64,000 nt of DNA, from assembly GCF_014695715.1 (NCBI RefSeq), contig NZ_JACJOT010000017.1, positions 62,001 through 126,000 on the forward strand. The letters are read 5' to 3'. Shown here piece by piece: positions 1-64,000 of the stretch. Position 1 is the first letter of the stretch; each line of letters begins with the position of its first letter. Made by a program: the position numbers and the translations under genes. This stretch comes from Microcoleus sp. FACHB-68 (GTDB lineage: Bacteria > Cyanobacteriota > Cyanobacteriia > Cyanobacteriales > Oscillatoriaceae). The notes under the pieces were generated by a model that was not told the origin of the DNA, did no database searches, and saw only the letters and a list, made by a program, of their open reading frames with translations.

Positions 1-2
1 AT

Positions 3-584
3 CCGGTATTGGTTAACATTTTGCAAGAGAGGAATGTGGCAATTCCCACTCGTTATGAATCAGAGTTTGCCGGCTTGCAGGCGCGTCAAGACTATCGCGT
101 GATCAATCTTTGGGAAGTGGATGTTGAAATCGCCTTTCAACAATCTATTAAAACCCTGCTGCCATTTGTGCCGGTGTTGCGCGGGGGTGCTGAGGAATCT
201 ACCGTGCGACGCGCTTTGCAAACCCTCCGCGCCGATGAGCAACTGAACCAGTTAGAAACGCTCCTGGCATTTTTTGCTACGTTTGTATTAGACAGCGGTT
301 TAGTTCAACAAATAATGAGGTGGGATATGGCAATATTATCAGAATCTCCCTGGTATCACGAGATACTAGCGCAAGGGCGAAAACAGGAAGCGTTAACTAT
401 GATTGTGCGCCCACTAACTCGTCGGTTTGGTTCCGTTTCTCCTGAGTTACAAGAGTCTTTGCACCGGCTCTCCTTGGAGCAATTGGAAGAATTGAGTGAG
501 TTACTGTTAGATTTTGCTGCCATTACAGATTTAGAAACCTGGTTAAGCACTCAAGGTGAAAATCAACAAATTGTTGAGCCTTAG
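3..584 (+). CDS. DUF4351/Rpn-type protein, 3' part (truncated by window edge)
   Basis: The reading frame is open to the left edge of the window, so only the C-terminal 193 residues or so are seen. The TTG at position 9 is not needed as a start. The visible part is mostly helical. It ends in a region (about the last 60 residues: ALTMIVRPLTRRFG, then LSLEQLEELSELLLDF and DLETWL) that is typical of the DUF4351 tail on cyanobacterial Rpn/PD-(D/E)XK-like proteins. Family members are often annotated as transposase-like or recombination-promoting nucleases. The nuclease core would lie outside the window, so activity cannot be judged. It runs toward the ABC permease on the other strand with a 22-bp spacer. 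Confidence 0.7.
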   Translation, partial: PVLVNILQERNVAIPTRYESEFAGLQARQDYRVINLWEVDVEIAFQQSIKTLLPFVPVLRGGAEESTVRRALQTLRADEQLNQLETLLAFFATFVLDSGLVQQIMRWDMAILSESPWYHEILAQGRKQEALTMIVRPLTRRFGSVSPELQESLHRLSLEQLEELSELLLDFAAITDLETWLSTQGENQQIVEP

Positions 585-606
585 TTTGCAAAGTTGTGGC
601 AATTTT

Positions 607-1395
607 TTAAGCACCCATTCCCGAATAATGCTTCAAACCTCGACGCCATAACCAGCGATTGCAGATAAAAAATATAATCGTCCAACCCAACATCACTAAC
701 AACCCGCCAACGACATCCACCGGCAACCCTACCAGTATTGCAGCGGGAAAATGTATTAAATAGGGAAATGGCGTCCACTGCACAACTTGGCGCACCGACT
801 CTGGAAACATTTCTAACGGAGCAATCATGCCGGAGAAAAACAGGTAAAACAAAAACCAGAATTGCTCAATTGCCGTTGCTCTCTCTATCCAAAAAGCAAA
901 TAAAGCAAAGGTATACTGGATAAGAAAGCGCAAGATAAAGGCAAAAACAATAACGAGTAAAAACAGTAAAAACCGCCCCGGATTTGGTATCCAAAATGAT
1001 TGAGGGTAGAGGGCAAAGAACAGTAAGATCAGCCCAATAATGAACGGTAGACGGGCGAAGCGCTCAGAAACATGAGCGGCGACATGATGCCAAACTGGAT
1101 CAATCGGTTGCAAAAGTCGGGGTGAAAGCTTACCTTGCACAACTTCTTTCTCAAACTCCCAAATCACCCAAACCACATTTGTTTGACGAACGATAAAGGC
1201 GGCGAGAAAATAGCGGGCGAAATCTACCGGCTGTAACCCAAAGTTACCACTTTGAGAAGCTTTCATCCAAATGCCCATTAGGATAAATGGCAAAGATCCA
1301 GAAAGCGCCCATAAAAATAATTCAGCTCGATATTCGAGCATATAGGCGTAGTTGGAAATTAGCAAAGTTTTGGCAGTTCTGATTACTTTGTTCAT
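607..1395 (-). CDS. ABC-2 type transporter permease
   Basis: This is a 262-residue integral membrane protein with about six hydrophobic segments. Examples are the stretches around residues 25-42, 115-130, 140-165 and 225-250. The sequence (YMLEYRAELFLWALSGSLP near the N-terminus, PLEMFPESVRQVVQWTPFPY in the second half) matches the ABC-2 export permeases of the COG4587 type. These pair with a COG4586-type ATPase in bacteria and export an unknown substrate. The gene lies 49 bp downstream of such an ATPase on the same strand, so the two probably form an operon. The second permease usually found with this pair (COG3694 type) is not next to it. Confidence 0.82.
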   Translation of the reverse strand: MNKVIRTAKTLLISNYAYMLEYRAELFLWALSGSLPFILMGIWMKASQSGNFGLQPVDFARYFLAAFIVRQTNVVWVIWEFEKEVVQGKLSPRLLQPIDPVWHHVAAHVSERFARLPFIIGLILLFFALYPQSFWIPNPGRFLLFLLVIVFAFILRFLIQYTFALFAFWIERATAIEQFWFLFYLFFSGMIAPLEMFPESVRQVVQWTPFPYLIHFPAAILVGLPVDVVGGLLVMLGWTIIFFICNRWLWRRGLKHYSGMGA

Positions 1396-1444
1396 GGGAA
1401 ATGAGGCAGGGGATGAGGGATGAAGGGAAGTTTTGAATTAAAAA

Positions 1445-2446
1445 TTAGGTAACTTTTCCGGTGCGGAAAACTCTGCCAATAACTTCTTCAATCGGTGGAT
1501 CGGTAACAGTTAAATCCAGCACTTCTAATTCAGCTAAAATTCTGGCGACAGTGCCGGTGAGTTCTTCACGCTTTACGAGGAGACGCACTGACTGCCCCTC
1601 GACTGATTCCAATTCGCCGTAGGAAGATAGCATTGAGGTTGCCTGCATGGTTTCCACCGGCAGCGGATGAGCAAGTTCAACCTGCACTTCTCGATACGGC
1701 GCGAAACGATCTAAAAGTCCATCGAGACTGCCATCATAAACCAGTTGTCCCTCGTGAATGAGCAAGACACGCCGGCACAATGCTGTGATATCTGCCATGT
1801 AATGACTCGTCAGCAGTACCGTTGCCTGATAACGCTGGTTATATTCGCGCAGGAATTGTCGCACACTGACTTGAGCATTTACATCTAGTCCCAGTGTTGG
1901 TTCGTCTAAGAATAACACTTGAGGCCGGTGAAGCAGTGCCGCCATTAACTCTGCTTTCATTCGTTCCCCAAGGGAGAGTTTTCGCACCGGCTGGTTGAGT
2001 TTGCCTTGCAGGGATAGCATTTCAGTAAGTTCTCCCAGCCGCAAGCGGTATTCTTTATCAGGAATGCCATAGACGGCTGCGTTGATTTTTAGCGAGTCAA
2101 GTGCCGGCAGATCCCAGATCAACTGCTGCTTTTGCCCCATAACTAAGGTAATTTGTTGCAAAAAGGACACATCACGTTGAAAAGGAACCATGCCGGCAAC
2201 GTGCACTGTGCCGGCAGATGGATGAATTAAGCCGGTGAGCATTTTCAGCGTCGTGGTTTTACCGGCACCATTTGCCCCCAAAAATCCCACCACTTCGCCG
2301 GCTTCAATTTCAAATGAAACTTTCCGAACTGCCTCAATCATTCGGTAAGTGCGGCGCAAAAAGTGGTTCAGGGTTCCTTTTAATCCAGGTTCTTTCACTG
2401 CCACGGGGTAGACTTTGCTCAGGTCTTTAGCTACGATAATAGACAT
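1445..2446 (-). CDS. ABC transporter ATP-binding protein (ABC-2 export type)
   Basis: This 333-residue ATPase should energise the adjacent membrane permease. The Walker A motif GANGAGKT is at residues 57-64, the signature LSLGER at about 157-162 and Walker B VLFLDEP at 177-183. A switch histidine follows in LLTSHYMADI. The protein carries about 40 residues before the nucleotide-binding core and a C-terminal extension of about 90 residues, as in COG4586 ATPases (often called daunorubicin- or Nod-like). The gene order ATPase then permease on the minus strand suggests co-transcription. The substrate cannot be deduced. Confidence 0.88.
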   Translation of the reverse strand: MSIIVAKDLSKVYPVAVKEPGLKGTLNHFLRRTYRMIEAVRKVSFEIEAGEVVGFLGANGAGKTTTLKMLTGLIHPSAGTVHVAGMVPFQRDVSFLQQITLVMGQKQQLIWDLPALDSLKINAAVYGIPDKEYRLRLGELTEMLSLQGKLNQPVRKLSLGERMKAELMAALLHRPQVLFLDEPTLGLDVNAQVSVRQFLREYNQRYQATVLLTSHYMADITALCRRVLLIHEGQLVYDGSLDGLLDRFAPYREVQVELAHPLPVETMQATSMLSSYGELESVEGQSVRLLVKREELTGTVARILAELEVLDLTVTDPPIEEVIGRVFRTGKVT

Positions 2447-2642
2447 ACCAACTTGTTACCTTATTTCCTATTTGCTTGCATGGAGGTGTTTATAAATCTT
2501 TTGAAAAATTGATTTTTAAACTTTCAATCAACTGTTAGTGCTATGCTGCCCTCCGGCCTATCTATATCAATTACTGGATAGTTAGATAAAAATTAATGTT
2601 TATGGATTTTTACCTATAACTAATTTGATTATTTTTCAACAC

Positions 2643-3476
2643 TTATTTTTCAGCATTTTGGATGCGACTATCTCCAATTCGCGGCCTAACGTTACTACCC
2701 CACCATTCCCTCCATTGATTTTTATCTATTTTAATTTGTCTTTCCGTTTCGACACTCATATTATATAAATCTATCAGTTTCATCACTGAACTTGTATATT
2801 CCTTAAGTAAGGTTTGGCACTCCGATAGTAAATCTCCTCTAATAATACTAATTTCATGCCATTGCTTCGCTTCTCGAATGGATGAAATAAACCGAATAAA
2901 GCCGGCATCGGCCACTTCTTCCATTAAATCAACAATTTCTGAGTCCAAATAATAGGAATATCTGTCCACAACTTTTCCTAAAGCTACACTTAGACTGGTA
3001 CACTCGGTAAAAAGGTAATCCAGCCAGTCTATTTCTTCGCCACGCGGGGTTAACATCGGAGCTGGTTTCAGAAGGTCTAAAAATCCCAATTCATAGAAGT
3101 AGGTTTCATCAAATAAATCTTCCAAAGTTTCGTAAGTTTTACAGGGGTGAACTTCCACAGAAGCTTTAAACATATTAAACAATAAAATTATTTGCTTGTA
3201 AAATACTCTTTTTAAGGGTCTAAATGCGATTTCTCTAAATTTCTTTCGTTCATTTTCTTTGTTTGCTCTTACCGTTCGATTTACTAAAAATAAAACTAAT
3301 AATATTCCGATAATTTCTGCATTTAAATTTAGCAAAAAATCTCTTAGCCAGAGATTACAAACAGTTTGATCCAAAAAACCAACGGTACAGCCATAAAACA
3401 AAATTGTGCAAATCAATAAAGAAGCAAATAATAATACATAATACCGTTTACCAAACTCTTTAATTGAATTCCACAT
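2643..3476 (-). CDS. Two-helix membrane protein of unknown function
   Basis: I do not recognise this 277-residue protein. Two hydrophobic helices occur near the N-terminus (about residues 13-33 and 47-66) with Cys residues between them. They are followed by a positively charged RANKENERKKFRE stretch and a long, mostly helical soluble domain. The topology would place the large C-terminal domain in the cytoplasm. The ATG at 3476 is preferred to the TTG one codon upstream. The gene is AT-rich and nearly free of the CCGGC words common in its neighbours, which suggests a different history or recent acquisition. It stands alone between the ABC ATPase and the SLC13 gene. Confidence 0.65.
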   Translation of the reverse strand: MWNSIKEFGKRYYVLLFASLLICTILFYGCTVGFLDQTVCNLWLRDFLLNLNAEIIGILLVLFLVNRTVRANKENERKKFREIAFRPLKRVFYKQIILLFNMFKASVEVHPCKTYETLEDLFDETYFYELGFLDLLKPAPMLTPRGEEIDWLDYLFTECTSLSVALGKVVDRYSYYLDSEIVDLMEEVADAGFIRFISSIREAKQWHEISIIRGDLLSECQTLLKEYTSSVMKLIDLYNMSVETERQIKIDKNQWREWWGSNVRPRIGDSRIQNAEK

Positions 3477-3665
3477 CAAAATGCGCCTAATGAACTTTTA
3501 TAGAATTTAACACTTAACGCAAACCTAACTCAATCACTAAAAAAGAATAATAATTGTGACATTACATCCCAACTATTATGCCTCGCTCCATTCTTCGCTG
3601 CCAAAAAAATCGCTCACCGTCCCCTAATCGCAGCTAATTTAAGATTGTACTTACAATGTTAGGAT

Positions 3666-4859
3666 TTAACTTAGCCAAAAATAAGCCAAAATCAACGTTA
3701 CTAAAGTTAGCGGCGCACCAAAGCGCAAATGCTCTTGGAAGGACAACTGATAACCTTGCCGGCTGCCAACCTCAGCAACAATCAGATTCGCCACCGATCC
3801 CAACAAAGTTAGATTGCCGGCAAGCGTCGATCCGGCTGCCAGCAACAACCAAGCTGAGGTATCCTGCTGGGGGATAAGCGGTTGCAAAACTAGCACCGCC
3901 GGCACATTGGAAATCAGGTTCGACAGCAACACTGTTACGCCAAGCAAACCTGCCGGTGTATCAACAAAACCCGTAAAGCCATCTAATAAACCGAGTCGCT
4001 GTGTTGCCTCTGTGATGATAAATAAACCGGCAAACATCACTAAGAGGTTCCAGTCTACCGTACTTAAAAGCCGCTGCGTCTTTACCCGCCGGCTAAGCAG
4101 TAACAAACTGGCGGCAACCCAGGCAGATTCAGCTAAGGGGAAGCCGGCAAGGAATGCTGCCAAAAGTCCTACAGTCACTAATAAGCTTTTCAGCAATAAA
4201 GGTTTAAAGAGTCGGTTTCTTGCCGGCAAAGGGTGCTGGTAAGGTTTAAGTGAACGCACTTCCGGATAAAGCCACCATAACCAACCGATTTGAACAAGCA
4301 AACTGAGCAGCGCTACAGGCGTGAGCGCTTTGGCAAAAGCTAAATAACTGATGCCAGAAAAAGAACCGATTACCAGGTTTTGCGGGTTTCCACTGATGGT
4401 TGCCACGGAACCCAGGTTTGTTGCGCCGGCTAATGCGAGAAGATAGGGAATTGGGTTAAGTCCGAGCGATCTCGTCAGTGTCAAAGTGAGCGGCGTTAGG
4501 AGAATCGCAATCGTGTCATTGAGGAATAAAGCAGACAGGAAACCGCTGGAGAAAGTAAGTGCGACTAATAGCGCAAAAGGACTGCCGGTGTGCCGCGTCA
4601 GGAAGACTAAAGCTAGTTGAAAAAAACCCGATGCAGCCAGACCGGCATTCACAATCATCATGCTTAATAAGAAGATGATGATGCCGGGATCGATGGCAAC
4701 CCACGCTTCTTTGAGGTTTAAAGCACCCAAAGCAACTGTAAAGCCGGCTCCGATTAAAGCAATGCCGGTGCGGTTCAGGCGTAGGCTGGGGATGTATCCT
4801 AATCCTAACCCCAGGTAAGTCAGCGCCAATACGGTTGATTGGAAGACTTTTAAATACAT
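3666..4859 (-). CDS. SLC13/ArsB-NhaD family anion permease
   Basis: This 397-residue protein is almost entirely hydrophobic, with 10-12 predicted membrane segments. It shows features of the ion-transporter superfamily: a re-entrant type motif SGFLSALFLNDTIAILLTPL at about residues 105-125, and an internal echo in the second half (LLSNLISNVPAVLVLQPLIP). Family members move dicarboxylates, sulfate, arsenite or sodium/proton; the actual substrate here is unknown. It is monocistronic by spacing: the upstream side is a 374-bp spacer and the downstream neighbour is 190 bp away. Confidence 0.82.
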   Translation of the reverse strand: MYLKVFQSTVLALTYLGLGLGYIPSLRLNRTGIALIGAGFTVALGALNLKEAWVAIDPGIIIFLLSMMIVNAGLAASGFFQLALVFLTRHTGSPFALLVALTFSSGFLSALFLNDTIAILLTPLTLTLTRSLGLNPIPYLLALAGATNLGSVATISGNPQNLVIGSFSGISYLAFAKALTPVALLSLLVQIGWLWWLYPEVRSLKPYQHPLPARNRLFKPLLLKSLLVTVGLLAAFLAGFPLAESAWVAASLLLLSRRVKTQRLLSTVDWNLLVMFAGLFIITEATQRLGLLDGFTGFVDTPAGLLGVTVLLSNLISNVPAVLVLQPLIPQQDTSAWLLLAAGSTLAGNLTLLGSVANLIVAEVGSRQGYQLSFQEHLRFGAPLTLVTLILAYFWLS

Positions 4860-5233
4860 TGATTCAATAAAATTCTAAAAAACTGTTCAGCTATGGCACC
4901 GGCTATAACTTCGCCTCATTTTTCCACATGACCCGTTAGAAATTTGCTTTCACCGGCACTTCTTGAATCGTCCAAATAACAATTTGCAACAAAACGGGTT
5001 TTTCTAGCCGGCAATCCCTATTTCCATTGAAATTTTCCGCTGCACCCGCTCAAATAGCAGAGCTTGTTTGCACAAACTTTACATTTAGCCCCAAAGTTTG
5101 TGAAGTTTTAATGAAACTTCCGTAAATATACGGGCAGCCACTGAGAAAATTAAGTTAAACTCTCTCGCTAGCGTAAAAACCCTGAGCCGTCAATAGATCC
5201 CAAGACAATCAACCTACACCCTAAAGTAAAAAA
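4860..5233. other. Divergent promoter spacer, no gene seen
   Basis: This spacer of about 370 bp lies between the SLC13-type gene (minus) and the PEP-CTERM gene (plus). It must hold both promoters. I see no open frame of useful length, no clear hairpin terminator and no obvious operator. It contains a few of the genome-wide CCGGC words in its left half and AT-rich sequence near the PEP-CTERM start. Confidence 0.5.
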
Positions 5234-5953
5234 ATGTTTACGAACCTCTACGAAAAATTAGCAATTGCAACTGTCGGCACCGCTTTAAGTTTATTTGCTC
5301 TCGAAGTTACTCCTGCCGGTGCTGCCACCATCACCTATGATTTCACCGTAGATATAACAAGTGGCCCGTTAAGTGGCAACGAGTACAATGGCTTTTTCAG
5401 CTACGATGACACAGCAACTTCCGAAGCCGGCGAACTACAAGAGCCTTTTTTTGATGTTACCGAATTCAATTTTGACTTTGTAAATACAGCGTTACAACAA
5501 CAAGGGCAGAATAGAACCTATACAGAGCGTGACCTTCGCTACGACAGGCGGGTGTTTCCTCACTACTTTCCTTTAGTATTCGACGGCGGTGAAATCGTTG
5601 AGGATGAGTCTGGAGACTTGCAGCTGATTCCGCGAGGGGGTGAGCTGGTTGGTTTGGGATTCTCCACTTTCGAGTCGTTCGGCAACGATGCTGAGGCTGG
5701 TTGGTGGACACTGACGGCTGGGACAAAATCCTTTAACGGTTCTTCAAGCTTTGGCTACAGGTTCGGTTGGGACGAGTTGTTAGGTGATCCCGGACTAGGG
5801 GGATCGGGAACCGTGAAGTACGCAATGCGTTCCGTACCGGAACCGAATACGGTTTTTGCGCTTGGTCTTTTAGGTGCCGGCTGGTTGTTAAAGAGAAAGA
5901 ACTTTTCTTCCCGTCCCTCCGGCTTAACCGCGCCGGCAAAGTCGAATTCCTAG
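5234..5953 (+). CDS. PEP-CTERM sorting domain protein, secreted
   Basis: This 239-residue exported protein has an N-terminal signal peptide (hydrophobic stretch about residues 9-30, likely cleavage after TPAGA). Its classic PEP-CTERM tail is SVPEPNTVFALGLLGAGWLL followed by KRKN near residue 225. Such tails are recognised by an exosortase, which cuts near the PEP motif and may hand the protein to the outer surface or exopolysaccharide. The mature part is acidic and rich in Gly, Phe and Tyr (beta-rich, of the kind in which GFFSYDD is common) with no recognised catalytic residues. The exosortase gene itself is not in the window. No strong Shine-Dalgarno precedes the ATG. Confidence 0.85.
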   Translation: MFTNLYEKLAIATVGTALSLFALEVTPAGAATITYDFTVDITSGPLSGNEYNGFFSYDDTATSEAGELQEPFFDVTEFNFDFVNTALQQQGQNRTYTERDLRYDRRVFPHYFPLVFDGGEIVEDESGDLQLIPRGGELVGLGFSTFESFGNDAEAGWWTLTAGTKSFNGSSSFGYRFGWDELLGDPGLGGSGTVKYAMRSVPEPNTVFALGLLGAGWLLKRKNFSSRPSGLTAPAKSNS

Positions 5954-6433
5954 AAAGAAGTTTGCGAGTGCAAAAAGGATCTTTAAAGATCATGAATATC
6001 CGATAAAGCCGGTTGAAGAGAAAACTTTTTAAGCCGGTTATTTCGGACTTTTCAGCCGTTTTCTAATAGATTCCCCAGTTTTATAACTGTTCTTCAATAG
6101 GTTGCACCGGCAGAGCAAGACTATTGCCGGCTCTCTCTTCGGCCCATTTATTTAATTTCAATGAGCAGTTATCCAACTGATTAGCGTCAGATAGTTTGCA
6201 CTTCAGGCTTGCTCACTACACCAAGCCGACAACGCAATTTTGTTTGTCTAACAAACGTCTAGATCGCAGCGTAAGGAAAATCATAATCGAGTTATTTGAA
6301 ATCGCGGCTAGGCTGACAAAACCAAGTCTGCCGGCTTAAGAGATTGACTTAGTCCGCGCCGGCAGACTAGGTTTGTGTAGCCGCGATAGCGTAGCGTTGT
6401 GCCAGCAATTGAAAATTGCTATTCGATTTCCTC
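5954..6433. other. Convergent spacer with hairpins
   Basis: This spacer of 480 bp lies between the PEP-CTERM gene and argJ, which converge. No credible gene is seen. It contains several CCGGC-centred inverted repeats, the best of which is listed separately at 6325-6368. Next to the argJ stop is a short hairpin (AGCAATT, GAA loop, AATTGCT) plus the GCGATAGCGTAGCG type word that recurs in cyanobacterial spacers. Confidence 0.45.
6325..6368 (-). terminator. Possible argJ terminator hairpin
   Basis: AGTCTGCCGGC (6325-6335) and GCCGGCAGACT (6358-6368) form an 11-bp perfect stem with a 22-nt loop. It begins about 65 nt past the argJ stop. On the minus strand it is followed by a T-rich stretch (TTGGTTTTGTC). 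The loop is long, so it may instead be one of the CCGGC repeat hairpins of this genome. Confidence 0.45.
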
Positions 6434-7675
6434 TTAAGTCGTATATTCGGCGTTAATCTTCACATAGTCATAACTTAAATCACATCCCCAAGCTGTCCCA
6501 GAACCGGCTCCATTTCCCACACTCACGGAAATTAAAACCGTATCTTCTTTCAAATACGCTCCCGCAGCCGCCTGTTTCATATAATTACTCGCGGCAGCCC
6601 GATCAAATGGCAGAGGTTGACCGTTTTCCATTAATAAGAAATCTCCTAACTGAATGCGGAGATTTTCTTGCTCAAATGGCACGCCGGCACGTCCTGCCGC
6701 CGCTGCAATTCGTCCCCAATTTGGATCACGTCCAAAAATTGCCGACTTCACCAAAGAGGAACCGACAATGGTTTTAGCAATTTGACGCGCTGCCGCTTCA
6801 TCTTTTGCTCCGGAAACTTGCACTTCAACTAAGCAGGTTGCCCCCTCTCCATCCCGTGCAATTGCCTTAGCTAAATACTGACAAATTGCAGTCAGCATTG
6901 CCTCTAATTTGTCCGCCTCCGCACCAGGTTCTGTAATCGCCGGCGTCCGAGATTGTCCGTTTGCGAAAGCGATTAACGTGTCATTGGTACTCGTATCACC
7001 ATCAACGGTAATTTGATTAAAACTTTTATCTGCGGCGCGGCTTAACATATCGTGCCAAAGATGAGACGAAACAGCGGCATCGCAAGTAATAAACGCCAAC
7101 ATTGTTGCCATGTTGGGATGAATCATGCCCGATCCTTTGCACATTCCACCCATCCGGACTGTGCGATCTCCAAACTGCATCTCGAAGGCGATTGATTTCG
7201 GCACTAAATCGGTGGTGCAGATCGCCTTCGCCGCAGCATCGCCCCCATCTGCCGAAGCTGCCGCTACTAAGTTGGGAATTCCCGCCCGCAAGCCGTCCAT
7301 TTTAATTCGTTGCCCGATAACGCCGGTGGATGCCAGCAAAATCGTGTCGGAGGCAATATTCAGTTCTTGTGCCAACAGCATTGCACTTTCTATCGCATCC
7401 AGCCAACCTTGTTCGCCGGTGGCAGCATTGGCTTGACCGGCATTACATAAAATCGCTCTAGCACTGGCTTTGGCTTGCAAACGTTGCCGGCAGTAATCCA
7501 CACACGCCGCCCGCACTTGAGAAGTCGTAAACACCCCAGCCGCAATCGCATCTCCCTCAGACACAATTAACGCCAAATCCGGCGCACCCGAAGGCTTTAA
7601 GCCGGCTGCAATTCCTGCTGCCCGATACCCTCTTGGTGCCGTTACCCCACCGCTAATTTCCTGCCACTGTGCCAT
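6434..7675 (-). CDS. argJ: Bifunctional glutamate N-acetyltransferase / N-acetylglutamate synthase
   Basis: ArgJ moves the acetyl group from N-acetylornithine to glutamate in the cyclic arginine pathway and in many bacteria can also use acetyl-CoA. This 413-residue protein matches full length. The self-cleavage site is visible as GMIHPNMATMLAF, with the nucleophile Thr191 after Ala190, so the precursor should split into alpha and beta chains. Other hallmarks are GVFTTSQVRAACV near residue 47 and RDPNWGRI in the C-terminal half. The open frame begins four codons earlier at a TTG, but GGAGGA lies directly before the ATG at 7675, which fixes the start. It is alone on its strand; gatB lies upstream beyond a spacer with hairpins. 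Confidence 0.96.
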   Translation of the reverse strand: MAQWQEISGGVTAPRGYRAAGIAAGLKPSGAPDLALIVSEGDAIAAGVFTTSQVRAACVDYCRQRLQAKASARAILCNAGQANAATGEQGWLDAIESAMLLAQELNIASDTILLASTGVIGQRIKMDGLRAGIPNLVAAASADGGDAAAKAICTTDLVPKSIAFEMQFGDRTVRMGGMCKGSGMIHPNMATMLAFITCDAAVSSHLWHDMLSRAADKSFNQITVDGDTSTNDTLIAFANGQSRTPAITEPGAEADKLEAMLTAICQYLAKAIARDGEGATCLVEVQVSGAKDEAAARQIAKTIVGSSLVKSAIFGRDPNWGRIAAAAGRAGVPFEQENLRIQLGDFLLMENGQPLPFDRAAASNYMKQAAAGAYLKEDTVLISVSVGNGAGSGTAWGCDLSYDYVKINAEYTT

Positions 7676-7881
7676 ATTTCCTCCCAACCCTATTAGCCCG
7701 ACTGAGAGGCGATTATATCAGGCGAGTGGGAATTGAATGTGTGAGTGGAACTATCTTACCGGCAGCGCGTCCTCAAAAAAAATATGCAGCCATCCACAAA
7801 AAACTCTTCGCCAGATATAAAATTTCAAGTTTCAATAAATTAGGCGACTAAAAAAATCCTTTTGCCGGCTTAGCAAAACTC

Positions 7882-7956
7882 TCCCCCACTCCCCCACTCA
7901 GCACTCAGGACTCAGCACTGAGCACTCCCCTTCCCCCATGCCCCATGCCCCATGCC
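7882..7956. repeat. Short tandem (heptamer-like) repeat tract
   Basis: Units such as CTCCCCCA, CACTCAG/GACTCAG and CCCCATG are repeated in tandem with small changes. This is the style of the short tandemly repeated repetitive (STRR) sequences known from filamentous cyanobacteria. It does not encode a plausible peptide. Confidence 0.75.
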
Positions 7957-7961
7957 CAAAA

Positions 7962-7996
7962 ACAAAAAAAAGGGAGAGCCTTGGGGGACTCTCCCT
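7962..7996 (-). terminator. Strong hairpin with T-tract (minus strand)
   Basis: AGGGAGAG (7971-7978) pairs perfectly with CTCTCCCT (7989-7996). On the minus strand the hairpin is followed by at least eight T residues (complement of the A run 7962-7970). It lies about 115 nt beyond the gatB terminator, so it may end a separate short minus-strand transcript or act as a second gatB stop. Confidence 0.7.
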
Positions 7997-8081
7997 GCCA
8001 TCAGGGTGCATCTACTTATCACAAGATAGCATCTTAGGGATGAGGGGTCAAACCCCTCAAACAAATTTGTAAAGAAACTAC

Positions 8082-8109
8082 AAAAAAAGGTGGTCATGAA
8101 CCACCTTTT
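8082..8109 (-). terminator. gatB intrinsic terminator
   Basis: AAAAGGTGGT (8085-8094) and ACCACCTTTT (8100-8109) form a perfect 10-bp stem around the loop CATGA. The T run follows on the minus strand. It sits 28 nt after the gatB stop. The symmetrical A and T runs could also make it work on the plus strand. Confidence 0.9.
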
Positions 8110-8137
8110 CCGATCTGGGGACTAAGTTTTTCAGTTG

Positions 8138-9622
8138 CTAAGCGTTCAACTTACGAGCTAGCAGTTGGTTGGTGAGCTTGGGATCGGCGCGTCCCCCGGT
8201 TTGTTTCATCACCTGTCCGACAAAAAAGCCCAGCAGCTTCGTTTTACCGGCACGATATTGTTCCAGTTCCTTGGGATTCGCCGCCAGCACTTCATCAATC
8301 ATGGTTTCCAAAGCGCCGGTGTCGGAAATTTGGCTCATTCCCTTGCTTTCTACCAATTCCTTGGCAGATCCACCGTTTGTTAGCAACTCTGGCAGCAGAT
8401 CCTTCGCCATCTTGCCGCTAATCGTGCCGGCTTCGATCAGGGAAATCAGTTCGCCTAAACTTGCCGGCTTGAGGGGAATTTCTGTAATGCTGAGCTTTTC
8501 CGTTTTCAGGTAAGCCGCAATATCCCCCATAATCCAGTTAGCCGCTTGCTTGGCATTCGCACCGGCATCCACCGCCTGCTCAAAATATTCTGCCACTTGC
8601 CGGTCCTCCGTCAGCACCCGCGCATCATAAGCAGAAAGCCCTAATTCAGTTTCGTAGTGGTGGCGTTTGTGCGCCGGCAACTGAGGCAACTCAGATTTCC
8701 ACTGCTCTAACTGTTTCGCCGACACTTCAATCGGAGATAAATCCGGTTCTGGGAAATAGCGATAATCGCTAGAACCTTCCTTCAAGCGCATACTGATCGT
8801 GCGCTGACTGCCTTCTTCCCAAAGCCGCGTTTCTTGATAAATTCGCTCACCGGCTTCCACGGCAGCAATTTGCCGCTCAATTTCATAATCAATCGCCCGC
8901 GCAATTGCACTGAAGGAGTTCATATTTTTAATCTCCACCTTCGTGCCAAACTTCTCTTGTCCAACCGGACGAACAGAGATATTGACATCACAGCGCAGCG
9001 AACCTTCTTGCATATTGCCATCGCTGACGCCAAGATAGCGCACAATCCGCTGCAATTCTTGAGCGTATTCAGCCGCCTCTTGCCCAGAACGAATATCCGG
9101 TTCTGAGACAATTTCAACTAAAGGAATACCGGCACGATTGTAATCTACCAGCGAGTAAGTCGAACCCGACAGACGATCACTGCCGGCGTGCACCAACTTG
9201 CCGGCATCCTCCTCCATGTGCAGGCGCGTAATGCCAATGCGCTTGCGTCTGCCATTGCCTTCCTCATCCACCAGCTCAATCTCCAACCAGCCATGCTCTG
9301 CAATCGGCAAGTCATACTGAGATATCTGATAGTTCTTCGGCAAATCTGGGTAAAAATACTGCTTGCGGTCAAATTTGCTGTACTTAGCAATTTCGCAGTT
9401 AAGCGCCAAGCCGGTTTTCACGGCATATTCCAGCACCTTCTGATTCAGTACAGGCAACACCCCTGGCATTCCCATGCAAATCGGATCAATATTCGTGTTG
9501 GGAGGTGCTCCAAATTCCGTCGAGGAACTGGAAAAAATCTTAGTTTTGGTACTAAGCTGACAATGGGTTTCCAGCCCGATAATCGCTTCGTACTGAGTTT
9601 TAACCGATGCAGCTGTGGTCAT
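8138..9622 (-). CDS. gatB: Asp/Glu-tRNA amidotransferase subunit B
   Basis: GatB is the kinase/transamidation subunit of GatCAB, which converts Glu-tRNA(Gln) to Gln-tRNA(Gln); cyanobacteria rely on this route. The N-terminus [13 protein letters not shown] is diagnostic, and the core carries [18 protein letters not shown] and [13 protein letters not shown]. The C-terminal YqeY-like tail ends in [20 protein letters not shown]. The open frame starts at a TTG 27 nt upstream, but the ATG at 9622 gives the usual length of 494 residues ([14 protein letters not shown]). gatA and gatC are not adjacent. A good terminator follows. Confidence 0.96.
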
Positions 9623-9884
9623 GGGCGTTACAGATTGCTTCTCTCGCAACGATTTGCTCCTATTGTAGCCCTGTCTCAGTCCCCTCAGCGCTTAAATCAC
9701 GATTGCCGGCACCGCCTTACCCACCCAAAAGGCGAGTCAATGTCAAGTTTCTAGTGCTCGTTAACAAAAGTAACCTGCTGATGCCGTATCCCTCTCTCCG
9801 CTTCCCAAACCGAGCTTTAACAACCAAACAGAAACGTGACACAATAGAATTGAGCGAGATTTTTTGCAATTAACAGAGGTAAAC

Positions 9885-10493
9885 ATGGCAGAAATCACAA
9901 AAGAGGAAATGCGTGAAAGGCTGGGAAATATCGATCAAATTCGCGATATCATCTTCGGCGCTCAACTGCGGGAATATAACAATCGCTTTGAAAAGATAGA
10001 GACTGAATTATCTCTGCTCCAGCAAGAAATGCACGATTATGCTGAGCAGGTAAAAAGTGTTCTTTCTACAGAAGTTCGAGCGGCTGTTGATTCTTTCGAG
10101 AAAAAACTCAAATCGGTTAATTTAAGCACCCAAGAAGAAAGCGCCGATCTTCGCCAGCAAATCGACCGGATTAATCGCAAGTTTTCAAATCACTTGGAAG
10201 CGCTTGATGAATCGGTTGACAAACAAACAAGTTCTATGCGTGACGATCTTTCACAAACCAGAGATAGGCTTCAAGACGAAGTTCGCAATCTGAGAAATCA
10301 GGTTTTCGATGAGCTAGACAAACGTCTATCTTTGCTGCGAGATGTCAAGGTTTCTAGAGACGACATGGCTGAAGTTTTGTTTGAGCTGGGGATGCGGCTA
10401 AAAGGAACAGAGTTTGTTCCTGAGCTTAAGGAAGCTGCCGATACGAATATGTATACGGATGTGCGGTTGATTGAACCCACCCATAACCAATAG
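9885..10493 (+). CDS. Coiled-coil cytoplasmic protein, first gene of the GTPase locus
   Basis: I do not recognise the family by name. The 202-residue protein is highly charged and almost wholly alpha-helical. A long heptad-rich region runs from about residue 25 to 165 (LREYNNRFEKIETELSLLQQ near residue 28), followed by a short C-terminal domain with MAEVLFELGMRLKG. There is no signal peptide or membrane helix. The ATG at 9885 is preceded by AGAGGT and is preferred over the upstream codon at 9864. It ends 63 bp before the OmpA-type gene on the same strand, with a GTPase and giant kinase beyond. A scaffold or adaptor role for that complex is an inference from position only. Confidence 0.8.
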   Translation: MAEITKEEMRERLGNIDQIRDIIFGAQLREYNNRFEKIETELSLLQQEMHDYAEQVKSVLSTEVRAAVDSFEKKLKSVNLSTQEESADLRQQIDRINRKFSNHLEALDESVDKQTSSMRDDLSQTRDRLQDEVRNLRNQVFDELDKRLSLLRDVKVSRDDMAEVLFELGMRLKGTEFVPELKEAADTNMYTDVRLIEPTHNQ

Positions 10494-10556
10494 AAAATCC
10501 AGATACTTATTCTAAGTCATTGCTAAAAGTAGCTTGATTTTATAGATTAGCAGATC

Positions 10557-13304
10557 ATGGCTTTATCGGAAGAAAATCCAGGAAGCAGGGAACAGCCAGA
10601 GGGGTTTGTTTCTGAATCTGTTCAGTTACAAGAGGATTCAGCAGCTCAGCTTGAAGTTTTGCTGGATCTTTTGATGGAACTGAACATCATTGATTCAGAT
10701 GAAAAACCCGTTGCTGAAACCCTTTCATCCCAAAATGATTCCAACGGTAAAGTTGCGGAAGCTGAGCGCTTGACAAATGTCACCTCTCAGCCTCCACTGC
10801 TAGATAATTCACCAGAAATATCAGGTTCGCATCAGTCAGATGTAGCAGATTTAAATGGCAGTATCGAAGAATTAAAAAGTTGGTTGCTGCTACCGGCATC
10901 AAAACAAGAAACGCCGGCACAGGCAGAGCAAGAGAATTTAGATAGCAACCCAGAAGACAAAAATCTTGCCGAATTCTCAGCGCCGGCACAGACAGAGATT
11001 GCCGATTTAAATCCCACAAGATTCTCAGCGCCGGCACCGGCAGATATCGCAGATTTAAGTACCACCATAGCCGACTTAAAAAAATGGCTGCTGCCGGCAC
11101 AGAGGCAAGAAGAACCAACAAAATCCGCAGCGCCGGCACAACCAGACGTTGGAGATTTAGATGCTAACCGAGAGGATGAAAATGCTGCCGAATCTTCAGC
11201 GCCGGTGTCACCGAATTTTGCCGCTTTAGACGCGACACTTGAGAAATGGCAAAATCGGATAAATCAGCGCCAGCAGCTTGAAAATAATGCTGAAGAATCC
11301 CTGTCAACGGGACAAGAATCAAAAGAGCCGGTTAATCCTGTTGAAAGTTTGCAAAATCTTCTATTTGGCTCTCAACTCACAGAAATAGAAGATTTTAAAA
11401 AGCTGCTGACTGAATCAGAATTGCCTGGAGTTCATAGCCAGCTTTCAAACATTCAATATAAGCTAGAAAATATCGAACATCAGCTTTACGATCCTGAACA
11501 GTTAATGAAGCTTTTGCTGCCTTGGATCGCTCACATTCTCAGCCTCAAAATTTCTGACTCTAAAGAAGAAGTCATTCAGGCAATCGTCCCAATTATTGAT
11601 GAAGTTATTAAAAATAGAACCCAACAAAATAAGCTTGCAATGAGTGCGGCAATTGCTGATTTGTTACCGGGAGCAATTTCTCAACAAATTAAGAACTCTC
11701 CCCAAGAAATGGCGAATGCGATTGCTCCAGAAATCGCCTTTGCAATTAAAGAGCAAATTCGGCTAGATCGAGACGCAATTGCCGAAGCGTTAGCACCGGA
11801 AATGGGGAGAGCGATTAAAGAACAAATTCGGCTTGAACGAGATGTCATGGTAGATGCGCTTTATCCCGTTATTGGTAATACCATTACGCGATATCTGGGA
11901 GAAGCGATTCGCTCTATCAATGAAAAAGCCTCAAGCGCCTTGAGTGTAGAAGGAGTTCAGCGCAAAATCCGCGCCAAAGTTCAGGGAGTCTCTGAGGCAG
12001 AATTAATCCTCCGGGAAGCCATGCCGTTTAGCGTGCCGGCCATTTTCTTGATTCACAAAACATCAGGACTAATTATTTCAGATGTTCAGCATTCTGGAAA
12101 TCAAAGATTAGAATCTGAAATGGTGGCGGGGATGTTAACGGCTATCCGCAGCTTTGTGAATGAATGTATTGTTCAGTCGGGAGAAATTTCGGAACTCAAT
12201 GAAATTGAATATGGGGATTCTAAAATTATTTTGGAAGTGGCAGGATACTGCTATTTAGCGGTAGTCGTTAAAGGAGATCCCTCCAAAAAGTTTATTGAAA
12301 GCATCCGAAAAACCTTGAGCGTTATCATTTTAGAATACGGTCAGCCTATCGAATTTTTTAATGGCGATCCGGCAACCATACCAGAGCCAGTACCGGCGTT
12401 ATTAGAAACATTAATGAACTCTGCAGCAGAGAAGCTGCCGGCGAAACAACCCCGCGCCCTTTTAGGAATTGGTTTACTTGCTTTAAGCCTAATTTTAGTG
12501 CCTTGGGGATTTTATTCCTACCGCAATAAAATTGAACGGGGCATTGAAGCCAAAGCCGGTTCTGCCTTAGCCTCCGCGCCCGAATTAGCTGTTTATCGTT
12601 TGAGCGTTGATGCTGAGGGAAAAACTTTGAAATTGACCGGAAACTTGCCTAATCAAGAACTCCGAGAAAAAGCTGCTAAAATTGCCAAAGCCGCAGTCCC
12701 AACCCTGAGTTTAGATAATCAAATTATTGCCGTTGATGTACCTCCTGATCCCGTATTAGTCGCAGCGGAAGTAAAACGGGCAACCGATGTTTTAAATCAG
12801 ATAAAGGGCGTGTCTATTTCAACAAAATATGCCGAACGTAAAGTCACCGTAGAGGGAACGGTTAGGGAAAAAACAGACACCCAGAAAATCGTCCAAGCCC
12901 TCAAACAAATTCCGGGGGTTCAATCTGTTATCAGCACGATACAGTTCAATCCGCTCCAGATTACCAGCCGAATCTACTTTGAGCCTGGATCTGCCGCACT
13001 CAGCCCTGCCTATCTCAAAACTATTATCCAGATTAAAAGTTTTTTACAGCAATACCCTGAGAAAAACCTTAGGATAATAGGTCATAGCGATGCCCTGGGC
13101 AATCAAACCACAAATCAGCAGTTAGCGCGACAACGGGCGATAGCTGTGCGAGACGCGCTTGTGAGTCAAGGTGTCGATCCCAAGCGACTACAAGCGATTG
13201 GGAAAGCAAAACCTCCTGCGGGTGTGGAGTCCAATCAACCGTTACTGTTAAGCAGATGTGTGGTATTTGAACCGGCAACACCGGCAAGAACCAACACTCA
13301 GTAA
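10557..13304 (+). CDS. Wall-anchored OmpA/BON membrane protein with possible roadblock/longin-like cytoplasmic domain
   Basis: This 915-residue protein has an unusual layout. Residues 1-270 are acidic, low complexity and rich in Ala, Pro, Glu and Gln (repeated SAPAQ-like blocks alternating with ADL segments). Residues about 330-470 are helical with two near-identical units built on RAIKEQIRLERD, then VDALYPVIGNTITRYL. Residues about 490-605 form an alternating strand/helix domain (IFLIHKTSGLIISDVQHSG to IILEYGQPIEFFNGD) that resembles roadblock/longin folds. A single membrane helix lies at about 633-654. Two BON-like repeats follow (about 675-730 and 740-798). An OmpA peptidoglycan-binding domain (about 803-910) contains IGHSDALGNQ and LARQRAIAVRDAL. 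With no signal peptide, the N-terminal part should stay in the cytoplasm and the OmpA end in the periplasm. It is followed after 52 bp by a Ras-like GTPase, a plausible partner. The domain calls for OmpA and BON are firm; the roadblock call is tentative. Confidence 0.85.
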   Translation: MALSEENPGSREQPEGFVSESVQLQEDSAAQLEVLLDLLMELNIIDSDEKPVAETLSSQNDSNGKVAEAERLTNVTSQPPLLDNSPEISGSHQSDVADLNGSIEELKSWLLLPASKQETPAQAEQENLDSNPEDKNLAEFSAPAQTEIADLNPTRFSAPAPADIADLSTTIADLKKWLLPAQRQEEPTKSAAPAQPDVGDLDANREDENAAESSAPVSPNFAALDATLEKWQNRINQRQQLENNAEESLSTGQESKEPVNPVESLQNLLFGSQLTEIEDFKKLLTESELPGVHSQLSNIQYKLENIEHQLYDPEQLMKLLLPWIAHILSLKISDSKEEVIQAIVPIIDEVIKNRTQQNKLAMSAAIADLLPGAISQQIKNSPQEMANAIAPEIAFAIKEQIRLDRDAIAEALAPEMGRAIKEQIRLERDVMVDALYPVIGNTITRYLGEAIRSINEKASSALSVEGVQRKIRAKVQGVSEAELILREAMPFSVPAIFLIHKTSGLIISDVQHSGNQRLESEMVAGMLTAIRSFVNECIVQSGEISELNEIEYGDSKIILEVAGYCYLAVVVKGDPSKKFIESIRKTLSVIILEYGQPIEFFNGDPATIPEPVPALLETLMNSAAEKLPAKQPRALLGIGLLALSLILVPWGFYSYRNKIERGIEAKAGSALASAPELAVYRLSVDAEGKTLKLTGNLPNQELREKAAKIAKAAVPTLSLDNQIIAVDVPPDPVLVAAEVKRATDVLNQIKGVSISTKYAERKVTVEGTVREKTDTQKIVQALKQIPGVQSVISTIQFNPLQITSRIYFEPGSAALSPAYLKTIIQIKSFLQQYPEKNLRIIGHSDALGNQTTNQQLARQRAIAVRDALVSQGVDPKRLQAIGKAKPPAGVESNQPLLLSRCVVFEPATPARTNTQ

Positions 13305-13356
13305 TTCTGGCAGGCTGAGCAATTATGTCAACCTATAATCCGTCAGTTAACTAAAT

Positions 13357-13890
13357 ATGTCAATGATATCAAAAAAAATGTGCCTGGTCGGCGATTTTGG
13401 CGTTGGAAAAACTAGCTTAATTCGCCGATTTGTTGATCGCCAGTTTAGCGATCAGTACCTTTCAACAGTTGGTGTTAAAATTTCTCGAAAAAATATTGAA
13501 CTGATTGGGGCGAAGGAGCAGGAAAAGCTAGATTTACAGCTGTTAATATGGGACTTAGAAGGGCATACTAAATTTAAGGCGATTGCCCCAAGTTACTTAC
13601 AAGGAGCCAGTGGTGCGGTGATCGTTGCAGATGTGAGCCGGCAAGAAACCATTGAGCGAATTCCAGAGCATCTTCAGCTCTTTACATCTGTTAACCCCAA
13701 AAGCTCTATCATTATCGCTTTAAATAAATCCGACCTCATTGATGAAGAAAAACTGGCAAAGCTTTTTGAGCTTGTCGAGGATCTCTCTCACGAGCAAATA
13801 CTAAGCATCCATACAACTTCGGCAAAAATCGGCAAAGACGTAGATGAAATCTTTCAGAAATTAGCTTACAAAATGGTAGAGCCGGTGTAA
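13357..13890 (+). CDS. Ras-like small GTPase (Rab/MglA-type)
   Basis: This is a 177-residue single-domain GTPase. All G motifs are visible: G1 GDFGVGKTS (12-20), G2 Thr37 in YLSTVGVKI, G3 WDLEGH (65-70), G4 NKSD (123-126) and G5 TSAK (154-157). The usual Gln of the WDTAGQ motif is His70, so hydrolysis may be slow or need a partner; in EF-Tu-type GTPases His at this place is functional. It has no lipidation-type cysteine at the end and no membrane helix. It lies between the OmpA-type protein and the giant hybrid kinase, 42 bp before the latter. Prokaryotic Ras-like GTPases such as MglA control polarity and motility together with roadblock proteins. A similar switch role here is inferred. Confidence 0.93.
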   Translation: MSMISKKMCLVGDFGVGKTSLIRRFVDRQFSDQYLSTVGVKISRKNIELIGAKEQEKLDLQLLIWDLEGHTKFKAIAPSYLQGASGAVIVADVSRQETIERIPEHLQLFTSVNPKSSIIIALNKSDLIDEEKLAKLFELVEDLSHEQILSIHTTSAKIGKDVDEIFQKLAYKMVEPV

Positions 13891-13932
13891 CTAAACTTTG
13901 ATTTTTAACTAGCGCTAAATCTCCAAGCCTTC

Positions 13933-16900
13933 ATGAAATACCAAGTTTTAAATCAGATTTTCCATAAACCCTCGTCCATCAACCAGATGGAATACATGGT
14001 AGTAGATGAACACTTCAACATCATAGAAATATCTGATGGAGCCAGACACTTTTCTGATCGTCCCTATGAAGCCATCCTCGGAAACGATGTTCGCGCCGGC
14101 TTTCCCGAACTCATTGGCATCGAAGATTATCTAATTGCCCTCCTTCAAGGGCAACAGGAGCTTTTTGAACTCAAAGGCATTGATCGCTCTGTTGAAGCGA
14201 GTTCTCCCTTATATATAGATGTTTACGTCATTAGAGATGAAGACGAAAAACTTTTAAAAAATCGATTGCTCGTCCTCATGGAAAACTCGACTGAAAGGAT
14301 GGTTTTAAAACAAACCTTAGTTCAGCGAGAAAACGAATCTTATCTTTTATTAAGCCAACTATCAGCCGCCAAATCTTATCTTGAAAAAATTTTATTAGCC
14401 ACGTCTGATGCTTTATTTGTTGTAAATAAAAACGCAATTATAAAAACAGTTAATAAAGCGACTTTAGATTTGTTTGGCTATCAAGAAAAAGACTTAATAG
14501 ATCAGCCGCTTGCGATGATTATGGCTGAAGGGCAAAGCGAGAATAAAATAACATCAGTCAGAGATTTTTTACAGCCGGCAACAGCCCTATCTAGAGGGGA
14601 ATTTTTGCAAAATGTCGAAGTCATTTGCCAAACCAAAACCGGAGAAGAAATTTTCATCGCCTTTTCTGGCTCAGCCATCCAAACCGGCTTAGATAACCTA
14701 GAAGATTTTGTCTATATCGGTCGAGATATCACCGAGCGCAAGCGCACCGAAGCCGCCATAGCCAAAATGAACGCAGCACTCGCCCAGCGAGTTAGCGAAC
14801 GAACCCTCGAATTAAGGCAAACCATCCAGCAACTAGAAACCCAAATTGCCGAGCGCCAGAAGATAGAAACAGCCTTGCGAGAGAGTAAATTGCGCTTCAG
14901 CAGCCTAATGAACTCGCTTCAAGATGTGGTGTGGTCAATTTCAGCAACAACCTTTGAACTGCTTTACCTAAACCCAGCTACAGAGACACTTTACAACCGG
15001 CCTGTTGGGGAATTTTATAACAATCGCCGACTCTGGCTTGAAGTGATTCACCCAGAAGACCGTGAGCGAGTTTCTAACTATGTTTCCACAATTGTAAAAA
15101 CCGGCAGCGCCGAAATAGAATACCGCATCATTCGTCGCGACTCAGAAGTGCGTTGGGTTTACGATCGAGGTCAGTTAATTAAAGATGCCAAAGGCAACGG
15201 CATCCGAATTGAAGGCATCATCACCGACATTACCGAACGCAAGCAAGCCGAAGCCATCCTGCAACAAACCAATGAAGAATTAGAACGCCGAGTCGATGAA
15301 CGCACCGCCGAATTAAAAGCAACCAACGAACAATTACTTAGCGAAGTTTGGGCACGGCAGCAAACAGAAGAAGCACTGCGCCAAGCTCACGATGAATTAG
15401 AAATTCGAGTGCAAGAACGCACCGCAGAACTCGCGACAACCAACGCAGCATTACAAGCAGAAATTAGCGAACGCCAGCGAGCCGAAGAAGTCCTACAAAA
15501 CATCGTTGCCGGCACAGCCTCCGTCACCGGAGAAGAATTTTTTCCCGCACTGGTGCGCCATCTGGCAGCCGCACTCGACGTTCGCTATGCCCTCGTCTCA
15601 GAAGCCAAAGGAGACCCGATTGAAAAATTGCAATCCCTCGCCTTTTGGGCCGGCGATCAACTGGGAAACAACTTCGAGTACAACCTAGCCGGCACTCCCT
15701 GTGAAGTCGTGATCAAACAGGAACAGCTCTGTCACTTTCCCGATTATTTGCAGGAACGTTTCCCACAAGCGCCGGCACTCGTTCCAATGGGTGCAGCCGG
15801 TTACTTGGGAGTTCCCCTATTAGACAGATCGCAAAAAGTGATTGGCAACCTGTGCATTATCCATGACCGGCCACTCAAGGAAGATCCGCAGGCCACATTG
15901 CTGATCACGGTTTTTGCCGCCCGCGCCGCAGCAGAACTCGAACGCCAGCAAGCCCAAGAAGCACTACGGAAATCCCACGATCAATTAGAAATTCGAGTCC
16001 AAGAACGTACCGCCGAGTTAATCGAAACCAATGAATTTCTTCAGTATGAAATTACTGAGCGCAAACAAGCAGAGGCGGAACTGCAAAGATACGCAGATGA
16101 ACTTCAGGATTTGTATAACTACGCCCCCTGCGGTTATCACTCTCTCGACCTAGATGGGATATTCATCCGAATCAACGATACCGAACTTAATTGGTTTGGC
16201 TATACGCGAGATGAACTGATCGGAAAAATGAAATTTGCTGATATCCTGACAGCAGAGAGTGTGCAAACTTTAAAGGAAAATCTTCCCTGCTACCACGCGC
16301 AAGGCTGGCTCAGCGATCTTGAGTTCGACATCATTCGTAAAGATGGCACAATACTGCCCATCCTCTTGAGTTCAACAGCAGTTAGAGATAGCGCCGGCAA
16401 CTATTTAATGTGCCGGTCCTCCGTTTTTGATATCACCGCTCGCAAGCAGGCAGAACAAGCACTGCGAGAAAGCGAAATTCGGCTCAGAAGCCAGCAAGCA
16501 GGACTGATGGCGCTCGCCAAGTGCCAACCCCTGTACACCGGCGATCTGGAAGCAGCCTTGCAAGAGATTACCCAAATCGCAGCTCAGACGCTTGAGTTAG
16601 AGCGGGTCAGTGTCTGGTTCTACAACGATGACCACTCCAAAATTAACTGCGCTGATCTGTATGAACTGACCCAAAATCAGCATTCCAGTGGCCTAGAACT
16701 CGCTGCCACAGACTTTCCCAATTATTTCCAAGCGATTAAAGCAGACCGCACAATTGCTGCGGATGACGCTCACACCGATCCCCGGACTCAGGAGTTTTCA
16801 GAGTGCTATCTCAAACCCTTGGGAATTGCATCCATGTTAGATGTACCCATTCGCATGGGTGGGCGAACAGTCGGAGTGCTTTGTCACGAACACATCGGAA

Positions 16901-19900
16901 CCGCCCGCCGTTGGGCGCTAGAAGAGCAAAACTTCGCGAATTACTTGGCCTACATGGCATCTCTGGCGATGGAAGCCGGTGAGCGCAAACGAGCAGAAGA
17001 GGAACGGCAAAAATTTGTTGCCCTTGTCGAAAATAGCAGCGACTTCATTGGCATGGCCACATTAGAAAGCGAAGTCTTTTATCTCAATGAAGCGGGGCGT
17101 CAGCTGGTAGGACTCGACAGTGACCAACAAACCTTGGTTCCTAAAATATCCGACTATGTTTCTCAAGACACTTGGGTGCAATATCAACAGACGTTGTTCC
17201 CCACCATTGAAAAAAATGGTCACTGGGAGGGAGAAGGCAAACTGCGCCACTTTAAAACCGGCCAGCTCATCGACACCCAAATGACCGTGTTTATTGTCAA
17301 GCACTTAGAAACCGGCGAACCCATGTGTTTTGCCACCGTTCAGCGCGATATTACTGACCGCAAGCTAGCAGAAGCTGCACTTTTAGAAAGCGAGAACAAA
17401 TATCGTTCTGTTGTTAACAGCTTACATGAAGTCATTTTCAAAAAAGACGCAAATGGCTTGTGGACATTTCTCAACCCAGCCTGGACAGAAATCACCGGCT
17501 TCACTGTTGAAGAAAGCCTAGGCAAAAACTTTCTAGAATTCATTTATCCCGATGACCGCCAAGTAAATTTAGGGCATTTTGAAAGCCTAATTAACCATAA
17601 AAAAGAAGTCATCCGGCACGAAATTCGTTACTTAACAAAAAAGGGTGGCTACCGCTGGATTGAGGTTCAAAAACGCTTGAATTTGGCATCAGACGGCACA
17701 GTGCTCGGCGTTTCAGGCACCCTCAACGACATTACCGACCGCAAGCTAATAGAACAAGCCCTAGAGCAAGAGCGTCAGCAGCTGCGGCAAATTATTACCA
17801 ATGCGCCGGTGGCAATGGCAATGTTTGATACCGAGATGCGCTATCTCGCTCACAGCAATCAGTGGGTGACAGATTACCAGCTACAGGAGCAAGCTTTGAT
17901 CGGGCGTTCCGCCTATGAAGTTTTGCCCTATCTATCATTGCCTCGAAAACATATCCACCAGCGGGCGCTGCAAGGGGAGGTCATTTCCAAACCAGAGGAA
18001 ATGTTTGAGCAGTTAGACGGCTCTAAAATGTATCTGCGCTGGGCTGTTCAACCTTGGTATAGCTCAGAGGGAAAAGTTGGGGGAGTTGTCATCGTCACTC
18101 AAGTGATTAATGAATTGGTCGAAGCGCGAGAAGCCGCCCTGGAAGCCTCGCGGATGAAATCGCAATTCCTGGCCAACATGAGTCACGAAATCCGCACACC
18201 GATGAATGGTGTGCTGGGGATGACCGATTTGCTTTTGTCAACGCCACTCAATGCGGAACAGCAAGACTTTGTGCGAACCCTGCGCGTCAGCGGCCAAAAT
18301 TTGCTGACCCTGATTAATGATATTCTCGACTTCTCCAAGCTCGAAGCCGGTGAAATGCGGCTGGAAACCCTGGACTTTGACTTGAATACCTGTGTGGAAG
18401 AAGTCACAGATTTACTAGCAGCACAGGCTAACGCCAAAGGATTGGAACTGTTTACTTTAGTGGAAAGTGATGTGCCGGCAGCCTTATCAGGAGATGCCAG
18501 CCGGCTGCGTCAGGTGTTGATCAATTTGGCCGGCAACGCGATTAAATTCACCTCACAAGGAGAAGTGGTGATTCATGTCCAGACGTGCGGCAAAGAACCG
18601 GGAAATGAAGAAACCTTGACTTCCTCTCCAGAAGCCGTAAAACTGCGATTTACCGTCAGGGACACCGGCATCGGTATCGCACCGGCAGACTTAGACAAAC
18701 TCTTCCAATCGTTTTCCCAAGTGGACGCCTCCACCACGCGCAAATATGGCGGCACCGGCTTAGGGTTGGTTATCTGCAAGCAGCTGGTAGAGCTGATGGG
18801 AGGTGAGATTGGCGTTGAAAGTGTAGAGGGGCGAGGTTCAACTTTCTGGTTCACCACCACCTTAGAAAAACAAGCCGTCGGCGGAATTTCACAGCCACGG
18901 CAGCATCCAGAAATTAAAATCCAAAATTGCCGGATGTTAATCGTGGATAATAACTCCACCAATCGCCAAATATTGCGCTCTTATGCCAACTCTTTTGGCA
19001 TTGAGGTGAGTGAAGCCGAAACCGGCATCACTGCTCTGACGAGCCTACGCCAAGCTGTAGCCAGTGGTCAACCCTATGATGTGGCTTTGATTAGCTTGGA
19101 TATCCTGGGGATCAATGGGGAAGTGTTCGGACAACTGATCCGCTTCGATCCTGCCCTCGTTCAAACCAAGTGGATTTCGATCGCTTCAATGCACCAGCGA
19201 GAGCAAGCCATTCGCCTGCTGGATCTGGGGTTCTCTTGCTATTTAATCAAGCCGGTGAAAGCGTCCAAGCTGTTAAATTGCTTGAGGCAAGTGATGAATA
19301 CTAAAGTCTATCCCTCAACAGATGGGGCGATTGCTGCCGGCAGGCACCAGCCGGCACGTGTTCCGCCATTGGCGCTTAAACAACCAACACAGGACAATCC
19401 ACAGCCGGCAATCACGTCCACCGGCGCTTCTGTCAAGCCGCCAGCACCCACCAATCATGCCCACGATCTAGAGCCACCAGAAACGCCAGCACAACCCCCG
19501 GCAACCCTGAAAATTCTGCTGGTGGAAGATACCCCGATTAACCAAAAGGTTGCCCTGAGTCAACTCAAGGTACTGGGTTATCAGGCTGATTGTGTCAGCG
19601 ATGGGCAGCAAGCCCTTGATCGGCTGGCCCAAACAGATTACGACATTGTGTTAATGGATTGTCAGATGCCGGTTCTTGATGGCTATAAAACGACACAAGC
19701 GCTTCGCCTCCGGGAAGGTGAATCTCGCCACACGATTGTGATTGCCCTGACAGCTAATGCCTTAAAAGGAGATCGAGAAAAGTGTTTGGCAGCCGGCATG
19801 GATGACTACATCAGCAAACCCATCGATCTCAAATCCTTGGCGGCTATTCTCAATCGCTATAAACCCATAAAAGAACAGCATGAGGAGGAAATAACGTCGG

Positions 19901-20277
19901 TTCTCTCTTCTGACAACCCTGTGTCTGCACCTCCTCTTGAAGTGCCGGTGGATCTAGAGCGACTGCACGAACTTAGCAGGGGAGATGCGTCATTTGAGTT
20001 GGAATTGCTAGAAACCTTTATGGAAGATGCTCCCACTTATGTGGAAGAAATTAAGCAAGCTGCTGAAACTCGTGATATCGCCACCCTTTGCCGGCGTGCT
20101 CACCAGCTCAAAGGTGCAAGCGGGATGGTTGCGATCCGCAAGATGCCGGCTCTAGCAGCTCAACTAGAGAGTCAGGCTCAAGAAAATCACCTGGAAGGAT
20201 TGGCGGAGTTAGTTGCTCAGTTAGAAGCGATTCTACAGCAGGTAAAAGCTTTGATCGCTAACTGGCCAGCTTGTTAA
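13933..20277 (+). CDS. Giant hybrid histidine kinase (sensor module-PAS-GAF-HisKA-HATPase-REC-REC-HPt)
   Basis: This 2114-residue cytoplasmic hybrid kinase has no clear membrane helix. An N-terminal module (1-150) carries NDVRAGFPELIG and SPLYIDVYV and recurs in two other sensors of this window. After it come several PAS domains (about 150-270, 310-435, 715-840, 1025-1145, 1150-1275, 1280-1400), two GAF domains (about 530-670 and 860-1010) and coiled coils with repeated EIRVQERTAEL segments. The kinase core has His1418 in MSHEIRTPMNG and the ATP-binding motifs LAGNAIKF (about 1532) and RDTGIGIA (about 1576). Two receivers follow: in the first the phospho-acceptor position is Ser1721, while the second has Asp1909 in LMDCQMPVLDG. 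A C-terminal HPt domain has His2057 in RRAHQLKGAS. The second receiver and HPt give a full internal phosphorelay. It directly follows the GTPase gene, which suggests a joint pathway. Confidence 0.95.
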   Translation: MKYQVLNQIFHKPSSINQMEYMVVDEHFNIIEISDGARHFSDRPYEAILGNDVRAGFPELIGIEDYLIALLQGQQELFELKGIDRSVEASSPLYIDVYVIRDEDEKLLKNRLLVLMENSTERMVLKQTLVQRENESYLLLSQLSAAKSYLEKILLATSDALFVVNKNAIIKTVNKATLDLFGYQEKDLIDQPLAMIMAEGQSENKITSVRDFLQPATALSRGEFLQNVEVICQTKTGEEIFIAFSGSAIQTGLDNLEDFVYIGRDITERKRTEAAIAKMNAALAQRVSERTLELRQTIQQLETQIAERQKIETALRESKLRFSSLMNSLQDVVWSISATTFELLYLNPATETLYNRPVGEFYNNRRLWLEVIHPEDRERVSNYVSTIVKTGSAEIEYRIIRRDSEVRWVYDRGQLIKDAKGNGIRIEGIITDITERKQAEAILQQTNEELERRVDERTAELKATNEQLLSEVWARQQTEEALRQAHDELEIRVQERTAELATTNAALQAEISERQRAEEVLQNIVAGTASVTGEEFFPALVRHLAAALDVRYALVSEAKGDPIEKLQSLAFWAGDQLGNNFEYNLAGTPCEVVIKQEQLCHFPDYLQERFPQAPALVPMGAAGYLGVPLLDRSQKVIGNLCIIHDRPLKEDPQATLLITVFAARAAAELERQQAQEALRKSHDQLEIRVQERTAELIETNEFLQYEITERKQAEAELQRYADELQDLYNYAPCGYHSLDLDGIFIRINDTELNWFGYTRDELIGKMKFADILTAESVQTLKENLPCYHAQGWLSDLEFDIIRKDGTILPILLSSTAVRDSAGNYLMCRSSVFDITARKQAEQALRESEIRLRSQQAGLMALAKCQPLYTGDLEAALQEITQIAAQTLELERVSVWFYNDDHSKINCADLYELTQNQHSSGLELAATDFPNYFQAIKADRTIAADDAHTDPRTQEFSECYLKPLGIASMLDVPIRMGGRTVGVLCHEHIGTARRWALEEQNFANYLAYMASLAMEAGERKRAEEERQKFVALVENSSDFIGMATLESEVFYLNEAGRQLVGLDSDQQTLVPKISDYVSQDTWVQYQQTLFPTIEKNGHWEGEGKLRHFKTGQLIDTQMTVFIVKHLETGEPMCFATVQRDITDRKLAEAALLESENKYRSVVNSLHEVIFKKDANGLWTFLNPAWTEITGFTVEESLGKNFLEFIYPDDRQVNLGHFESLINHKKEVIRHEIRYLTKKGGYRWIEVQKRLNLASDGTVLGVSGTLNDITDRKLIEQALEQERQQLRQIITNAPVAMAMFDTEMRYLAHSNQWVTDYQLQEQALIGRSAYEVLPYLSLPRKHIHQRALQGEVISKPEEMFEQLDGSKMYLRWAVQPWYSSEGKVGGVVIVTQVINELVEAREAALEASRMKSQFLANMSHEIRTPMNGVLGMTDLLLSTPLNAEQQDFVRTLRVSGQNLLTLINDILDFSKLEAGEMRLETLDFDLNTCVEEVTDLLAAQANAKGLELFTLVESDVPAALSGDASRLRQVLINLAGNAIKFTSQGEVVIHVQTCGKEPGNEETLTSSPEAVKLRFTVRDTGIGIAPADLDKLFQSFSQVDASTTRKYGGTGLGLVICKQLVELMGGEIGVESVEGRGSTFWFTTTLEKQAVGGISQPRQHPEIKIQNCRMLIVDNNSTNRQILRSYANSFGIEVSEAETGITALTSLRQAVASGQPYDVALISLDILGINGEVFGQLIRFDPALVQTKWISIASMHQREQAIRLLDLGFSCYLIKPVKASKLLNCLRQVMNTKVYPSTDGAIAAGRHQPARVPPLALKQPTQDNPQPAITSTGASVKPPAPTNHAHDLEPPETPAQPPATLKILLVEDTPINQKVALSQLKVLGYQADCVSDGQQALDRLAQTDYDIVLMDCQMPVLDGYKTTQALRLREGESRHTIVIALTANALKGDREKCLAAGMDDYISKPIDLKSLAAILNRYKPIKEQHEEEITSVLSSDNPVSAPPLEVPVDLERLHELSRGDASFELELLETFMEDAPTYVEEIKQAAETRDIATLCRRAHQLKGASGMVAIRKMPALAAQLESQAQENHLEGLAELVAQLEAILQQVKALIANWPAC

Positions 20278-20472
20278 AAATGGCGTGATTAACTTTATCT
20301 AGGAACGTGAATTTTTTCTGTCTGAAACTTTCCCATTTTTGAAGTGTTCGATGCGAGTTGAGAGCGACTGGGGTGCGGCGATTGTGTAAGGCTAAAAACA
20401 GCAGATTATAACTGCCTGGGTGCAAAATACCATTTCTTGCTATCCTTTGCTGTGTCTGGTGATTAACTTTTT

Positions 20473-21819
20473 ATGTCAAAAATTCTTGTCATCGAAGACG
20501 ATGCGGCAACTCGGTTATTTCTCAAGAGAGACCTTCACCTAGAGGGGTATGATGTCACGGTGGCGAAGGATGGTGCCGAAGGACTGCTACAAGCAAAGCA
20601 GTTACAACCGGCTCTAATTATTTGCGATTGGATCATGCCGTTGATGGATGGGGTGGAGGTGTGCCGGCAGATTAAGGCAGATCCCATTTTGGCTACTACT
20701 TTTTTTATCTTACTCACCTCCCGTGAGTCTGTGGCTCACCGAGTCGAGGGACTCGATGCTGGGGCGGATGAGTTTCTTTCTAAACCGATCGATCCGAATG
20801 AATTGTTGGCACGGGTAAGAGCCGGTTTGCGCCAGTATCAATTAACTCAAGAATTGAGTCGGGCAAACCAACAACTTAATCACGCGATGCAAGAGTTGCA
20901 ACACACCCAGATGCAACTGATTCAAAGTGAAAAAATGTCTGGTTTGGGGCAAATGGTGGCCGGCATTGCTCATGAAATTAATAACCCGGTTACATTTATT
21001 GATGGTAATCTCGCCCATGCCGGCCACTATCTCCAAGATTTACTAAAGTTAGTCCAGCTCTATCAAAAACACTACCCCAACCCGGTTACAGAGCTTCAGG
21101 AGGAAATTGAAGCGATTGATTTTCAATTTCTGGCAAAGGATGTGCCCAAAATTTTGTCTTCGATGAAAATGGGTGCGGAACGAATTCGCAAAATTGTGCT
21201 GTCACTGCGTAATTTCTCCCGCCTAGACGAAGCTGAAAAGAAGAAAGTTGACCTGCACGAGGGACTTGATAATACTTTATTAATTTTGCAGCATCGTTTG
21301 CAAACGAGTGATAGTTATTCGGGTATTCAAGTTACCAAACAGTATGGAGATTTGCCCTTGGTTGAGTGTTATGCCGGCCAGCTAAACCAGGTATTTTTAA
21401 ATATTATTAGCAATGCAATTGATGCGCTAGAAGAAGCGAAAACCCATCCGTTAGAAGCGATAGACGCGGCTGAGTGCCTCTTGCCGGTGATCCGAATTCA
21501 TACAGAAGTGAAGAATCATAGCTCGGTGGTGATCCGAATTGCGGATAATGGATTAGGGATGACAAAGGAAGTTCAGCGGAAATTGTTTGACCCTTTTTTC
21601 ACAACTAAACCAGTTGGGAAAGGCACTGGAATGGGTTTATCCATCAGCTATCAGATTGTGGTGGAAAAGCATGGCGGTACTTTAACTTGCATTTCTCAAC
21701 CCAGGGAGGGTGCAGAGTTTATTATTGAAATTCCGCTGCAGCAATCCAAATCATTACTGCCTTCCCATCGGGATAATACATCTGATGTAGCACGGCTGCG
21801 CCCTAGTCAAGGTATTTAA
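20473..21819 (+). CDS. Receiver-histidine kinase hybrid (REC-HisKA-HATPase)
   Basis: This 448-residue soluble signalling protein has an N-terminal receiver with phospho-acceptor Asp52 in IICDWIMPLMDG. A coiled coil follows (about 125-150), then a HisKA-like dimerisation domain with His167 in GIAHEINNP, and a HATPase domain with FLNIISNAIDAL and DNGLGMTKE. The HEINNP form is typical of cyanobacterial kinases fused behind a receiver. It is therefore switched by an upstream phosphodonor and passes the signal on. It begins 195 bp after the giant kinase, whose HPt domain is a natural donor (inference). Confidence 0.93.
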   Translation: MSKILVIEDDAATRLFLKRDLHLEGYDVTVAKDGAEGLLQAKQLQPALIICDWIMPLMDGVEVCRQIKADPILATTFFILLTSRESVAHRVEGLDAGADEFLSKPIDPNELLARVRAGLRQYQLTQELSRANQQLNHAMQELQHTQMQLIQSEKMSGLGQMVAGIAHEINNPVTFIDGNLAHAGHYLQDLLKLVQLYQKHYPNPVTELQEEIEAIDFQFLAKDVPKILSSMKMGAERIRKIVLSLRNFSRLDEAEKKKVDLHEGLDNTLLILQHRLQTSDSYSGIQVTKQYGDLPLVECYAGQLNQVFLNIISNAIDALEEAKTHPLEAIDAAECLLPVIRIHTEVKNHSSVVIRIADNGLGMTKEVQRKLFDPFFTTKPVGKGTGMGLSISYQIVVEKHGGTLTCISQPREGAEFIIEIPLQQSKSLLPSHRDNTSDVARLRPSQGI

Positions 21820-22072
21820 GCTGCTAGGCATTTAATTTTTCTAATGCAATTCAGGGCGATAGAAGGAAATGAATTTAAGATTTTGAGCTTTCGCTTAAAA
21901 TAGCGAATGAGATGCGCCTTAGCTTAGCCGAAAGAAAGTCTAGATTTAAAATATAAAGTGTTATTGGTTAAGTTAACCCGTGATTTAGTTGAGGTTTCCT
22001 CTGGTTAACCGAAGGATTTGAGAGTGACAAGTTTGGTAGGTGACTCAACTCAACCGACGAACGAGCCGGCAA

Positions 22073-23809
22073 TTAACCAATGTCTGTTGATTGCAGATTG
22101 CGGGCTTGTTCTTCCAGCATTTTTTCTAAGGCTGTGGCCGGCACCGGCGGGCTAAATCCATAGCCTTGCATGAAATCACAGCGATAGTGGCGCAGTAATT
22201 CCTGTTGAGCTTTGGTCTCAACTCCCTCGGCAACCACTTTCAAATTCAAGCTATGCGCTAGTTTAATAATGCCGACGATAATGGCGGAATTTTTGTCTTC
22301 GTGACTGAGTTCGCGCACAAAGAAACGGTCAATTTTTAAAGTATCAAACGGAAATTGTTGTAAATAACTTAAAGAAGAGTAGCCGGTGCCAAAATCATCT
22401 AAGGACAAATGAATGCCTAAAGCTTTAAGTTCTTTTAATGTAGCAATCGCTTTTTTTGGGTTCTGCACCACCGCACTTTCTGTTAGTTCTAACTCTAAAA
22501 AGCGAGGATCTAGCCCTGACGCCTCTAAGATTTGAGCAACCCGATCACTTAAACCTGGTTGATTGAATTGAACGCCCGACAAGTTGGCTGCAACGGATAA
22601 GGAAAATCCCGCGTCTTGCCAGTCTTTTGCTTGCCGGCAAACCGTCTGTAGCACCCATTCATCAATGGGGACAATTAAGCCGGTTGCTTCGGCTAGGGGA
22701 ATAAATTCTGCCGGCGGGATTGAACCTCGTTTTGGGTGGTGCCACCGGATCAATGCTTCGGCAGCGACAATTTTTCCGCTTTGGAGGTCAACTTGGGGCT
22801 GATAATGCATTTGAAACTCAGATCGTTCTAAAGCATGGTGCACGTCGAGTTCTAGCATCAAGCGATCATAAGATTTCTCCTGCATTGCTGCTGTGTAAAG
22901 CTGATAGCAATTACCACTTTGTTCTTGCGCCTCATGCATGGCAGCTTTGGCATTTTTTAACAGACTATCGAGGTCTTCACCATCATTTGGATACAGTGCC
23001 ATGCCAATACTGCTGGTGATAAAAATTTTATATCCGAGCAACGTAAAGGGTTGAGATAATTCATCAATAATTGTTTGAACCATCTGTGTTGCTTTTTGTT
23101 GATCTTCCACTGGCGGCAAAATTAAAGCGAGTTGCTGGCTGTTTAATCGTGCCACTGTACCAATTTCGCTCACATAAGGAACAACCCGTTCGCTAATTTC
23201 TTGTAGTAATAAGTCTGTATAGTCGGTTCCCAAACTGTGGCTAAAACGGTCGAGCTGATCCAGACTGAGCACTGCAACCGCAATGATTTGATTGGGGTAA
23301 AGTTGAAGATTAAGAGTGTGATGAAATCGCTCACGTAATAAAAGTCGATTAGGAAGATTTGTCAGGCTATCGTAATAAACTAAGTCATTGAGCTGGGAGA
23401 TCGCTTGCTGAAGGGCGGTATTCTGCTGCTGCTTGAGCATTTCTTGCTTGCTCAACTGCGTTTTAATGGCACCGAGAAGTTCGCTTCTGGTGAAGGGCTT
23501 TGTCAGAAAATCATTGGCTCCTAGTTCCATTGTCCGGCGCTGTGCAGCGCGATCTCCTCTAGCCGTCAGGCAAATAACCGGAATCATGGCAGTGGCAGGA
23601 TTTTGTTGCAATGCAGCCAGCACGCCATAGCCGTCGAGTTCTGGCATCATAATGTCGCACAAAATTAAATCGGGGCATTCTGCGCCGGCCAACTGCACAC
23701 CGATACTGCCATTTTCAGCTCCTATGACCTGGAACTCTTCAGCCGTCAAGAGTGCCAGCAGATTCTTGCGTATGGAACGCTCATCTTCTATAACTAAAAT
23801 TTTTTTCAT
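22073..23809 (-). CDS. Response regulator REC-GGDEF(degenerate)-EAL
   Basis: This 578-residue protein has a receiver with an intact acceptor Asp52 in LILCDIMMPELDG, then a GGDEF-family domain whose signature reads RLNSQQLALIL instead of RxGGDEF. Cyclase activity is therefore unlikely. The C-terminal EAL domain is intact: EALIRW (about residue 350), AANLSGVQF, ELELTES, LDDFGTGYSSL, LKIDRFFV and VAEGVET. It is thus a likely c-di-GMP phosphodiesterase controlled by phosphorylation. The ATG at 23809 is preferred to the GTG just before it. It is the only minus-strand gene inside the signalling island and converges on the REC-kinase gene. Confidence 0.94.
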   Translation of the reverse strand: MKKILVIEDERSIRKNLLALLTAEEFQVIGAENGSIGVQLAGAECPDLILCDIMMPELDGYGVLAALQQNPATAMIPVICLTARGDRAAQRRTMELGANDFLTKPFTRSELLGAIKTQLSKQEMLKQQQNTALQQAISQLNDLVYYDSLTNLPNRLLLRERFHHTLNLQLYPNQIIAVAVLSLDQLDRFSHSLGTDYTDLLLQEISERVVPYVSEIGTVARLNSQQLALILPPVEDQQKATQMVQTIIDELSQPFTLLGYKIFITSSIGMALYPNDGEDLDSLLKNAKAAMHEAQEQSGNCYQLYTAAMQEKSYDRLMLELDVHHALERSEFQMHYQPQVDLQSGKIVAAEALIRWHHPKRGSIPPAEFIPLAEATGLIVPIDEWVLQTVCRQAKDWQDAGFSLSVAANLSGVQFNQPGLSDRVAQILEASGLDPRFLELELTESAVVQNPKKAIATLKELKALGIHLSLDDFGTGYSSLSYLQQFPFDTLKIDRFFVRELSHEDKNSAIIVGIIKLAHSLNLKVVAEGVETKAQQELLRHYRCDFMQGYGFSPPVPATALEKMLEEQARNLQSTDIG

Positions 23810-24662
23810 CACTATTTACAGCCGTGCCTAACAGTTTGCCACCCCAATCTCATGGCTTCATCGTAGCGAAATGCGCCGAAAGCTGTTGAATCGACGAGAT
23901 TTCTTAACGTTAATCTGCAAAATTTTAACGGGAAGGATTGAGAAGGGTCTATGATGTTTAATTATGTTAAGTTTAAACGGTTCTGTGAGCTACGCTACCA
24001 TCGATCTCGTTCTCACTCTGCTGCTCTTGCTACCTGACCTCTGGTAGTCTCACGATTGAGTGGCACCTTGCTTAAACTTCTATTTCCCAGGCACATTAAA
24101 TCTAAATAATTTAAAATTTGATATTACCATACATTAATACATTTTTCTCTTATGATTAAATAAATATCTGGAATTTAAGCCAATTATACAGGATGCAAAA
24201 GGCAAAATCATGTCTGCCATCTTACACAAATTATGCCGGCTTATACCTTTGGGCAAATCCAATCTGTTTAGTTGCTTGGGAAGCGGCAAGTTTGGTCATC
24301 AGTATTCACCAAAAGTCGGCATCTTATTCTTGTAAAGCTATTAATCAATTAAGTTATATATTTTGAATGAGCTGATTTTATCGTTTGCTATTGCGGTTAC
24401 TAGGCAGAAAGAAACTGGAAAGTCGTGACAGCAGCATCCTTAAAATTTGCGTTGTGGTTGCTTAATGCCGGCTACTGTCAGGGAGTTTTTAAGTGAAGAT
24501 CTGAGAACATGAATTGTTGTTACCTTTTTCACCAAACATCTTTTTTAGGGTAATTTTGAATTAGAGATATCTCTGAAACAATCACATTTCATAAAAAATC
24601 GTTTTTTAGCAAACCTTCCATTTTTGAGCAAACAACAATAATTTTTACAAATAAGCGCCGAT
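23810..24662. other. Long AT-rich spacer in the signalling island
   Basis: This spacer of about 850 bp separates the divergent REC-GGDEF-EAL gene and the second PAS kinase. The middle is very AT-rich. A 41-codon frame starts at 24210 (MSAILHKLC...), but it has no convincing ribosome site and is not called as a gene. Promoters for both flanking genes should lie here. No terminator or known RNA was recognised. Confidence 0.5.
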
Positions 24663-26189
24663 ATGAATACACTTTTAAAAAAATTATTAGGCCCGCGCCG
24701 TATGGAGTATCTAACAATGAATCAAGATTTGATTATTTTAGAAACTTCGGCCAGCGTGAAACGATTTGCTGATCGCCCCAATGAAGTGATTGTTGGCAAT
24801 GATGTCCGCGCCGGCTTTCCCGAACTGATCGGAGTTGAACATATTTTAGCAGAAGTCTTACAAGGCAAACAGGCCGGCTTAGAATTCAAGGGCATTGCTC
24901 GGTCTTCAGAGCGGGAATCTCCTTTATATATCGATCTTTTTGTGAGCGAGTTTCAAAATGATGAAACGCTAGAAAATCAATTAGTTGTGTTCTTTGAAGA
25001 TGTTACAGAAATGATGGTTCTGAAACAAACATTAGTTCAAAGAGCAAATGAAGCTAGTTTGTTACTCAGTGCGCTGGTGAGTTCAAAAGATTATATAGAT
25101 AAAATCCTTAAATCAATGGCCGATGCTTTATTAGTGACAACTTCTTCCGGCCAAATCAAAACGATCAATCAATCAACCCAACAGTTATTTCAATACAGCG
25201 AAGAAGAATTAATTGGCAAGCCAATTTCGTTGATTATACCTGAGAAAAAACTTCTCTCTCCAGTCATCGAACACTCAGAGTTACGCTCTCAATCTGAATT
25301 GTTGCAAAATGTAGAAGTCGATTGTTATACGAAAGCCGGCGAAAAAATTTCCGTTGCTTTTTCCTGTTCAGTCATTCAGACAGATATACAAGGCGTGCGA
25401 GATTTTGTTTATATCGGTCGGGATATCACCGAACGTAAGCGTGCTGAAGCGGAAACTCTTCACGCTCTAGAAAAAGAAAAAGAACTCAATGAAATAAAAT
25501 CTAATTTTGTCTCAATGGCATCCCATGAGTTTCGGACTCCCCTCACGATTATCCTAACTTCTGTAGAATTACTAGAAGATTACTATTACAGTCCTAAAAA
25601 ATGTGAAAAGAAGACTCAGCAATATTTTCAGATGATTCAAAAAGCCGTCAAACAAATGACAAATTTGTTAGATGATGTGCTGATTATTGGTAAATCGGAA
25701 GCCGGCAAACTAGAATTCGATCCCAACTTCATTGACTTAGGAAAATTTTGTGGCGATCTGGTGGAAGAGATGCAGCTCAGTACCGGCAACAAGCACTCCC
25801 TTACCTTCGTGAATGAGTGCGAAAGTATTAATGCTTGCATGGATGAAAAACTCCTGCGCCATATTCTCACTAACTTGCTTTCTAACGCACTCAAGTTTTC
25901 ACCGCCGGGAAAGCCAGTTGTTTTGCACGTCAGATGTCAAGATCAAGAGGTAATTTTTGAGATTCAAGATCAAGGAATCGGTATTCCTTTAGAAGATCAA
26001 AAACGATTGTTTGAATTATTTCATCGGGCCAAAAATGCTCGCAATATTTCCGGCACCGGCTTGGGATTGGCAATTGTCCACAAGTCTGTAGAATTACACG
26101 GGGGCAGAATTATGGTAGCGAGTGAAGTTGGAGCCGGCACGACGTTTAGAGTCATGATTCCCTGGAATAACTGTCATTTTTTAGACTAA
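24663..26189 (+). CDS. PAS sensor histidine kinase with DVRxGFPELIG module
   Basis: The 508-residue kinase opens with the same roughly 150-residue module as the giant kinase (VGNDVRAGFPELIGVE at about residue 44, then SPLYIDLFV and FFEDVTEMMVLKQTLVQRA). It continues with a PAS domain (about 150-265, ending YIGRDITERKRAE). The HisKA domain has His288 in MASHEFRTPLT, and the HATPase domain has LLSNALKFSPPG, DQGIGIP and GTGLGLAI. There is no receiver or membrane helix. It is followed after 47 bp by the nucleotide cyclase gene, which shares the module, so the two are probably co-transcribed paralogues with different outputs. Confidence 0.94.
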   Translation: MNTLLKKLLGPRRMEYLTMNQDLIILETSASVKRFADRPNEVIVGNDVRAGFPELIGVEHILAEVLQGKQAGLEFKGIARSSERESPLYIDLFVSEFQNDETLENQLVVFFEDVTEMMVLKQTLVQRANEASLLLSALVSSKDYIDKILKSMADALLVTTSSGQIKTINQSTQQLFQYSEEELIGKPISLIIPEKKLLSPVIEHSELRSQSELLQNVEVDCYTKAGEKISVAFSCSVIQTDIQGVRDFVYIGRDITERKRAEAETLHALEKEKELNEIKSNFVSMASHEFRTPLTIILTSVELLEDYYYSPKKCEKKTQQYFQMIQKAVKQMTNLLDDVLIIGKSEAGKLEFDPNFIDLGKFCGDLVEEMQLSTGNKHSLTFVNECESINACMDEKLLRHILTNLLSNALKFSPPGKPVVLHVRCQDQEVIFEIQDQGIGIPLEDQKRLFELFHRAKNARNISGTGLGLAIVHKSVELHGGRIMVASEVGAGTTFRVMIPWNNCHFLD

Positions 26190-26236
26190 CATAATGCGAA
26201 AAATCAACCCAATAAATTTAACTTAAGAGAGTTGAT

Positions 26237-28723
26237 ATGAATAAGCATTTCAAAAAACTCTTAGTCCCGCGTCACCTGGAGTATCTAATTATAAGCCCGG
26301 ACTGGATTATTCTAGATATATCTTCGGGTGTCGAAAGATTTGCGGATCGCCCTGATGAAGTGAAACCGGGAAAGGATGTCCGCACCGGCTTTCCTGAATT
26401 GATAGGAACTGAAGATATTTTAAATGCCGTCTTGGAAGCACAGCAAGAAAGCTTCGAGCTAAAAGGTATTGGACGATTTTCCGAATTTACTTCCCCTTTT
26501 TATCTCGATTTTTATGTCAATGAATATACAGCCGATGAAGAAAGTCTTGAAAAGAAGTTAATTATTTTTTTTGAAGATGTCACAGATAAAATGCTTTTAG
26601 AGCAAAGCTTAGTACAAAGTACAAATGAATCAAATCTTTTACTCAGCGCCCTCTCTCATTCAAAAATATATAATAAACAAATTATTACATCAATGGCCGA
26701 TGCCTTGATAGTGACCACATTTTCTGGCACGATAAAAACCGTTAATAAAGCTGCTCAAAATTTATTCAAATATAGTGAAGAAGAATTAATAGGTCAACAA
26801 ATTTCAAGATTAATTGCTGATCGAAATTTCTTAAACTTAGTTTTTCAGGAGCAGCTTTTATCAAATGGTGAACTTCTGAAAGATATAGAAGTTGTTTGTC
26901 ATACCAAAGCCGGTCAAAAAATTTTTGTGGAATTTTCTTGTTCGGGCCTCCAAACCGATATCGAAAATTTAAAAGATTTCCTTTATATCGGTCGTGATAT
27001 TACGGAACGTCAACGCACCCAACAACGCTGGGGGGCGCAGTATGCCACAGCCCGAATTTTATCGGAATCCGCGACATTAGAGCAGGCTACCCCAAAAATT
27101 TTGCTAGCAATTTGTGAAAGCGTAGGATGGACAGTTGGGGAACTTTGGATGGTAGAAAATGAAGAAATGAGAATGAAGCCTGAAGAAAAAATTCTCACTT
27201 CTCATTTGAATGGTGTGCGTTCACAATTATTGCGATGTGTCGGAATTTGGTCAAGACCGGCAGCCGTCAGCGCAGAATTTATCGAAGTATCCAAACAAAC
27301 GACATTTGCCTTTGGCGTTGGTTTACCCGGTTGTGTGTGGGCAAATCGTTCCCCACACTGGATGAGCGATGTCGCTAAGGATGTTAACTTCTTGCGATCA
27401 CAACTTGCCGCCCGATCTGGATTGCATGGAGGGTTTGGTTTCCCCATCCTCAGCAACGCTGAAGTCCTAGGCGTGATGGCATTCTTTAGCCGCGAAGTGC
27501 AACAACCCGATGAAGACTTATTACAGACAATGGCTGCGATTGGCAGTCAAATGGGTCAGTTTATCAAGCGCAAACGAGCAGAAGCTGCGCTTTCTGAAAG
27601 TGAAGAACGATATCGAGAATTGTTTGAAAATGCCAACGACTTAATTCAATCCGTTACTGCCGGCGGTCATTTTATTTATGTCAATCGAGCTTGGCAAGAA
27701 ACCTTGGGATATAGCCAAGCAGAAATTTCAGAATTAACCGTATTTGACATTATTCATCCCGATTGTAAGAACCAATGTTTACAGATATTTCAAAGAGTGA
27801 TGTCTGGAGAAAAAATAGAACGAGTTCAAGCTGCATTTCTTAGCAAAAAGGGAAAAAAAATTTCAGTAGAAGGAAACGTCAACTGTACATTTGTAGAAGG
27901 AAAGCCGGTGGCCACTCGTGCAATTTTCCGAGACATCACCGAGCGATTGCAGGCGGAATCGGAACTGCGCCAAGAAAGGGAACAAACTGAACGCCTATTG
28001 CTCAATATATTACCAGCACCCATTGCCGAGCGCCTGAAACAGGGGCCAAGTACCATTGCGGAAAACTTTGCCGAAGTGACAGTTCTGTTTGCAGATATCG
28101 TAGGCTTCACACAAATCGCTTCTTATCTGTCACCGATTGAATTGGTAGACTTGCTGAATCAAATTTTCTCAGCTTTTGACCGGCTGAGCGAACAGCATGG
28201 TTTGGAGAAAATTAAGACGATTGGGAATGCTTATATGGTGGTGGGCGGACTGCCAAACCGGCGGGGGGATCATGCTCAAGCAATCGCAGCAATGGCCCTT
28301 GAGATGCAAGCGGCACTGGCCCAATTTAATCAGGAAAACAATCAAGCATTCAGCATCCGGATCGGAATTCATAGCGGGCCTGTGGTGGCAGGAGTTATTG
28401 GCATCAAAAAATTTATTTATGATCTGTGGGGGGACACGGTGAATATCGCTAGCCGTATGGAATCACACGGTTTAGCGGGGCGAATTCAAGTGTCTGATTC
28501 CACCTACCAACTCTTGCATGAGTGCTATTTATTTGAAGAACGGGGAACAATCTCAGTGAAAGGCAAAGGAGAAATGAATACTTATTTTCTCTTAGGCAGA
28601 AAAGATCAGGACTGTTGCGAAATCCCGCAAATCCAAGGCGAGAATTCTGTATTGGGTGTGCGCGAGGTAACTCAGCGCCTAGTAGAACAGATTGAAGATA
28701 AACTGAGAGAAACTTTTGAGTAA
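26237..28723 (+). CDS. Class III adenylate cyclase with DVRxGFPELIG module, PAS and GAF domains
   Basis: This 828-residue protein starts with the shared sensor module (GKDVRTGFPELIGTE near residue 45), then a PAS domain (about 150-260), a GAF domain (about 265-450), a second PAS domain (about 455-580), a short coiled coil and a class III cyclase domain (about 590-800). First metal Asp620 lies in LFADIVGFT. Adenine-specifying Lys660 and Asp729 are present, as are Asn736 and Arg740 in TVNIASRM. The second metal Asp, normally in TIGDAYM, is Asn664 (TIGNAYM), which may weaken or abolish activity. The ATG at 26237 is preceded by a GAGAG sequence. It lies in tandem with the PAS kinase. Confidence 0.93.
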   Translation: MNKHFKKLLVPRHLEYLIISPDWIILDISSGVERFADRPDEVKPGKDVRTGFPELIGTEDILNAVLEAQQESFELKGIGRFSEFTSPFYLDFYVNEYTADEESLEKKLIIFFEDVTDKMLLEQSLVQSTNESNLLLSALSHSKIYNKQIITSMADALIVTTFSGTIKTVNKAAQNLFKYSEEELIGQQISRLIADRNFLNLVFQEQLLSNGELLKDIEVVCHTKAGQKIFVEFSCSGLQTDIENLKDFLYIGRDITERQRTQQRWGAQYATARILSESATLEQATPKILLAICESVGWTVGELWMVENEEMRMKPEEKILTSHLNGVRSQLLRCVGIWSRPAAVSAEFIEVSKQTTFAFGVGLPGCVWANRSPHWMSDVAKDVNFLRSQLAARSGLHGGFGFPILSNAEVLGVMAFFSREVQQPDEDLLQTMAAIGSQMGQFIKRKRAEAALSESEERYRELFENANDLIQSVTAGGHFIYVNRAWQETLGYSQAEISELTVFDIIHPDCKNQCLQIFQRVMSGEKIERVQAAFLSKKGKKISVEGNVNCTFVEGKPVATRAIFRDITERLQAESELRQEREQTERLLLNILPAPIAERLKQGPSTIAENFAEVTVLFADIVGFTQIASYLSPIELVDLLNQIFSAFDRLSEQHGLEKIKTIGNAYMVVGGLPNRRGDHAQAIAAMALEMQAALAQFNQENNQAFSIRIGIHSGPVVAGVIGIKKFIYDLWGDTVNIASRMESHGLAGRIQVSDSTYQLLHECYLFEERGTISVKGKGEMNTYFLLGRKDQDCCEIPQIQGENSVLGVREVTQRLVEQIEDKLRETFE

Positions 28724-29011
28724 ATCCGCTGGATGCCGGCCAGGACATGATGAGGGATTGTCAAAAATATTCATGATCAGCGAGAGGCGATTTTTAACCG
28801 AATGAAGGGTAATTTAAAAGAAGCAAGAACGCTGTTATTTTTCCGGTTGGTCTGGAGCAAGCTTAGAAAATGACAAACAGTATTAAGAGACAGCCTGTTA
28901 GGGAGTCGTAAGGAATAATCAACCGATGTACAGGAACTTTCCAGATATCGATTGCCTTGCTATCATTAGCATTGCTGTTTAGGGGTATATAAATCCAGGC
29001 GCAAAAATAAC

Positions 29012-30640
29012 ATGAATTTGATGGCTATTATTGTTCGAGTGCTAAGCCGGCTACGGCTTGCGGTTAGTAATTTCAGGGCGAAAGAGCAGAAAAGCTCACG
29101 CGCTGCCGAGTCCCCTCCATCTGCCGGTAAAGCAATCCGGCAAAAAAGCAAGTTATTAATATTTGTTTTGTCCCTACTGTTCGGACTGAGTGTGACTCAG
29201 GTTTACGCCGCTTACCCACCCAGGCGCGTTGTCCAACAATCTGAAACACCTTCTGAGATGGTTACGGTTGGCCATACGCGAGAGTTTCGCGGCGTGTGGG
29301 CAGCAACGGTGGCCAATATTGATTGGCCTTCAAAACCCGGAATGCCGGTGGAACAGCAGAAAGCAGAATTGCTGTCGATCCTGAACCGGATGCAGGCGTT
29401 AAACCTGAATGCTTTAGTTTTGCAAGTCAGGCCGGCAGGAGATGCTTTATACGCCTCTCAAATAGAACCTTGGAGTTATTGGCTAACCGGCACCCAAGGG
29501 AAAGCGCCGGCACCCTATTATGACCCGCTAGAGTTTGCGATTGCAGAAAGCCACAAGCGCAATATCGAACTTCACGCCTGGTTTAACCCCTACCGCGCCA
29601 AGACACCCGACAAATTCTCGCTTGCCGGTAATCACATGGCAAGAGTTTACCCACAATACGCTTACCAGTATGGGGATTTGCTGTGGATGGACCCAGGTGC
29701 GAAGCCGGTTCAGGATCGGACTTATGACGTAATCATGGACGTTGTGCGTCGCTATGACGTGGATGGCATTCACCTCGATGATTATTTCTATCCCTATCCG
29801 AAAGACGGCATTTCCTTCCCCGACTCTAGAACTTACGGCGCTTACAAAGCAGCCGGTGGCACCTTTTCTCTTGCTGACTGGCGCAGAGACAATGTCAATC
29901 AATTGATGCAGCGTCTTTCTACGGGAATTCGCGCCGAGAAACCGCACGTTAAATTTGGCATCAGTCCCTTTGGAATTTACCGGCCCGGACAGCCTGCCGG
30001 TATTGTTGGACTCGACCAGTACAATGAACTGTATGCCGACGCTAAGAAATGGTTAGAAGAAGGTTGGGTGGATTATTTAGCCCCACAACTTTACTGGCGC
30101 ATCGATCCACCCCAGCAAAGTTATCCAGCATTGCTGACATGGTGGACGCAACATAACCCCAAACGCCGCCACATTTATGCCGGTAATTATCTCAGCCAAT
30201 TGAATGGCGGTAGCTGGACAATTTCTGAGTTTAAACGACAAGTTGAAATTACCCGCAAGATGGCACCGCAACTTTCTTTAGGGAATATCTTTTTCAGCAT
30301 GAAGGTATTCAAAGAAAATCGGTTCGGTGTCAATGAAGCTTTCCGATCTGCGCTTTATCCTTCGCCGGCATTGCCTCCCGCTATGTCTTGGTTAGATAAC
30401 GAACCGCCGGCACCTCCAAGTGGAATAACGGTGACTTCTAACTACGTGACATGGGACAAGCCGGCTGCCAATGATATTCGTTCTTGGACACTTTATACCA
30501 AGGCCGGTAATACTTGGAAACTGCTGCGAGTCATACCCTCGAACATCACAGCTTTTAAAGTTGAGCGCGGCACTTATGCCCTATCCGCCGTTGATGATAC
30601 CGCCAACGAAAGTCAGGCAGTTGTCGTCTCCATACGATAA
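29012..30640 (+). CDS. GH10-like (COG1649/DUF187) exported glycosidase
   Basis: This 542-residue protein has a basic N-terminus and a hydrophobic segment at about residues 48-68 (LLIFVLSLLFGLSV), serving as an uncleaved or late signal anchor. The catalytic-type domain starts at EFRGVWAATVANIDWP and contains QVRPAGDALYAS, HAWFNPYRA, VDGIHLDDYFYP, FGISPFGIYRPG and DYLAPQLYWRID. This is the pattern of the family 10-like hydrolases (YngK/DUF187). Family members are thought to act on cell-wall or extracellular glycans. A short Fn3-like C-terminal part follows (from about residue 460). No operon partner is evident. The region of 288 bp upstream is noncoding. Confidence 0.9.
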   Translation: MNLMAIIVRVLSRLRLAVSNFRAKEQKSSRAAESPPSAGKAIRQKSKLLIFVLSLLFGLSVTQVYAAYPPRRVVQQSETPSEMVTVGHTREFRGVWAATVANIDWPSKPGMPVEQQKAELLSILNRMQALNLNALVLQVRPAGDALYASQIEPWSYWLTGTQGKAPAPYYDPLEFAIAESHKRNIELHAWFNPYRAKTPDKFSLAGNHMARVYPQYAYQYGDLLWMDPGAKPVQDRTYDVIMDVVRRYDVDGIHLDDYFYPYPKDGISFPDSRTYGAYKAAGGTFSLADWRRDNVNQLMQRLSTGIRAEKPHVKFGISPFGIYRPGQPAGIVGLDQYNELYADAKKWLEEGWVDYLAPQLYWRIDPPQQSYPALLTWWTQHNPKRRHIYAGNYLSQLNGGSWTISEFKRQVEITRKMAPQLSLGNIFFSMKVFKENRFGVNEAFRSALYPSPALPPAMSWLDNEPPAPPSGITVTSNYVTWDKPAANDIRSWTLYTKAGNTWKLLRVIPSNITAFKVERGTYALSAVDDTANESQAVVVSIR

Positions 30641-30716
30641 AAAAAACTAGAGGCATGGGGCTAGGGGCTAGGGGAGTTTTGAGCGCAAGAACAGTCTCGT
30701 CATCCAATGCCCAATA

Positions 30717-30797
30717 CCCCATGCCCCTACCTTTAGGTTGGCGAAGCCTTGCCCCATGCCCAATGCCCCATGCCCCATTCCCAATGCCCCATTCCCC
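30717..30797. repeat. Dispersed C-rich repeat, copy 1 (inverted copy at 35.0 kb)
   Basis: The core at 30721-30751 is an exact 31-base inverted match to 35009-35039. It contains the self-complementary GGCGAAGCC word. Both copies are flanked by tandem CCCCATGCC/CCCAATG units typical of cyanobacterial STRR sequences. It lies between the glycosidase and the VanZ-like gene, which converge. Confidence 0.9.
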
Positions 30798-30798
30798 T

Positions 30799-31197
30799 CT
30801 ATTTCTGCCTTTTCCGATCCCAAACTTCTCCAACCCAATAAAAAACAATAATGCCGGCCATGCTGGCAGCGAAATCTAAAAAACTCGCACTGCGATTGGG
30901 TAAAGTTGCTTGCAGCGTCTCTTCAAAAGCTGTAAACAAACTAAAGATAAATGGCCCTAGCGGAATTGGATAATTAAAAATCGCCATCATGCGCCGGTTT
31001 ATCGCACGATGGCTGAGAAAAGAAGCAATCCCGTACAAGCAAAAATGCCCAACCTTGTCAAAAGGCTCCTGCTGAAATAGTGGCAGAGGTAGCCTTCCTA
31101 AGTCCGCAAGCAGCATGATTAAAAGCAGGATGGCGAAAAAGCCAAAAAAGGCAATAATCCAGCCAAGATTTGATTTTTTGATTCCGCGAACTTTCAT
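30799..31197 (-). CDS. VanZ-like membrane protein
   Basis: This small 132-residue membrane protein has about four hydrophobic segments (residues 12-32, 47-60, 75-92, 108-125). The VanZ family pattern is visible as FDKVGHFCLYGIASFLSH near residue 44 and EETLQ with RSASFLDFAAS near residue 95. VanZ relatives have been linked to resistance to glycopeptides, but most, as here, have no known function. It is followed upstream by two more small minus-strand genes and alaS, perhaps forming a loose group. Confidence 0.8.
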   Translation of the reverse strand: MKVRGIKKSNLGWIIAFFGFFAILLLIMLLADLGRLPLPLFQQEPFDKVGHFCLYGIASFLSHRAINRRMMAIFNYPIPLGPFIFSLFTAFEETLQATLPNRSASFLDFAASMAGIIVFYWVGEVWDRKRQK

Positions 31198-31249
31198 AAG
31201 TGCTTAGCCGGCTCACAATAGGGAAAAACAATCTAAACCTGTAGCCGGT

Positions 31250-31510
31250 TTAGGCATGACTATTTAATTCTTTTTGCAACCATTCATCCACCGGCTGCCC
31301 ATCTTTACGCCGCAATTCGATATCAACTGCTATCACTTCCTTTGAACCCGGAGGTGCCGGCTTTTGATGAAAAATAATCTCGTAGTCTGCCGGTTCATGA
31401 TTCCGTTCCCGCAGCCAATCTTGCACCTTCATCGTGGCAAAAAATGACTGCCCTTCGGCAAACATCCGGTTAATCTGCATATGGATAGTAAAGCGTTCAA
31501 ATCTCGGCAT
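31250..31510 (-). CDS. Small conserved-type hypothetical protein
   Basis: This 86-residue soluble protein was not recognised. It is charged, with an even mix of predicted strands and helices (RFTIHMQINRMF, DYEIIFHQKP, VIAVDIELRRKDG). A strong ribosome site, GGAG six bases before the ATG, supports it as a real gene. It lies 52 bp from the VanZ-like gene and 66 bp from the zinc-ribbon gene on the same strand, so these may be one transcript. Confidence 0.75.
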   Translation of the reverse strand: MPRFERFTIHMQINRMFAEGQSFFATMKVQDWLRERNHEPADYEIIFHQKPAPPGSKEVIAVDIELRRKDGQPVDEWLQKELNSHA

Positions 31511-31576
31511 AATCTACTCCTTTTAATTAATTTTAATGACCAAGCGTTGTTTTGTAACGAAAAATCAGCTAAGACA

Positions 31577-32014
31577 TTAACTTTGGCGTCGCATTAGCCT
31601 TGTTGCCAAATAGCTATCAAAGATATCGGATAAATATTCCTCCGCAACAGCTTCTTTGACTTCTTCTGAACTAAATTGTTGTCGGATAGCCGCCAATTCA
31701 CCGGCATCTAACCAAAATCCCCCGCATTTTGGACATTCATCAACTAATACTTGCCGTTTTACACTGAAAAAATGTCGCATCATTATAATAGTTTCACAGC
31801 GAGGGCAGTGTCGCTTCTTATTTTGATCAACTTCAATCGCTTTCGTTCTATCAATCGCTAAAAGAATTTCGCCGGCGTTCTCATCTGGCTCATCAACTTT
31901 TTTTAGTTCAAAGTTATCGAACCAAATTCCGCCGCACCCGCCTTCGCAGGCATCCACTGTAATATTTCCTGCTACTTTTTGGCTTAAACTTTTACCGCAA
32001 GCTGGGCATTTCAT
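31577..32014 (-). CDS. Zinc-ribbon (zf-TFIIB type) protein, internally duplicated
   Basis: The 145-residue protein contains two CxxC zinc-ribbon units. The first is CPACGKSL with CEGGCGGIWFDNFEL, the second CPRCET with CPKCGGFWLDAGEL. Each ends in the W-x-D-x-x-E-L signature of the zf-TFIIB family. Each unit should bind one zinc. The function of this family is unknown; nucleic acid or protein binding is possible. AGGAG precedes the ATG at the normal distance. Confidence 0.88.
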   Translation of the reverse strand: MKCPACGKSLSQKVAGNITVDACEGGCGGIWFDNFELKKVDEPDENAGEILLAIDRTKAIEVDQNKKRHCPRCETIIMMRHFFSVKRQVLVDECPKCGGFWLDAGELAAIRQQFSSEEVKEAVAEEYLSDIFDSYLATRLMRRQS

Positions 32015-32188
32015 ATTTTTAACTCCTGATGTTTTGGTTAAACTGAATTTTGAGCTTTTGGCAATATTTAGTTGTTTTTAACGCAGATAAAGGCAGATGA
32101 GTTTGACGGTTGAATGCAGTTATAATTTACTTTTAAAATTTTTGCAAGGGGTTGATTTTGTTAAAATAGAAAAATTAATATTTTAATT

Positions 32189-32247
32189 CTTATAGGGTGG
32201 GCAATCTGTGGTAGATCATCACTGAGAGAAATTGCCCACCCTATAAG
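32189..32247 (-). repeat. Long perfect hairpin directly after alaS
   Basis: CTTATAGGGTGGGCAAT (32189-32205) pairs perfectly with 32231-32247 over 17 bp with a 25-nt loop. The right arm ends one base before the alaS stop codon. No T-tract follows on the minus strand, so it is not a classical terminator. The TAGGGTGGGCA word is of the dispersed cyanobacterial repeat type. It may still stop transcription or protect the alaS mRNA end. Confidence 0.85.
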
Positions 32248-32248
32248 A

Positions 32249-34882
32249 CTATTGCAAACCTTCAAGCAATTGAGTACGAGCGCTTTCTAAGGCTGCCTTT
32301 AATTGGCTCGGATCGCGTCCACCGGCTTGTGCCAAATTCGGACGTCCTCCACCGCCGCCACCGCAAATTTTGGCAATTGTGCCGATAAATTTGCCGGCTT
32401 GTAAGCCTTTTTTATTGACATCGGCACCAAAGGCTGAGACTAAACTGACTTTGTCAGATTCGGGGACGGAACCTAACACGACAGCGCCACCGGCACCGAG
32501 TTTTTGCTGCAACCTTTCTGCCGCTGTTTTCAGCGCTTCGGCGTCAACATCATCTAGCTGAGCGACAATAAATTTAAACTCACCAACCGACTCAGCTTTG
32601 GCTAACAATTGATCAGATTTTGCAATCGCTAATTCTCCTTTAGCGGCTTCCAATTGCTTCTGGGTGTTTTTCAGTTCCGTTTGCAAGCCGGTAATCCGAT
32701 CCGGGATTTCTTCAGGTTTAACCTTGAAGCGATCACTCAAATCCTTAACAACCTTATCCCGCACATTTAGATATTCTAAAATAGCAGGGCCGGCAACCGC
32801 TTCAATTCGTCGCACACCGGATGCAACACCGGCTTCTGAGATAATTTTAAACACCCCAATTTCAGCCGTATTGCTCACATGAGTGCCGCCGCAAAGTTCC
32901 ATCGAAACGCCTGAATAATCAACCACGCGCACCTCATCGCCATACTTTTCGCCAAACATGGCGGTTGCTCCTTTGGCTTTGGCTTCAGCGAGTGGCATAA
33001 CTGTTACTTGAGCGCGGTGAGCTTCGGCGATCCAAGTGTTAATTTGCTCCTCGATTTGTTGCAGTTCATCTGCTGTTAAGGAACGCGGACAATTGAAATC
33101 AAATCGTAGCCGGTCAAAGTCTACCAAAGAGCCGGCTTGAGAAATCGATTCATCAACAATCTTTTTCAGCGCCGCTTGCAACAAATGCGTTGCTGTATGA
33201 TTTGCCTGAACCCGACGCCGGCAAGCCCGATCAATTTGTGCTGTCACGGGATCGCCAACTCGTAATACACCCCGTTCAACGCGTCCAAAATGCACAAAGA
33301 AATCGGATTCTTTTTTAACATCTTCAATGCGAACCAGCACTTCATCGCCGCTAAGGTAGCCGAGATCGCCAATTTGTCCGCCGGATTCGGCATAGAATGG
33401 CGTCTGATCTAAAACGACTTGTACCAAGGTGCCGGCTTCTGCTTCATCAACAGATTTACCGCTGACTAAAATTGCAGTCACATCCGCCTCAGCAACCGGC
33501 TGTGCGTAACCGACAAACTCCGTCGCTTGTATGTGTTCTGCCAGCTTATCTAAGGAACCTTGCACCGTTAAATCGATGGTTTCGTGGGCTTCTTTTGCCC
33601 GTTCTACCTGCTTCTTCATTTCCACTTCAAAGCCGGCAGCATCAACGGTAATGCCTTGTTCTTCAGCAATTTCTTGCGTCAGTTCTAAGGGGAACCCATA
33701 GGTGTCATAAAGGGTAAAGGCATCGACCCCAGAAATTTGTTTAGGCTGTTTTGCCAGAATATCTGCCAGCAATTTTTCGCCGCGTTCCAAAGTTTTGAGG
33801 AAGCGAGTTTCTTCCCGTTGCAATTCTGCTTTGATTGCATCTGCCCGTTTGCGAACATTAGGATAAGCAGTTTCAGAAAGCTGAATAGCTGTTTCTGCAA
33901 TTTTTGGGGTAAATTCACCTTCAATGCCAATCAACCGCCCATGACGCACGACGCGACGAATGAGCCGGCGCAGCACATAACCCCGCCCAATATTAGAGGC
34001 GCGAATTTCATCGGCAATCATGTGAACCACTGAACGGACGTGATCCCCAATCACTTTTAAAGAAACTTTGGTTTTCTCGTCTGCTGTGCTGTAGTCAATA
34101 CCGGCAATTTCAGCAGCCGTTTGAATAATCGGAAAAATCAGGTCGGTTTCGTAATTATTCGGGACTTTCTGGAGGATTTGCGCCATCCGTTCCAGTCCCA
34201 TGCCGGTGTCAATATTCTGGCTTTGCAGCGGCGTCAGATTGCCTTCTACATCGCGGTTATATTGCATGAACACCAAGTTATAAAACTCGATAAACCGGCT
34301 ATCGTCTTCTAAATCAATACCGTCATCACCGCGTTCTGGGTGGAAGTCGTAATATATTTCCGAACAAGGGCCACAAGGGCCGGTTGGGCCAGATGTCCAG
34401 AAATTATCCTCCTCTCCCATCCGTTTAATTCGAGCTTCTGGGACGCCAATTTTATCGCGCCACAGAGCAAACGCTTCGTCATCTTCCCGAAACACGCTGA
34501 CGACAAGACGTTCTGCCGGCAACCCAAACACTTTTGTAGACAGTTCCCAACCCCAAGAGATTGCTTGCTCTTTGAAGTAATCCCCAAAGCTGAAATTGCC
34601 CAACATCTCAAAGAAAGTGTGGTGTCTTGCCGTGCGTCCCACATTCTCAATATCATTCGTGCGGATACACTTTTGCGAAGTCGTCGCGCGGGGAAATTCC
34701 GGCGTTCGCTGCCCCAGAAAAATCGGCTTAAACGGCAGCATTCCGGCGATCGTCAGCAGTACAGTCGGATCTTCCGGCACCAGGGAGGCACTTGGCAGCA
34801 CTTGGTGCCCCCGTTCGGCAAAGAAGTCGAGGAATTTCTGTCTTATTTCGCTGCCGGTGAGGTTCTGGGGAGAGGAAGGCAT
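32249..34882 (-). CDS. alaS: Alanine-tRNA ligase
   Basis: AlaRS charges tRNA(Ala) and edits mischarged Ser and Gly. The 877-residue protein is full length. The catalytic domain opens with [16 protein letters not shown] and has FKPIFLGQ and RMGEEDNFW. The editing domain shows HTATHLL (about residue 560) and CGGTHV (about 664), which bind zinc. A coiled coil follows (about 715-760), and the C-Ala domain ends with a Gly-rich [16 protein letters not shown] 17-bp hairpin follows the stop directly. It is transcribed alone. Confidence 0.97.
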
Positions 34883-34961
34883 AAAAGTTCAAACGCAACA
34901 AATAAGGGGTCAACGTTTTATCTATTGTTACATTCACTGTTGAACACAGCTAGTTTTGAGT

Positions 34962-35050
34962 TGGGGAATTGGGCATGGGGGATGGGGCATTGGGAATTGG
35001 GCATGGGTCAAGGCTTCGCCAACCTAAAGGTAGGGGCATGGGGCATGGGA
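34962..35050. repeat. Dispersed G-rich repeat, copy 2 (inverted copy at 30.7 kb)
   Basis: GGGCATGGG and GGGAATTGG units flank a 31-base core (35009-35039) that is the exact reverse complement of 30721-30751. The core contains GGCTTCGCC, which can fold on itself. This copy lies upstream of alaS. Confidence 0.9.
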
Positions 35051-35354
35051 TGTTCGATGATAGTTTCCTAGTTGGGCGGGTTGAGGCGATAAATTTGGGT
35101 TCAACCTGTACTTGCCCGTTAACTGATTGTCAACCACGTTGAGATCGCCTTGGTAGGCTAGAGGCCGGTTTAAATTTCCTTGCCCTGTGGGGAATTGAGC
35201 GGAAATTCTGCCGGTAAAGATTTAAGTTAGGTTGACTAAAAGTTGCCTTTTGTAAACACTCCTAAACTTAAGTAAATAGCCCTTGGCAGTTAGGAAATGC
35301 GGTGATAACTTAAGGATAGATACCAAACAGGTAGATGAAACAAATCAAAAACAA
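35051..35354. other. Spacer between repeat and RNA candidate
   Basis: This stretch of about 300 bp upstream of the candidate RNA at 35355 has no open frame of interest. It should include a plus-strand promoter if the RNA is real; I could not place -35 and -10 boxes with confidence. Confidence 0.4.
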
Positions 35355-35630
35355 GTGTGTGGCGAACGACGCGGTATCTCCTGTCGAAAGCCTTGATGCA
35401 GCAGAAGCCCAGCGAGCATAGCAAAAGAAGTGGCGGAACCCTTTTGATAAAGGGAATAAGCCAAACCTAATGTCTGGAAAGATGTGACTGTGCGGAACTG
35501 TTGAAGTTGAAGCTGCGAAGTGTAAACCCTAGTAAGTAGACTGTTCTTTTCGGAAAACTAGCTCGTTGAACAATCAAACTTTCGCAATCCCAAGGGTCTA
35601 GTCATTGTTGACTAGGCCCTAAACTTTTTC
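35355..35630 (+). ncRNA. Candidate structured noncoding RNA, possibly a group II intron 5' remnant
   Basis: This stretch of about 276 nt has no plausible reading frame but has balanced base composition and several local stems. An example is CCCTTT-TGAT-AAAGGG, enclosed by TGGC/GCCA. It ends in a strong plus-strand intrinsic terminator. It starts with GTGTG, which fits the 5' end rule of group II introns, and the GGAA...ATAAGCC style motifs are reminiscent of intron domain I. No domain V or reverse transcriptase is seen, so an intact intron is excluded. It could equally be an unknown small RNA. The neighbouring synthetase gene converges on it from the minus strand. Confidence 0.45.
35593..35630 (+). 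terminator. Strong intrinsic terminator of the RNA candidate
   Basis: AGGGTCTAGTCA (35593-35604) pairs with TGACTAGGCCCT (35609-35620) over 12 positions with a single G-U pair. The loop is TTGT, and T residues follow at 35625-35629. The T-tract is on the plus strand only, so it terminates a plus-strand transcript that has no gene upstream. Confidence 0.88.
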
Positions 35631-35725
35631 GGGAAGCTTTGAGGGAAAAGTGGGAGAGGGGAGAAAAGTATTGATTGCCCTCATCCCTTATTTGTGTGCT
35701 CTTCCCCGGATATCTTAGAAGTAAC

Positions 35726-38488
35726 TTAGAGATCGATCTCCGCCTGCACCACATCTGCGGCACGATTGAGGCGGAAACCAAGTTTTTCACTGACGCGCTG
35801 CATTTCCAGATTTTCTGGCAAGATATCAGCACAGATGCGGCTAAGTTTCTCATCACGTCCCACCTGTAGCAACCGGCTCAGTAATTCAGTACCTAAACCC
35901 CGATGTTGGTACTTGTCACTAACCAGTAAACCAAACTCAGCCTCATTCGCGCCGTGCAATTTGCTTAAGCGTCCAAAACCAAGAATCTCGCTTTCGCCCG
36001 TCTGCGGGTTAGTATACTCAGCAACCAGTGCCATTTCCCGGTCGTAGTCGATAAAGCAAATGCGTGTCAGTCGTTCGTGGGAGACGCGCCGGCTCAACTT
36101 CAAAAGGTGGAAATACCGGAAATAAACACTGCGATCACTGAGGGTTTCATGGAATTTAACCACCAGTGGCTCATCTTCCGGACGAATCGGACGAATGATC
36201 ACCGGCATCCCATCTTTCATTGTCCAGGGTGCCACATATTGCGTCGGATAGGGGCGAATTGCCGGCATCGGAAGTTGGTCTTCCGTTAACTCTGGATCGT
36301 GCAGCACAACCCGCGCATCCAAGGCGATCAATCCTGATCCCTTCGTGTGTGGATCGTGGGGAGTTGCCAGCAGCGGATTAATATCAATTTCCTTAATCCA
36401 AGGCTGTTCAACCACAAGCTGGCTGAATCGCACCATTAACTGTTCCAGCGCCGCCAAATCAACCGGCTGGCGTCCCCGCACTCCTTTTAAAGCTGTGTAA
36501 ATTTTCGTTTGTTCCATCATCCGCCGCGCCAGGGTGGTGTTAAGTGGCGGTAGCGCTAGTGCACGATCTTTAAACACTTCCACCAATTGTCCGCCGGTGC
36601 CAAATAACAAAACCGGCCCAAATTGGGGATCAAGACTGCTGCCGATAATGATTTCGTAGCCTTCGAGTTTGAGCATCGGCTGAACCGTAACGCCGTGGAA
36701 ATGCTCAGCACCCACTTTCTCAGTTACCGAAGATTGAATTCCCCGATATGCGCCTCTAACGGTTTCCTCGTCTTGCAACAGCAGCCGCACGCCGCCGACA
36801 TCCGTTTTATGGGTTATTGTTTCCGAATAGAGCTTCAGAACCACTGGATAGCCAATTTCTTCCGCCAGTTGCACGGCTTCGTCTTCACTCTTGGCAATGC
36901 GCGTGTCTACTGTGGGAATTCCGTAGGTAGCGAGTAGTTGCTTCGATTCATACTCGGTGAGAATCGTTCTGCCGGCTTTGCGTGCGCTGTGGATGATATT
37001 ATCCGCCGTCTGAAGATCGCAACCCTTTTCCCCACAATCTCTTGACATCTCCGGCGTCTCGTACAAACCCCGCAAATTGTAGGTGTAGCGCCACATATAG
37101 TTAAAGATATGAGCCGCTGAATCGGGATAAGGCAATGTAAAAATATTGGCGCGGTTGAGAATTGCTTCGCCGGCAGCCACGTCAGCACCTCCCATCCAAC
37201 TTGCTAAAATTGGCTTCCCGTTGAGTTCCGGTGTAACCAGCTTGAGCTGTTCAGCCGTCTGAGTCGGATCGCTCATGGCTTGCGGTGTGAGAATGGTTAG
37301 CAAGCCGTCGCTGTTAGGATCTTGTGCTGCAATTGCAATCGCTTTGGCGTATCGTTCTGGTTCCGCATCCCCCAAAATATCAATCGGGTTGCCGTGACTC
37401 CAATGCGTCGGCAGAAACTCATTCAGCGCAGTTATGGTTTCTGGGGATAATTGTGCCAGTTCCCCACCTTCCCCAATTAAAGCATCGGTTGCCAGGACTC
37501 CCGGCCCACCGGCATTGGTGAGAATGGTTAAACGCTTGCCTTTGGGACGCGGTTGCTTTGCCAGCACTTCTGCCATATTGAAAAGATCGTCAATGGTGTT
37601 GACTCGCAAAACGCCACTGCGCCGGAAGGCGGCATCAAGTACCTCATCACTGCCGGCAAGCGCACCTGTATGAGACGCTGCTGCCTTTGCCGCCGCATCT
37701 GTGCGCCCAGATTTAATCACAATAATCGGTTTAGTCAGCGCCACTTCCCGCGCTGCCGAGAGAAATGCTCGCGCATCCCCGATAGACTCCATATATATAA
37801 CAATGCTTTGCGTCCGCAGATCGTCGCCGAGGTAATAAATTAAATCCCCCCAACCGACATCCAGCATGGAACCAATGGACATAAAAGCACTGAACCCCAC
37901 ATTCTCGCGGAAACTCCAGTCGAGGATCGCGGTGCAGAGTGCGCCACTTTGAGAGATAAACCCAACATTGCCGGGACGCGCCATCACACTGGCGAAGGTG
38001 GCGTTTAAGCCGGTTAGCGGACTCATGACGCCCAGACAATTTGGGCCAATAATCCGCATCCGTCCCCGCCGTGCTTCTTTGAGGATTTGCTGTTCGAGTT
38101 CGATGCCTTTAGGGCCAATTTCTCGGAAGCCGGCAGAAACAATAATTGCGCCTTTAACGCCGGCATCCACACACTCTTTAATCACGCCCGGTACAGTGGA
38201 TGCTGGTGTAACGACAACCGCCAGATCGACGGCTTCCGGCACTTCTGCAATCGTTGGATAAGCTTTAATTCCCAGGACACTATGACGTTTGGGATTGACG
38301 GGGAAAACAGTCCCCCCAAACGGGTTGCCGATCAAGTTCCACAGGATAGTGCGCCCAACACTTCCCGGTTTTTCAGTTGCACCGATTACCGCAACGGTTT
38401 GCGGTGCGAAGATGGCATCAAGGGGTTGACGTTCGTAGCGGAGAACGTCATGGGCAAAATCGGTGGTTGGCTTGATAGGCGTTTGCAT
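35726..38488 (-). CDS. ADP-forming acyl-CoA synthetase / GNAT acetyltransferase fusion (Pat-like)
   Basis: This 920-residue fusion has an N-terminal CoA-binding Rossmann domain ([14 protein letters not shown], about 32-45), a succinyl-CoA ligase-like part (IGPNCLGVM, about 147), an ATP-grasp domain (about 490-700, [18 protein letters not shown]) and a C-terminal GNAT domain (about 750-910) with the acetyl-CoA loop [10 protein letters not shown]. His273 in ASHTGALAG is at the place of the phosphorylated His of ADP-forming synthetases. Relatives such as Salmonella Pat acetylate lysines of acetyl-CoA synthetase and other enzymes. Whether this protein is a synthetase, a protein acetyltransferase or both cannot be told. 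AGGAG precedes the ATG. Confidence 0.92.
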
Positions 38489-39311
38489 CGCTCACTCCTG
38501 TTTTACTACCTCAAGCTTACGGGTCGGTTCTTCATGCGAAGGGTGTTCATTCCGTACCTGCAACCAGCCTACCTTTTAGTTTCGGCTTGAGGCTGTTTTT
38601 TTCAAGACATCTTTATCTATATCTATATTGCCCACCTGTTCTAAAAGCTTTGCTAACCCCTAGAGATTGCCCCCACTTTCTCATCCATCCGCCTCCCCCT
38701 CGCATCTACCCAAGGGTGGTGATTGTTTTGAGCGTTCAATAGGGTGCGCCAAGTTGAGTTCCCCTAACCTGTCACCCGTTCTCTGCAACCGATCAATTTG
38801 AGCGATATAACTGTGAAGTTTATATAAAACCTTTGAGATAAATGTAAAGACTTTTTTGAAAGAAAAAATTGACTTCATAAAACTTAATATTACCCACTTT
38901 TCTTTGTGACATTCAATACAATATTAATAAGAACTTAATAGGCAAAGCCCCAAAACAGAGGGAATAAAGTTTACACAATTACGCCAATCTCGAATCTGCT
39001 TTTTTTAACTGAAAGGAAAAAGTAGTTGTTTTTATAAGCCATTTGCTTATAGAAAGGTTTGATCCCCATCCTGATCTTGAGCAAGCCTAGAAGTAAAGAT
39101 GCTTAGATTGGCGACTAATTTGTGTCATCATTCACCCAGTCCGGAGCAAGCTTAGTGCTGAAGGTGCAGACTGCATTTAGAGCAATTTGCAACGTTCAAA
39201 ATTGCTTTATATATCGCTTAAATGACCGTCTCGATCTTGGTTTTGATCGCTGTGTTTTTCAGTGATCTTACTGAGCGAGGCAATCAAATCTACAAACTGG
39301 AGTATCTAAAT
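38489..39311. other. Divergent spacer upstream of pckA
   Basis: This noncoding stretch of about 820 bp lies between the acyl-CoA synthetase fusion and pckA, which diverge. It has a C-rich STRR-like segment near 38.69 kb and an AT-rich middle. It also has several AGCAAGC words near 39.08 and 39.14 kb. A 65-codon minus-strand frame (38681-38878) runs through the repeat and is not accepted. The pckA frame is open from 39222, but the true start is later. Confidence 0.5.
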
Positions 39312-40979
39312 ATGAACAATCATAGTAATGCCGGCAACAACGGATATCAGGCCGGTTTGAATTCTAACGCTGAAAAAGATAGCGGGATGTGGGGTTTAGA
39401 AGCTTTAGGAATAAAAAACCTCGGCCATGTGTATCGAAACCTGCCGGTGTCGAAGTTGGTAGAACACGCATTGGCGCGTGGGGAAGGCGTTTTAGCCGGC
39501 AATGGGGCGTTTTGCGTCAACACCGGCAAATATACAGGTCGTTCCCCCAACGATAAATTTATCGTCGTTGAGCCAAGCAGCCGGGATGAAATTCACTGGA
39601 ACAAGCTCAACGTTCCCATCTCCGAAGATAATTTTGGCCGGCTATACCGGCGTGTGCTGTCCTACGTCCAAGGACGCGATCTCTATGTTTTCGATGGCTA
39701 CGTGGGTGCAGATCCGAAATACCGCGTCGGTGTCAGAATTATTAACGAGCTAGCCTCGCAAAATTTATTCGCTCACCAGATGTTCCTCAGACCGACTCCT
39801 GAAGAACTCGAACAGCATCACGCTGACTTCACCGTGATTGCAGTTCCCGGCTTGCATGGAGATCCCGAAGAGGATGGCATTAACTCAGAAGCCTTCATCG
39901 TCATTCACTTTGCCAAAAAGCTAGTCCTGATCGGGGGTTCCAAGTATGCCGGTGAGATCAAAAAGTCGGTATTCTCCTTGATGAACTACTTCATGACAAA
40001 GCGCGACGTGCTGCCCATGCACTGTTCTGCCAATATGGATTCAGAGGGTCACACAGCGTTATTCTTCGGCCTTTCAGGCACCGGCAAAACCACCCTCTCA
40101 GCCGATCCCAACCTGCATCTGATTGGAGACGATGAGCATGGCTGGTCAAATGACGGCGTTTTCAACTTTGAAGGCGGCTGCTATGCCAAAACCATTAAAC
40201 TTTCCCAAGAAAATGAGCCTCAGATTTGGGATGCGATTCGATTTGGGGCGATCATGGAAAACGTCGTCATCGATCCCCACACGCGCACACCGGACTATGA
40301 TGACGGCAGCTTAACGGAAAATACCAGAGTTGCTTATCCGGTCGAGTATATTCCCAACTGTCTGATCCCCGGCATGGGCGGTCATCCCAAAACCGTGATT
40401 TTCTTGACAGCAGATGCGTTTGGGGTGTTGCCGCCGATTGCCAAGCTGACGAAAGAACAGGCGATGTACCATTTCATGTCCGGTTATACCAGCAAACTAG
40501 CCGGTACTGAACGCGGAGTCACAGAACCTCAAGCAACGTTCTCAGCGTGTTTTGGCAAACCATTTTTACCACTGTCGGCGGCAGTTTACGCTCAAATGCT
40601 TGGCGAAAGACTGGATAAACACGGTGCAGCGGTATATTTAATCAACACCGGCTGGTCAGGTGGGCCTTACGGCGTGGGCAAGCGTATCCCGATTAAATAC
40701 ACACGCGCAATGGTGTCCGCAGCGCTGAACGGACATCTGGATCGCGTCCAGTTCCACCCCCACCCAATCTTTAAGATATGGGTGCCGGCAACGGTTCCAG
40801 GGGTTCCCAGCGAGATTTTAGATCCCAGAAATACCTGGAGTGATGGGGCAACTTATGACCGGCAAGCAACTGCCTTAGCAGAGTTGTTTGTGGAAAACTT
40901 TAAACAATATAAGAAAGCTTGCCTGGATATTGTCGAGTCGGCTGCCTCCGCCGAGGCGTGTGCGCTGATGGAAGTGTGA
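39312..40979 (+). CDS. pckA: Phosphoenolpyruvate carboxykinase (ATP)
   Basis: PckA converts oxaloacetate plus ATP to phosphoenolpyruvate and CO2. The 555-residue protein carries the ATP-type kinase signature: P-loop [11 protein letters not shown] (about residue 254), then IGDDEHGW and [13 protein letters not shown]. Upstream is [16 protein letters not shown]. The open frame begins 30 codons earlier, but GGAG (39299-39302) lies nine bases before the ATG at 39312 and the extra N-terminus would be atypical. An intrinsic terminator follows at 41.05 kb. Its neighbour gap1 suggests a carbon-metabolism neighbourhood. Confidence 0.96.
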
Positions 40980-41049
40980 AAAATTTTAGATTTCTCCTTC
41001 TAAAGCTTTTCTAAAGTTTTCTCCACCCGCCAAACTTCATACAAGCTTT

Positions 41050-41086
41050 GCCCTGGCTGGCTTTCCCAGCACCAGGGCTTTGTTTT
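41050..41086 (+). terminator. pckA intrinsic terminator
   Basis: GCCCTGG (41050-41056) pairs with CCAGGGC (41072-41078), with a second inner CTGG/CCAG stem. TTTGTTTT follows. It sits about 70 nt past the pckA stop in the 349-bp pckA-gap1 spacer, which has no other feature except the gap1 promoter region. Confidence 0.87.
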
Positions 41087-41274
41087 AGCCAAATCAGGGA
41101 CGGTATGATTCCTCAAGTATCAGATCGAGCAGTAAGCCCCAAGCCGTGCCAAGAAAAGCCGGTTGTGCGTCGCCACATTGGGGGAATGCTGAGTTTCAAC
41201 GATAGTCGCCAAGAGTTTGCCGGCACTAGCAATGGGAAAAAGTACACATCATTCATACTTTGGAACGGGGTTAG

Positions 41275-42363
<1,089 letters not shown>

Positions 42364-42555
42364 GCTAAAATACATTTAATTTGCTTGATTATTGGCAACT
42401 TAAATGCTTAGCAACTCTCAGTTTTGATAGTAGCCGGGATCAGGGGATTTGAGGATGGTTGAATGCAACTTTCTCCAAGCGACAAAAGTTCTCTATCCTT
42501 ATCCCGGCAAATACTTTTCTTGGACGGTTATGCAACTTTAATGTTGAGCAGCCGT

Positions 42556-43581
42556 TCAGGCTCGTTTACTTTCGCGCTCCTCAGCACTTTGTTCTGTATT
42601 AAACGTTTCTTCATTAACGATTCGGGGTGGCTCACCAACTCGACTGATTTTGAGAACATCGGTGAAGGTGCGGCAATAAGTGGGTAAGCCAAAGGTATCT
42701 GGACTCACTGGATTTAGATAAGTGAAATGCCGGTAGTTTACGCAGAAGCGATCCCAGGCAGCCATCTGAATGCGAAATATGGCAATTAACAGATCCGCAA
42801 GCCAAGGAGAAAGGGTGACGCGGAATGGAATTTTTGTATTGAGATAGGCACAAGCATCTTCAATCGCTTGATTAACAGTGACTCGCTCATTTCCCAAGAC
42901 TAAATATCGCGGTTCATCGGGTTTAGGGGGATGGTGGATCAGGTGCAGGACAACCTGAGCGATGTCTTGACCATGAATGAAGTGGAAACTGGCATCTGCT
43001 TTGAAAAAGCGAATCAAATTAATCCATTTCACCACATCTGGCAAGCCGGCGGAAAGGTGAGAGTAGGGTTTGTTGCTATCTCCTCCTAAAACTAAGGTGG
43101 GAAATAGCGCTGTAATGCGCTTATTGATGGGCAAGCGAGACAACTGGCGTAGGCATTCATACTTGGAACGGATGTAGTCGGTTCCCAGTTCGTTGGCTTC
43201 TTTGAGTAATTCGTTATTACGATCTAAAACACTGGCGGTGGAAAAGTAGATAATTTGCTCGCAAACATCGGGATCGAGCAAGTTCATTAACCGAAGCGTT
43301 TTGCCAACATTGACATCAAATACTGCCTGAGAACCGCCCCAAGCGGTGGCGGCTAGAATGGCACAATCTATGGTTTTGAGCAGGTTGGCGTAGTGGTCAA
43401 TGTCCAGCATATCCGCTTTGATCACGGTGACACCGGCACGGGTTTCGTAATTAATTTGAAGTTTTTCTGGGTTTCTGACGAGCAGATAAAGCTCGTGATT
43501 TGTCTGCTGAATCAGTGCTTCACTAATGTAGTGACCAATACAGCCACTCGCGCCAGTGACTAAAATCCGCTTGGGAGCCAT
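42556..43581 (-). CDS. NAD(P)-dependent epimerase/dehydratase-like protein (extended SDR)
   Basis: This 341-residue protein has the N-terminal cofactor motif GASGCIG (residues 10-16) and a YIRSKYE triad motif near residue 136. AILAATAWGGSQA in the middle fits extended short-chain dehydrogenases. The C-terminal half has FHFIHGQDIAQVVLHLI, typical of NAD-dependent epimerases. The substrate is unknown. It converges on gap1 with a spacer of 190 bp and is 161 bp downstream of nothing else on its strand except hemE, so it is likely its own unit. Confidence 0.87.
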   Translation of the reverse strand: MAPKRILVTGASGCIGHYISEALIQQTNHELYLLVRNPEKLQINYETRAGVTVIKADMLDIDHYANLLKTIDCAILAATAWGGSQAVFDVNVGKTLRLMNLLDPDVCEQIIYFSTASVLDRNNELLKEANELGTDYIRSKYECLRQLSRLPINKRITALFPTLVLGGDSNKPYSHLSAGLPDVVKWINLIRFFKADASFHFIHGQDIAQVVLHLIHHPPKPDEPRYLVLGNERVTVNQAIEDACAYLNTKIPFRVTLSPWLADLLIAIFRIQMAAWDRFCVNYRHFTYLNPVSPDTFGLPTYCRTFTDVLKISRVGEPPRIVNEETFNTEQSAEERESKRA

Positions 43582-43732
43582 AGAATCAATTAATAAAAAG
43601 CAATCACTAAAAAGGTTTTATTAAGCGAAAAGTGAAAAGTGGGAGTGGCTAGCCAATGATGGAGGAGTTTAACTCTTCACCTTTAACTAACCCCTAGTTC
43701 CTAGTTCCCTCTCTTCACTTTCTTCTACATCA

Positions 43733-43750
43733 ATGCCTGATATCAGGCAT
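43733..43750. repeat. Perfect 18-bp palindrome over the hemE stop codon
   Basis: ATGCCTGATATCAGGCAT reads the same on both strands and covers the hemE TGA stop (43743-43745). It could fold as a 6-bp stem with a GATATC loop, or be a dimeric protein site. There is no T-tract. Confidence 0.8.
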
Positions 43751-44807
43751 GGACAGCCAGTAATTTGTCCGCCTGTTTAGCTGTTTCAAAGAAGAAGGCG
43801 GCGTTTTCTTCGGGAGTGCCTGGTAAGATGCCGTGACCAAGATTTAAAATATGGCCACGATTGCCGGCTTTGCGAATGGTGTCGAGAATGCGTTCGCGGA
43901 TAAAGTCTTGGGAACCAAAGAGAACGCAGGGATCGATATTTCCTTGCACTCCAATATTGGAACCGAGACGCTGCCGCGCTTCTGCCATATCAACTGTCCA
44001 GTCTACGCTGACAATATCCACACCCGATTGTGCCATCCTCTCTAGTAAGCCGGCACTGCCATTAATGTAAAGGATCATTGGCGTATCGGGGTGAGTGGCT
44101 TTAACCTGTTGCACCACTCGTTGCTGGTAAGGCATGGCAAAGGTTTCGTAATCTTGGGGGCTAAGTTGGCCGGCCCAAGAGTCGAACATTTGCACAACTT
44201 GCGCCCCGCAGTCAATCTGGTAGCGGACGTAGGCGGCAATAGAATCGGCGATTTTTCCAAGCAATTGATGCAGCATTGCCGGCTCAGAAAAAGCCATGCT
44301 TTTAATGATCGTGTAGTCTTTTGATGACTTACCCTCGATCGCATAAGCTGCCAATGTCCACGGCGCACCCACAAAGCCGAGTACGGTTGCTTTGTCACCG
44401 ACTTCTTGCCGCAATGTCTGCAAAATTTCCCGGATAAAAGGGAGAGATTCTGCCGGGTCGAGGGGGTGGACTTTCTCGATTTGCTCTAAGCTGCGGATGG
44501 GCGGATCAATGATCGGCCCTTTGCTTTCGATGATGTCGAAGGGAATGCCCATTCCCGGCAGGGGTGTGAGGATATCGGAAAACAGAATCACACCATCTGG
44601 CTGAAATGCCCGGAACGGTTGCATTGAAATTTCAATCGCTAGTTCGGGATTTTCGGAACGTTCCCGAAAAGAGGGGTACTTCTCCCGCAAATCGCGATAG
44701 ACTTTCATATAGCGACCGGCTTGCCGCATCATCCACACGGGCGGACGGTCTAACACTTCTCCACGAGCGGCCCTTAGCAGATAGGGAATCTGGGTTGACC
44801 CAGTCAT
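43743..44807 (-). CDS. hemE: Uroporphyrinogen decarboxylase
   Basis: HemE converts uroporphyrinogen III to coproporphyrinogen III on the way to haem and chlorophyll. The 354-residue protein is full length, with [11 protein letters not shown] (about 24-34), [13 protein letters not shown] and the C-terminal [15 protein letters not shown]. These are the family signatures lining the active site. AAGGTGA lies eight bases before the ATG at 44807. Upstream on the same strand is a short coding-like remnant (44911-45057) rather than an intact gene. Confidence 0.97.
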
Positions 44808-44910
44808 CTAAACTTCACCTTAATTTTTTCTTGAATGCCACTGTTCAGCTTACCATTCAAGAATTCCTCTTTTGAGTTTACATTTGTTCACAATTGGGCA
44901 CAGGGCGCAG

Positions 44911-45057
44911 TTATGCCGGCACCCTGCCGCCGATGAGACTTTCAGCTAATTGCAAAAATAGCTCGGTGCCGGTAATTTGCTTTGCCGGTTGGTCAATGGT
45001 TACTGCATTTTGGTTGACTAACCCTTGCTGCCGTACCTCCTCTAATTGAGAACTGCA
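44911..45057 (-). pseudogene. Possible 3' remnant of a decayed gene
   Basis: On the minus strand a frame of 48 residues ends at a TAA at 44911 and reads like protein (QLEEVRQQGLVNQNAVTID, then QITGTELFLQLAESLIGG). It is bounded upstream by a TAG at 45058 and has no ATG start. The sequence further upstream is AT-rich and noncoding. I do not recognise the family. It may be the tail of a deleted gene; chance cannot be excluded. Confidence 0.35.
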
Positions 45058-45367
45058 CTAAGTAGATCGACTTAAAACTCAGATTTTTAACAGACTTTAA
45101 TTAACTCAACAAAAATATACCTTCAGGGGGATTACCCCACTTATTTTAGGTGTATATTATATAAACTCCGGTAAATTGATGGATAAACCGGAGTATAAAA
45201 GCTCAAGCTTCCTAAATTCTTGGTAAATAGTTAGTCAACTATCGCTATTTCAAGAGTTTGCAAACAGTTAAAACTCTGGCTCTCGATGTTTAGGGTTTTA
45301 ATAGATGCTGAAAAAACTTCATAAAAATATACCAAACAACAAACTTTGAAAGTTCAGGGTATTGTCT
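45058..45367 (+). promoter_or_regulatory. pstS upstream region with possible Pho-box-like repeats
   Basis: This AT-rich region of about 310 bp precedes the phosphate operon. At 45071-45107 the words CTTAAAAC, TTTTAACA and CTTTAATTAAC are spaced by about 11-12 bases. This loosely resembles the CTTAACCT-type direct repeats bound by the cyanobacterial phosphate regulator SphR/PhoB. The match is imperfect and lies about 265 nt before the start. Regulation by phosphate is expected from the operon's role. Confidence 0.3.
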
Positions 45368-46399
45368 ATGTTTGACCGCATCCCTTTTTCTATTAGCTCC
45401 CTTTCCAAAGCCTTATTAAATTCTCGGGCTTTGCTAGTATTCCCGCTCATTTTTAGCTATGGACTCACTGCTTGCAGTAGAGCTGAACAGAAGCTAAATC
45501 AAGTGAGTATTGATGGTGGAGCAGTAGGTTTTCCGATCCATCAATCAGTCGCTGAAGAATTTCAAAAATTTAAACCTGACGCTCAGGTTAGTGTGGCTTC
45601 AAGTGGTACTGGCGGGGGCGTGAGCAAGTTTTGTGCTGGAGAAATTGATATTGTTGGAGCTTCACGTTCTATTAAAGATGAAGAAATCGAAAGATGCAAA
45701 AAAAAGGGAATCGATTTTGTAGAGCTGCCTATTGCTTTAGACGGAATTGCGGTTATCGTTAATCGTCAGAATAATTTTGCAAAATGCTTGACTATTGAAG
45801 AACTTAACAAAATTTGGAACTCCAAATCAGATAGCAAAGTAACGAATTGGAATCAAGTTAATCCAAATTTTCCCGACCAGAAGCTAAAGCTTTATGCCCC
45901 CGCTTCTGATACTGGAACATTTGACTATTTCACACAAGCTGTCACCGGCAAAGCCAAAAATAGCCGCACAGACTACACTCCCAGTCACAATCAAAACGTC
46001 CTTGTGCAAGGAATTGGGGGAGATGGGAACGCTTTAGGATACGTTGGTATATCTTACTACATGGAAAACCAAGACAAGCTGAACTTGGTTGGAGTGGAAA
46101 GTCCAAAAGGAAACTGTGAAAAGCCAGTTCCTCTAGATAATGTTGTGAGAAATACTTATCTACCTTTATCTCGTCCCCTCTTTATCTATGTCAGCAAGGT
46201 GTCTCTAGATACCAAACCACAAGTTAGAGCGTTTGTTGAGTTTTATATTGAGAATTCTTGGAAATGGATCGAGCAAGTTGGTTATGTATCGCTTCCCGAT
46301 GAGGCTTATCCCAAGCTCAAAGAAAAACTTGCCTCTGGTGAAACAGGTTCTAAATTCAAAGATGCAAAACCTGGTGAACCCATCGCAAATCTTCTTTAA
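45368..46399 (+). CDS. pstS: Phosphate ABC transporter substrate-binding lipoprotein
   Basis: This periplasmic phosphate-binding protein of 343 residues has a signal peptide ending in a lipobox (SYGLTAC), so it is probably membrane-anchored. Phosphate-loop residues are visible in [20 protein letters not shown] and [12 protein letters not shown]. The PstS/SphX family match is clear. The ATG at 45368 is preferred to the TTG two codons upstream. It heads pstS-pstC-pstA-pstB-ppk2-sbpA, all on one strand. Confidence 0.94.
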
Positions 46400-46559
46400 G
46401 AGGAACAGTCAAGAAAAAAATTCCACTGTTGCCCCGCTTGTTTCAAAACAAGCATGAACTAGGTAAGCGTTGAGTAGAGTGTTCATTTTCAAATACCTTT
46501 TTAAACTTGATTGCGCTCTCAATCACGCACACAGACATCAATCGCGTCTTCTACTTACT

Positions 46560-47501
46560 ATGCAAAATACGAATTTTAGTGATCAGTTCAATCGGGAATC
46601 GATAGGTTCCCTGGAAAAACATGCTTCTGATGATATTCAGGAAAAAATCATTGAAGCGCTTTTATTCGGTTGCGCCTTAATTTCGGTATTCACTACGTTT
46701 GGAATTGTTTTTATTATCTTTAGAGTGACCTTTGATTTTTTTAAAGAAGTTTCATTGGCTCAATTCTTTTTAGATACCAAGTGGACACCTTTATTTGCAC
46801 AGAAGCATTTTGGAATTTGGCCTTTAATCAATGGAACGTTCCTGACTACAGCGATTGCCATGCTTGTTGCCATTCCTCTGGGTTTATGTTCCGCTATCTA
46901 TTTAGCTGAATATGCTTCACCCAAGGCGGCAGCTATTTTACGCCCAGCAGTTGAACTGCTGGCGGGAGTTCCTACTGTTGTCTACGGCTACTTTGCGCTT
47001 TTATTCGTGACGCCGGTTCTGCGGCTGTTTCTTCCCTTAGAAATTTTTAACGCATTGAGCGCTGGGCTGATGATGGGAATTATGATTAGCCCTACAGTTG
47101 GCTCTATCAGCTTAGATGCCATACAATCGGTGCCTCGCTCTTTGCGGGAAGGAGCTTACGCCATCGGCGTAACTAAATTGGAAACTATCATCAAAGTTGT
47201 CCTTCCTGCTGCCCTTTCTGGAATTGCTGCTTCGATTATTCTGGGCATTTCTAGAGCTGTGGGTGAAACGATGACTGTCTTAATTGCCGCCGGACAAGAG
47301 CCACGAATAAGCCTTAATCCCTTTCAATCAGTAGAAACAATGACTGCTTATATGGCTCAAATTTCCGGGGGAGATAGCCCTCGTGGCAGTGCTAATTACA
47401 ACACCTTATATGCTGTTGGAGCTGTTCTGTTTTTGCTGACTCTATTTTTAAATGTTGTCAGTCATTGGATTTCTAATCGCTACAAAGAAAAATACGACTA
47501 A
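46560..47501 (+). CDS. pstC: Phosphate ABC transporter permease PstC
   Basis: This 313-residue permease has six membrane segments (first at about residues 36-60 after a polar N-terminus). The ABC coupling loop reads EGAYAIGVTKLETIIKVVLPAA, and SRAVGETMTVLIAAGQ follows. The family signature PTVVYGYFAL is present. The frame is open from a TTG at 46470, but the ATG at 46560 gives a normal length. The stop is five bases before the pstA start, indicating translational coupling. Confidence 0.94.
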   Translation: MQNTNFSDQFNRESIGSLEKHASDDIQEKIIEALLFGCALISVFTTFGIVFIIFRVTFDFFKEVSLAQFFLDTKWTPLFAQKHFGIWPLINGTFLTTAIAMLVAIPLGLCSAIYLAEYASPKAAAILRPAVELLAGVPTVVYGYFALLFVTPVLRLFLPLEIFNALSAGLMMGIMISPTVGSISLDAIQSVPRSLREGAYAIGVTKLETIIKVVLPAALSGIAASIILGISRAVGETMTVLIAAGQEPRISLNPFQSVETMTAYMAQISGGDSPRGSANYNTLYAVGAVLFLLTLFLNVVSHWISNRYKEKYD

Positions 47502-47506
47502 TAAAG

Positions 47507-48409
47507 ATGGCAAGTTCTATTTCTCGTAACAACTCCCAAAGACCTTCTGAAGAGTTCAGTCCCAATGTAGAACAAAGAGAAAGGGTCGGCAAAATTTTTG
47601 AAATCATATTTTTGATAGGTTTATCTATCGGATTAGTGGTTCTTGCCGTCCTAGTTTTTGATGTCCTCAAAGATGGGTTAGGCCGGCTGTTAACGCCTGG
47701 ATTTCTCACGGGAACTCCCTCTCGATTTGCGGATCAAGGTGGCATACGCCCTGCTATTTTTGGCAGCATTCTTCTAGGGGGATTAGTTATGTTAATTGCT
47801 GTACCTATCGGCGTAGGAGCAGCTTTGTATCTCGAAGAATATGCACCCAAAGCTTGGTGGACTGATGTAATTGAGATTAACGTTAGCAATTTAGCTGGAG
47901 TCCCTTCAATTGTCTATGGCCTGCTAGGGTTAGGCGTTTTCAATTATCTTTTGAATTTTGGGCCGGCTTTGCTTTCTGGAGCGTTCACGCTGTCTCTGCT
48001 GTCTTTACCAGTAATTATTGTGACCGCCAGAGAGGCAATTCGAGCGGTTCCCGATTCTTTACGGCAAGCTTCCTACGGTTTAGGCACAACGAAGTGGCAG
48101 ACTGTGTGGAATCATGTTTTACCTTATGCCGTCCCAGGGATTTTGACAGGGGTAATTATTTCAGTTTCCCGCGCCATTGGCGATGCGGCTTCTCTAATTG
48201 TCGTTGGAGCTGTGAGTTTTCTCACTTTTAATCCTGGTTTGTTTCAGCGCTTTATGGCCTTGCCCATCCAAATTTACACCTATATTACTCGCCCAGAGCC
48301 TGGTTTTTCTAACGCAGCAGCGGCGTCAATCATTGTTCTACTGCTCTTGATTTTGGTTTTGAATGGCGGAGCAATTTACCTACGACAACGTTTCTCAAGA
48401 TTTAAATGA
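47507..48409 (+). CDS. pstA: Phosphate ABC transporter permease PstA
   Basis: This is the 300-residue partner of PstC in the inner membrane. It shows six hydrophobic segments, the EEYAPKAWWTDVIEINVSNL and PSIVYGLLGLGVF motifs and the coupling loop RQASYGLGTTKWQTVWNHVL with SRAIGDAASLIVVG. It starts five bases after pstC. A 113-bp spacer with an AT-rich near-palindrome (48449-48475) separates it from pstB; this may be an internal regulatory hairpin. Confidence 0.94.
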   Translation: MASSISRNNSQRPSEEFSPNVEQRERVGKIFEIIFLIGLSIGLVVLAVLVFDVLKDGLGRLLTPGFLTGTPSRFADQGGIRPAIFGSILLGGLVMLIAVPIGVGAALYLEEYAPKAWWTDVIEINVSNLAGVPSIVYGLLGLGVFNYLLNFGPALLSGAFTLSLLSLPVIIVTAREAIRAVPDSLRQASYGLGTTKWQTVWNHVLPYAVPGILTGVIISVSRAIGDAASLIVVGAVSFLTFNPGLFQRFMALPIQIYTYITRPEPGFSNAAAASIIVLLLLILVLNGGAIYLRQRFSRFK

Positions 48410-48522
48410 ACCTCTGAGTTCAAACTTTTTCTAAACCGAGACTAGAGAGTTTTTAAGTTTTTCAAAAAACTTAAATTTCACTTCTGTAACTTCACTGTAA
48501 CCGACATTAGGAAATCCGCGAT

Positions 48523-49332
48523 ATGCCCTCCACTCACACTACTCAAAATAAGCCAACTAATTCAGTTTTTAAGGCTCAAGGTGTTCAAGTTTATTACGGG
48601 GATTTTTTGGCCTTACAGGCGGTCAACATGGAAATTCCTGAAAGACAAATTGTAGCTTTTATTGGCCCTTCAGGATGTGGTAAAAGCACCTTCTTGCGAT
48701 GCTTCAATCGGATGAATGATTTAATACCTGGAGCCAGAGTAGAAGGCAAGATTAATTACCAGGGTAAAAACATTTATGATGACAAGATTAATCCGGTGAA
48801 AATCCGGCGTCAAGTTGGGATGGTATTTCAGAGACCAAATCCTTTTCCAAAGTCAATCTACGAAAACATTTCCTTTGGGCCGCGTGCTAATGGTTATAAG
48901 GGCAATATGGACGAACTGGTGGAGCAATCGCTCCGGCGAGCTGCACTTTGGGATGAGGTGAAGGACAAGTTGAAAGAAAAGGGTACAGCTTTATCTGGAG
49001 GACAGCAGCAGCGGCTTTGCATCGCCCGTGCAATCGCCATGAAGCCAGATGTGTTGTTGATGGATGAACCCTGTTCTGCGCTCGATCCAATTTCTACTCA
49101 GCAGGTTGAAGAACTGTGCCGAGAGCTAAAAGAACAATACACCATGATTATGGTGACTCACAATATGCAGCAAGCCTCACGGATATCAGACTTAACTGCA
49201 TTTTTCAACACAGTAACTGATGATACCGGCAAGCGCCGGGGAAAATTAGTTGAGTTCAGTCCTACCGAGCAAATTTTCGCTTCTCCTAATACTAAAGAAG
49301 CTAAAGCCTACATCAGCGGTAAATTTGGTTAA
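48523..49332 (+). CDS. pstB: Phosphate ABC transporter ATP-binding protein PstB
   Basis: This 269-residue ATPase has Walker [10 protein letters not shown] (48-56), a Q-loop in [18 protein letters not shown], the signature [14 protein letters not shown], Walker [14 protein letters not shown] and the switch His in VTHNMQQA. The [11 protein letters not shown] and [14 protein letters not shown] strings are characteristic of PstB. AGGA precedes the ATG. The stop is 75 bp before the polyphosphate kinase start. Confidence 0.96.
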
Positions 49333-49407
49333 GTCTTGCAAGACCTATGTTGGATTCCTCACCAACAGGTCTTAAAATCAACCAATTTCTTCAAATCTGG
49401 AGCCAAA

Positions 49408-50379
49408 ATGAGCCAGTCAAGTAATTCAAACGATAAGAGTTCTGCTGCCACCGGCAGTATAAAACAAGCAGAATCTTCTAAAACTGAACAAGCGGCAGAA
49501 AAAGCGACGAGTGAATTTGCCGAGGAGATGGCACCTGAAAAAATTGTTGTAGACGAACCACCGCCTGAACCAGATTATCCTCGCTACCGGGTTTACCCCG
49601 GACAACCCATCAGCTTGGCTAATCTCGATCCAAATGCTACCGAACAGTACAAGAAAAAGAAGCACGTTGAAAAGCAACTCGAAACCCAGCGGCAGCGCTT
49701 GCAGAATTTACAAGAACGGTTATATGCCGAACACAAGCGCAGCTTGCTGATTGTCCTACAAGCGATGGACACCGGCGGCAAAGATGGCACCATCAAACAC
49801 GTATTTGGCGGACTTAATCCGCAAGGTTGCCAAGTGTGGTCATTCAAAAAGCCTAGTGACGAGGAAGTAAATCACGACTTTTTGTGGCGCTACCACCAGC
49901 GGGCACCACAGCGCGGGATGATCTCAATCTTCAACCGCTCGCATTACGAAGACGTGCTGGTTGTACGAGTCAAGCAGTTGGTAGCCGAGAACGTTTGGCG
50001 AGAGCGCTATCACTTGATTAATGAGTTTGAGCATATGCTCACTCTTAACAATATTGCAGTCATCAAGTTTTTTCTTCATATTTCCAAAGATGAGCAAAAA
50101 CGACGCTTAGAAAGCCGAATAAAAGATCCAGATAAGCATTGGAAGTTTTCAAGCAACGATTTGAAAGAGCGACAGTTCTGGGATCACTATGAAGCGGCTT
50201 TCCAGGACATGATTAATAATTGCTCGACTGCCTATGCCCCTTGGTACATAGTGCCGGCTAATAATAAGTGGTATCGCAATTTAGTCGTTGCTCGTGTGAT
50301 TGCGGACACGTTAGAGGCGATGAATCCGCAGTATCCTCCAGCCGAAATAGGCTTACAAAATATTGTGGTTCCGGATTAA
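49408..50379 (+). CDS. ppk2: Polyphosphate kinase 2 family protein
   Basis: PPK2 enzymes move phosphate between polyphosphate and nucleotides, most often making nucleoside di- or triphosphates from polyphosphate. The 323-residue protein has a disordered, charged N-terminal 60 residues, then Walker A GGKDG (123-127) in VLQAMDTGGKDGTIKHV, Walker B FNRSHYEDVL and the lid HISKDEQKRRLESRI. ADNNKWY-type ending APWYIVPANNKWYRNLVVAR is conserved. GGAG lies five bases before the ATG at 49408, so the upstream TTG is not used. Its place inside the phosphate-uptake train links uptake and polyphosphate use. Confidence 0.92.
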   Translation: MSQSSNSNDKSSAATGSIKQAESSKTEQAAEKATSEFAEEMAPEKIVVDEPPPEPDYPRYRVYPGQPISLANLDPNATEQYKKKKHVEKQLETQRQRLQNLQERLYAEHKRSLLIVLQAMDTGGKDGTIKHVFGGLNPQGCQVWSFKKPSDEEVNHDFLWRYHQRAPQRGMISIFNRSHYEDVLVVRVKQLVAENVWRERYHLINEFEHMLTLNNIAVIKFFLHISKDEQKRRLESRIKDPDKHWKFSSNDLKERQFWDHYEAAFQDMINNCSTAYAPWYIVPANNKWYRNLVVARVIADTLEAMNPQYPPAEIGLQNIVVPD

Positions 50380-50419
50380 GAATGGCTAATTCTGGTTCTA
50401 AAAGTTTTGGGGTGAAGTT

Positions 50420-51547
50420 ATGGAAATTCAAAATACAAAATTCAAAATTCAAAAAGCTTTGCAGACGATTAAGCACTCGTGCCTGCGATTAATAACAAGA
50501 TGGTCAAACAAACGTTCTGTGTGGGGTTTTGTCTCCTTATTTTTGCTAGGAGCTAGCTTGAGCGTCGCTGTTGCTGCCTGCTCTGGAAGCAATGCAACCT
50601 CAGCACCCCAAAAGGATATAAAGCTATCCCTGGTTTCCTACTCAGTCACTCAAGCAGCTTACGAGCAAATCGTACCAAAATTTGTAGAAAAGTGGCAGAA
50701 AGAACATAACCAAAATGTCACAATCGAGCAGAGTTATGGGGGATCTGGTTCTCAATCTAATGCAGTGATTGATGGCTCCAAAGAAGCAGATATTGTACAT
50801 CTCTCACTCGCTCTTGACACCCATAAAATACAGCAAGCCGGTTTAATTGAACCGGGTTGGGAAAGAAAATCTCCTAGAAGTGGCATTGTTACCCGTTCTG
50901 TCGTCGCGATTGTCACCCGTCCTGATAATCCTAAAGGCATTAACAGTTGGGAAGACTTGGCACAAGAGGGCCTGAGTATCATTACAGCTAACCCCAAAAC
51001 ATCGGGCATTGCTATTTGGAATTTCTTAGCTTTATGGGGTTCAGTAACCCAAAAAGGGGGTGACGAGGCTCAAGCATTAGAGTTTACGACCAACGTGTAT
51101 AAAAACGTCCCCGTACTAGCCAACAATGCGCGTCAGGCTAGCGAACTATTTTTCAAGCAAGGTAAGGGAGACGTTTTACTCAACTACGAAGACGAGGTAA
51201 TTTATGCGGAGCAAAACGGTCAAAAACTACCTTATGTAGTCCCCGATATTAACATTTCCATTGATAACCCTGTCGCCCTTGTAGACAAAAATGTTGACAA
51301 GCACGGCACCAGAAAAGTTGCACAAGCATTTATCGATTATCTTTACACAAGTGAAGCTCAACAAGAATTTGCGAAGTTAGGATATCGTCCCGTCAACCCC
51401 AGCGTGGTTGCAGAAGTGGCTCAAAACTATCCCCAACTTGAAACTCTCTTCACTGTACAAGATTTGGGTGGTTGGGATGATGTGCAAAATAAGTTCTTTG
51501 CCGAGGGGGCAATTTTTGACCAAATTCAGGTTGCCGGCAAGATCTGA
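50420..51547 (+). CDS. sbpA: Sulfate-binding lipoprotein (SbpA/CysP type)
   Basis: This 375-residue periplasmic sulfate- or thiosulfate-binding protein has a lipobox (VAVAAC, near residue 54) preceded by a basic N-terminus. Hallmarks are SYGGSGSQSNAVIDG, IVHLSLALDTHKI and NYEDEVIYAEQ. The first 12 residues (MEIQNTKFKIQK) are encoded by a TTCAAAA-type heptamer repeat, so the true start might lie later. No cysT, cysW or cysA permease genes are nearby; the protein must feed a transporter encoded elsewhere. It is the last gene before a terminator-like hairpin. Confidence 0.92.
   Translation: MEIQNTKFKIQKALQTIKHSCLRLITRWSNKRSVWGFVSLFLLGASLSVAVAACSGSNATSAPQKDIKLSLVSYSVTQAAYEQIVPKFVEKWQKEHNQNVTIEQSYGGSGSQSNAVIDGSKEADIVHLSLALDTHKIQQAGLIEPGWERKSPRSGIVTRSVVAIVTRPDNPKGINSWEDLAQEGLSIITANPKTSGIAIWNFLALWGSVTQKGGDEAQALEFTTNVYKNVPVLANNARQASELFFKQGKGDVLLNYEDEVIYAEQNGQKLPYVVPDINISIDNPVALVDKNVDKHGTRKVAQAFIDYLYTSEAQQEFAKLGYRPVNPSVVAEVAQNYPQLETLFTVQDLGGWDDVQNKFFAEGAIFDQIQVAGKI
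50424..50455 (+). repeat. AAAATTC heptamer repeat reaching into sbpA
   Basis: Tandem units of AAATTCA/AAAATAC with small variation run from just after the sbpA ATG into its coding region. This is an STRR-type microsatellite; it supplies codons for the basic N-terminus. Confidence 0.85.
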
Positions 51548-51555
51548 GTAGCTTA

Positions 51556-51590
51556 AGTCGAGAGTTCGCTCTCGACTCATTCTAATTTTT
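51556..51590 (+). terminator. Terminator-like hairpin at the end of the pst-sbpA train
   Basis: AGTCGAGAG (51556-51564) and CTCTCGACT (51569-51577) form a perfect 9-bp stem closed by the stable loop TTCG. A T-rich stretch follows eight bases later. It starts nine bases after the sbpA stop. Confidence 0.78.
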
Positions 51591-51602
51591 AATATTTCCA
51601 AA

Positions 51603-51663
51603 TAGCTAGTTGTCTCTAAATTTTAGAGTGAAATAATAAAAAATTATTAGAAACAACTAGCTA
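51603..51663. repeat. Nested inverted-repeat element
   Basis: The 11-base arms TAGCTAGTTGT (51603-51613) and ACAACTAGCTA (51653-51663) enclose two smaller hairpins: CTCTAAA/TTTAGAG (51614-51628) and AATAAT/ATTATT (51631-51647). The whole 61-bp element could form a cruciform with two side arms. It lies in the sbpA-DUF202 spacer. Confidence 0.8.
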
Positions 51664-51818
51664 CATTACAAAAAAAAGTTATAAAAATATTAAAAGTTAT
51701 TTTTAGGATGGTTTTTTTAGTAAAATTAGCCATCATAAGCCAATAGATTGAATTGCTTATAAAGGCTTTCTAGCTTATTTAATTTTTACATTTAAAGTTA
51801 GAAATAAGGATGTAATCG

Positions 51819-52241
51819 ATGCATTTACTGTTTAAATCCACCAAAGTAGATGCAGATAAGCCAAGGCGACTGAATCCGTCGCGGGTGCGGGAACATCAGG
51901 CAAACGAGCGCACTTACCTGGCATGGATGCGGACTGCAATTGCCCTGATGGGTTTTGGCGTCGTCATTGTGCGCCTTCGCACTTTCGATCCGCCCCCTGT
52001 GCCTGGTCCCGGCAATGGCTGGAAGTTGGGTTTAGTGTTTTCTTTAGTCGGTCTAATGACGGTGTTGCTCTCAACCGGCCACTATTTTGCCGTTCGCCGC
52101 GACATCGAGGAAGATACTTATGAGCCGGCAGACCGCTGGGTGATCCTGCTCAGTCTTGCTGTAATCCTTCTGGGAGCTGGGGTGATCTATTTTGCATTCG
52201 CAGCCCCTCTTAGCCCAATGAGTCCTGTTATACCTGAATAA
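51819..52241 (+). CDS. DUF202 (YidH-type) membrane protein
   Basis: This 140-residue protein carries the DUF202 signature near its N-terminus (ANERTYLAWMRTAIALMGFG) and three membrane helices (about residues 38-54, 66-84, 103-125). Family members are small inner-membrane proteins without a known job. AAGGA precedes the ATG at a normal distance. It stands alone and ends at a bidirectional terminator. Confidence 0.9.
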   Translation: MHLLFKSTKVDADKPRRLNPSRVREHQANERTYLAWMRTAIALMGFGVVIVRLRTFDPPPVPGPGNGWKLGLVFSLVGLMTVLLSTGHYFAVRRDIEEDTYEPADRWVILLSLAVILLGAGVIYFAFAAPLSPMSPVIPE

Positions 52242-52387
52242 TGGGCGCTGTGGTCGAGTGCCAAACTATTTGTCCCGCATACATACTGTTATCCTCAGCA
52301 TCTTCAGTAGAGATAGGAAAAAAGTAACAGTTCTAATATCCTTGAACATAACAGAACCTTACTCTTTTTGAACTTAGCAACTACTTA

Positions 52388-52433
52388 AAAAAACTCTCTT
52401 CGGGAGTATCTCGAATCCCAAAGAGAGTTTTTT
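52388..52433. terminator. Bidirectional intrinsic terminator
   Basis: AAAAAACTCTCTT (52388-52400) and AAGAGAGTTTTTT (52421-52433) form a perfect 13-bp stem with A and T runs on opposite sides. It lies between the convergent DUF202 gene and the secreted protein gene and can serve both. Confidence 0.93.
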
Positions 52434-52514
52434 GAAAGTCTTGTTAATCTAAACTGTCAGTCATTTGACAAGTAGAGAAGCAACTTGGCACTCAACAGCT
52501 AAACAAGTGTGGGT

Positions 52515-53144
52515 TTAGTCATCAATTGGTGCGTTAGGAAGCTTCGCATCAATATCAGCTTGTGACAAAGTTGGAATTGACCAGTTTCCCTCACCGGCTT
52601 TGAAAACTTTGGCCGGCTCAATATTGAACTCAACAGCGCCCGTGTCTGGATTCGTCTTAGCCACTAGCTGAGTTCCACTCACGACTTTGAGCGCTAGCGG
52701 TTCCGAAAGTTCTGGTTCGTCCACAGAAGTTAAACCAGCAACTTTGGCTCCACTTGGCAGGTAAACGCCATCACAGTTCCAATCATCATCTGTGATTTGA
52801 CCATTTCCAAGGAAGTAAAGGCTGCTTTCCTGGGTGGCTTTCTTAGGTTTATGAGCGTAGACAGCCAAGGTTTTTCCTGTCTCATTGCTGCACTGCCCCC
52901 AATCGTTTGCTGTCTCCAAGATGTACTTTTGCAGTTTCAATCCGCCCAGTTGTCGCTCAATTTCCTCTGGAGCATACTCAGATTGATTCGGGTTGTCCTT
53001 TGCCTGCAAAAGGTTATCAATCGCTTGATTAACCTCAGCGTAGTCAGGAGTTTTGGTCAAGTTCGGGTTAGCCCAGGAAGGTTGGACAATCACCAGATTG
53101 ACTAGAAGGACTAGGGCTACCAAAGCCATTTTGAAGAGTTTCAT
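52515..53144 (-). CDS. Secreted protein of unknown function
   Basis: This 209-residue protein has a clear signal peptide (MKLFKMALVALVLLVNLVI, likely cleavage near PSWA/N). The mature part is acidic and soluble, with two Cys (WGQCSNET and DDWNCDGVY) that could form a disulfide. I recognise no family. The AAGGAGA at a seven-base distance supports the ATG at 53144 over the frame start at 53162. It lies 56 bp downstream of a CadD-like transporter gene on the same strand and may share its transcript. Confidence 0.78.
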   Translation of the reverse strand: MKLFKMALVALVLLVNLVIVQPSWANPNLTKTPDYAEVNQAIDNLLQAKDNPNQSEYAPEEIERQLGGLKLQKYILETANDWGQCSNETGKTLAVYAHKPKKATQESSLYFLGNGQITDDDWNCDGVYLPSGAKVAGLTSVDEPELSEPLALKVVSGTQLVAKTNPDTGAVEFNIEPAKVFKAGEGNWSIPTLSQADIDAKLPNAPIDD

Positions 53145-53200
53145 GATGTTTCTCCTTTTCACGATTACAACGTCTTTTTAGAAAAATATTGCCGCCCGAC

Positions 53201-53911
53201 TCAATTTTCTTTTGCTTCCAGCAACAGCCCACTCATGGCATACAGTTTGACCAGTCCAGCCAAACACAAGCTACTAGCTGCCAACGCTATCGGAGTGAGC
53301 GAAGCACTGTCGAGGACAATAAACACACCTAAGCCAATCAAGACGAAGGGAACGAGATGGTTGCCGTAGCGGGTTAGCACATCGGCGACTGCTGGTTGAG
53401 AAGCCAACTTATAAGTTGCGTAGCACCAAACCCCAACCAGTGACAGAAAGACTCCAATGATCACCAGCAAACTTTCTAGGGCACTGTTGGCAAACAATGG
53501 CATATAGATACTGATATTGTCGCTACCATTGGCGATGGTAATAGATGCCACGCTAAAGGTGTGGGGAGATAGAAAACGAGCGAAGGGAAAAGATTTATCT
53601 AAATCTGTTTCCTCCTGCATCTCCTCTGGCGAATCACTGTCTGGATTTAACAAACTGTTCAGCCCAACAGCAATCGGTGCGAAACCCAGAAGTCCAATCC
53701 AATGGGATGGCAAGACCAAGCCTCCCAAGAAGCCGGCTAAGCTAGCAACGACTAGGGCGCTGAAACCTAGATACTGACCCATTACAATGTGTCGCCGGCG
53801 AAAGGTTGCATTCACCTGGGAGAACAACAGTGTCAGGATCGCTAGATCGTCAAGATTGGTGGCTGTGAAAGCTGTGATGCCGGTGGGGATTGCAGTGATA
53901 AATCCGCTCAT
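53201..53911 (-). CDS. CadD-like cadmium resistance transporter
   Basis: This 236-residue membrane protein has about five to six helices. It shows the CadD-type motifs TAFTATNLDDLAILTLLF at residues 16-33 and TIANGSDNISIYMPLFA in the middle. The repeated N-L-D-D and G-S-D-N clusters are expected in the LysE/CadD superfamily for ion handling. Members export or sequester cadmium or other cations; the actual ion is unknown. The downstream secreted protein may be part of the same response. Confidence 0.85.
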   Translation of the reverse strand: MSGFITAIPTGITAFTATNLDDLAILTLLFSQVNATFRRRHIVMGQYLGFSALVVASLAGFLGGLVLPSHWIGLLGFAPIAVGLNSLLNPDSDSPEEMQEETDLDKSFPFARFLSPHTFSVASITIANGSDNISIYMPLFANSALESLLVIIGVFLSLVGVWCYATYKLASQPAVADVLTRYGNHLVPFVLIGLGVFIVLDSASLTPIALAASSLCLAGLVKLYAMSGLLLEAKEN

Positions 53912-54410
53912 TTCTATCTCTCCTTAATCAGGACGCTAGGGGGTTATTAGCTAGCATCGGGTTCTATCTGTAACTGGTGAGTCAACAACCGCGCTTGTTA
54001 GCGGGGAATCGCTCACGTTGGTTGTACTTGCCAAACTGGACTGGCCCTCGCAAGCATTTAGTTCGTAACGATAATTTCACTCTATGACTCCGGTTCCATA
54101 AAATCAAATATTCTTTCTTTTATAATTAATCACTTTATTTTATTGTTCGTCTGATCTCAAGGGTTAAAAGCAATAGCGTCTATATAGAAAGTTGAGCATA
54201 TATAGATTTCAGGCGTTAATTGACGCTTCTTGCAGCGCTGCGAGTCTTGTTGCTTCTGGGTCAGTCGTTCAATCATTTTTATTTATCGTTATTAAAAATA
54301 AGAATATTTGATTTTATTGGTTGGAAGGCATTATTCTGAAATCAGTCGGGATTGAGAGCAAGAAATTAATCCAGATTTATTGCAGGCAACGCAGAGTCAA
54401 GAGGTGCAAC
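53912..54410. other. Divergent promoter spacer
   Basis: This spacer of about 500 bp lies between the CadD-like gene (minus) and the DUF1003 gene (plus). The right part is AT-rich. No gene, terminator or recognisable operator is seen. The DUF1003 frame extends back to 54321, but the true start is later. Confidence 0.5.
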
Positions 54411-55073
54411 ATGAATTCAGAAAAATCAGTGTCAAACCGTGTTGAAGTCAAACAAATGAAAAGATCTACTCCTTCACAAAAAAAGCCATCAAAGATAGAA
54501 CAGTTACCGCTAGAAAATGACAAAGCGACCCCAGGACAGCGCCTTGCCGATGCGCTTGCAGCTAAAGTGGGATCTTGGGGATTTCTGACCGTACAAACTA
54601 GCATCCTAGCTGGGTGGGTTGGGATGAACATGATGCCTGGAGTGCCTCACTGGGACGAACAACCGTTCATCCTGCTCAACTTGGTCTTTTCCTTTGCCTC
54701 AGCCTACACTGCGCCTATCGTCTTGATGAGTCAAAACCGGCAGTCTGATATAGAGCGCGAAAAAAATGAATATGACCACAAAGTGAATCGTCAAGCTGCA
54801 GAAAACGTTGAGCTGCTGCATGAAAAAATTGACTCCTTGCAAGCTCAACAGCTTAAAGAACTGACTCAAATTGTTAAACAGCAACAGCAGTCGCTCGATG
54901 AAATTAGGGCAAGTGTGGTGCCGGTGCTTAAGCAGCAGCAATCTCCCAATGAAATTAAAATGCTTGATAACCAGTTTCCTAATGGATATTCAATTTACCT
55001 TCCCTTCAAATTTAATGAATTAATTGATAACAACAGTCAAGATTTTAAATCGCTTATTCCTCCGCAAAAATAA
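54411..55073 (+). CDS. DUF1003 membrane protein
   Basis: This 220-residue protein has a charged N-terminal 50 residues, then two membrane helices (about 60-80 and 88-110). They match the DUF1003 pattern (GQRLADALAAKVGSWGFL and PFILLNLVFSFASAYTAPIV), followed by MSQNRQSDIEREKNEYD. A glutamine-rich coiled coil of about 50 residues comes after. AGAGGTG precedes the ATG at 54411, so the upstream frame from 54321 is not used. The function of the family is not known. Confidence 0.88.
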   Translation: MNSEKSVSNRVEVKQMKRSTPSQKKPSKIEQLPLENDKATPGQRLADALAAKVGSWGFLTVQTSILAGWVGMNMMPGVPHWDEQPFILLNLVFSFASAYTAPIVLMSQNRQSDIEREKNEYDHKVNRQAAENVELLHEKIDSLQAQQLKELTQIVKQQQQSLDEIRASVVPVLKQQQSPNEIKMLDNQFPNGYSIYLPFKFNELIDNNSQDFKSLIPPQK

Positions 55074-55911
55074 GCTTCAACCCCAAGAATTTTACAGAAC
55101 TTCTAGAACAGGTAAATGGCCCTTACCAGCGAACTGCTCACCTCGCAATTCGCCAGCTTTAAGAGTTTCGAGAAAATCGACTAATGGTAAGGGCATTCTA
55201 CGCCCCATTCGCAGCAGGGTGTTGCGGCTCACAGTCAAATCTAATCATCGTGAGAGCGGATTTTTGCTGATGGCAGCAGAAAAGTTCGTTACATCCGAGA
55301 AATTATTTATAAAAAAAGAGAGCTGCGCTCCTTGGAGATTAGGACAGACGCAGACACACTGCCAGAAAATTATAGCTGCTATTTTATAACGCAAATTAAA
55401 GAAGGTTTTTCCAAAAACTTGGCTAATATTATAACTATAGATTTTAAACTATTATAAGCTGTAAACAAAACAAAAATAAGCAAGTAAAACAAATTTTATT
55501 TTAACAGAATATGCCAAAAATAAGCATGAGTGATGATTTTTTTGGCTATTTGTAGCAGCATAGTTTACGCAATCAAATTCTTTTAAAGCAAAGGAAGTAG
55601 TCGGCGGGAATCACGAGCGGTAAATGCAGGGTGTAATCAGGCTTATTAAGCTGCTTCTGCTTGACGACTCTCAGCTTTGGGGCGTTTCACTTAAGTCTGT
55701 TTAGGGGCAGATAGAGAAATTATAAAAAAATCATTGTATTTTCGGCCACTTCCCATCTAATGCTCCGTCTACTTTATCGGGGTCTCTAAACACGAAGCCT
55801 TAGTCTCACCCGTTAGGATTAACCAGGCGCGGGATGTCAGAGACTTGTGAAACAGGATTGAATATGTTAGAGACGATTGAAAGTCTTATGAAGGGGTTGG
55901 AGGCAAGCAAG
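55074..55911. other. Gene-poor spacer with gene remnants
   Basis: No intact gene is visible in this stretch of about 840 bp. It has a near-perfect inverted repeat, CCCTTACCA/TGGTAAGGG (about 55117-55187), around a short minus-strand frame listed separately. Next comes AT-rich sequence. A further minus-strand frame of 37 residues (55573-55686, ...KPDYTLHLPLVIPADYF) has no start. Together they suggest a decayed insertion or gene. Confidence 0.4.
55092..55232 (-). pseudogene. Short coding-like frame, possible transposase remnant
   Basis: A GTG-initiated frame of 46 residues reads SRNTLLRMGRRMPLPLVDFL and then KAGELRGEQFAGKGHLPV. The TLLRxxRRxPLP string resembles the segment found before the catalytic core of ISL3-type transposases, but the rest does not match. 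An inverted repeat surrounds its centre. Call it a remnant at low confidence; it could be chance. Confidence 0.25.
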
Positions 55912-56529
55912 ATGAAAGGCGAAATTCTGGCAAGTGCGGCGCTACTTTTCACCATAAGCTTAGCAGGGCCGGTGAAAGCAGCAAATGCCGTAAACTTTAA
56001 TGGAATGCTGGCGAGTCAGGACTGTCAAATGTGCAGCGTGAGCAGTCCGGGTTTGATCGCTCAAAGCAGCGATGACAGCCGAGTTTATGACGCGATTAAC
56101 AGGATTTATAAAGATGTACTGGGTCGAGACGCTGATTACCGGGGACTGAGAACTTGGGCGAGAGAGTTAGAAAATGGTGCGACGCTTCAAGACATCCGCG
56201 AGGAGATCGCCCGCAGTGATGAAGCTGAGAACAGGATCGAAGATATTTATCGAGAAGTGTTGGGACGAAATGCTGATTCTCGCGGCACCAGAACTTGGGT
56301 TAATGCGCTTGCCGGTGGTGCGAGTCTGCGTGATGTTCGCGAAAGAGTTGCTGACAGCCGAGAAGCGGAGGATGCGATCAATCGCCTCTATCGAGAAGTG
56401 CTGGGTCGAGATGCTGATCGTAAGGGAATGAAAACTTGGAAACGCGAGTTAGGCGAGGGTGCGTCTCTGACCCAAATTCGTCGAGAAATTGGTAACAGTG
56501 CAGAAGCCCGCAAGCGTAGAAGACGCTAA
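55912..56529 (+). CDS. Secreted protein with three DUF4214-like repeats
   Basis: This 205-residue protein has a signal peptide (MKGEILASAALLFTISLAG, likely cleavage near VKA/A), two nearby Cys residues and then three tandem repeats of about 47 residues. Each repeat contains YxxVLGRxADxxGxxTW followed by a GASL-type helix cap, as in DUF4214. DUF4214 repeats occur in surface-layer proteins and adhesins and in extracellular enzymes. The C-terminus is a basic RKRRRR tail. The ATG at 55912 is chosen because GGAGG lies eight bases upstream and it gives a proper signal peptide; the frame opens at 55834. Confidence 0.82.
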   Translation: MKGEILASAALLFTISLAGPVKAANAVNFNGMLASQDCQMCSVSSPGLIAQSSDDSRVYDAINRIYKDVLGRDADYRGLRTWARELENGATLQDIREEIARSDEAENRIEDIYREVLGRNADSRGTRTWVNALAGGASLRDVRERVADSREAEDAINRLYREVLGRDADRKGMKTWKRELGEGASLTQIRREIGNSAEARKRRRR

Positions 56530-56776
56530 ATACCAACCCAGTTAAACTGACTTAGGACTTACGCATTTCAATTCTGAAAAGGATTGAGGGAAAGATGGGA
56601 AGAGGGGGAGAAACTTCTTTGACTTGTTTAACGGGTTGCGTGAGTCCTGATAGGGTCAGGTTTTATGCCGGCTGCTACTTTCATTCCCGCCTCAGTGAAG
56701 ATATTTTATAAAGCGTTAATCGGGATGGGATTTTAATCAGCCGGCAGGGAGGTTCTTGATGGGTTAATTTTAATTT

Positions 56777-57580
56777 TTAACCTGTAACAATTCGACGAAA
56801 ACGAGCTTGTACTCCCATATAAGTTCCATAGGCTATCAGACCAAGCGCCACGATCCCCAAAAGCAAAGGCCCATAAGGCTGTTGAGCTAGTGCATCTAGT
56901 GCGCCGCTCAATCCTCGTGCTTCTTGGGGGTTAGATTGACGTGCTGCTTGGATCAAAAAGATGCCGGTGATGCCTAAAACAACGCCTCGTGCAGCCAAAC
57001 CGAATCTCCCCAAGCGTACTGCCCAAGTTTCCTGTGTGTTGCTCATCTGGCTTAATTTGAGATCCTTACGGAATTTGGCGCTATAAGCTTTATAGAAATG
57101 ATAGAGACCCATACCAAGTATAAAGGCTCCCACGGTTCCCACTAGCCACTGACCAAACGGCTGTGCCATTAAACGTGCCGTCGAGTCTGCTGTGGAATTG
57201 CCACTACCGGCACTTCTTGAACCAAGGACGATTTTAACAGCGCTTAAGGCTAAGCCGGCATAAATCAGGCCGCTAACCGCAGATCCTGCACGCGATGCAA
57301 GTCCCTTCACGTCTGTACCTTTGTTCTCAGGATCTTTTAGTGCTTCCACAAAACGCCACAACGCATAGCTGAGCAGTCCAATAGCCACTAAACTTAGCAA
57401 AAATTTTCCAAACGGTTGCGTCACAATTGTCGTTAAAGCCCCTTGCGTATCTGTTGTTTTGCCACCTGTCCCTAGCGCTGCCTGTAGCGCTAGCACTCCA
57501 ACAATTCCATACACAATTCCTTTAGCCGCATAACCAAGCCGCGCTAAGCGCTCAATCCATAAAGAAGCTTTTTGTCTCAT
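56777..57580 (-). CDS. DUF1206 membrane protein
   Basis: This 267-residue membrane protein has about six helices in three similar two-helix units. Each unit begins with an R-x-G-x-x-A-x-G motif: RLGYAAKGIVYGIVG, SRAGSAVSGLIYAGL and RFGLAARGVVLGITG. The linkers repeat QPFGKFLL, QPFGQWLV and QPYGPLLL. This triplication is diagnostic of DUF1206, a family of unknown function. It is alone; its promoter region is the long spacer upstream. Confidence 0.9.
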   Translation of the reverse strand: MRQKASLWIERLARLGYAAKGIVYGIVGVLALQAALGTGGKTTDTQGALTTIVTQPFGKFLLSLVAIGLLSYALWRFVEALKDPENKGTDVKGLASRAGSAVSGLIYAGLALSAVKIVLGSRSAGSGNSTADSTARLMAQPFGQWLVGTVGAFILGMGLYHFYKAYSAKFRKDLKLSQMSNTQETWAVRLGRFGLAARGVVLGITGIFLIQAARQSNPQEARGLSGALDALAQQPYGPLLLGIVALGLIAYGTYMGVQARFRRIVTG

Positions 57581-58293
57581 AAAATTTAGATGAAATCACA
57601 TCCTTGCTTTTATCGGCATCTCTTCCAAGTTTACATCTACCTAAGGGGATACCTTCAGCGTTTTGATAGAAAAAAGAATGAAAAGGAGGTGTCGTGAAGC
57701 CGGTGTAAAAGCTCAAACCTTGAGACAAAATAAGAACTCCCATTTAAGTACATCACTGTTTAACGGCAAATTGCGATATTCCTGGATAGAAACCACTGTT
57801 GACGTTCAGCTATAAGCAGAGTTAAAGCGATAAAAATTATTTAAGCTATCTTCTTTTGGCGAACCTGAAATTACATCTGCGCTAATTTTCGTGTATCTGC
57901 AATTTTAATTTCTAAAACCTAACTTTTATCATTAGTTCGAGAATTTACAAATTTTTAAATAATTTATAATGTTAAATCCTAGATTAGTGAACCTCGATAA
58001 AAACTGAATTAGCTATAAAAACTGAATTAGCTATTTTTTATAATTCGTATGCCCTAGGACTTGAGCATAAACTCGCTTTCAGTCGCCTCACCAAAATACT
58101 TCTAACGAACTCGAAAAAACTGGCTCATTTTCCAAAATTGATTGCCTATGCTTCTAGGGATATGACTTCAGACGTTCTAGAGACCCTCCAAGGCAATACT
58201 TAGGGAAGATGGTAACCGGCAATAAATTCTGTCACACTGTCTACAGCACTGGACAAATGACTCGTTTCCTGATGAGTCTGCCAGGGGAAAGTT
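57581..58293. other. AT-rich spacer with an 18-bp tandem duplication
   Basis: No gene is seen here. The unit ATAAAAACTGAATTAGCT is present twice without a gap (57997-58014 and 58015-58032), followed by a T run. The rest is AT-rich. Promoters for the DUF1206 gene and for the small frame at 58294 should lie here. Confidence 0.5.
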
Positions 58294-58449
58294 ATGTTAA
58301 AAGAATTTCGTGATTTTGCCTCTTTATTCGGACTGCTGTGCTTGCTATATTTCTGGCAACAGCCCTCAAATTTTGCCTTATTCACTTCGGTGGGCGCAAA
58401 CGAGTGGGGTCAGTTTTACAGCAGCTTGCAACAAGTGCAAAAAAGATGA
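58294..58449 (+). CDS. Small membrane protein candidate (51 residues)
   Basis: A frame of 51 codons encodes MLKEFRDFASLFGLLCLLYF and then WQQPSNFALFTSVGANEWGQ, ending VQKR. It has one short hydrophobic helix (about residues 8-22) near a charged N-terminus. AGGGGA lies five bases before the ATG, a good ribosome site in an otherwise gene-free stretch. It is below usual length cut-offs. I do not recognise it. Confidence 0.45.
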   Translation: MLKEFRDFASLFGLLCLLYFWQQPSNFALFTSVGANEWGQFYSSLQQVQKR

Positions 58450-59102
58450 GTTTTTCTGAGGCTTTTTCAGGATTTGATTCCTCAGACAAACAGAAGAGTC
58501 CGACACAAAAATCGAGTTTTCCGAACAATAGTTTAAGGAAATCTTGAATAAGACTTTTCAAGAGGAATGGGCTAAGATGACGCTGCTGTGTGGGAAGCAT
58601 ATCGCCGGTTCTTCCACCCCAGTCCATGTTACTCAGTCTCTCACGCTCATACCCACTTTTAGACTTTGTAAGTCTAAAGCTCAAGAATGAAGCAGTTCTA
58701 AATTTTTTATCTCCCTAGGTGACTCACCCCTCAATAAAGGGTGACAGTCCTTGGGGGATGTTGCCCTCTTCCGCGAACCTCACAGTTCATGCGCTAATAA
58801 AAAAGGCTATCTGTGTATTGTTTACCTGCAAAACCTCTTTGAGGTTAGAGGGGTTCGTCTCAGGGTGCATCTTATCGATTCTTGATTGACTCTTTTCCAT
58901 CAATAGCTAGCATCGGCATTGATGCTCAGTTGCTCGAATGATGGTTTAAACCTTAGTAATTGATAAGCCCTCCAGACTCTCGCTGGGGGGCTTTGCATGA
59001 GAATGAAGTTGCGATTAAAATTTTCTAATTATCGGTTAAGGTGATAACAAAGAGTCATCACGAGGCTCGATTACCCAATACCAGTTCATGGCAGGTGTAA
59101 AA
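58450..59102. other. Gene-free region with several hairpins
   Basis: This region upstream of the ADP-ribosylglycohydrolase has stems at 58722-58745 (CACCC/GGGTG) and 58832-58847 (AACCTC-TTT-GAGGTT), the shared 13-base word TCAGGGTGCATCT near 58.86 kb, and the strong terminator at 58965-58993. It may encode a small plus-strand RNA. The minus-strand frame 58382-58684 looks random. Confidence 0.4.
58965..58993 (+). terminator. Intrinsic-type hairpin with no gene upstream
   Basis: AAGCCCTCCAG (58965-58975) pairs with CTGGGGGGCTT (58983-58993) over 11 positions with one G-U pair and a 7-nt loop; TTTG follows only briefly. It lies 500 bp past the nearest plus-strand frame, so it may end a small RNA. 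Confidence 0.6.
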
Positions 59103-60059
59103 ATGCAGCCCACATCAAAAATCTTGTCGGGTTTGATGGGTGTATGTGTGGGCGATGCCTTGGGGGTGCCGGTGGAATTTACCAGCCGTGCCGAAAGGGT
59201 TAAGATGCCGGTGACAGAAATGACCGGCTATGGTACTTATAACCAACCAGCCGGCACTTGGTCAGATGATAGTTCCCTGACATTTTGCTTAGCAGAGTCT
59301 CTGTGTGCCGGCTTTTCTTTAGAAGCAATTGCCAAGTCTTTCTGCCGATGGTACAACGAAGCGTACTGGACGCCTTACGGAGAAGTTTTTGACGTTGGCA
59401 ACACCACCAGACAAGCAATTACAAACTTACAACGGGGTGTCCCACCTCTCGATGCCGGTGGCACGAGCGAATCGAGTAATGGGAATGGCTCGCTGATGCG
59501 AATTCTTCCTCTATCATTCTATTCTGGATATCTCAACTTTTCAGAATTAATTGAGCGAGTCCATCAAGTTTCTCGAATTACGCACGGGCATCGCCGCTCG
59601 CAAATTGCCTGCGGAATTTATACCAGCATCGCGATGGGTCTGTTGCAAGGATTAGAACCCAAAACAGCTTATCTCCAAGGCATCGAAAATATGAAAAATT
59701 TTTATACCAAACCTTCGGATGTCCGACAAATCAATTCTCATTTTCAACGAATTTTTGGTGGCACTATAGACAACTTATCTGTTGATAAAATTCAATCGTC
59801 AGGATATGTTGTTCATACATTGGAAGCGGCTTTGTGGTGCTTTTTAAATACTTCTTCTTATGCGGAATCTGTTTTAAAAGCCGTGAATTTGGGCGAAGAT
59901 ACTGATACCACCGCAGCCGTCACCGGCGGTCTTGCCGGCATCTACTACGGCTTAGAAAATATCCCAAAAGAATGGGTCGCTCAAATAGCTAGAAAAGATG
60001 ATATCGTTGCCTTAGCAACTCGCCTGGAAGCAGCCATTAACAGCTCTAGCAACAAGTAA
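59103..60059 (+). CDS. ADP-ribosylglycohydrolase family protein
   Basis: This 318-residue enzyme family removes ADP-ribose from proteins or small molecules. The metal-binding residues are visible in TWSDDSSL (Asp55 and Asp56) and in the C-terminal GEDTDTTAAVTGGLAG. GVCVGDALGVPVEF near the N-terminus is typical. AGGTG six bases before the ATG at 59103 favours this start over the ATG five codons earlier. A DraG-like role in nitrogenase control is known for some relatives; nothing here points to it specifically. Confidence 0.88.
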   Translation: MQPTSKILSGLMGVCVGDALGVPVEFTSRAERVKMPVTEMTGYGTYNQPAGTWSDDSSLTFCLAESLCAGFSLEAIAKSFCRWYNEAYWTPYGEVFDVGNTTRQAITNLQRGVPPLDAGGTSESSNGNGSLMRILPLSFYSGYLNFSELIERVHQVSRITHGHRRSQIACGIYTSIAMGLLQGLEPKTAYLQGIENMKNFYTKPSDVRQINSHFQRIFGGTIDNLSVDKIQSSGYVVHTLEAALWCFLNTSSYAESVLKAVNLGEDTDTTAAVTGGLAGIYYGLENIPKEWVAQIARKDDIVALATRLEAAINSSSNK

Positions 60060-61895
<1,836 letters not shown>

Positions 61896-62024
61896 TCACA
61901 AGGCGAGGATGTGGGAATTCTCCACGTCCATAGCTTGCTGACGCGAAGCGGTGGGATGGCTGCACCAACTGAAGGTACGGGCATTGGTAAATATTCCCAT
62001 GCCCCATCCCCTGTGTTCCATTCG

Positions 62025-62052
62025 CAACTGACAACTGACAACTGACAACTAA
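62025..62052 (+). repeat. CAACTGA heptamer repeat before atpC
   Basis: Four tandem units (CAACTGA three times, then CAACTAA) end three bases before the atpC ATG. They take the place where a Shine-Dalgarno sequence would sit. STRR-type repeat. Confidence 0.92.
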
Positions 62053-62055
62053 CCT

Positions 62056-62469
62056 ATGACATTAACAGTTCGCGTAATTGCGCCCGGTACAACGGTTTGG
62101 GATGCCACCGCTCAAGAAGTCATTCTGCCAAGCACCACCGGCCAACTCGGTATTTTATCGGGACACGCTCCCCTATTGACGGCTCTCGATACCGGCGTGA
62201 TGCGAGTCCGTCCCGATAAAGAGTGGGTGGCAATTGCCTTGATGGGTGGCTTTGCAGAAGTTGAAAACGACGAAGTCACCATTCTGGTTAATGGCGCACA
62301 GCGGGGCGAATCTATCGATCTTGAAGAAGCGCGTACAGCTTATAACCAAGCCCAAACCCGCGCCAATCAATCCCAGAGTGGCAACCGGCAAGAGCAAATT
62401 CAAGCCACGCAAGCACTCAAACGCGCTCGCGCCCGCTTTCAGGCTGCCGGCGGCATGGTGCAAGCCTAA
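62056..62469 (+). CDS. atpC: F1F0 ATP synthase subunit epsilon
   Basis: This is the regulatory subunit of F1 (atpE in chloroplast-style naming), 137 residues. It has the N-terminal beta-sandwich ([20 protein letters not shown] and [19 protein letters not shown]) and the C-terminal helical hairpin (about 88-135). It follows atpD. The ribosome-binding region is a heptamer repeat, so translation may depend on coupling or leaderless-like recognition. Confidence 0.96.
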
Positions 62470-62475
62470 CGAAAC

Positions 62476-62521
62476 TAAAAACAGAGGATAGAGGCATAAT
62501 CACCCCTCTTCTCTCTGTTAT
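62476..62521 (+). terminator. Probable atpC terminator
   Basis: AACAGAGGATAGAGG and CCTCTTCTCTCTGTT form an imperfect stem (about 12 of 15 pairs) a few bases past the atpC stop. The T-tract is poor, so the call is moderate. The neighbouring gene converges. Confidence 0.45.
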
Positions 62522-62548
62522 TAGGCTCTTAGCCCTAGTCCCTATTTC

Positions 62549-62848
62549 CTAAACTCCCGCTTCTGATAGCAAAGGCTCCATCGTTTCCCAAGATAGCCCC
62601 TGCTGGATGTATTGGGGGTTATTTGGGTTGTAGGGACTTGCTAGCCGGTCAATCGTGAGAATTGTTGCTTGATCTGGCAACACCGGCACCTCTGGATCAA
62701 AAGCTGTAGGGCGCATCAGTGAACTAGAAAAGCCCTTAAAAATCGCAATTTGATCCGCTTCCCCCTCTATTTCAGCCGTCACGATCAGAACTTCCTGCGG
62801 TCGCTTGGCTGTATATTTTTCCAAACGCTGCTCAATAGAATTGTTCAT
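62549..62848 (-). CDS. Conserved-type hypothetical protein
   Basis: This 99-residue soluble protein was not recognised by name. It has a strand-rich middle (EVLIVTAEIEGEADQIAIFKG) and an Asp/Pro-rich C-terminal half (SPYNPNNPQYIQQG). The layout fits a small cyanobacterial protein of unknown function. The ATG at 62848 is chosen; a GTG two codons earlier is an alternative. It lies 70 bp downstream of the DUF3177 gene on the same strand and may form an operon with it. Confidence 0.7.
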   Translation of the reverse strand: MNNSIEQRLEKYTAKRPQEVLIVTAEIEGEADQIAIFKGFSSSLMRPTAFDPEVPVLPDQATILTIDRLASPYNPNNPQYIQQGLSWETMEPLLSEAGV

Positions 62849-62917
62849 TTCCACTGTTAATTGCTAACTGTTCAATAACTATTGGCAATTATCAAGCAAC
62901 CAAGGACAAGGGATAAA

Positions 62918-63514
62918 TCAGTGACCCGTCGCAGATCGCCCCTGCAATTTTAGCTTGACCAGCACAAAGTAGCTCAGAGACACCACGTAAATCAACAAAC
63001 CCACAACACCCAGAAAGCCTAAAAACTGGACTGTCGTATTCGCGTGGAAATACTGTTTAAACAGCAACGGTGGATCGATCCAAACTTGACAAAACCGGCT
63101 ACTCAGTGCAGTTTTGTCTACCGCACAACGTAGGAAAGGAATTTGGAATAGCGCACCCAAAGCACTATAAACCGTAATCGCCCATCGCCAAGATGTAAAA
63201 GCCAACTTCAAAGGTGACGGGGATTGATCGTCAATTTCTTCATTAATATCCACCCAAAACCACAAAGATATGGGGATCAAGACGCGAGCAATCACCGTGG
63301 CGACAAAGCTAAGAGGGATCGACGCAATCATTAAGTAAAGCGTAATCGCTAGCAAGCTAGCCACCCGCCAGTAAATAATTAGCAACCGCACAATCGCCTC
63401 AGATTTTTGGACAAATGCCCAAAGTAGCAAAATCAAGGGAATAGCAATTGTAAATACAACCGCCAGCCGGTAATCTATCCAAACTAACGATTTAAACCAA
63501 GGTTCAGCAGGCAT
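62918..63514 (-). CDS. DUF3177 membrane protein
   Basis: This 198-residue membrane protein has about five helices. It contains WIDYRLAVVFTIAIPL near the N-terminus, FWVDINEEIDD in a loop and WIDPPLLFKQYFHANTT in the C-terminal half. It matches the cyanobacterial and chloroplast DUF3177 family of unknown function. It precedes the 99-residue gene and follows cp12, which has its own terminator. Confidence 0.82.
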   Translation of the reverse strand: MPAEPWFKSLVWIDYRLAVVFTIAIPLILLLWAFVQKSEAIVRLLIIYWRVASLLAITLYLMIASIPLSFVATVIARVLIPISLWFWVDINEEIDDQSPSPLKLAFTSWRWAITVYSALGALFQIPFLRCAVDKTALSSRFCQVWIDPPLLFKQYFHANTTVQFLGFLGVVGLLIYVVSLSYFVLVKLKLQGRSATGH

Positions 63515-63593
63515 AGTTATTCAAAAAACAATCACAGAGGAATCTCTTGCCGATTCCCAGGCTAGCATTTTATTTTCACAATATCTCCTAGCA

Positions 63594-63640
63594 CAAAAAA
63601 CAAGCAACTGGAATCTTTTATGCAGTATTCCAGTTGCTTG
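63594..63640 (-). terminator. cp12 intrinsic terminator
   Basis: CAAGCAACTGGAAT (63601-63614) and ATTCCAGTTGCTTG (63627-63640) form a perfect 14-bp stem with a 12-nt loop. TTTTTTG follows on the minus strand. It is 47 nt beyond the cp12 stop. Confidence 0.95.
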
Positions 63641-63687
63641 CCAGTTATCGGCTTTTCCGGAGTATTCGCCTAAAGCATTAACCGGCT

Positions 63688-63909
63688 TTATTCGTCATAG
63701 ATCCGGCATTCAGCCGCATCCGGGTTGTCATCGCAGTATTTCTCAAGGGAATTCTTTGGCTTACTTTGACGTTGATGGGAGGCTTCAGCTTGCAGTTCTT
63801 CAACGGCATCCCATGCAGCCGCACACTCACCGGAGGTTGCGCCATTAGTATCACAGGCGGCGCGAGCCTGTTCGCGCTCTTGTTCAATTTGTTTCTCGAT
63901 GTTGCTCAT
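63688..63909 (-). CDS. cp12: Calvin cycle regulator CP12
   Basis: CP12 is a small, partly disordered protein that links GAPDH and phosphoribulokinase into an inactive complex in the dark. The 73-residue protein has both redox Cys pairs (Cys19/Cys29 and Cys59/Cys68), the AWDAVEELQAEASHQR core and the C-terminal CDDNPDAAECRIYDE that enters the GAPDH active site. All key residues are present. It is monocistronic with a strong terminator. The 91 bp to the right edge of the window contain no gene and should include its promoter. Confidence 0.96.
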   Translation of the reverse strand: MSNIEKQIEQEREQARAACDTNGATSGECAAAWDAVEELQAEASHQRQSKPKNSLEKYCDDNPDAAECRIYDE

Positions 63910-64000
63910 AGATTTTGTGGTTTCAACAACGTTCTGTTAGTACCGGCAGAATTTCAAGATTTACTGCTCTTGAAATATCACTCAGGTGTTGCTCCAGCAG

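Follow-up and report, generated by a model that had tools for sequence, protein, structure and literature searches.

We propose, with a probability of about 0.5, that a locus of the filamentous cyanobacterium Microcoleus sp. FACHB-68 encodes a Rup Group 1 G-protein switch that is tethered to the cell wall and feeds interchangeable outputs, namely phosphorelay, cyclic nucleotide, and c-di-GMP signaling. This reading draws on the sequences themselves, on gene order, homology across two phyla and co-occurrence, and on predicted folds. Judged by its sequence, the locus fits the “Group 1 Rup” neighborhood published in 2014, as set out in the available parts of that paper (PMC4316618), and the outline of the gene set was therefore already known. 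New here are a shared N-terminal domain of the output enzymes, a cyclase-bearing version of the gene set on rhizobial plasmids, a roadblock-like domain in the membrane protein, and the co-occurrence of the parts over 386 genomes. The cyclase branch of the gene set is also new, with the proviso that table S2 of the 2014 paper may already list cyclase outputs.

Layout of the locus

In the 64,000-nucleotide stretch of DNA that was analyzed (the window), the open reading frames place four plus-strand genes in the order coiled-coil protein, OmpA/BON membrane protein (OMP), Ras-like GTPase, and hybrid kinase, with consecutive spacers of 63, 52, and 42 bp. Open reading frames and Pfam matches thus confirm the four same-strand genes and the 42–63 bp spacers of the initial annotation. 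The coiled-coil protein (202 residues; 9885..10493, +) starts at an ATG at 9885, in a longest open reading frame that begins at 9864, and carries the N-terminal motif IRDIIFGxQxREYxxRFxxLE. The OMP (915 residues; 10557..13304, +) consists of a long N-terminal region, a roadblock-like domain, one transmembrane helix, BON stretches, and a C-terminal OmpA domain. It is followed by the GTPase (177 residues; 13357..13890, +), which Pfam, solved relatives, and an alignment mark as a Ras/Rab-like protein of the Rup Group 1 type, and by the hybrid histidine kinase (2114 residues; 13933..20277, +), in which Pfam finds PAS, GAF, HisKA, HATPase, two REC stretches, and Hpt. A hydropathy scan found no segment of transmembrane strength in this kinase, and it is probably cytoplasmic.

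Farther downstream lies an accessory REC-histidine kinase (448 residues; 20473..21819, +), identified by Pfam and by homologues in relatives, some of which have it close downstream of the GTPase. Profile matches place the N-terminal domain of the hybrid kinase also at the head of a 508-residue histidine kinase (24663..26189, +) and of an 828-residue class III adenylate/guanylate cyclase (26237..28723, +), making three such proteins in the window; the initial annotation had left the latter two outside its coordinates. The 508-residue kinase is likely the counterpart of a kinase of about 516 residues that is found in Microcoleus either overlapping the GTPase or after it.

A promoter and terminator scan was uninformative, because its counts were near expectation (34 promoter-like sites, 29.9 expected; 23 terminator-like sites, 21.9 expected). 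At these near-expected counts, no plus-strand promoter- or terminator-like match fell inside the three spacers, one weak plus-strand promoter-like site (9817–9845) lay upstream of the coiled-coil gene, and three minus-strand promoter-like sites lay at the OMP–GTPase spacer.

The GTPase and its group

The GTPase matches the Pfam families Ras (3e-28) and Roc (1e-27), and its nearest solved relatives, among the best 60 of 242 matches, are eukaryotic Rabs (E 1e-22). Within a 104-row alignment, which contains near-duplicates and the query twice, the G3 Asp (Asp66) is kept in all rows and the catalytic G3 Gln is absent from all rows, its place being taken by His (88), Glu (11), Ser (3), Asn (1), or Arg (1). 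His70 of the GTPase is in what we take to be the position of Gln61 in Ras.

The initial annotation had called this GTPase “MglA-type,” an assignment that did not hold. The MglA family has lost the conserved G3 Asp (PMC4316618, available parts), and Myxococcus xanthus MglA has a Thr in its place (PMC3000849, available parts). Pfam Robl_LC7 at E 1e-6 matched no gene in 15 relatives, the genome of the window included, and a threshold of 1e-4 gave no match in the latter genome either. Since the G3 Asp is retained and a Pfam roadblock gene is absent from these 15 genomes, an MglA system was rejected. The locus instead shows the traits given for Rup Group 1, a group that includes cyanobacteria and whose GTPases are described as very similar to eukaryotic Rab, Ran, Ras, and Rho proteins (Wuichet and Sogaard-Andersen 2014; PMC4316618, sections available): a GTPase with the G3 Asp and without the G3 Gln, a coiled-coil protein, an “unknown domain”–TM–OmpA protein, and an output enzyme as neighbors, and an invariant Gln in the N-terminal region of the output protein, for which Gln127 and Gln131 of the shared domain are the candidates.

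The OMP and its roadblock-like domain

Pfam identifies OmpA (3e-17) and two BON stretches (3e-12) in the OMP, the better BON stretch covering residues 662–714 (12540..12698, +). There is a single strong hydrophobic segment at about residues 634–652 (12456..12512, +; Kyte–Doolittle mean 2.19). Within the OmpA domain (12975..13214, +), an alignment of 68 sequences shows Asp845 in 66 and Arg860 in all 68; these are presumably the peptidoglycan-binding residues.

The region at about residues 480–599 (11994..12353, +) resembles the roadblock/LC7 domain. When diverse profiles were compared with hhalign, leaving out OMP rows under 150 residues and roadblock rows under 80 residues, this region matched Robl_LC7 with P 2e-4 and a score of 30.7 (maximum of 100 shuffles, 23.9), at an hhalign probability of 46%. 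The similarity became significant only once divergent members had joined both profiles; earlier comparisons using narrow profiles were weak (E 0.065 and 0.25, not significant). Pfam Robl_LC7 has no match in this region, and searching the OMP core profile against sequences of solved structures gave chance-level matches (best E 0.19). The roadblock/LC7 fold runs helix, two strands, helix, three strands, helix, and the order predicted by AlphaFold2 for the region, H-E-E-H-E-E-E-H, agrees with it; ten-residue blocks there mostly have pLDDT values of 69–87, with a loop at 46–58, in a model with an overall pLDDT of 66. Profile and predicted fold order thus support a roadblock-like region at about residues 480–600. 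The “unknown domain” of 2014 may therefore be called a candidate GTPase partner that resembles roadblock/LC7, a kind of partner that the available parts of PMC4316618 do not report for Group 1 Rup. A separate Pfam Robl_LC7 gene occurs in 8 of the 45 genomes with the GTPase, in none of them at a listed place near it, so another roadblock partner is possible in those eight.

The shared N-terminal domain

The constant fourth part of the gene set is the N-terminal domain of about 135 residues (13933..14352, +, in the hybrid kinase), not the giant kinase. The 102 open reading frames that bear the domain comprise 44 other kinases, 36 class III cyclases, 10 hybrid kinases with REC and Hpt, 4 GGDEF proteins, and 8 untyped proteins. 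The claim of a coupling to a giant phosphorelay kinase was thus right in pointing to a signaling output and too narrow in naming the REC/Hpt hybrid kinase (10 of 102); given this spread of output types, the giant kinase was rejected as the partner that defines the system.

In the alignment of the domain, Gln127 is present in 91 and Gln131 in 90 of the 93 rows, and the rhizobial-type domain has two invariant Gln in 9/9 rows. The cyanobacterial and rhizobial types match each other in hhalign with P 1e-5 and a score of 36.6 (best of 60 shuffles, 22.6); without the C-terminal helix the match is weak (P 0.004, 45 columns). A structure model of the domain (pLDDT 85.6, pTM 0.77) predicts two N-terminal helices, then E-E-H-H-H-E-E-E, then a long helix. 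Taking the order of the PAS fold as reference, we describe the predicted fold as PAS-like. The domain profile gave chance-level matches to the sequences of solved structures (best E 0.36).

Gene order and co-occurrence

Conservation of the gene order was assessed in 78 loci, a set fetched with the GTPase as query and hence biased to near relatives. The order is kept: of the 67 loci with at least 4 kb upstream, 61 have the OMP next to the GTPase, with a median gap of 8 bp, and 64 have a coiled-coil homologue upstream. Of the 68 loci that extend at least 3 kb downstream of the GTPase, 59 have a domain-headed protein starting within 2.5 kb, with a 4-bp overlap in 22 of them, and the other nine, three of them Moorena, have no shared domain in that range. 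These counts support a conserved, operon-like unit that combines a membrane protein bearing a wall-binding type of domain, the Ras-like GTPase, and a signaling output. Sequences under 150 residues and loci L114–L125, which repeat others, were left out of the tree.

Among 386 genomes, including that of the window, the GTPase, the OMP core, and the domain each occur in 45. The GTPase occurs together with the OMP in 44 genomes and with the domain in 41, and all three are found in 40; the Fisher statistics for this co-occurrence ignore phylogeny. The domain is found without the GTPase in four genomes and the GTPase without the domain in another four, three of which carry the rhizobial-type version. 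In one genome (G107) the OMP core and the GTPase are on separate contigs, and genomes G008, G039, G219, G226, and G358 have an OMP-core paralogue of 1204–1220 residues away from any GTPase match.

In a collection of 72,556 plasmid records, the OMP core and the GTPase match the same 4 records. Mesorhizobium and Rhizobium 007 have, in order, the coiled-coil protein, the OmpA protein, the Rab-like GTPase, and a cyclase; the rhizobial plasmids thus keep the cyanobacterial gene order, with a cyclase as the fourth gene. The coiled-coil protein is 23% identical to its Mesorhizobium counterpart (E 6e-10, a single comparison).

Proposed mechanism and alternatives

In the proposed switch, the OMP would be anchored in peptidoglycan through its periplasmic OmpA domain and span the inner membrane once, its cytoplasmic roadblock-like domain would dock the Rab-like GTPase, and the coiled-coil protein would act as scaffold or regulator. 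The shared PAS-like domain on each output enzyme, in the window the hybrid kinase, the second kinase, and the class III cyclase, would read the nucleotide state of the GTPase. Because the GTPase lacks a catalytic Gln, this residue may be supplied in trans by the shared domain, whose C-terminal helix carries a conserved Gln; this would complete GTP hydrolysis and thereby make each output both effector and GAP. A Gln in the N-terminal region of the output had been proposed for hydrolysis in 2014 (PMC4316618, available parts). What we infer are all the physical contacts, the direction of signaling, the product of the pathway, and its stimulus, which would be the state of the envelope or wall.

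The signal could also run the other way, the kinases or the cyclase being upstream regulators and the GTPase the output, whose target would lie elsewhere, for instance in motility or envelope assembly. The 2014 authors liken Rup Group 1 to the conservon, where the GTPase is posited as the output (PMC4316618, available parts); the output enzymes vary, and the GTPase is associated slightly more tightly with the OMP (44 genomes) than with the domain (41). However, it is the N-terminal domain that the fourth gene keeps across phyla, and the conserved Gln of this domain complements the one missing in the GTPase and therefore fits an effector or GAP contact; moreover, the outputs are enzymes that produce diffusible or phosphorelay signals. 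This direction is rather doubtful.

It is unlikely that the roadblock-like domain of the OMP is the only GTPase partner and that the N-terminal domain is an ordinary small-molecule-sensing PAS domain in the same operon. The PAS-like predicted fold, the further PAS and GAF domains of the outputs, and the 30 of 77 domain matches that do not lie within 20 kb of a GTPase all agree with such a role. Yet presence and absence of the domain track the GTPase over the 386 genomes, and in 6 of 8 second-subfamily loci the domain stands alone (127–135 residues), with no enzyme in cis, directly behind the GTPase. The domain also lacks a significant homology score to the neighboring PAS domain (hhalign 14.7, below the shuffle maximum of 18.0), and the Pfam PAS matches in the 508-residue kinase start at residue 146, beyond it.

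That the giant kinase belongs to an inserted signaling island that separates the GTPase from its usual kinase and cyclase, with no role in the pathway, is very improbable: the kinase of about 516 residues does directly follow or overlap the GTPase in many Microcoleus loci, and its likely counterpart in the window starts 10.8 kb away, past the giant kinase, the REC-kinase, and an opposite-strand GGDEF-EAL gene, but the giant kinase itself starts with the shared domain (93% identical in its nearest relative), and large domain-headed hybrid kinases recur in Oscillatoria, Laspinema, and others (10/102 open reading frames).

Returning to the wall-tethered switch, we tentatively extend it, as a possible rather than a probable reading, to a bacterial Ras-to-cyclic-nucleotide pathway. 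A Rab-like GTPase held to the cell wall by a roadblock–OmpA protein would have direct control of class III cyclases and, by way of domain swapping, also of kinases and GGDEF enzymes, through one Gln-supplying reader domain, as a plug-in switch with the same gene order in cyanobacteria and rhizobia.

Relation to known systems

The outputs named for Rup Group 1 are GGDEF/EAL proteins or kinases, whereas class III cyclases are frequent here; the three outputs behind one GTPase, the stand-alone domain, and the roadblock-like OMP domain also differ from the published description (PMC4316618, available parts). The MglA/MglB polarity switch of Myxococcus likewise pairs a small GTPase with a roadblock-fold partner, MglB being roadblock/LC7 (PMC4316618, available parts), but MglA lacks the G3 Asp that is kept here, and the roadblock-like domain here forms part of a membrane protein and has diverged beyond what Pfam Robl_LC7 recognizes. 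The actinobacterial conservon (Cvn) also combines a GTPase, a roadblock protein, and a kinase in one operon; its GTPase, however, belongs to MglA Group 2, its kinase bears an LPxR motif at the C-terminus, and no OmpA protein is among the four Cvn proteins that the available parts of the same paper name (PMC4316618).

The “little-described” of the initial annotation was a fair description, as the literature search found one comparative paper (PMC4316618) and no experiment. Among the matches found, the Rup literature consisted of that paper and an archaeal Rab paper; the literature searched held no report on the function of any Group 1 Rup GTPase and nothing relevant on hormogonia or on a cyclase together with OmpA and a small GTPase.

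In eukaryotes, yeast Ras acts on adenylyl cyclase, and Ragulator contains roadblock-type proteins. The combination of a Ras-like GTPase with a cyclase is analogous to the former, and a roadblock-type scaffold that would keep a GTPase at the membrane to Ragulator–Rag (PMC5680233, available parts); nothing we found indicates that the pathway shares descent with either, and the likeness is only one of analogy. If the roadblock-like OMP domain and the single transferable domain that connects these GTPases to kinases, cyclases, and GGDEF enzymes hold, a vague gene neighborhood would become a specific, testable switch, and the pathway, if true, would bear on the origin of Ras-type control over second messengers.

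A conserved four-gene locus around a Ras-like GTPase

The initial annotation placed four same-strand genes at 9885–20277, and the open reading frames confirm this. A coiled-coil protein (9885–10493, ORF call), an OmpA/BON membrane protein (OMP; 10557–13304, Pfam BON and OmpA), a GTPase (13357–13890, Pfam Ras), and a hybrid kinase (13933–20277; Pfam PAS, GAF, HisKA, HATPase, two REC stretches, and Hpt) are all encoded on the + strand, with spacers of 63, 52, and 42 bp. Residues 634–652 are the sole strongly hydrophobic segment of OMP, and the hybrid kinase has no segment as hydrophobic as this one. At OMP residues about 264–291 (window 11346–11430), an LQNLLFGSQL stretch resembles, by eye, the IRDIIFGAQL motif of the coiled-coil protein, and the two are possibly a common binding element. 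Homologues of the divergent upstream gene at 8138–9649, presumably GatB, occur in at least 18 of the GTPase loci described below, which suggests that the place of the locus was inherited vertically.

The closest named relative of the GTPase comes from a Microcoleus vaginatus metagenome-assembled genome (90% identity), a kinship that places the window in a cyanobacterium. Among solved structures, the GTPase is nearest in sequence to eukaryotic Rabs (best 60 of 242 matches). The G3 Asp is kept in all 104 aligned GTPase rows, which include near-duplicates. The position that we take to be equivalent to Ras Gln61 holds His in 88 rows, Glu in 11, Ser in three, and Asn and Arg in one each, and Gln in none.

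A single GTPase search of genome contigs yielded 78 loci, every title cyanobacterial. The gene order is kept in these other cyanobacteria. Of the 67 loci with 4 kb or more upstream, 61 have OMP next to the GTPase (median gap 8 bp, range −55 to 291) and 64 have a coiled-coil homologue on the upstream side; among those with at least 3 kb downstream, a protein headed by a shared domain of ~135 residues follows within 2.5 kb in 59/68. These counts are not independent events, because the GTPase served as the query and many of the loci are closely related. The domain-headed gene overlaps the GTPase gene by 4 bp in 22 of the 59 loci; L082:5862-12912 has two GTPase genes, each with such an overlap. 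No domain-headed protein was found within 2.5 kb in L042, L070, L078, L103, L104, L105, L106, L107, and L109; in L042, the domain lies 6.5 kb from the GTPase.

The shared N-terminal domain and its outputs

The initial annotation coupled the GTPase to a giant phosphorelay kinase. The kinase does come fourth in this gene set, but the constant part is its N-terminal domain, whereas the output enzymes vary; the fourth component of the system is thus this domain and not the kinase. Three window proteins carry it: the hybrid kinase, a second kinase (24663–26189, +), and a class III cyclase (26237–28723, +). The giant kinase is separated from the second kinase and the cyclase by genes for a REC-kinase (20473–21819, +) and a REC-GGDEF-EAL protein (22073–23812, −); REC-kinase homologues occur close downstream of the GTPase in L101, L102, L103, L107, L109, and L110.

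Across 102 domain ORFs (window and 78 loci), the outputs are histidine kinase (44), class III cyclase (36), hybrid kinase with REC and Hpt (10), and GGDEF (4, typed against domain proteins themselves typed by Pfam); none was found in eight ORFs, four cut by the locus end and four complete at 256–412 aa. Domain matches with no GTPase within 20 kb (29 of 30 fetched, one with stops being left out) gave 12 cyclases, eight kinases, seven GGDEF, and two with none found; these genes may still be linked to a GTPase, since some assemblies are fragmented. At a Moorena locus (L104:7999-10038), the gene after the GTPase encodes a 679-aa Ser/Thr protein kinase (Pfam Pkinase) in which the shared domain was not found, possibly a replacement of the output. 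Genome G382 has an ORF of equal length and position (L219:9720-11759).

The predicted fold of the domain begins with two N-terminal helices and two strands, continues with three short helices and three strands, and ends in a C-terminal helix (pLDDT 85.6, pTM 0.77), an order that we take to be PAS-like; sequence comparison with a neighboring PAS domain gave no significant similarity. Gln127 and Gln131 lie on the C-terminal helix of the model.

Co-occurrence in 386 genomes

The phylum was surveyed in 386 genomes, including that of the window, at E ≤ 1e-15 for the GTPase and E ≤ 1e-10 for both the conserved OMP core and the N-terminal domain. Each component occurs in 45 genomes; 44 have GTPase and OMP, 41 GTPase and domain (Fisher p 6e-46, phylogeny ignored), and 40 all three. 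The GTPase occurs without the domain in G059, G330, and G362, which have a rhizobial-type domain beside the GTPase, and in G382, whose genes are like those of the Moorena loci and where no domain was found near the GTPase. The domain occurs without the GTPase in G027, G219, G322, and G390. In total, 47/77 domain matches have a GTPase within 20 kb. In G107, OMP core and GTPase are on different contigs.

An OMP-core paralogue, a 1204–1220-aa open frame, lies away from any GTPase match in G008:C204, G039:C1:5128262, G219:C10:58928, G226:C13, and G358:C122; G219 has the core as this paralogue only, no GTPase match, and one shared-domain protein. In G133, where no OMP core was found, a highly divergent GTPase with a very long branch in the tree described below (length 8.0) directly precedes a shared-domain gene (L162:3619-5556).

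Related loci on rhizobial plasmids

In a plasmid collection (72,556 records), OMP core and GTPase match the identical four records, one Nostoc, one Mesorhizobium, and two Rhizobium. Mesorhizobium sp. WSM1497 encodes, in order, a hypothetical protein, an OmpA family protein, a Rab family GTPase, and an adenylate/guanylate cyclase, and the same arrangement of matching ORFs occurs in Rhizobium sp. 007. Identities between window and Mesorhizobium proteins are 38% for the GTPase (E 2e-34), 28% over 232 residues for OMP (E 5e-28), and 23% for the coiled coil (E 6e-10), the last being the least secure, as coiled coils look alike in general. Compared as profiles, the N-terminus of the rhizobial cyclase and the window-type domain align over nearly their whole length (P 1e-5, score 36.6; maximum of 60 shuffles, 22.6); without the C-terminal helix, P is 0.004 over 45 columns, and E was 0.016 and 3e-4 with narrower profiles.

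In a tree of 95 GTPases, rhizobial rows group with those of a second cyanobacterial subfamily (11 rows, 100/100), separate from the remaining cyanobacterial rows. In this subfamily (L158–L161, L163–L166), a stand-alone domain of 127–135 aa follows the GTPase in 6/8 loci; L160 has the domain fused to a cyclase, and none was found in L161.

A roadblock-like domain in OMP

The most conserved stretch of OMP, residues about 430–600, has no Pfam match at E ≤ 1. Against Robl_LC7 proteins collected for this analysis, narrow profiles gave nothing significant, and diverse profiles reached a score of 30.7 over 87 columns (P 2e-4, hhalign probability 46%), compared with maxima of 23.9 for 100 column shuffles, 16.3 for reversed profiles, and 15.6 for other families. 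AlphaFold2 (35 rows) predicts helix, two strands, helix, three strands, and helix for residues 480–599, which we take to be the roadblock order (ten-residue blocks mostly pLDDT 69–87, loop 46–58, whole-model mean 66.1). A Pfam Robl_LC7 gene occurs elsewhere in 8/45 GTPase genomes (scan of 373 genomes). As far as searches of the openly licensed literature go, the domain is a new candidate GTPase partner, since table 1 of the 2014 study of Wuichet and Sogaard-Andersen couples none of 121 Rup GTPases, or of 71 small ones, to MglB (PMC4316618).

Relation to Group 1 Rup systems and a proposed mechanism

In the accessible text of that study, a Group 1 Rup neighborhood comprises a coiled coil, a protein whose unknown domain often precedes a TM helix and OmpA, the GTPase, and an output protein, usually of the GGDEF/EAL or kinase type, with an invariant Gln in its N-terminal region; the authors speculate that the catalytic Gln absent from the GTPase is provided in trans (PMC4316618). 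From this match, the window gene set belongs to an already described kind. According to the same authors, no Rup member was experimentally characterized as of 2014 (PMC4316618), and we found no later experimental work in the openly licensed literature. Compared with the accessible text (PMC4316618), the additions here are class III cyclase outputs, the stand-alone domain, several outputs per GTPase, domain-level co-occurrence, and the roadblock assignment of the OMP domain.

The most likely mechanism, to which we give a probability of roughly one half and whose contacts and stimulus we infer throughout, is that the roadblock-like domain of OMP would tether the GTPase to the wall, while the output enzyme, of whatever kind, would read the GTPase state through its N-terminal domain, and a Gln of that domain may complete GTP hydrolysis.
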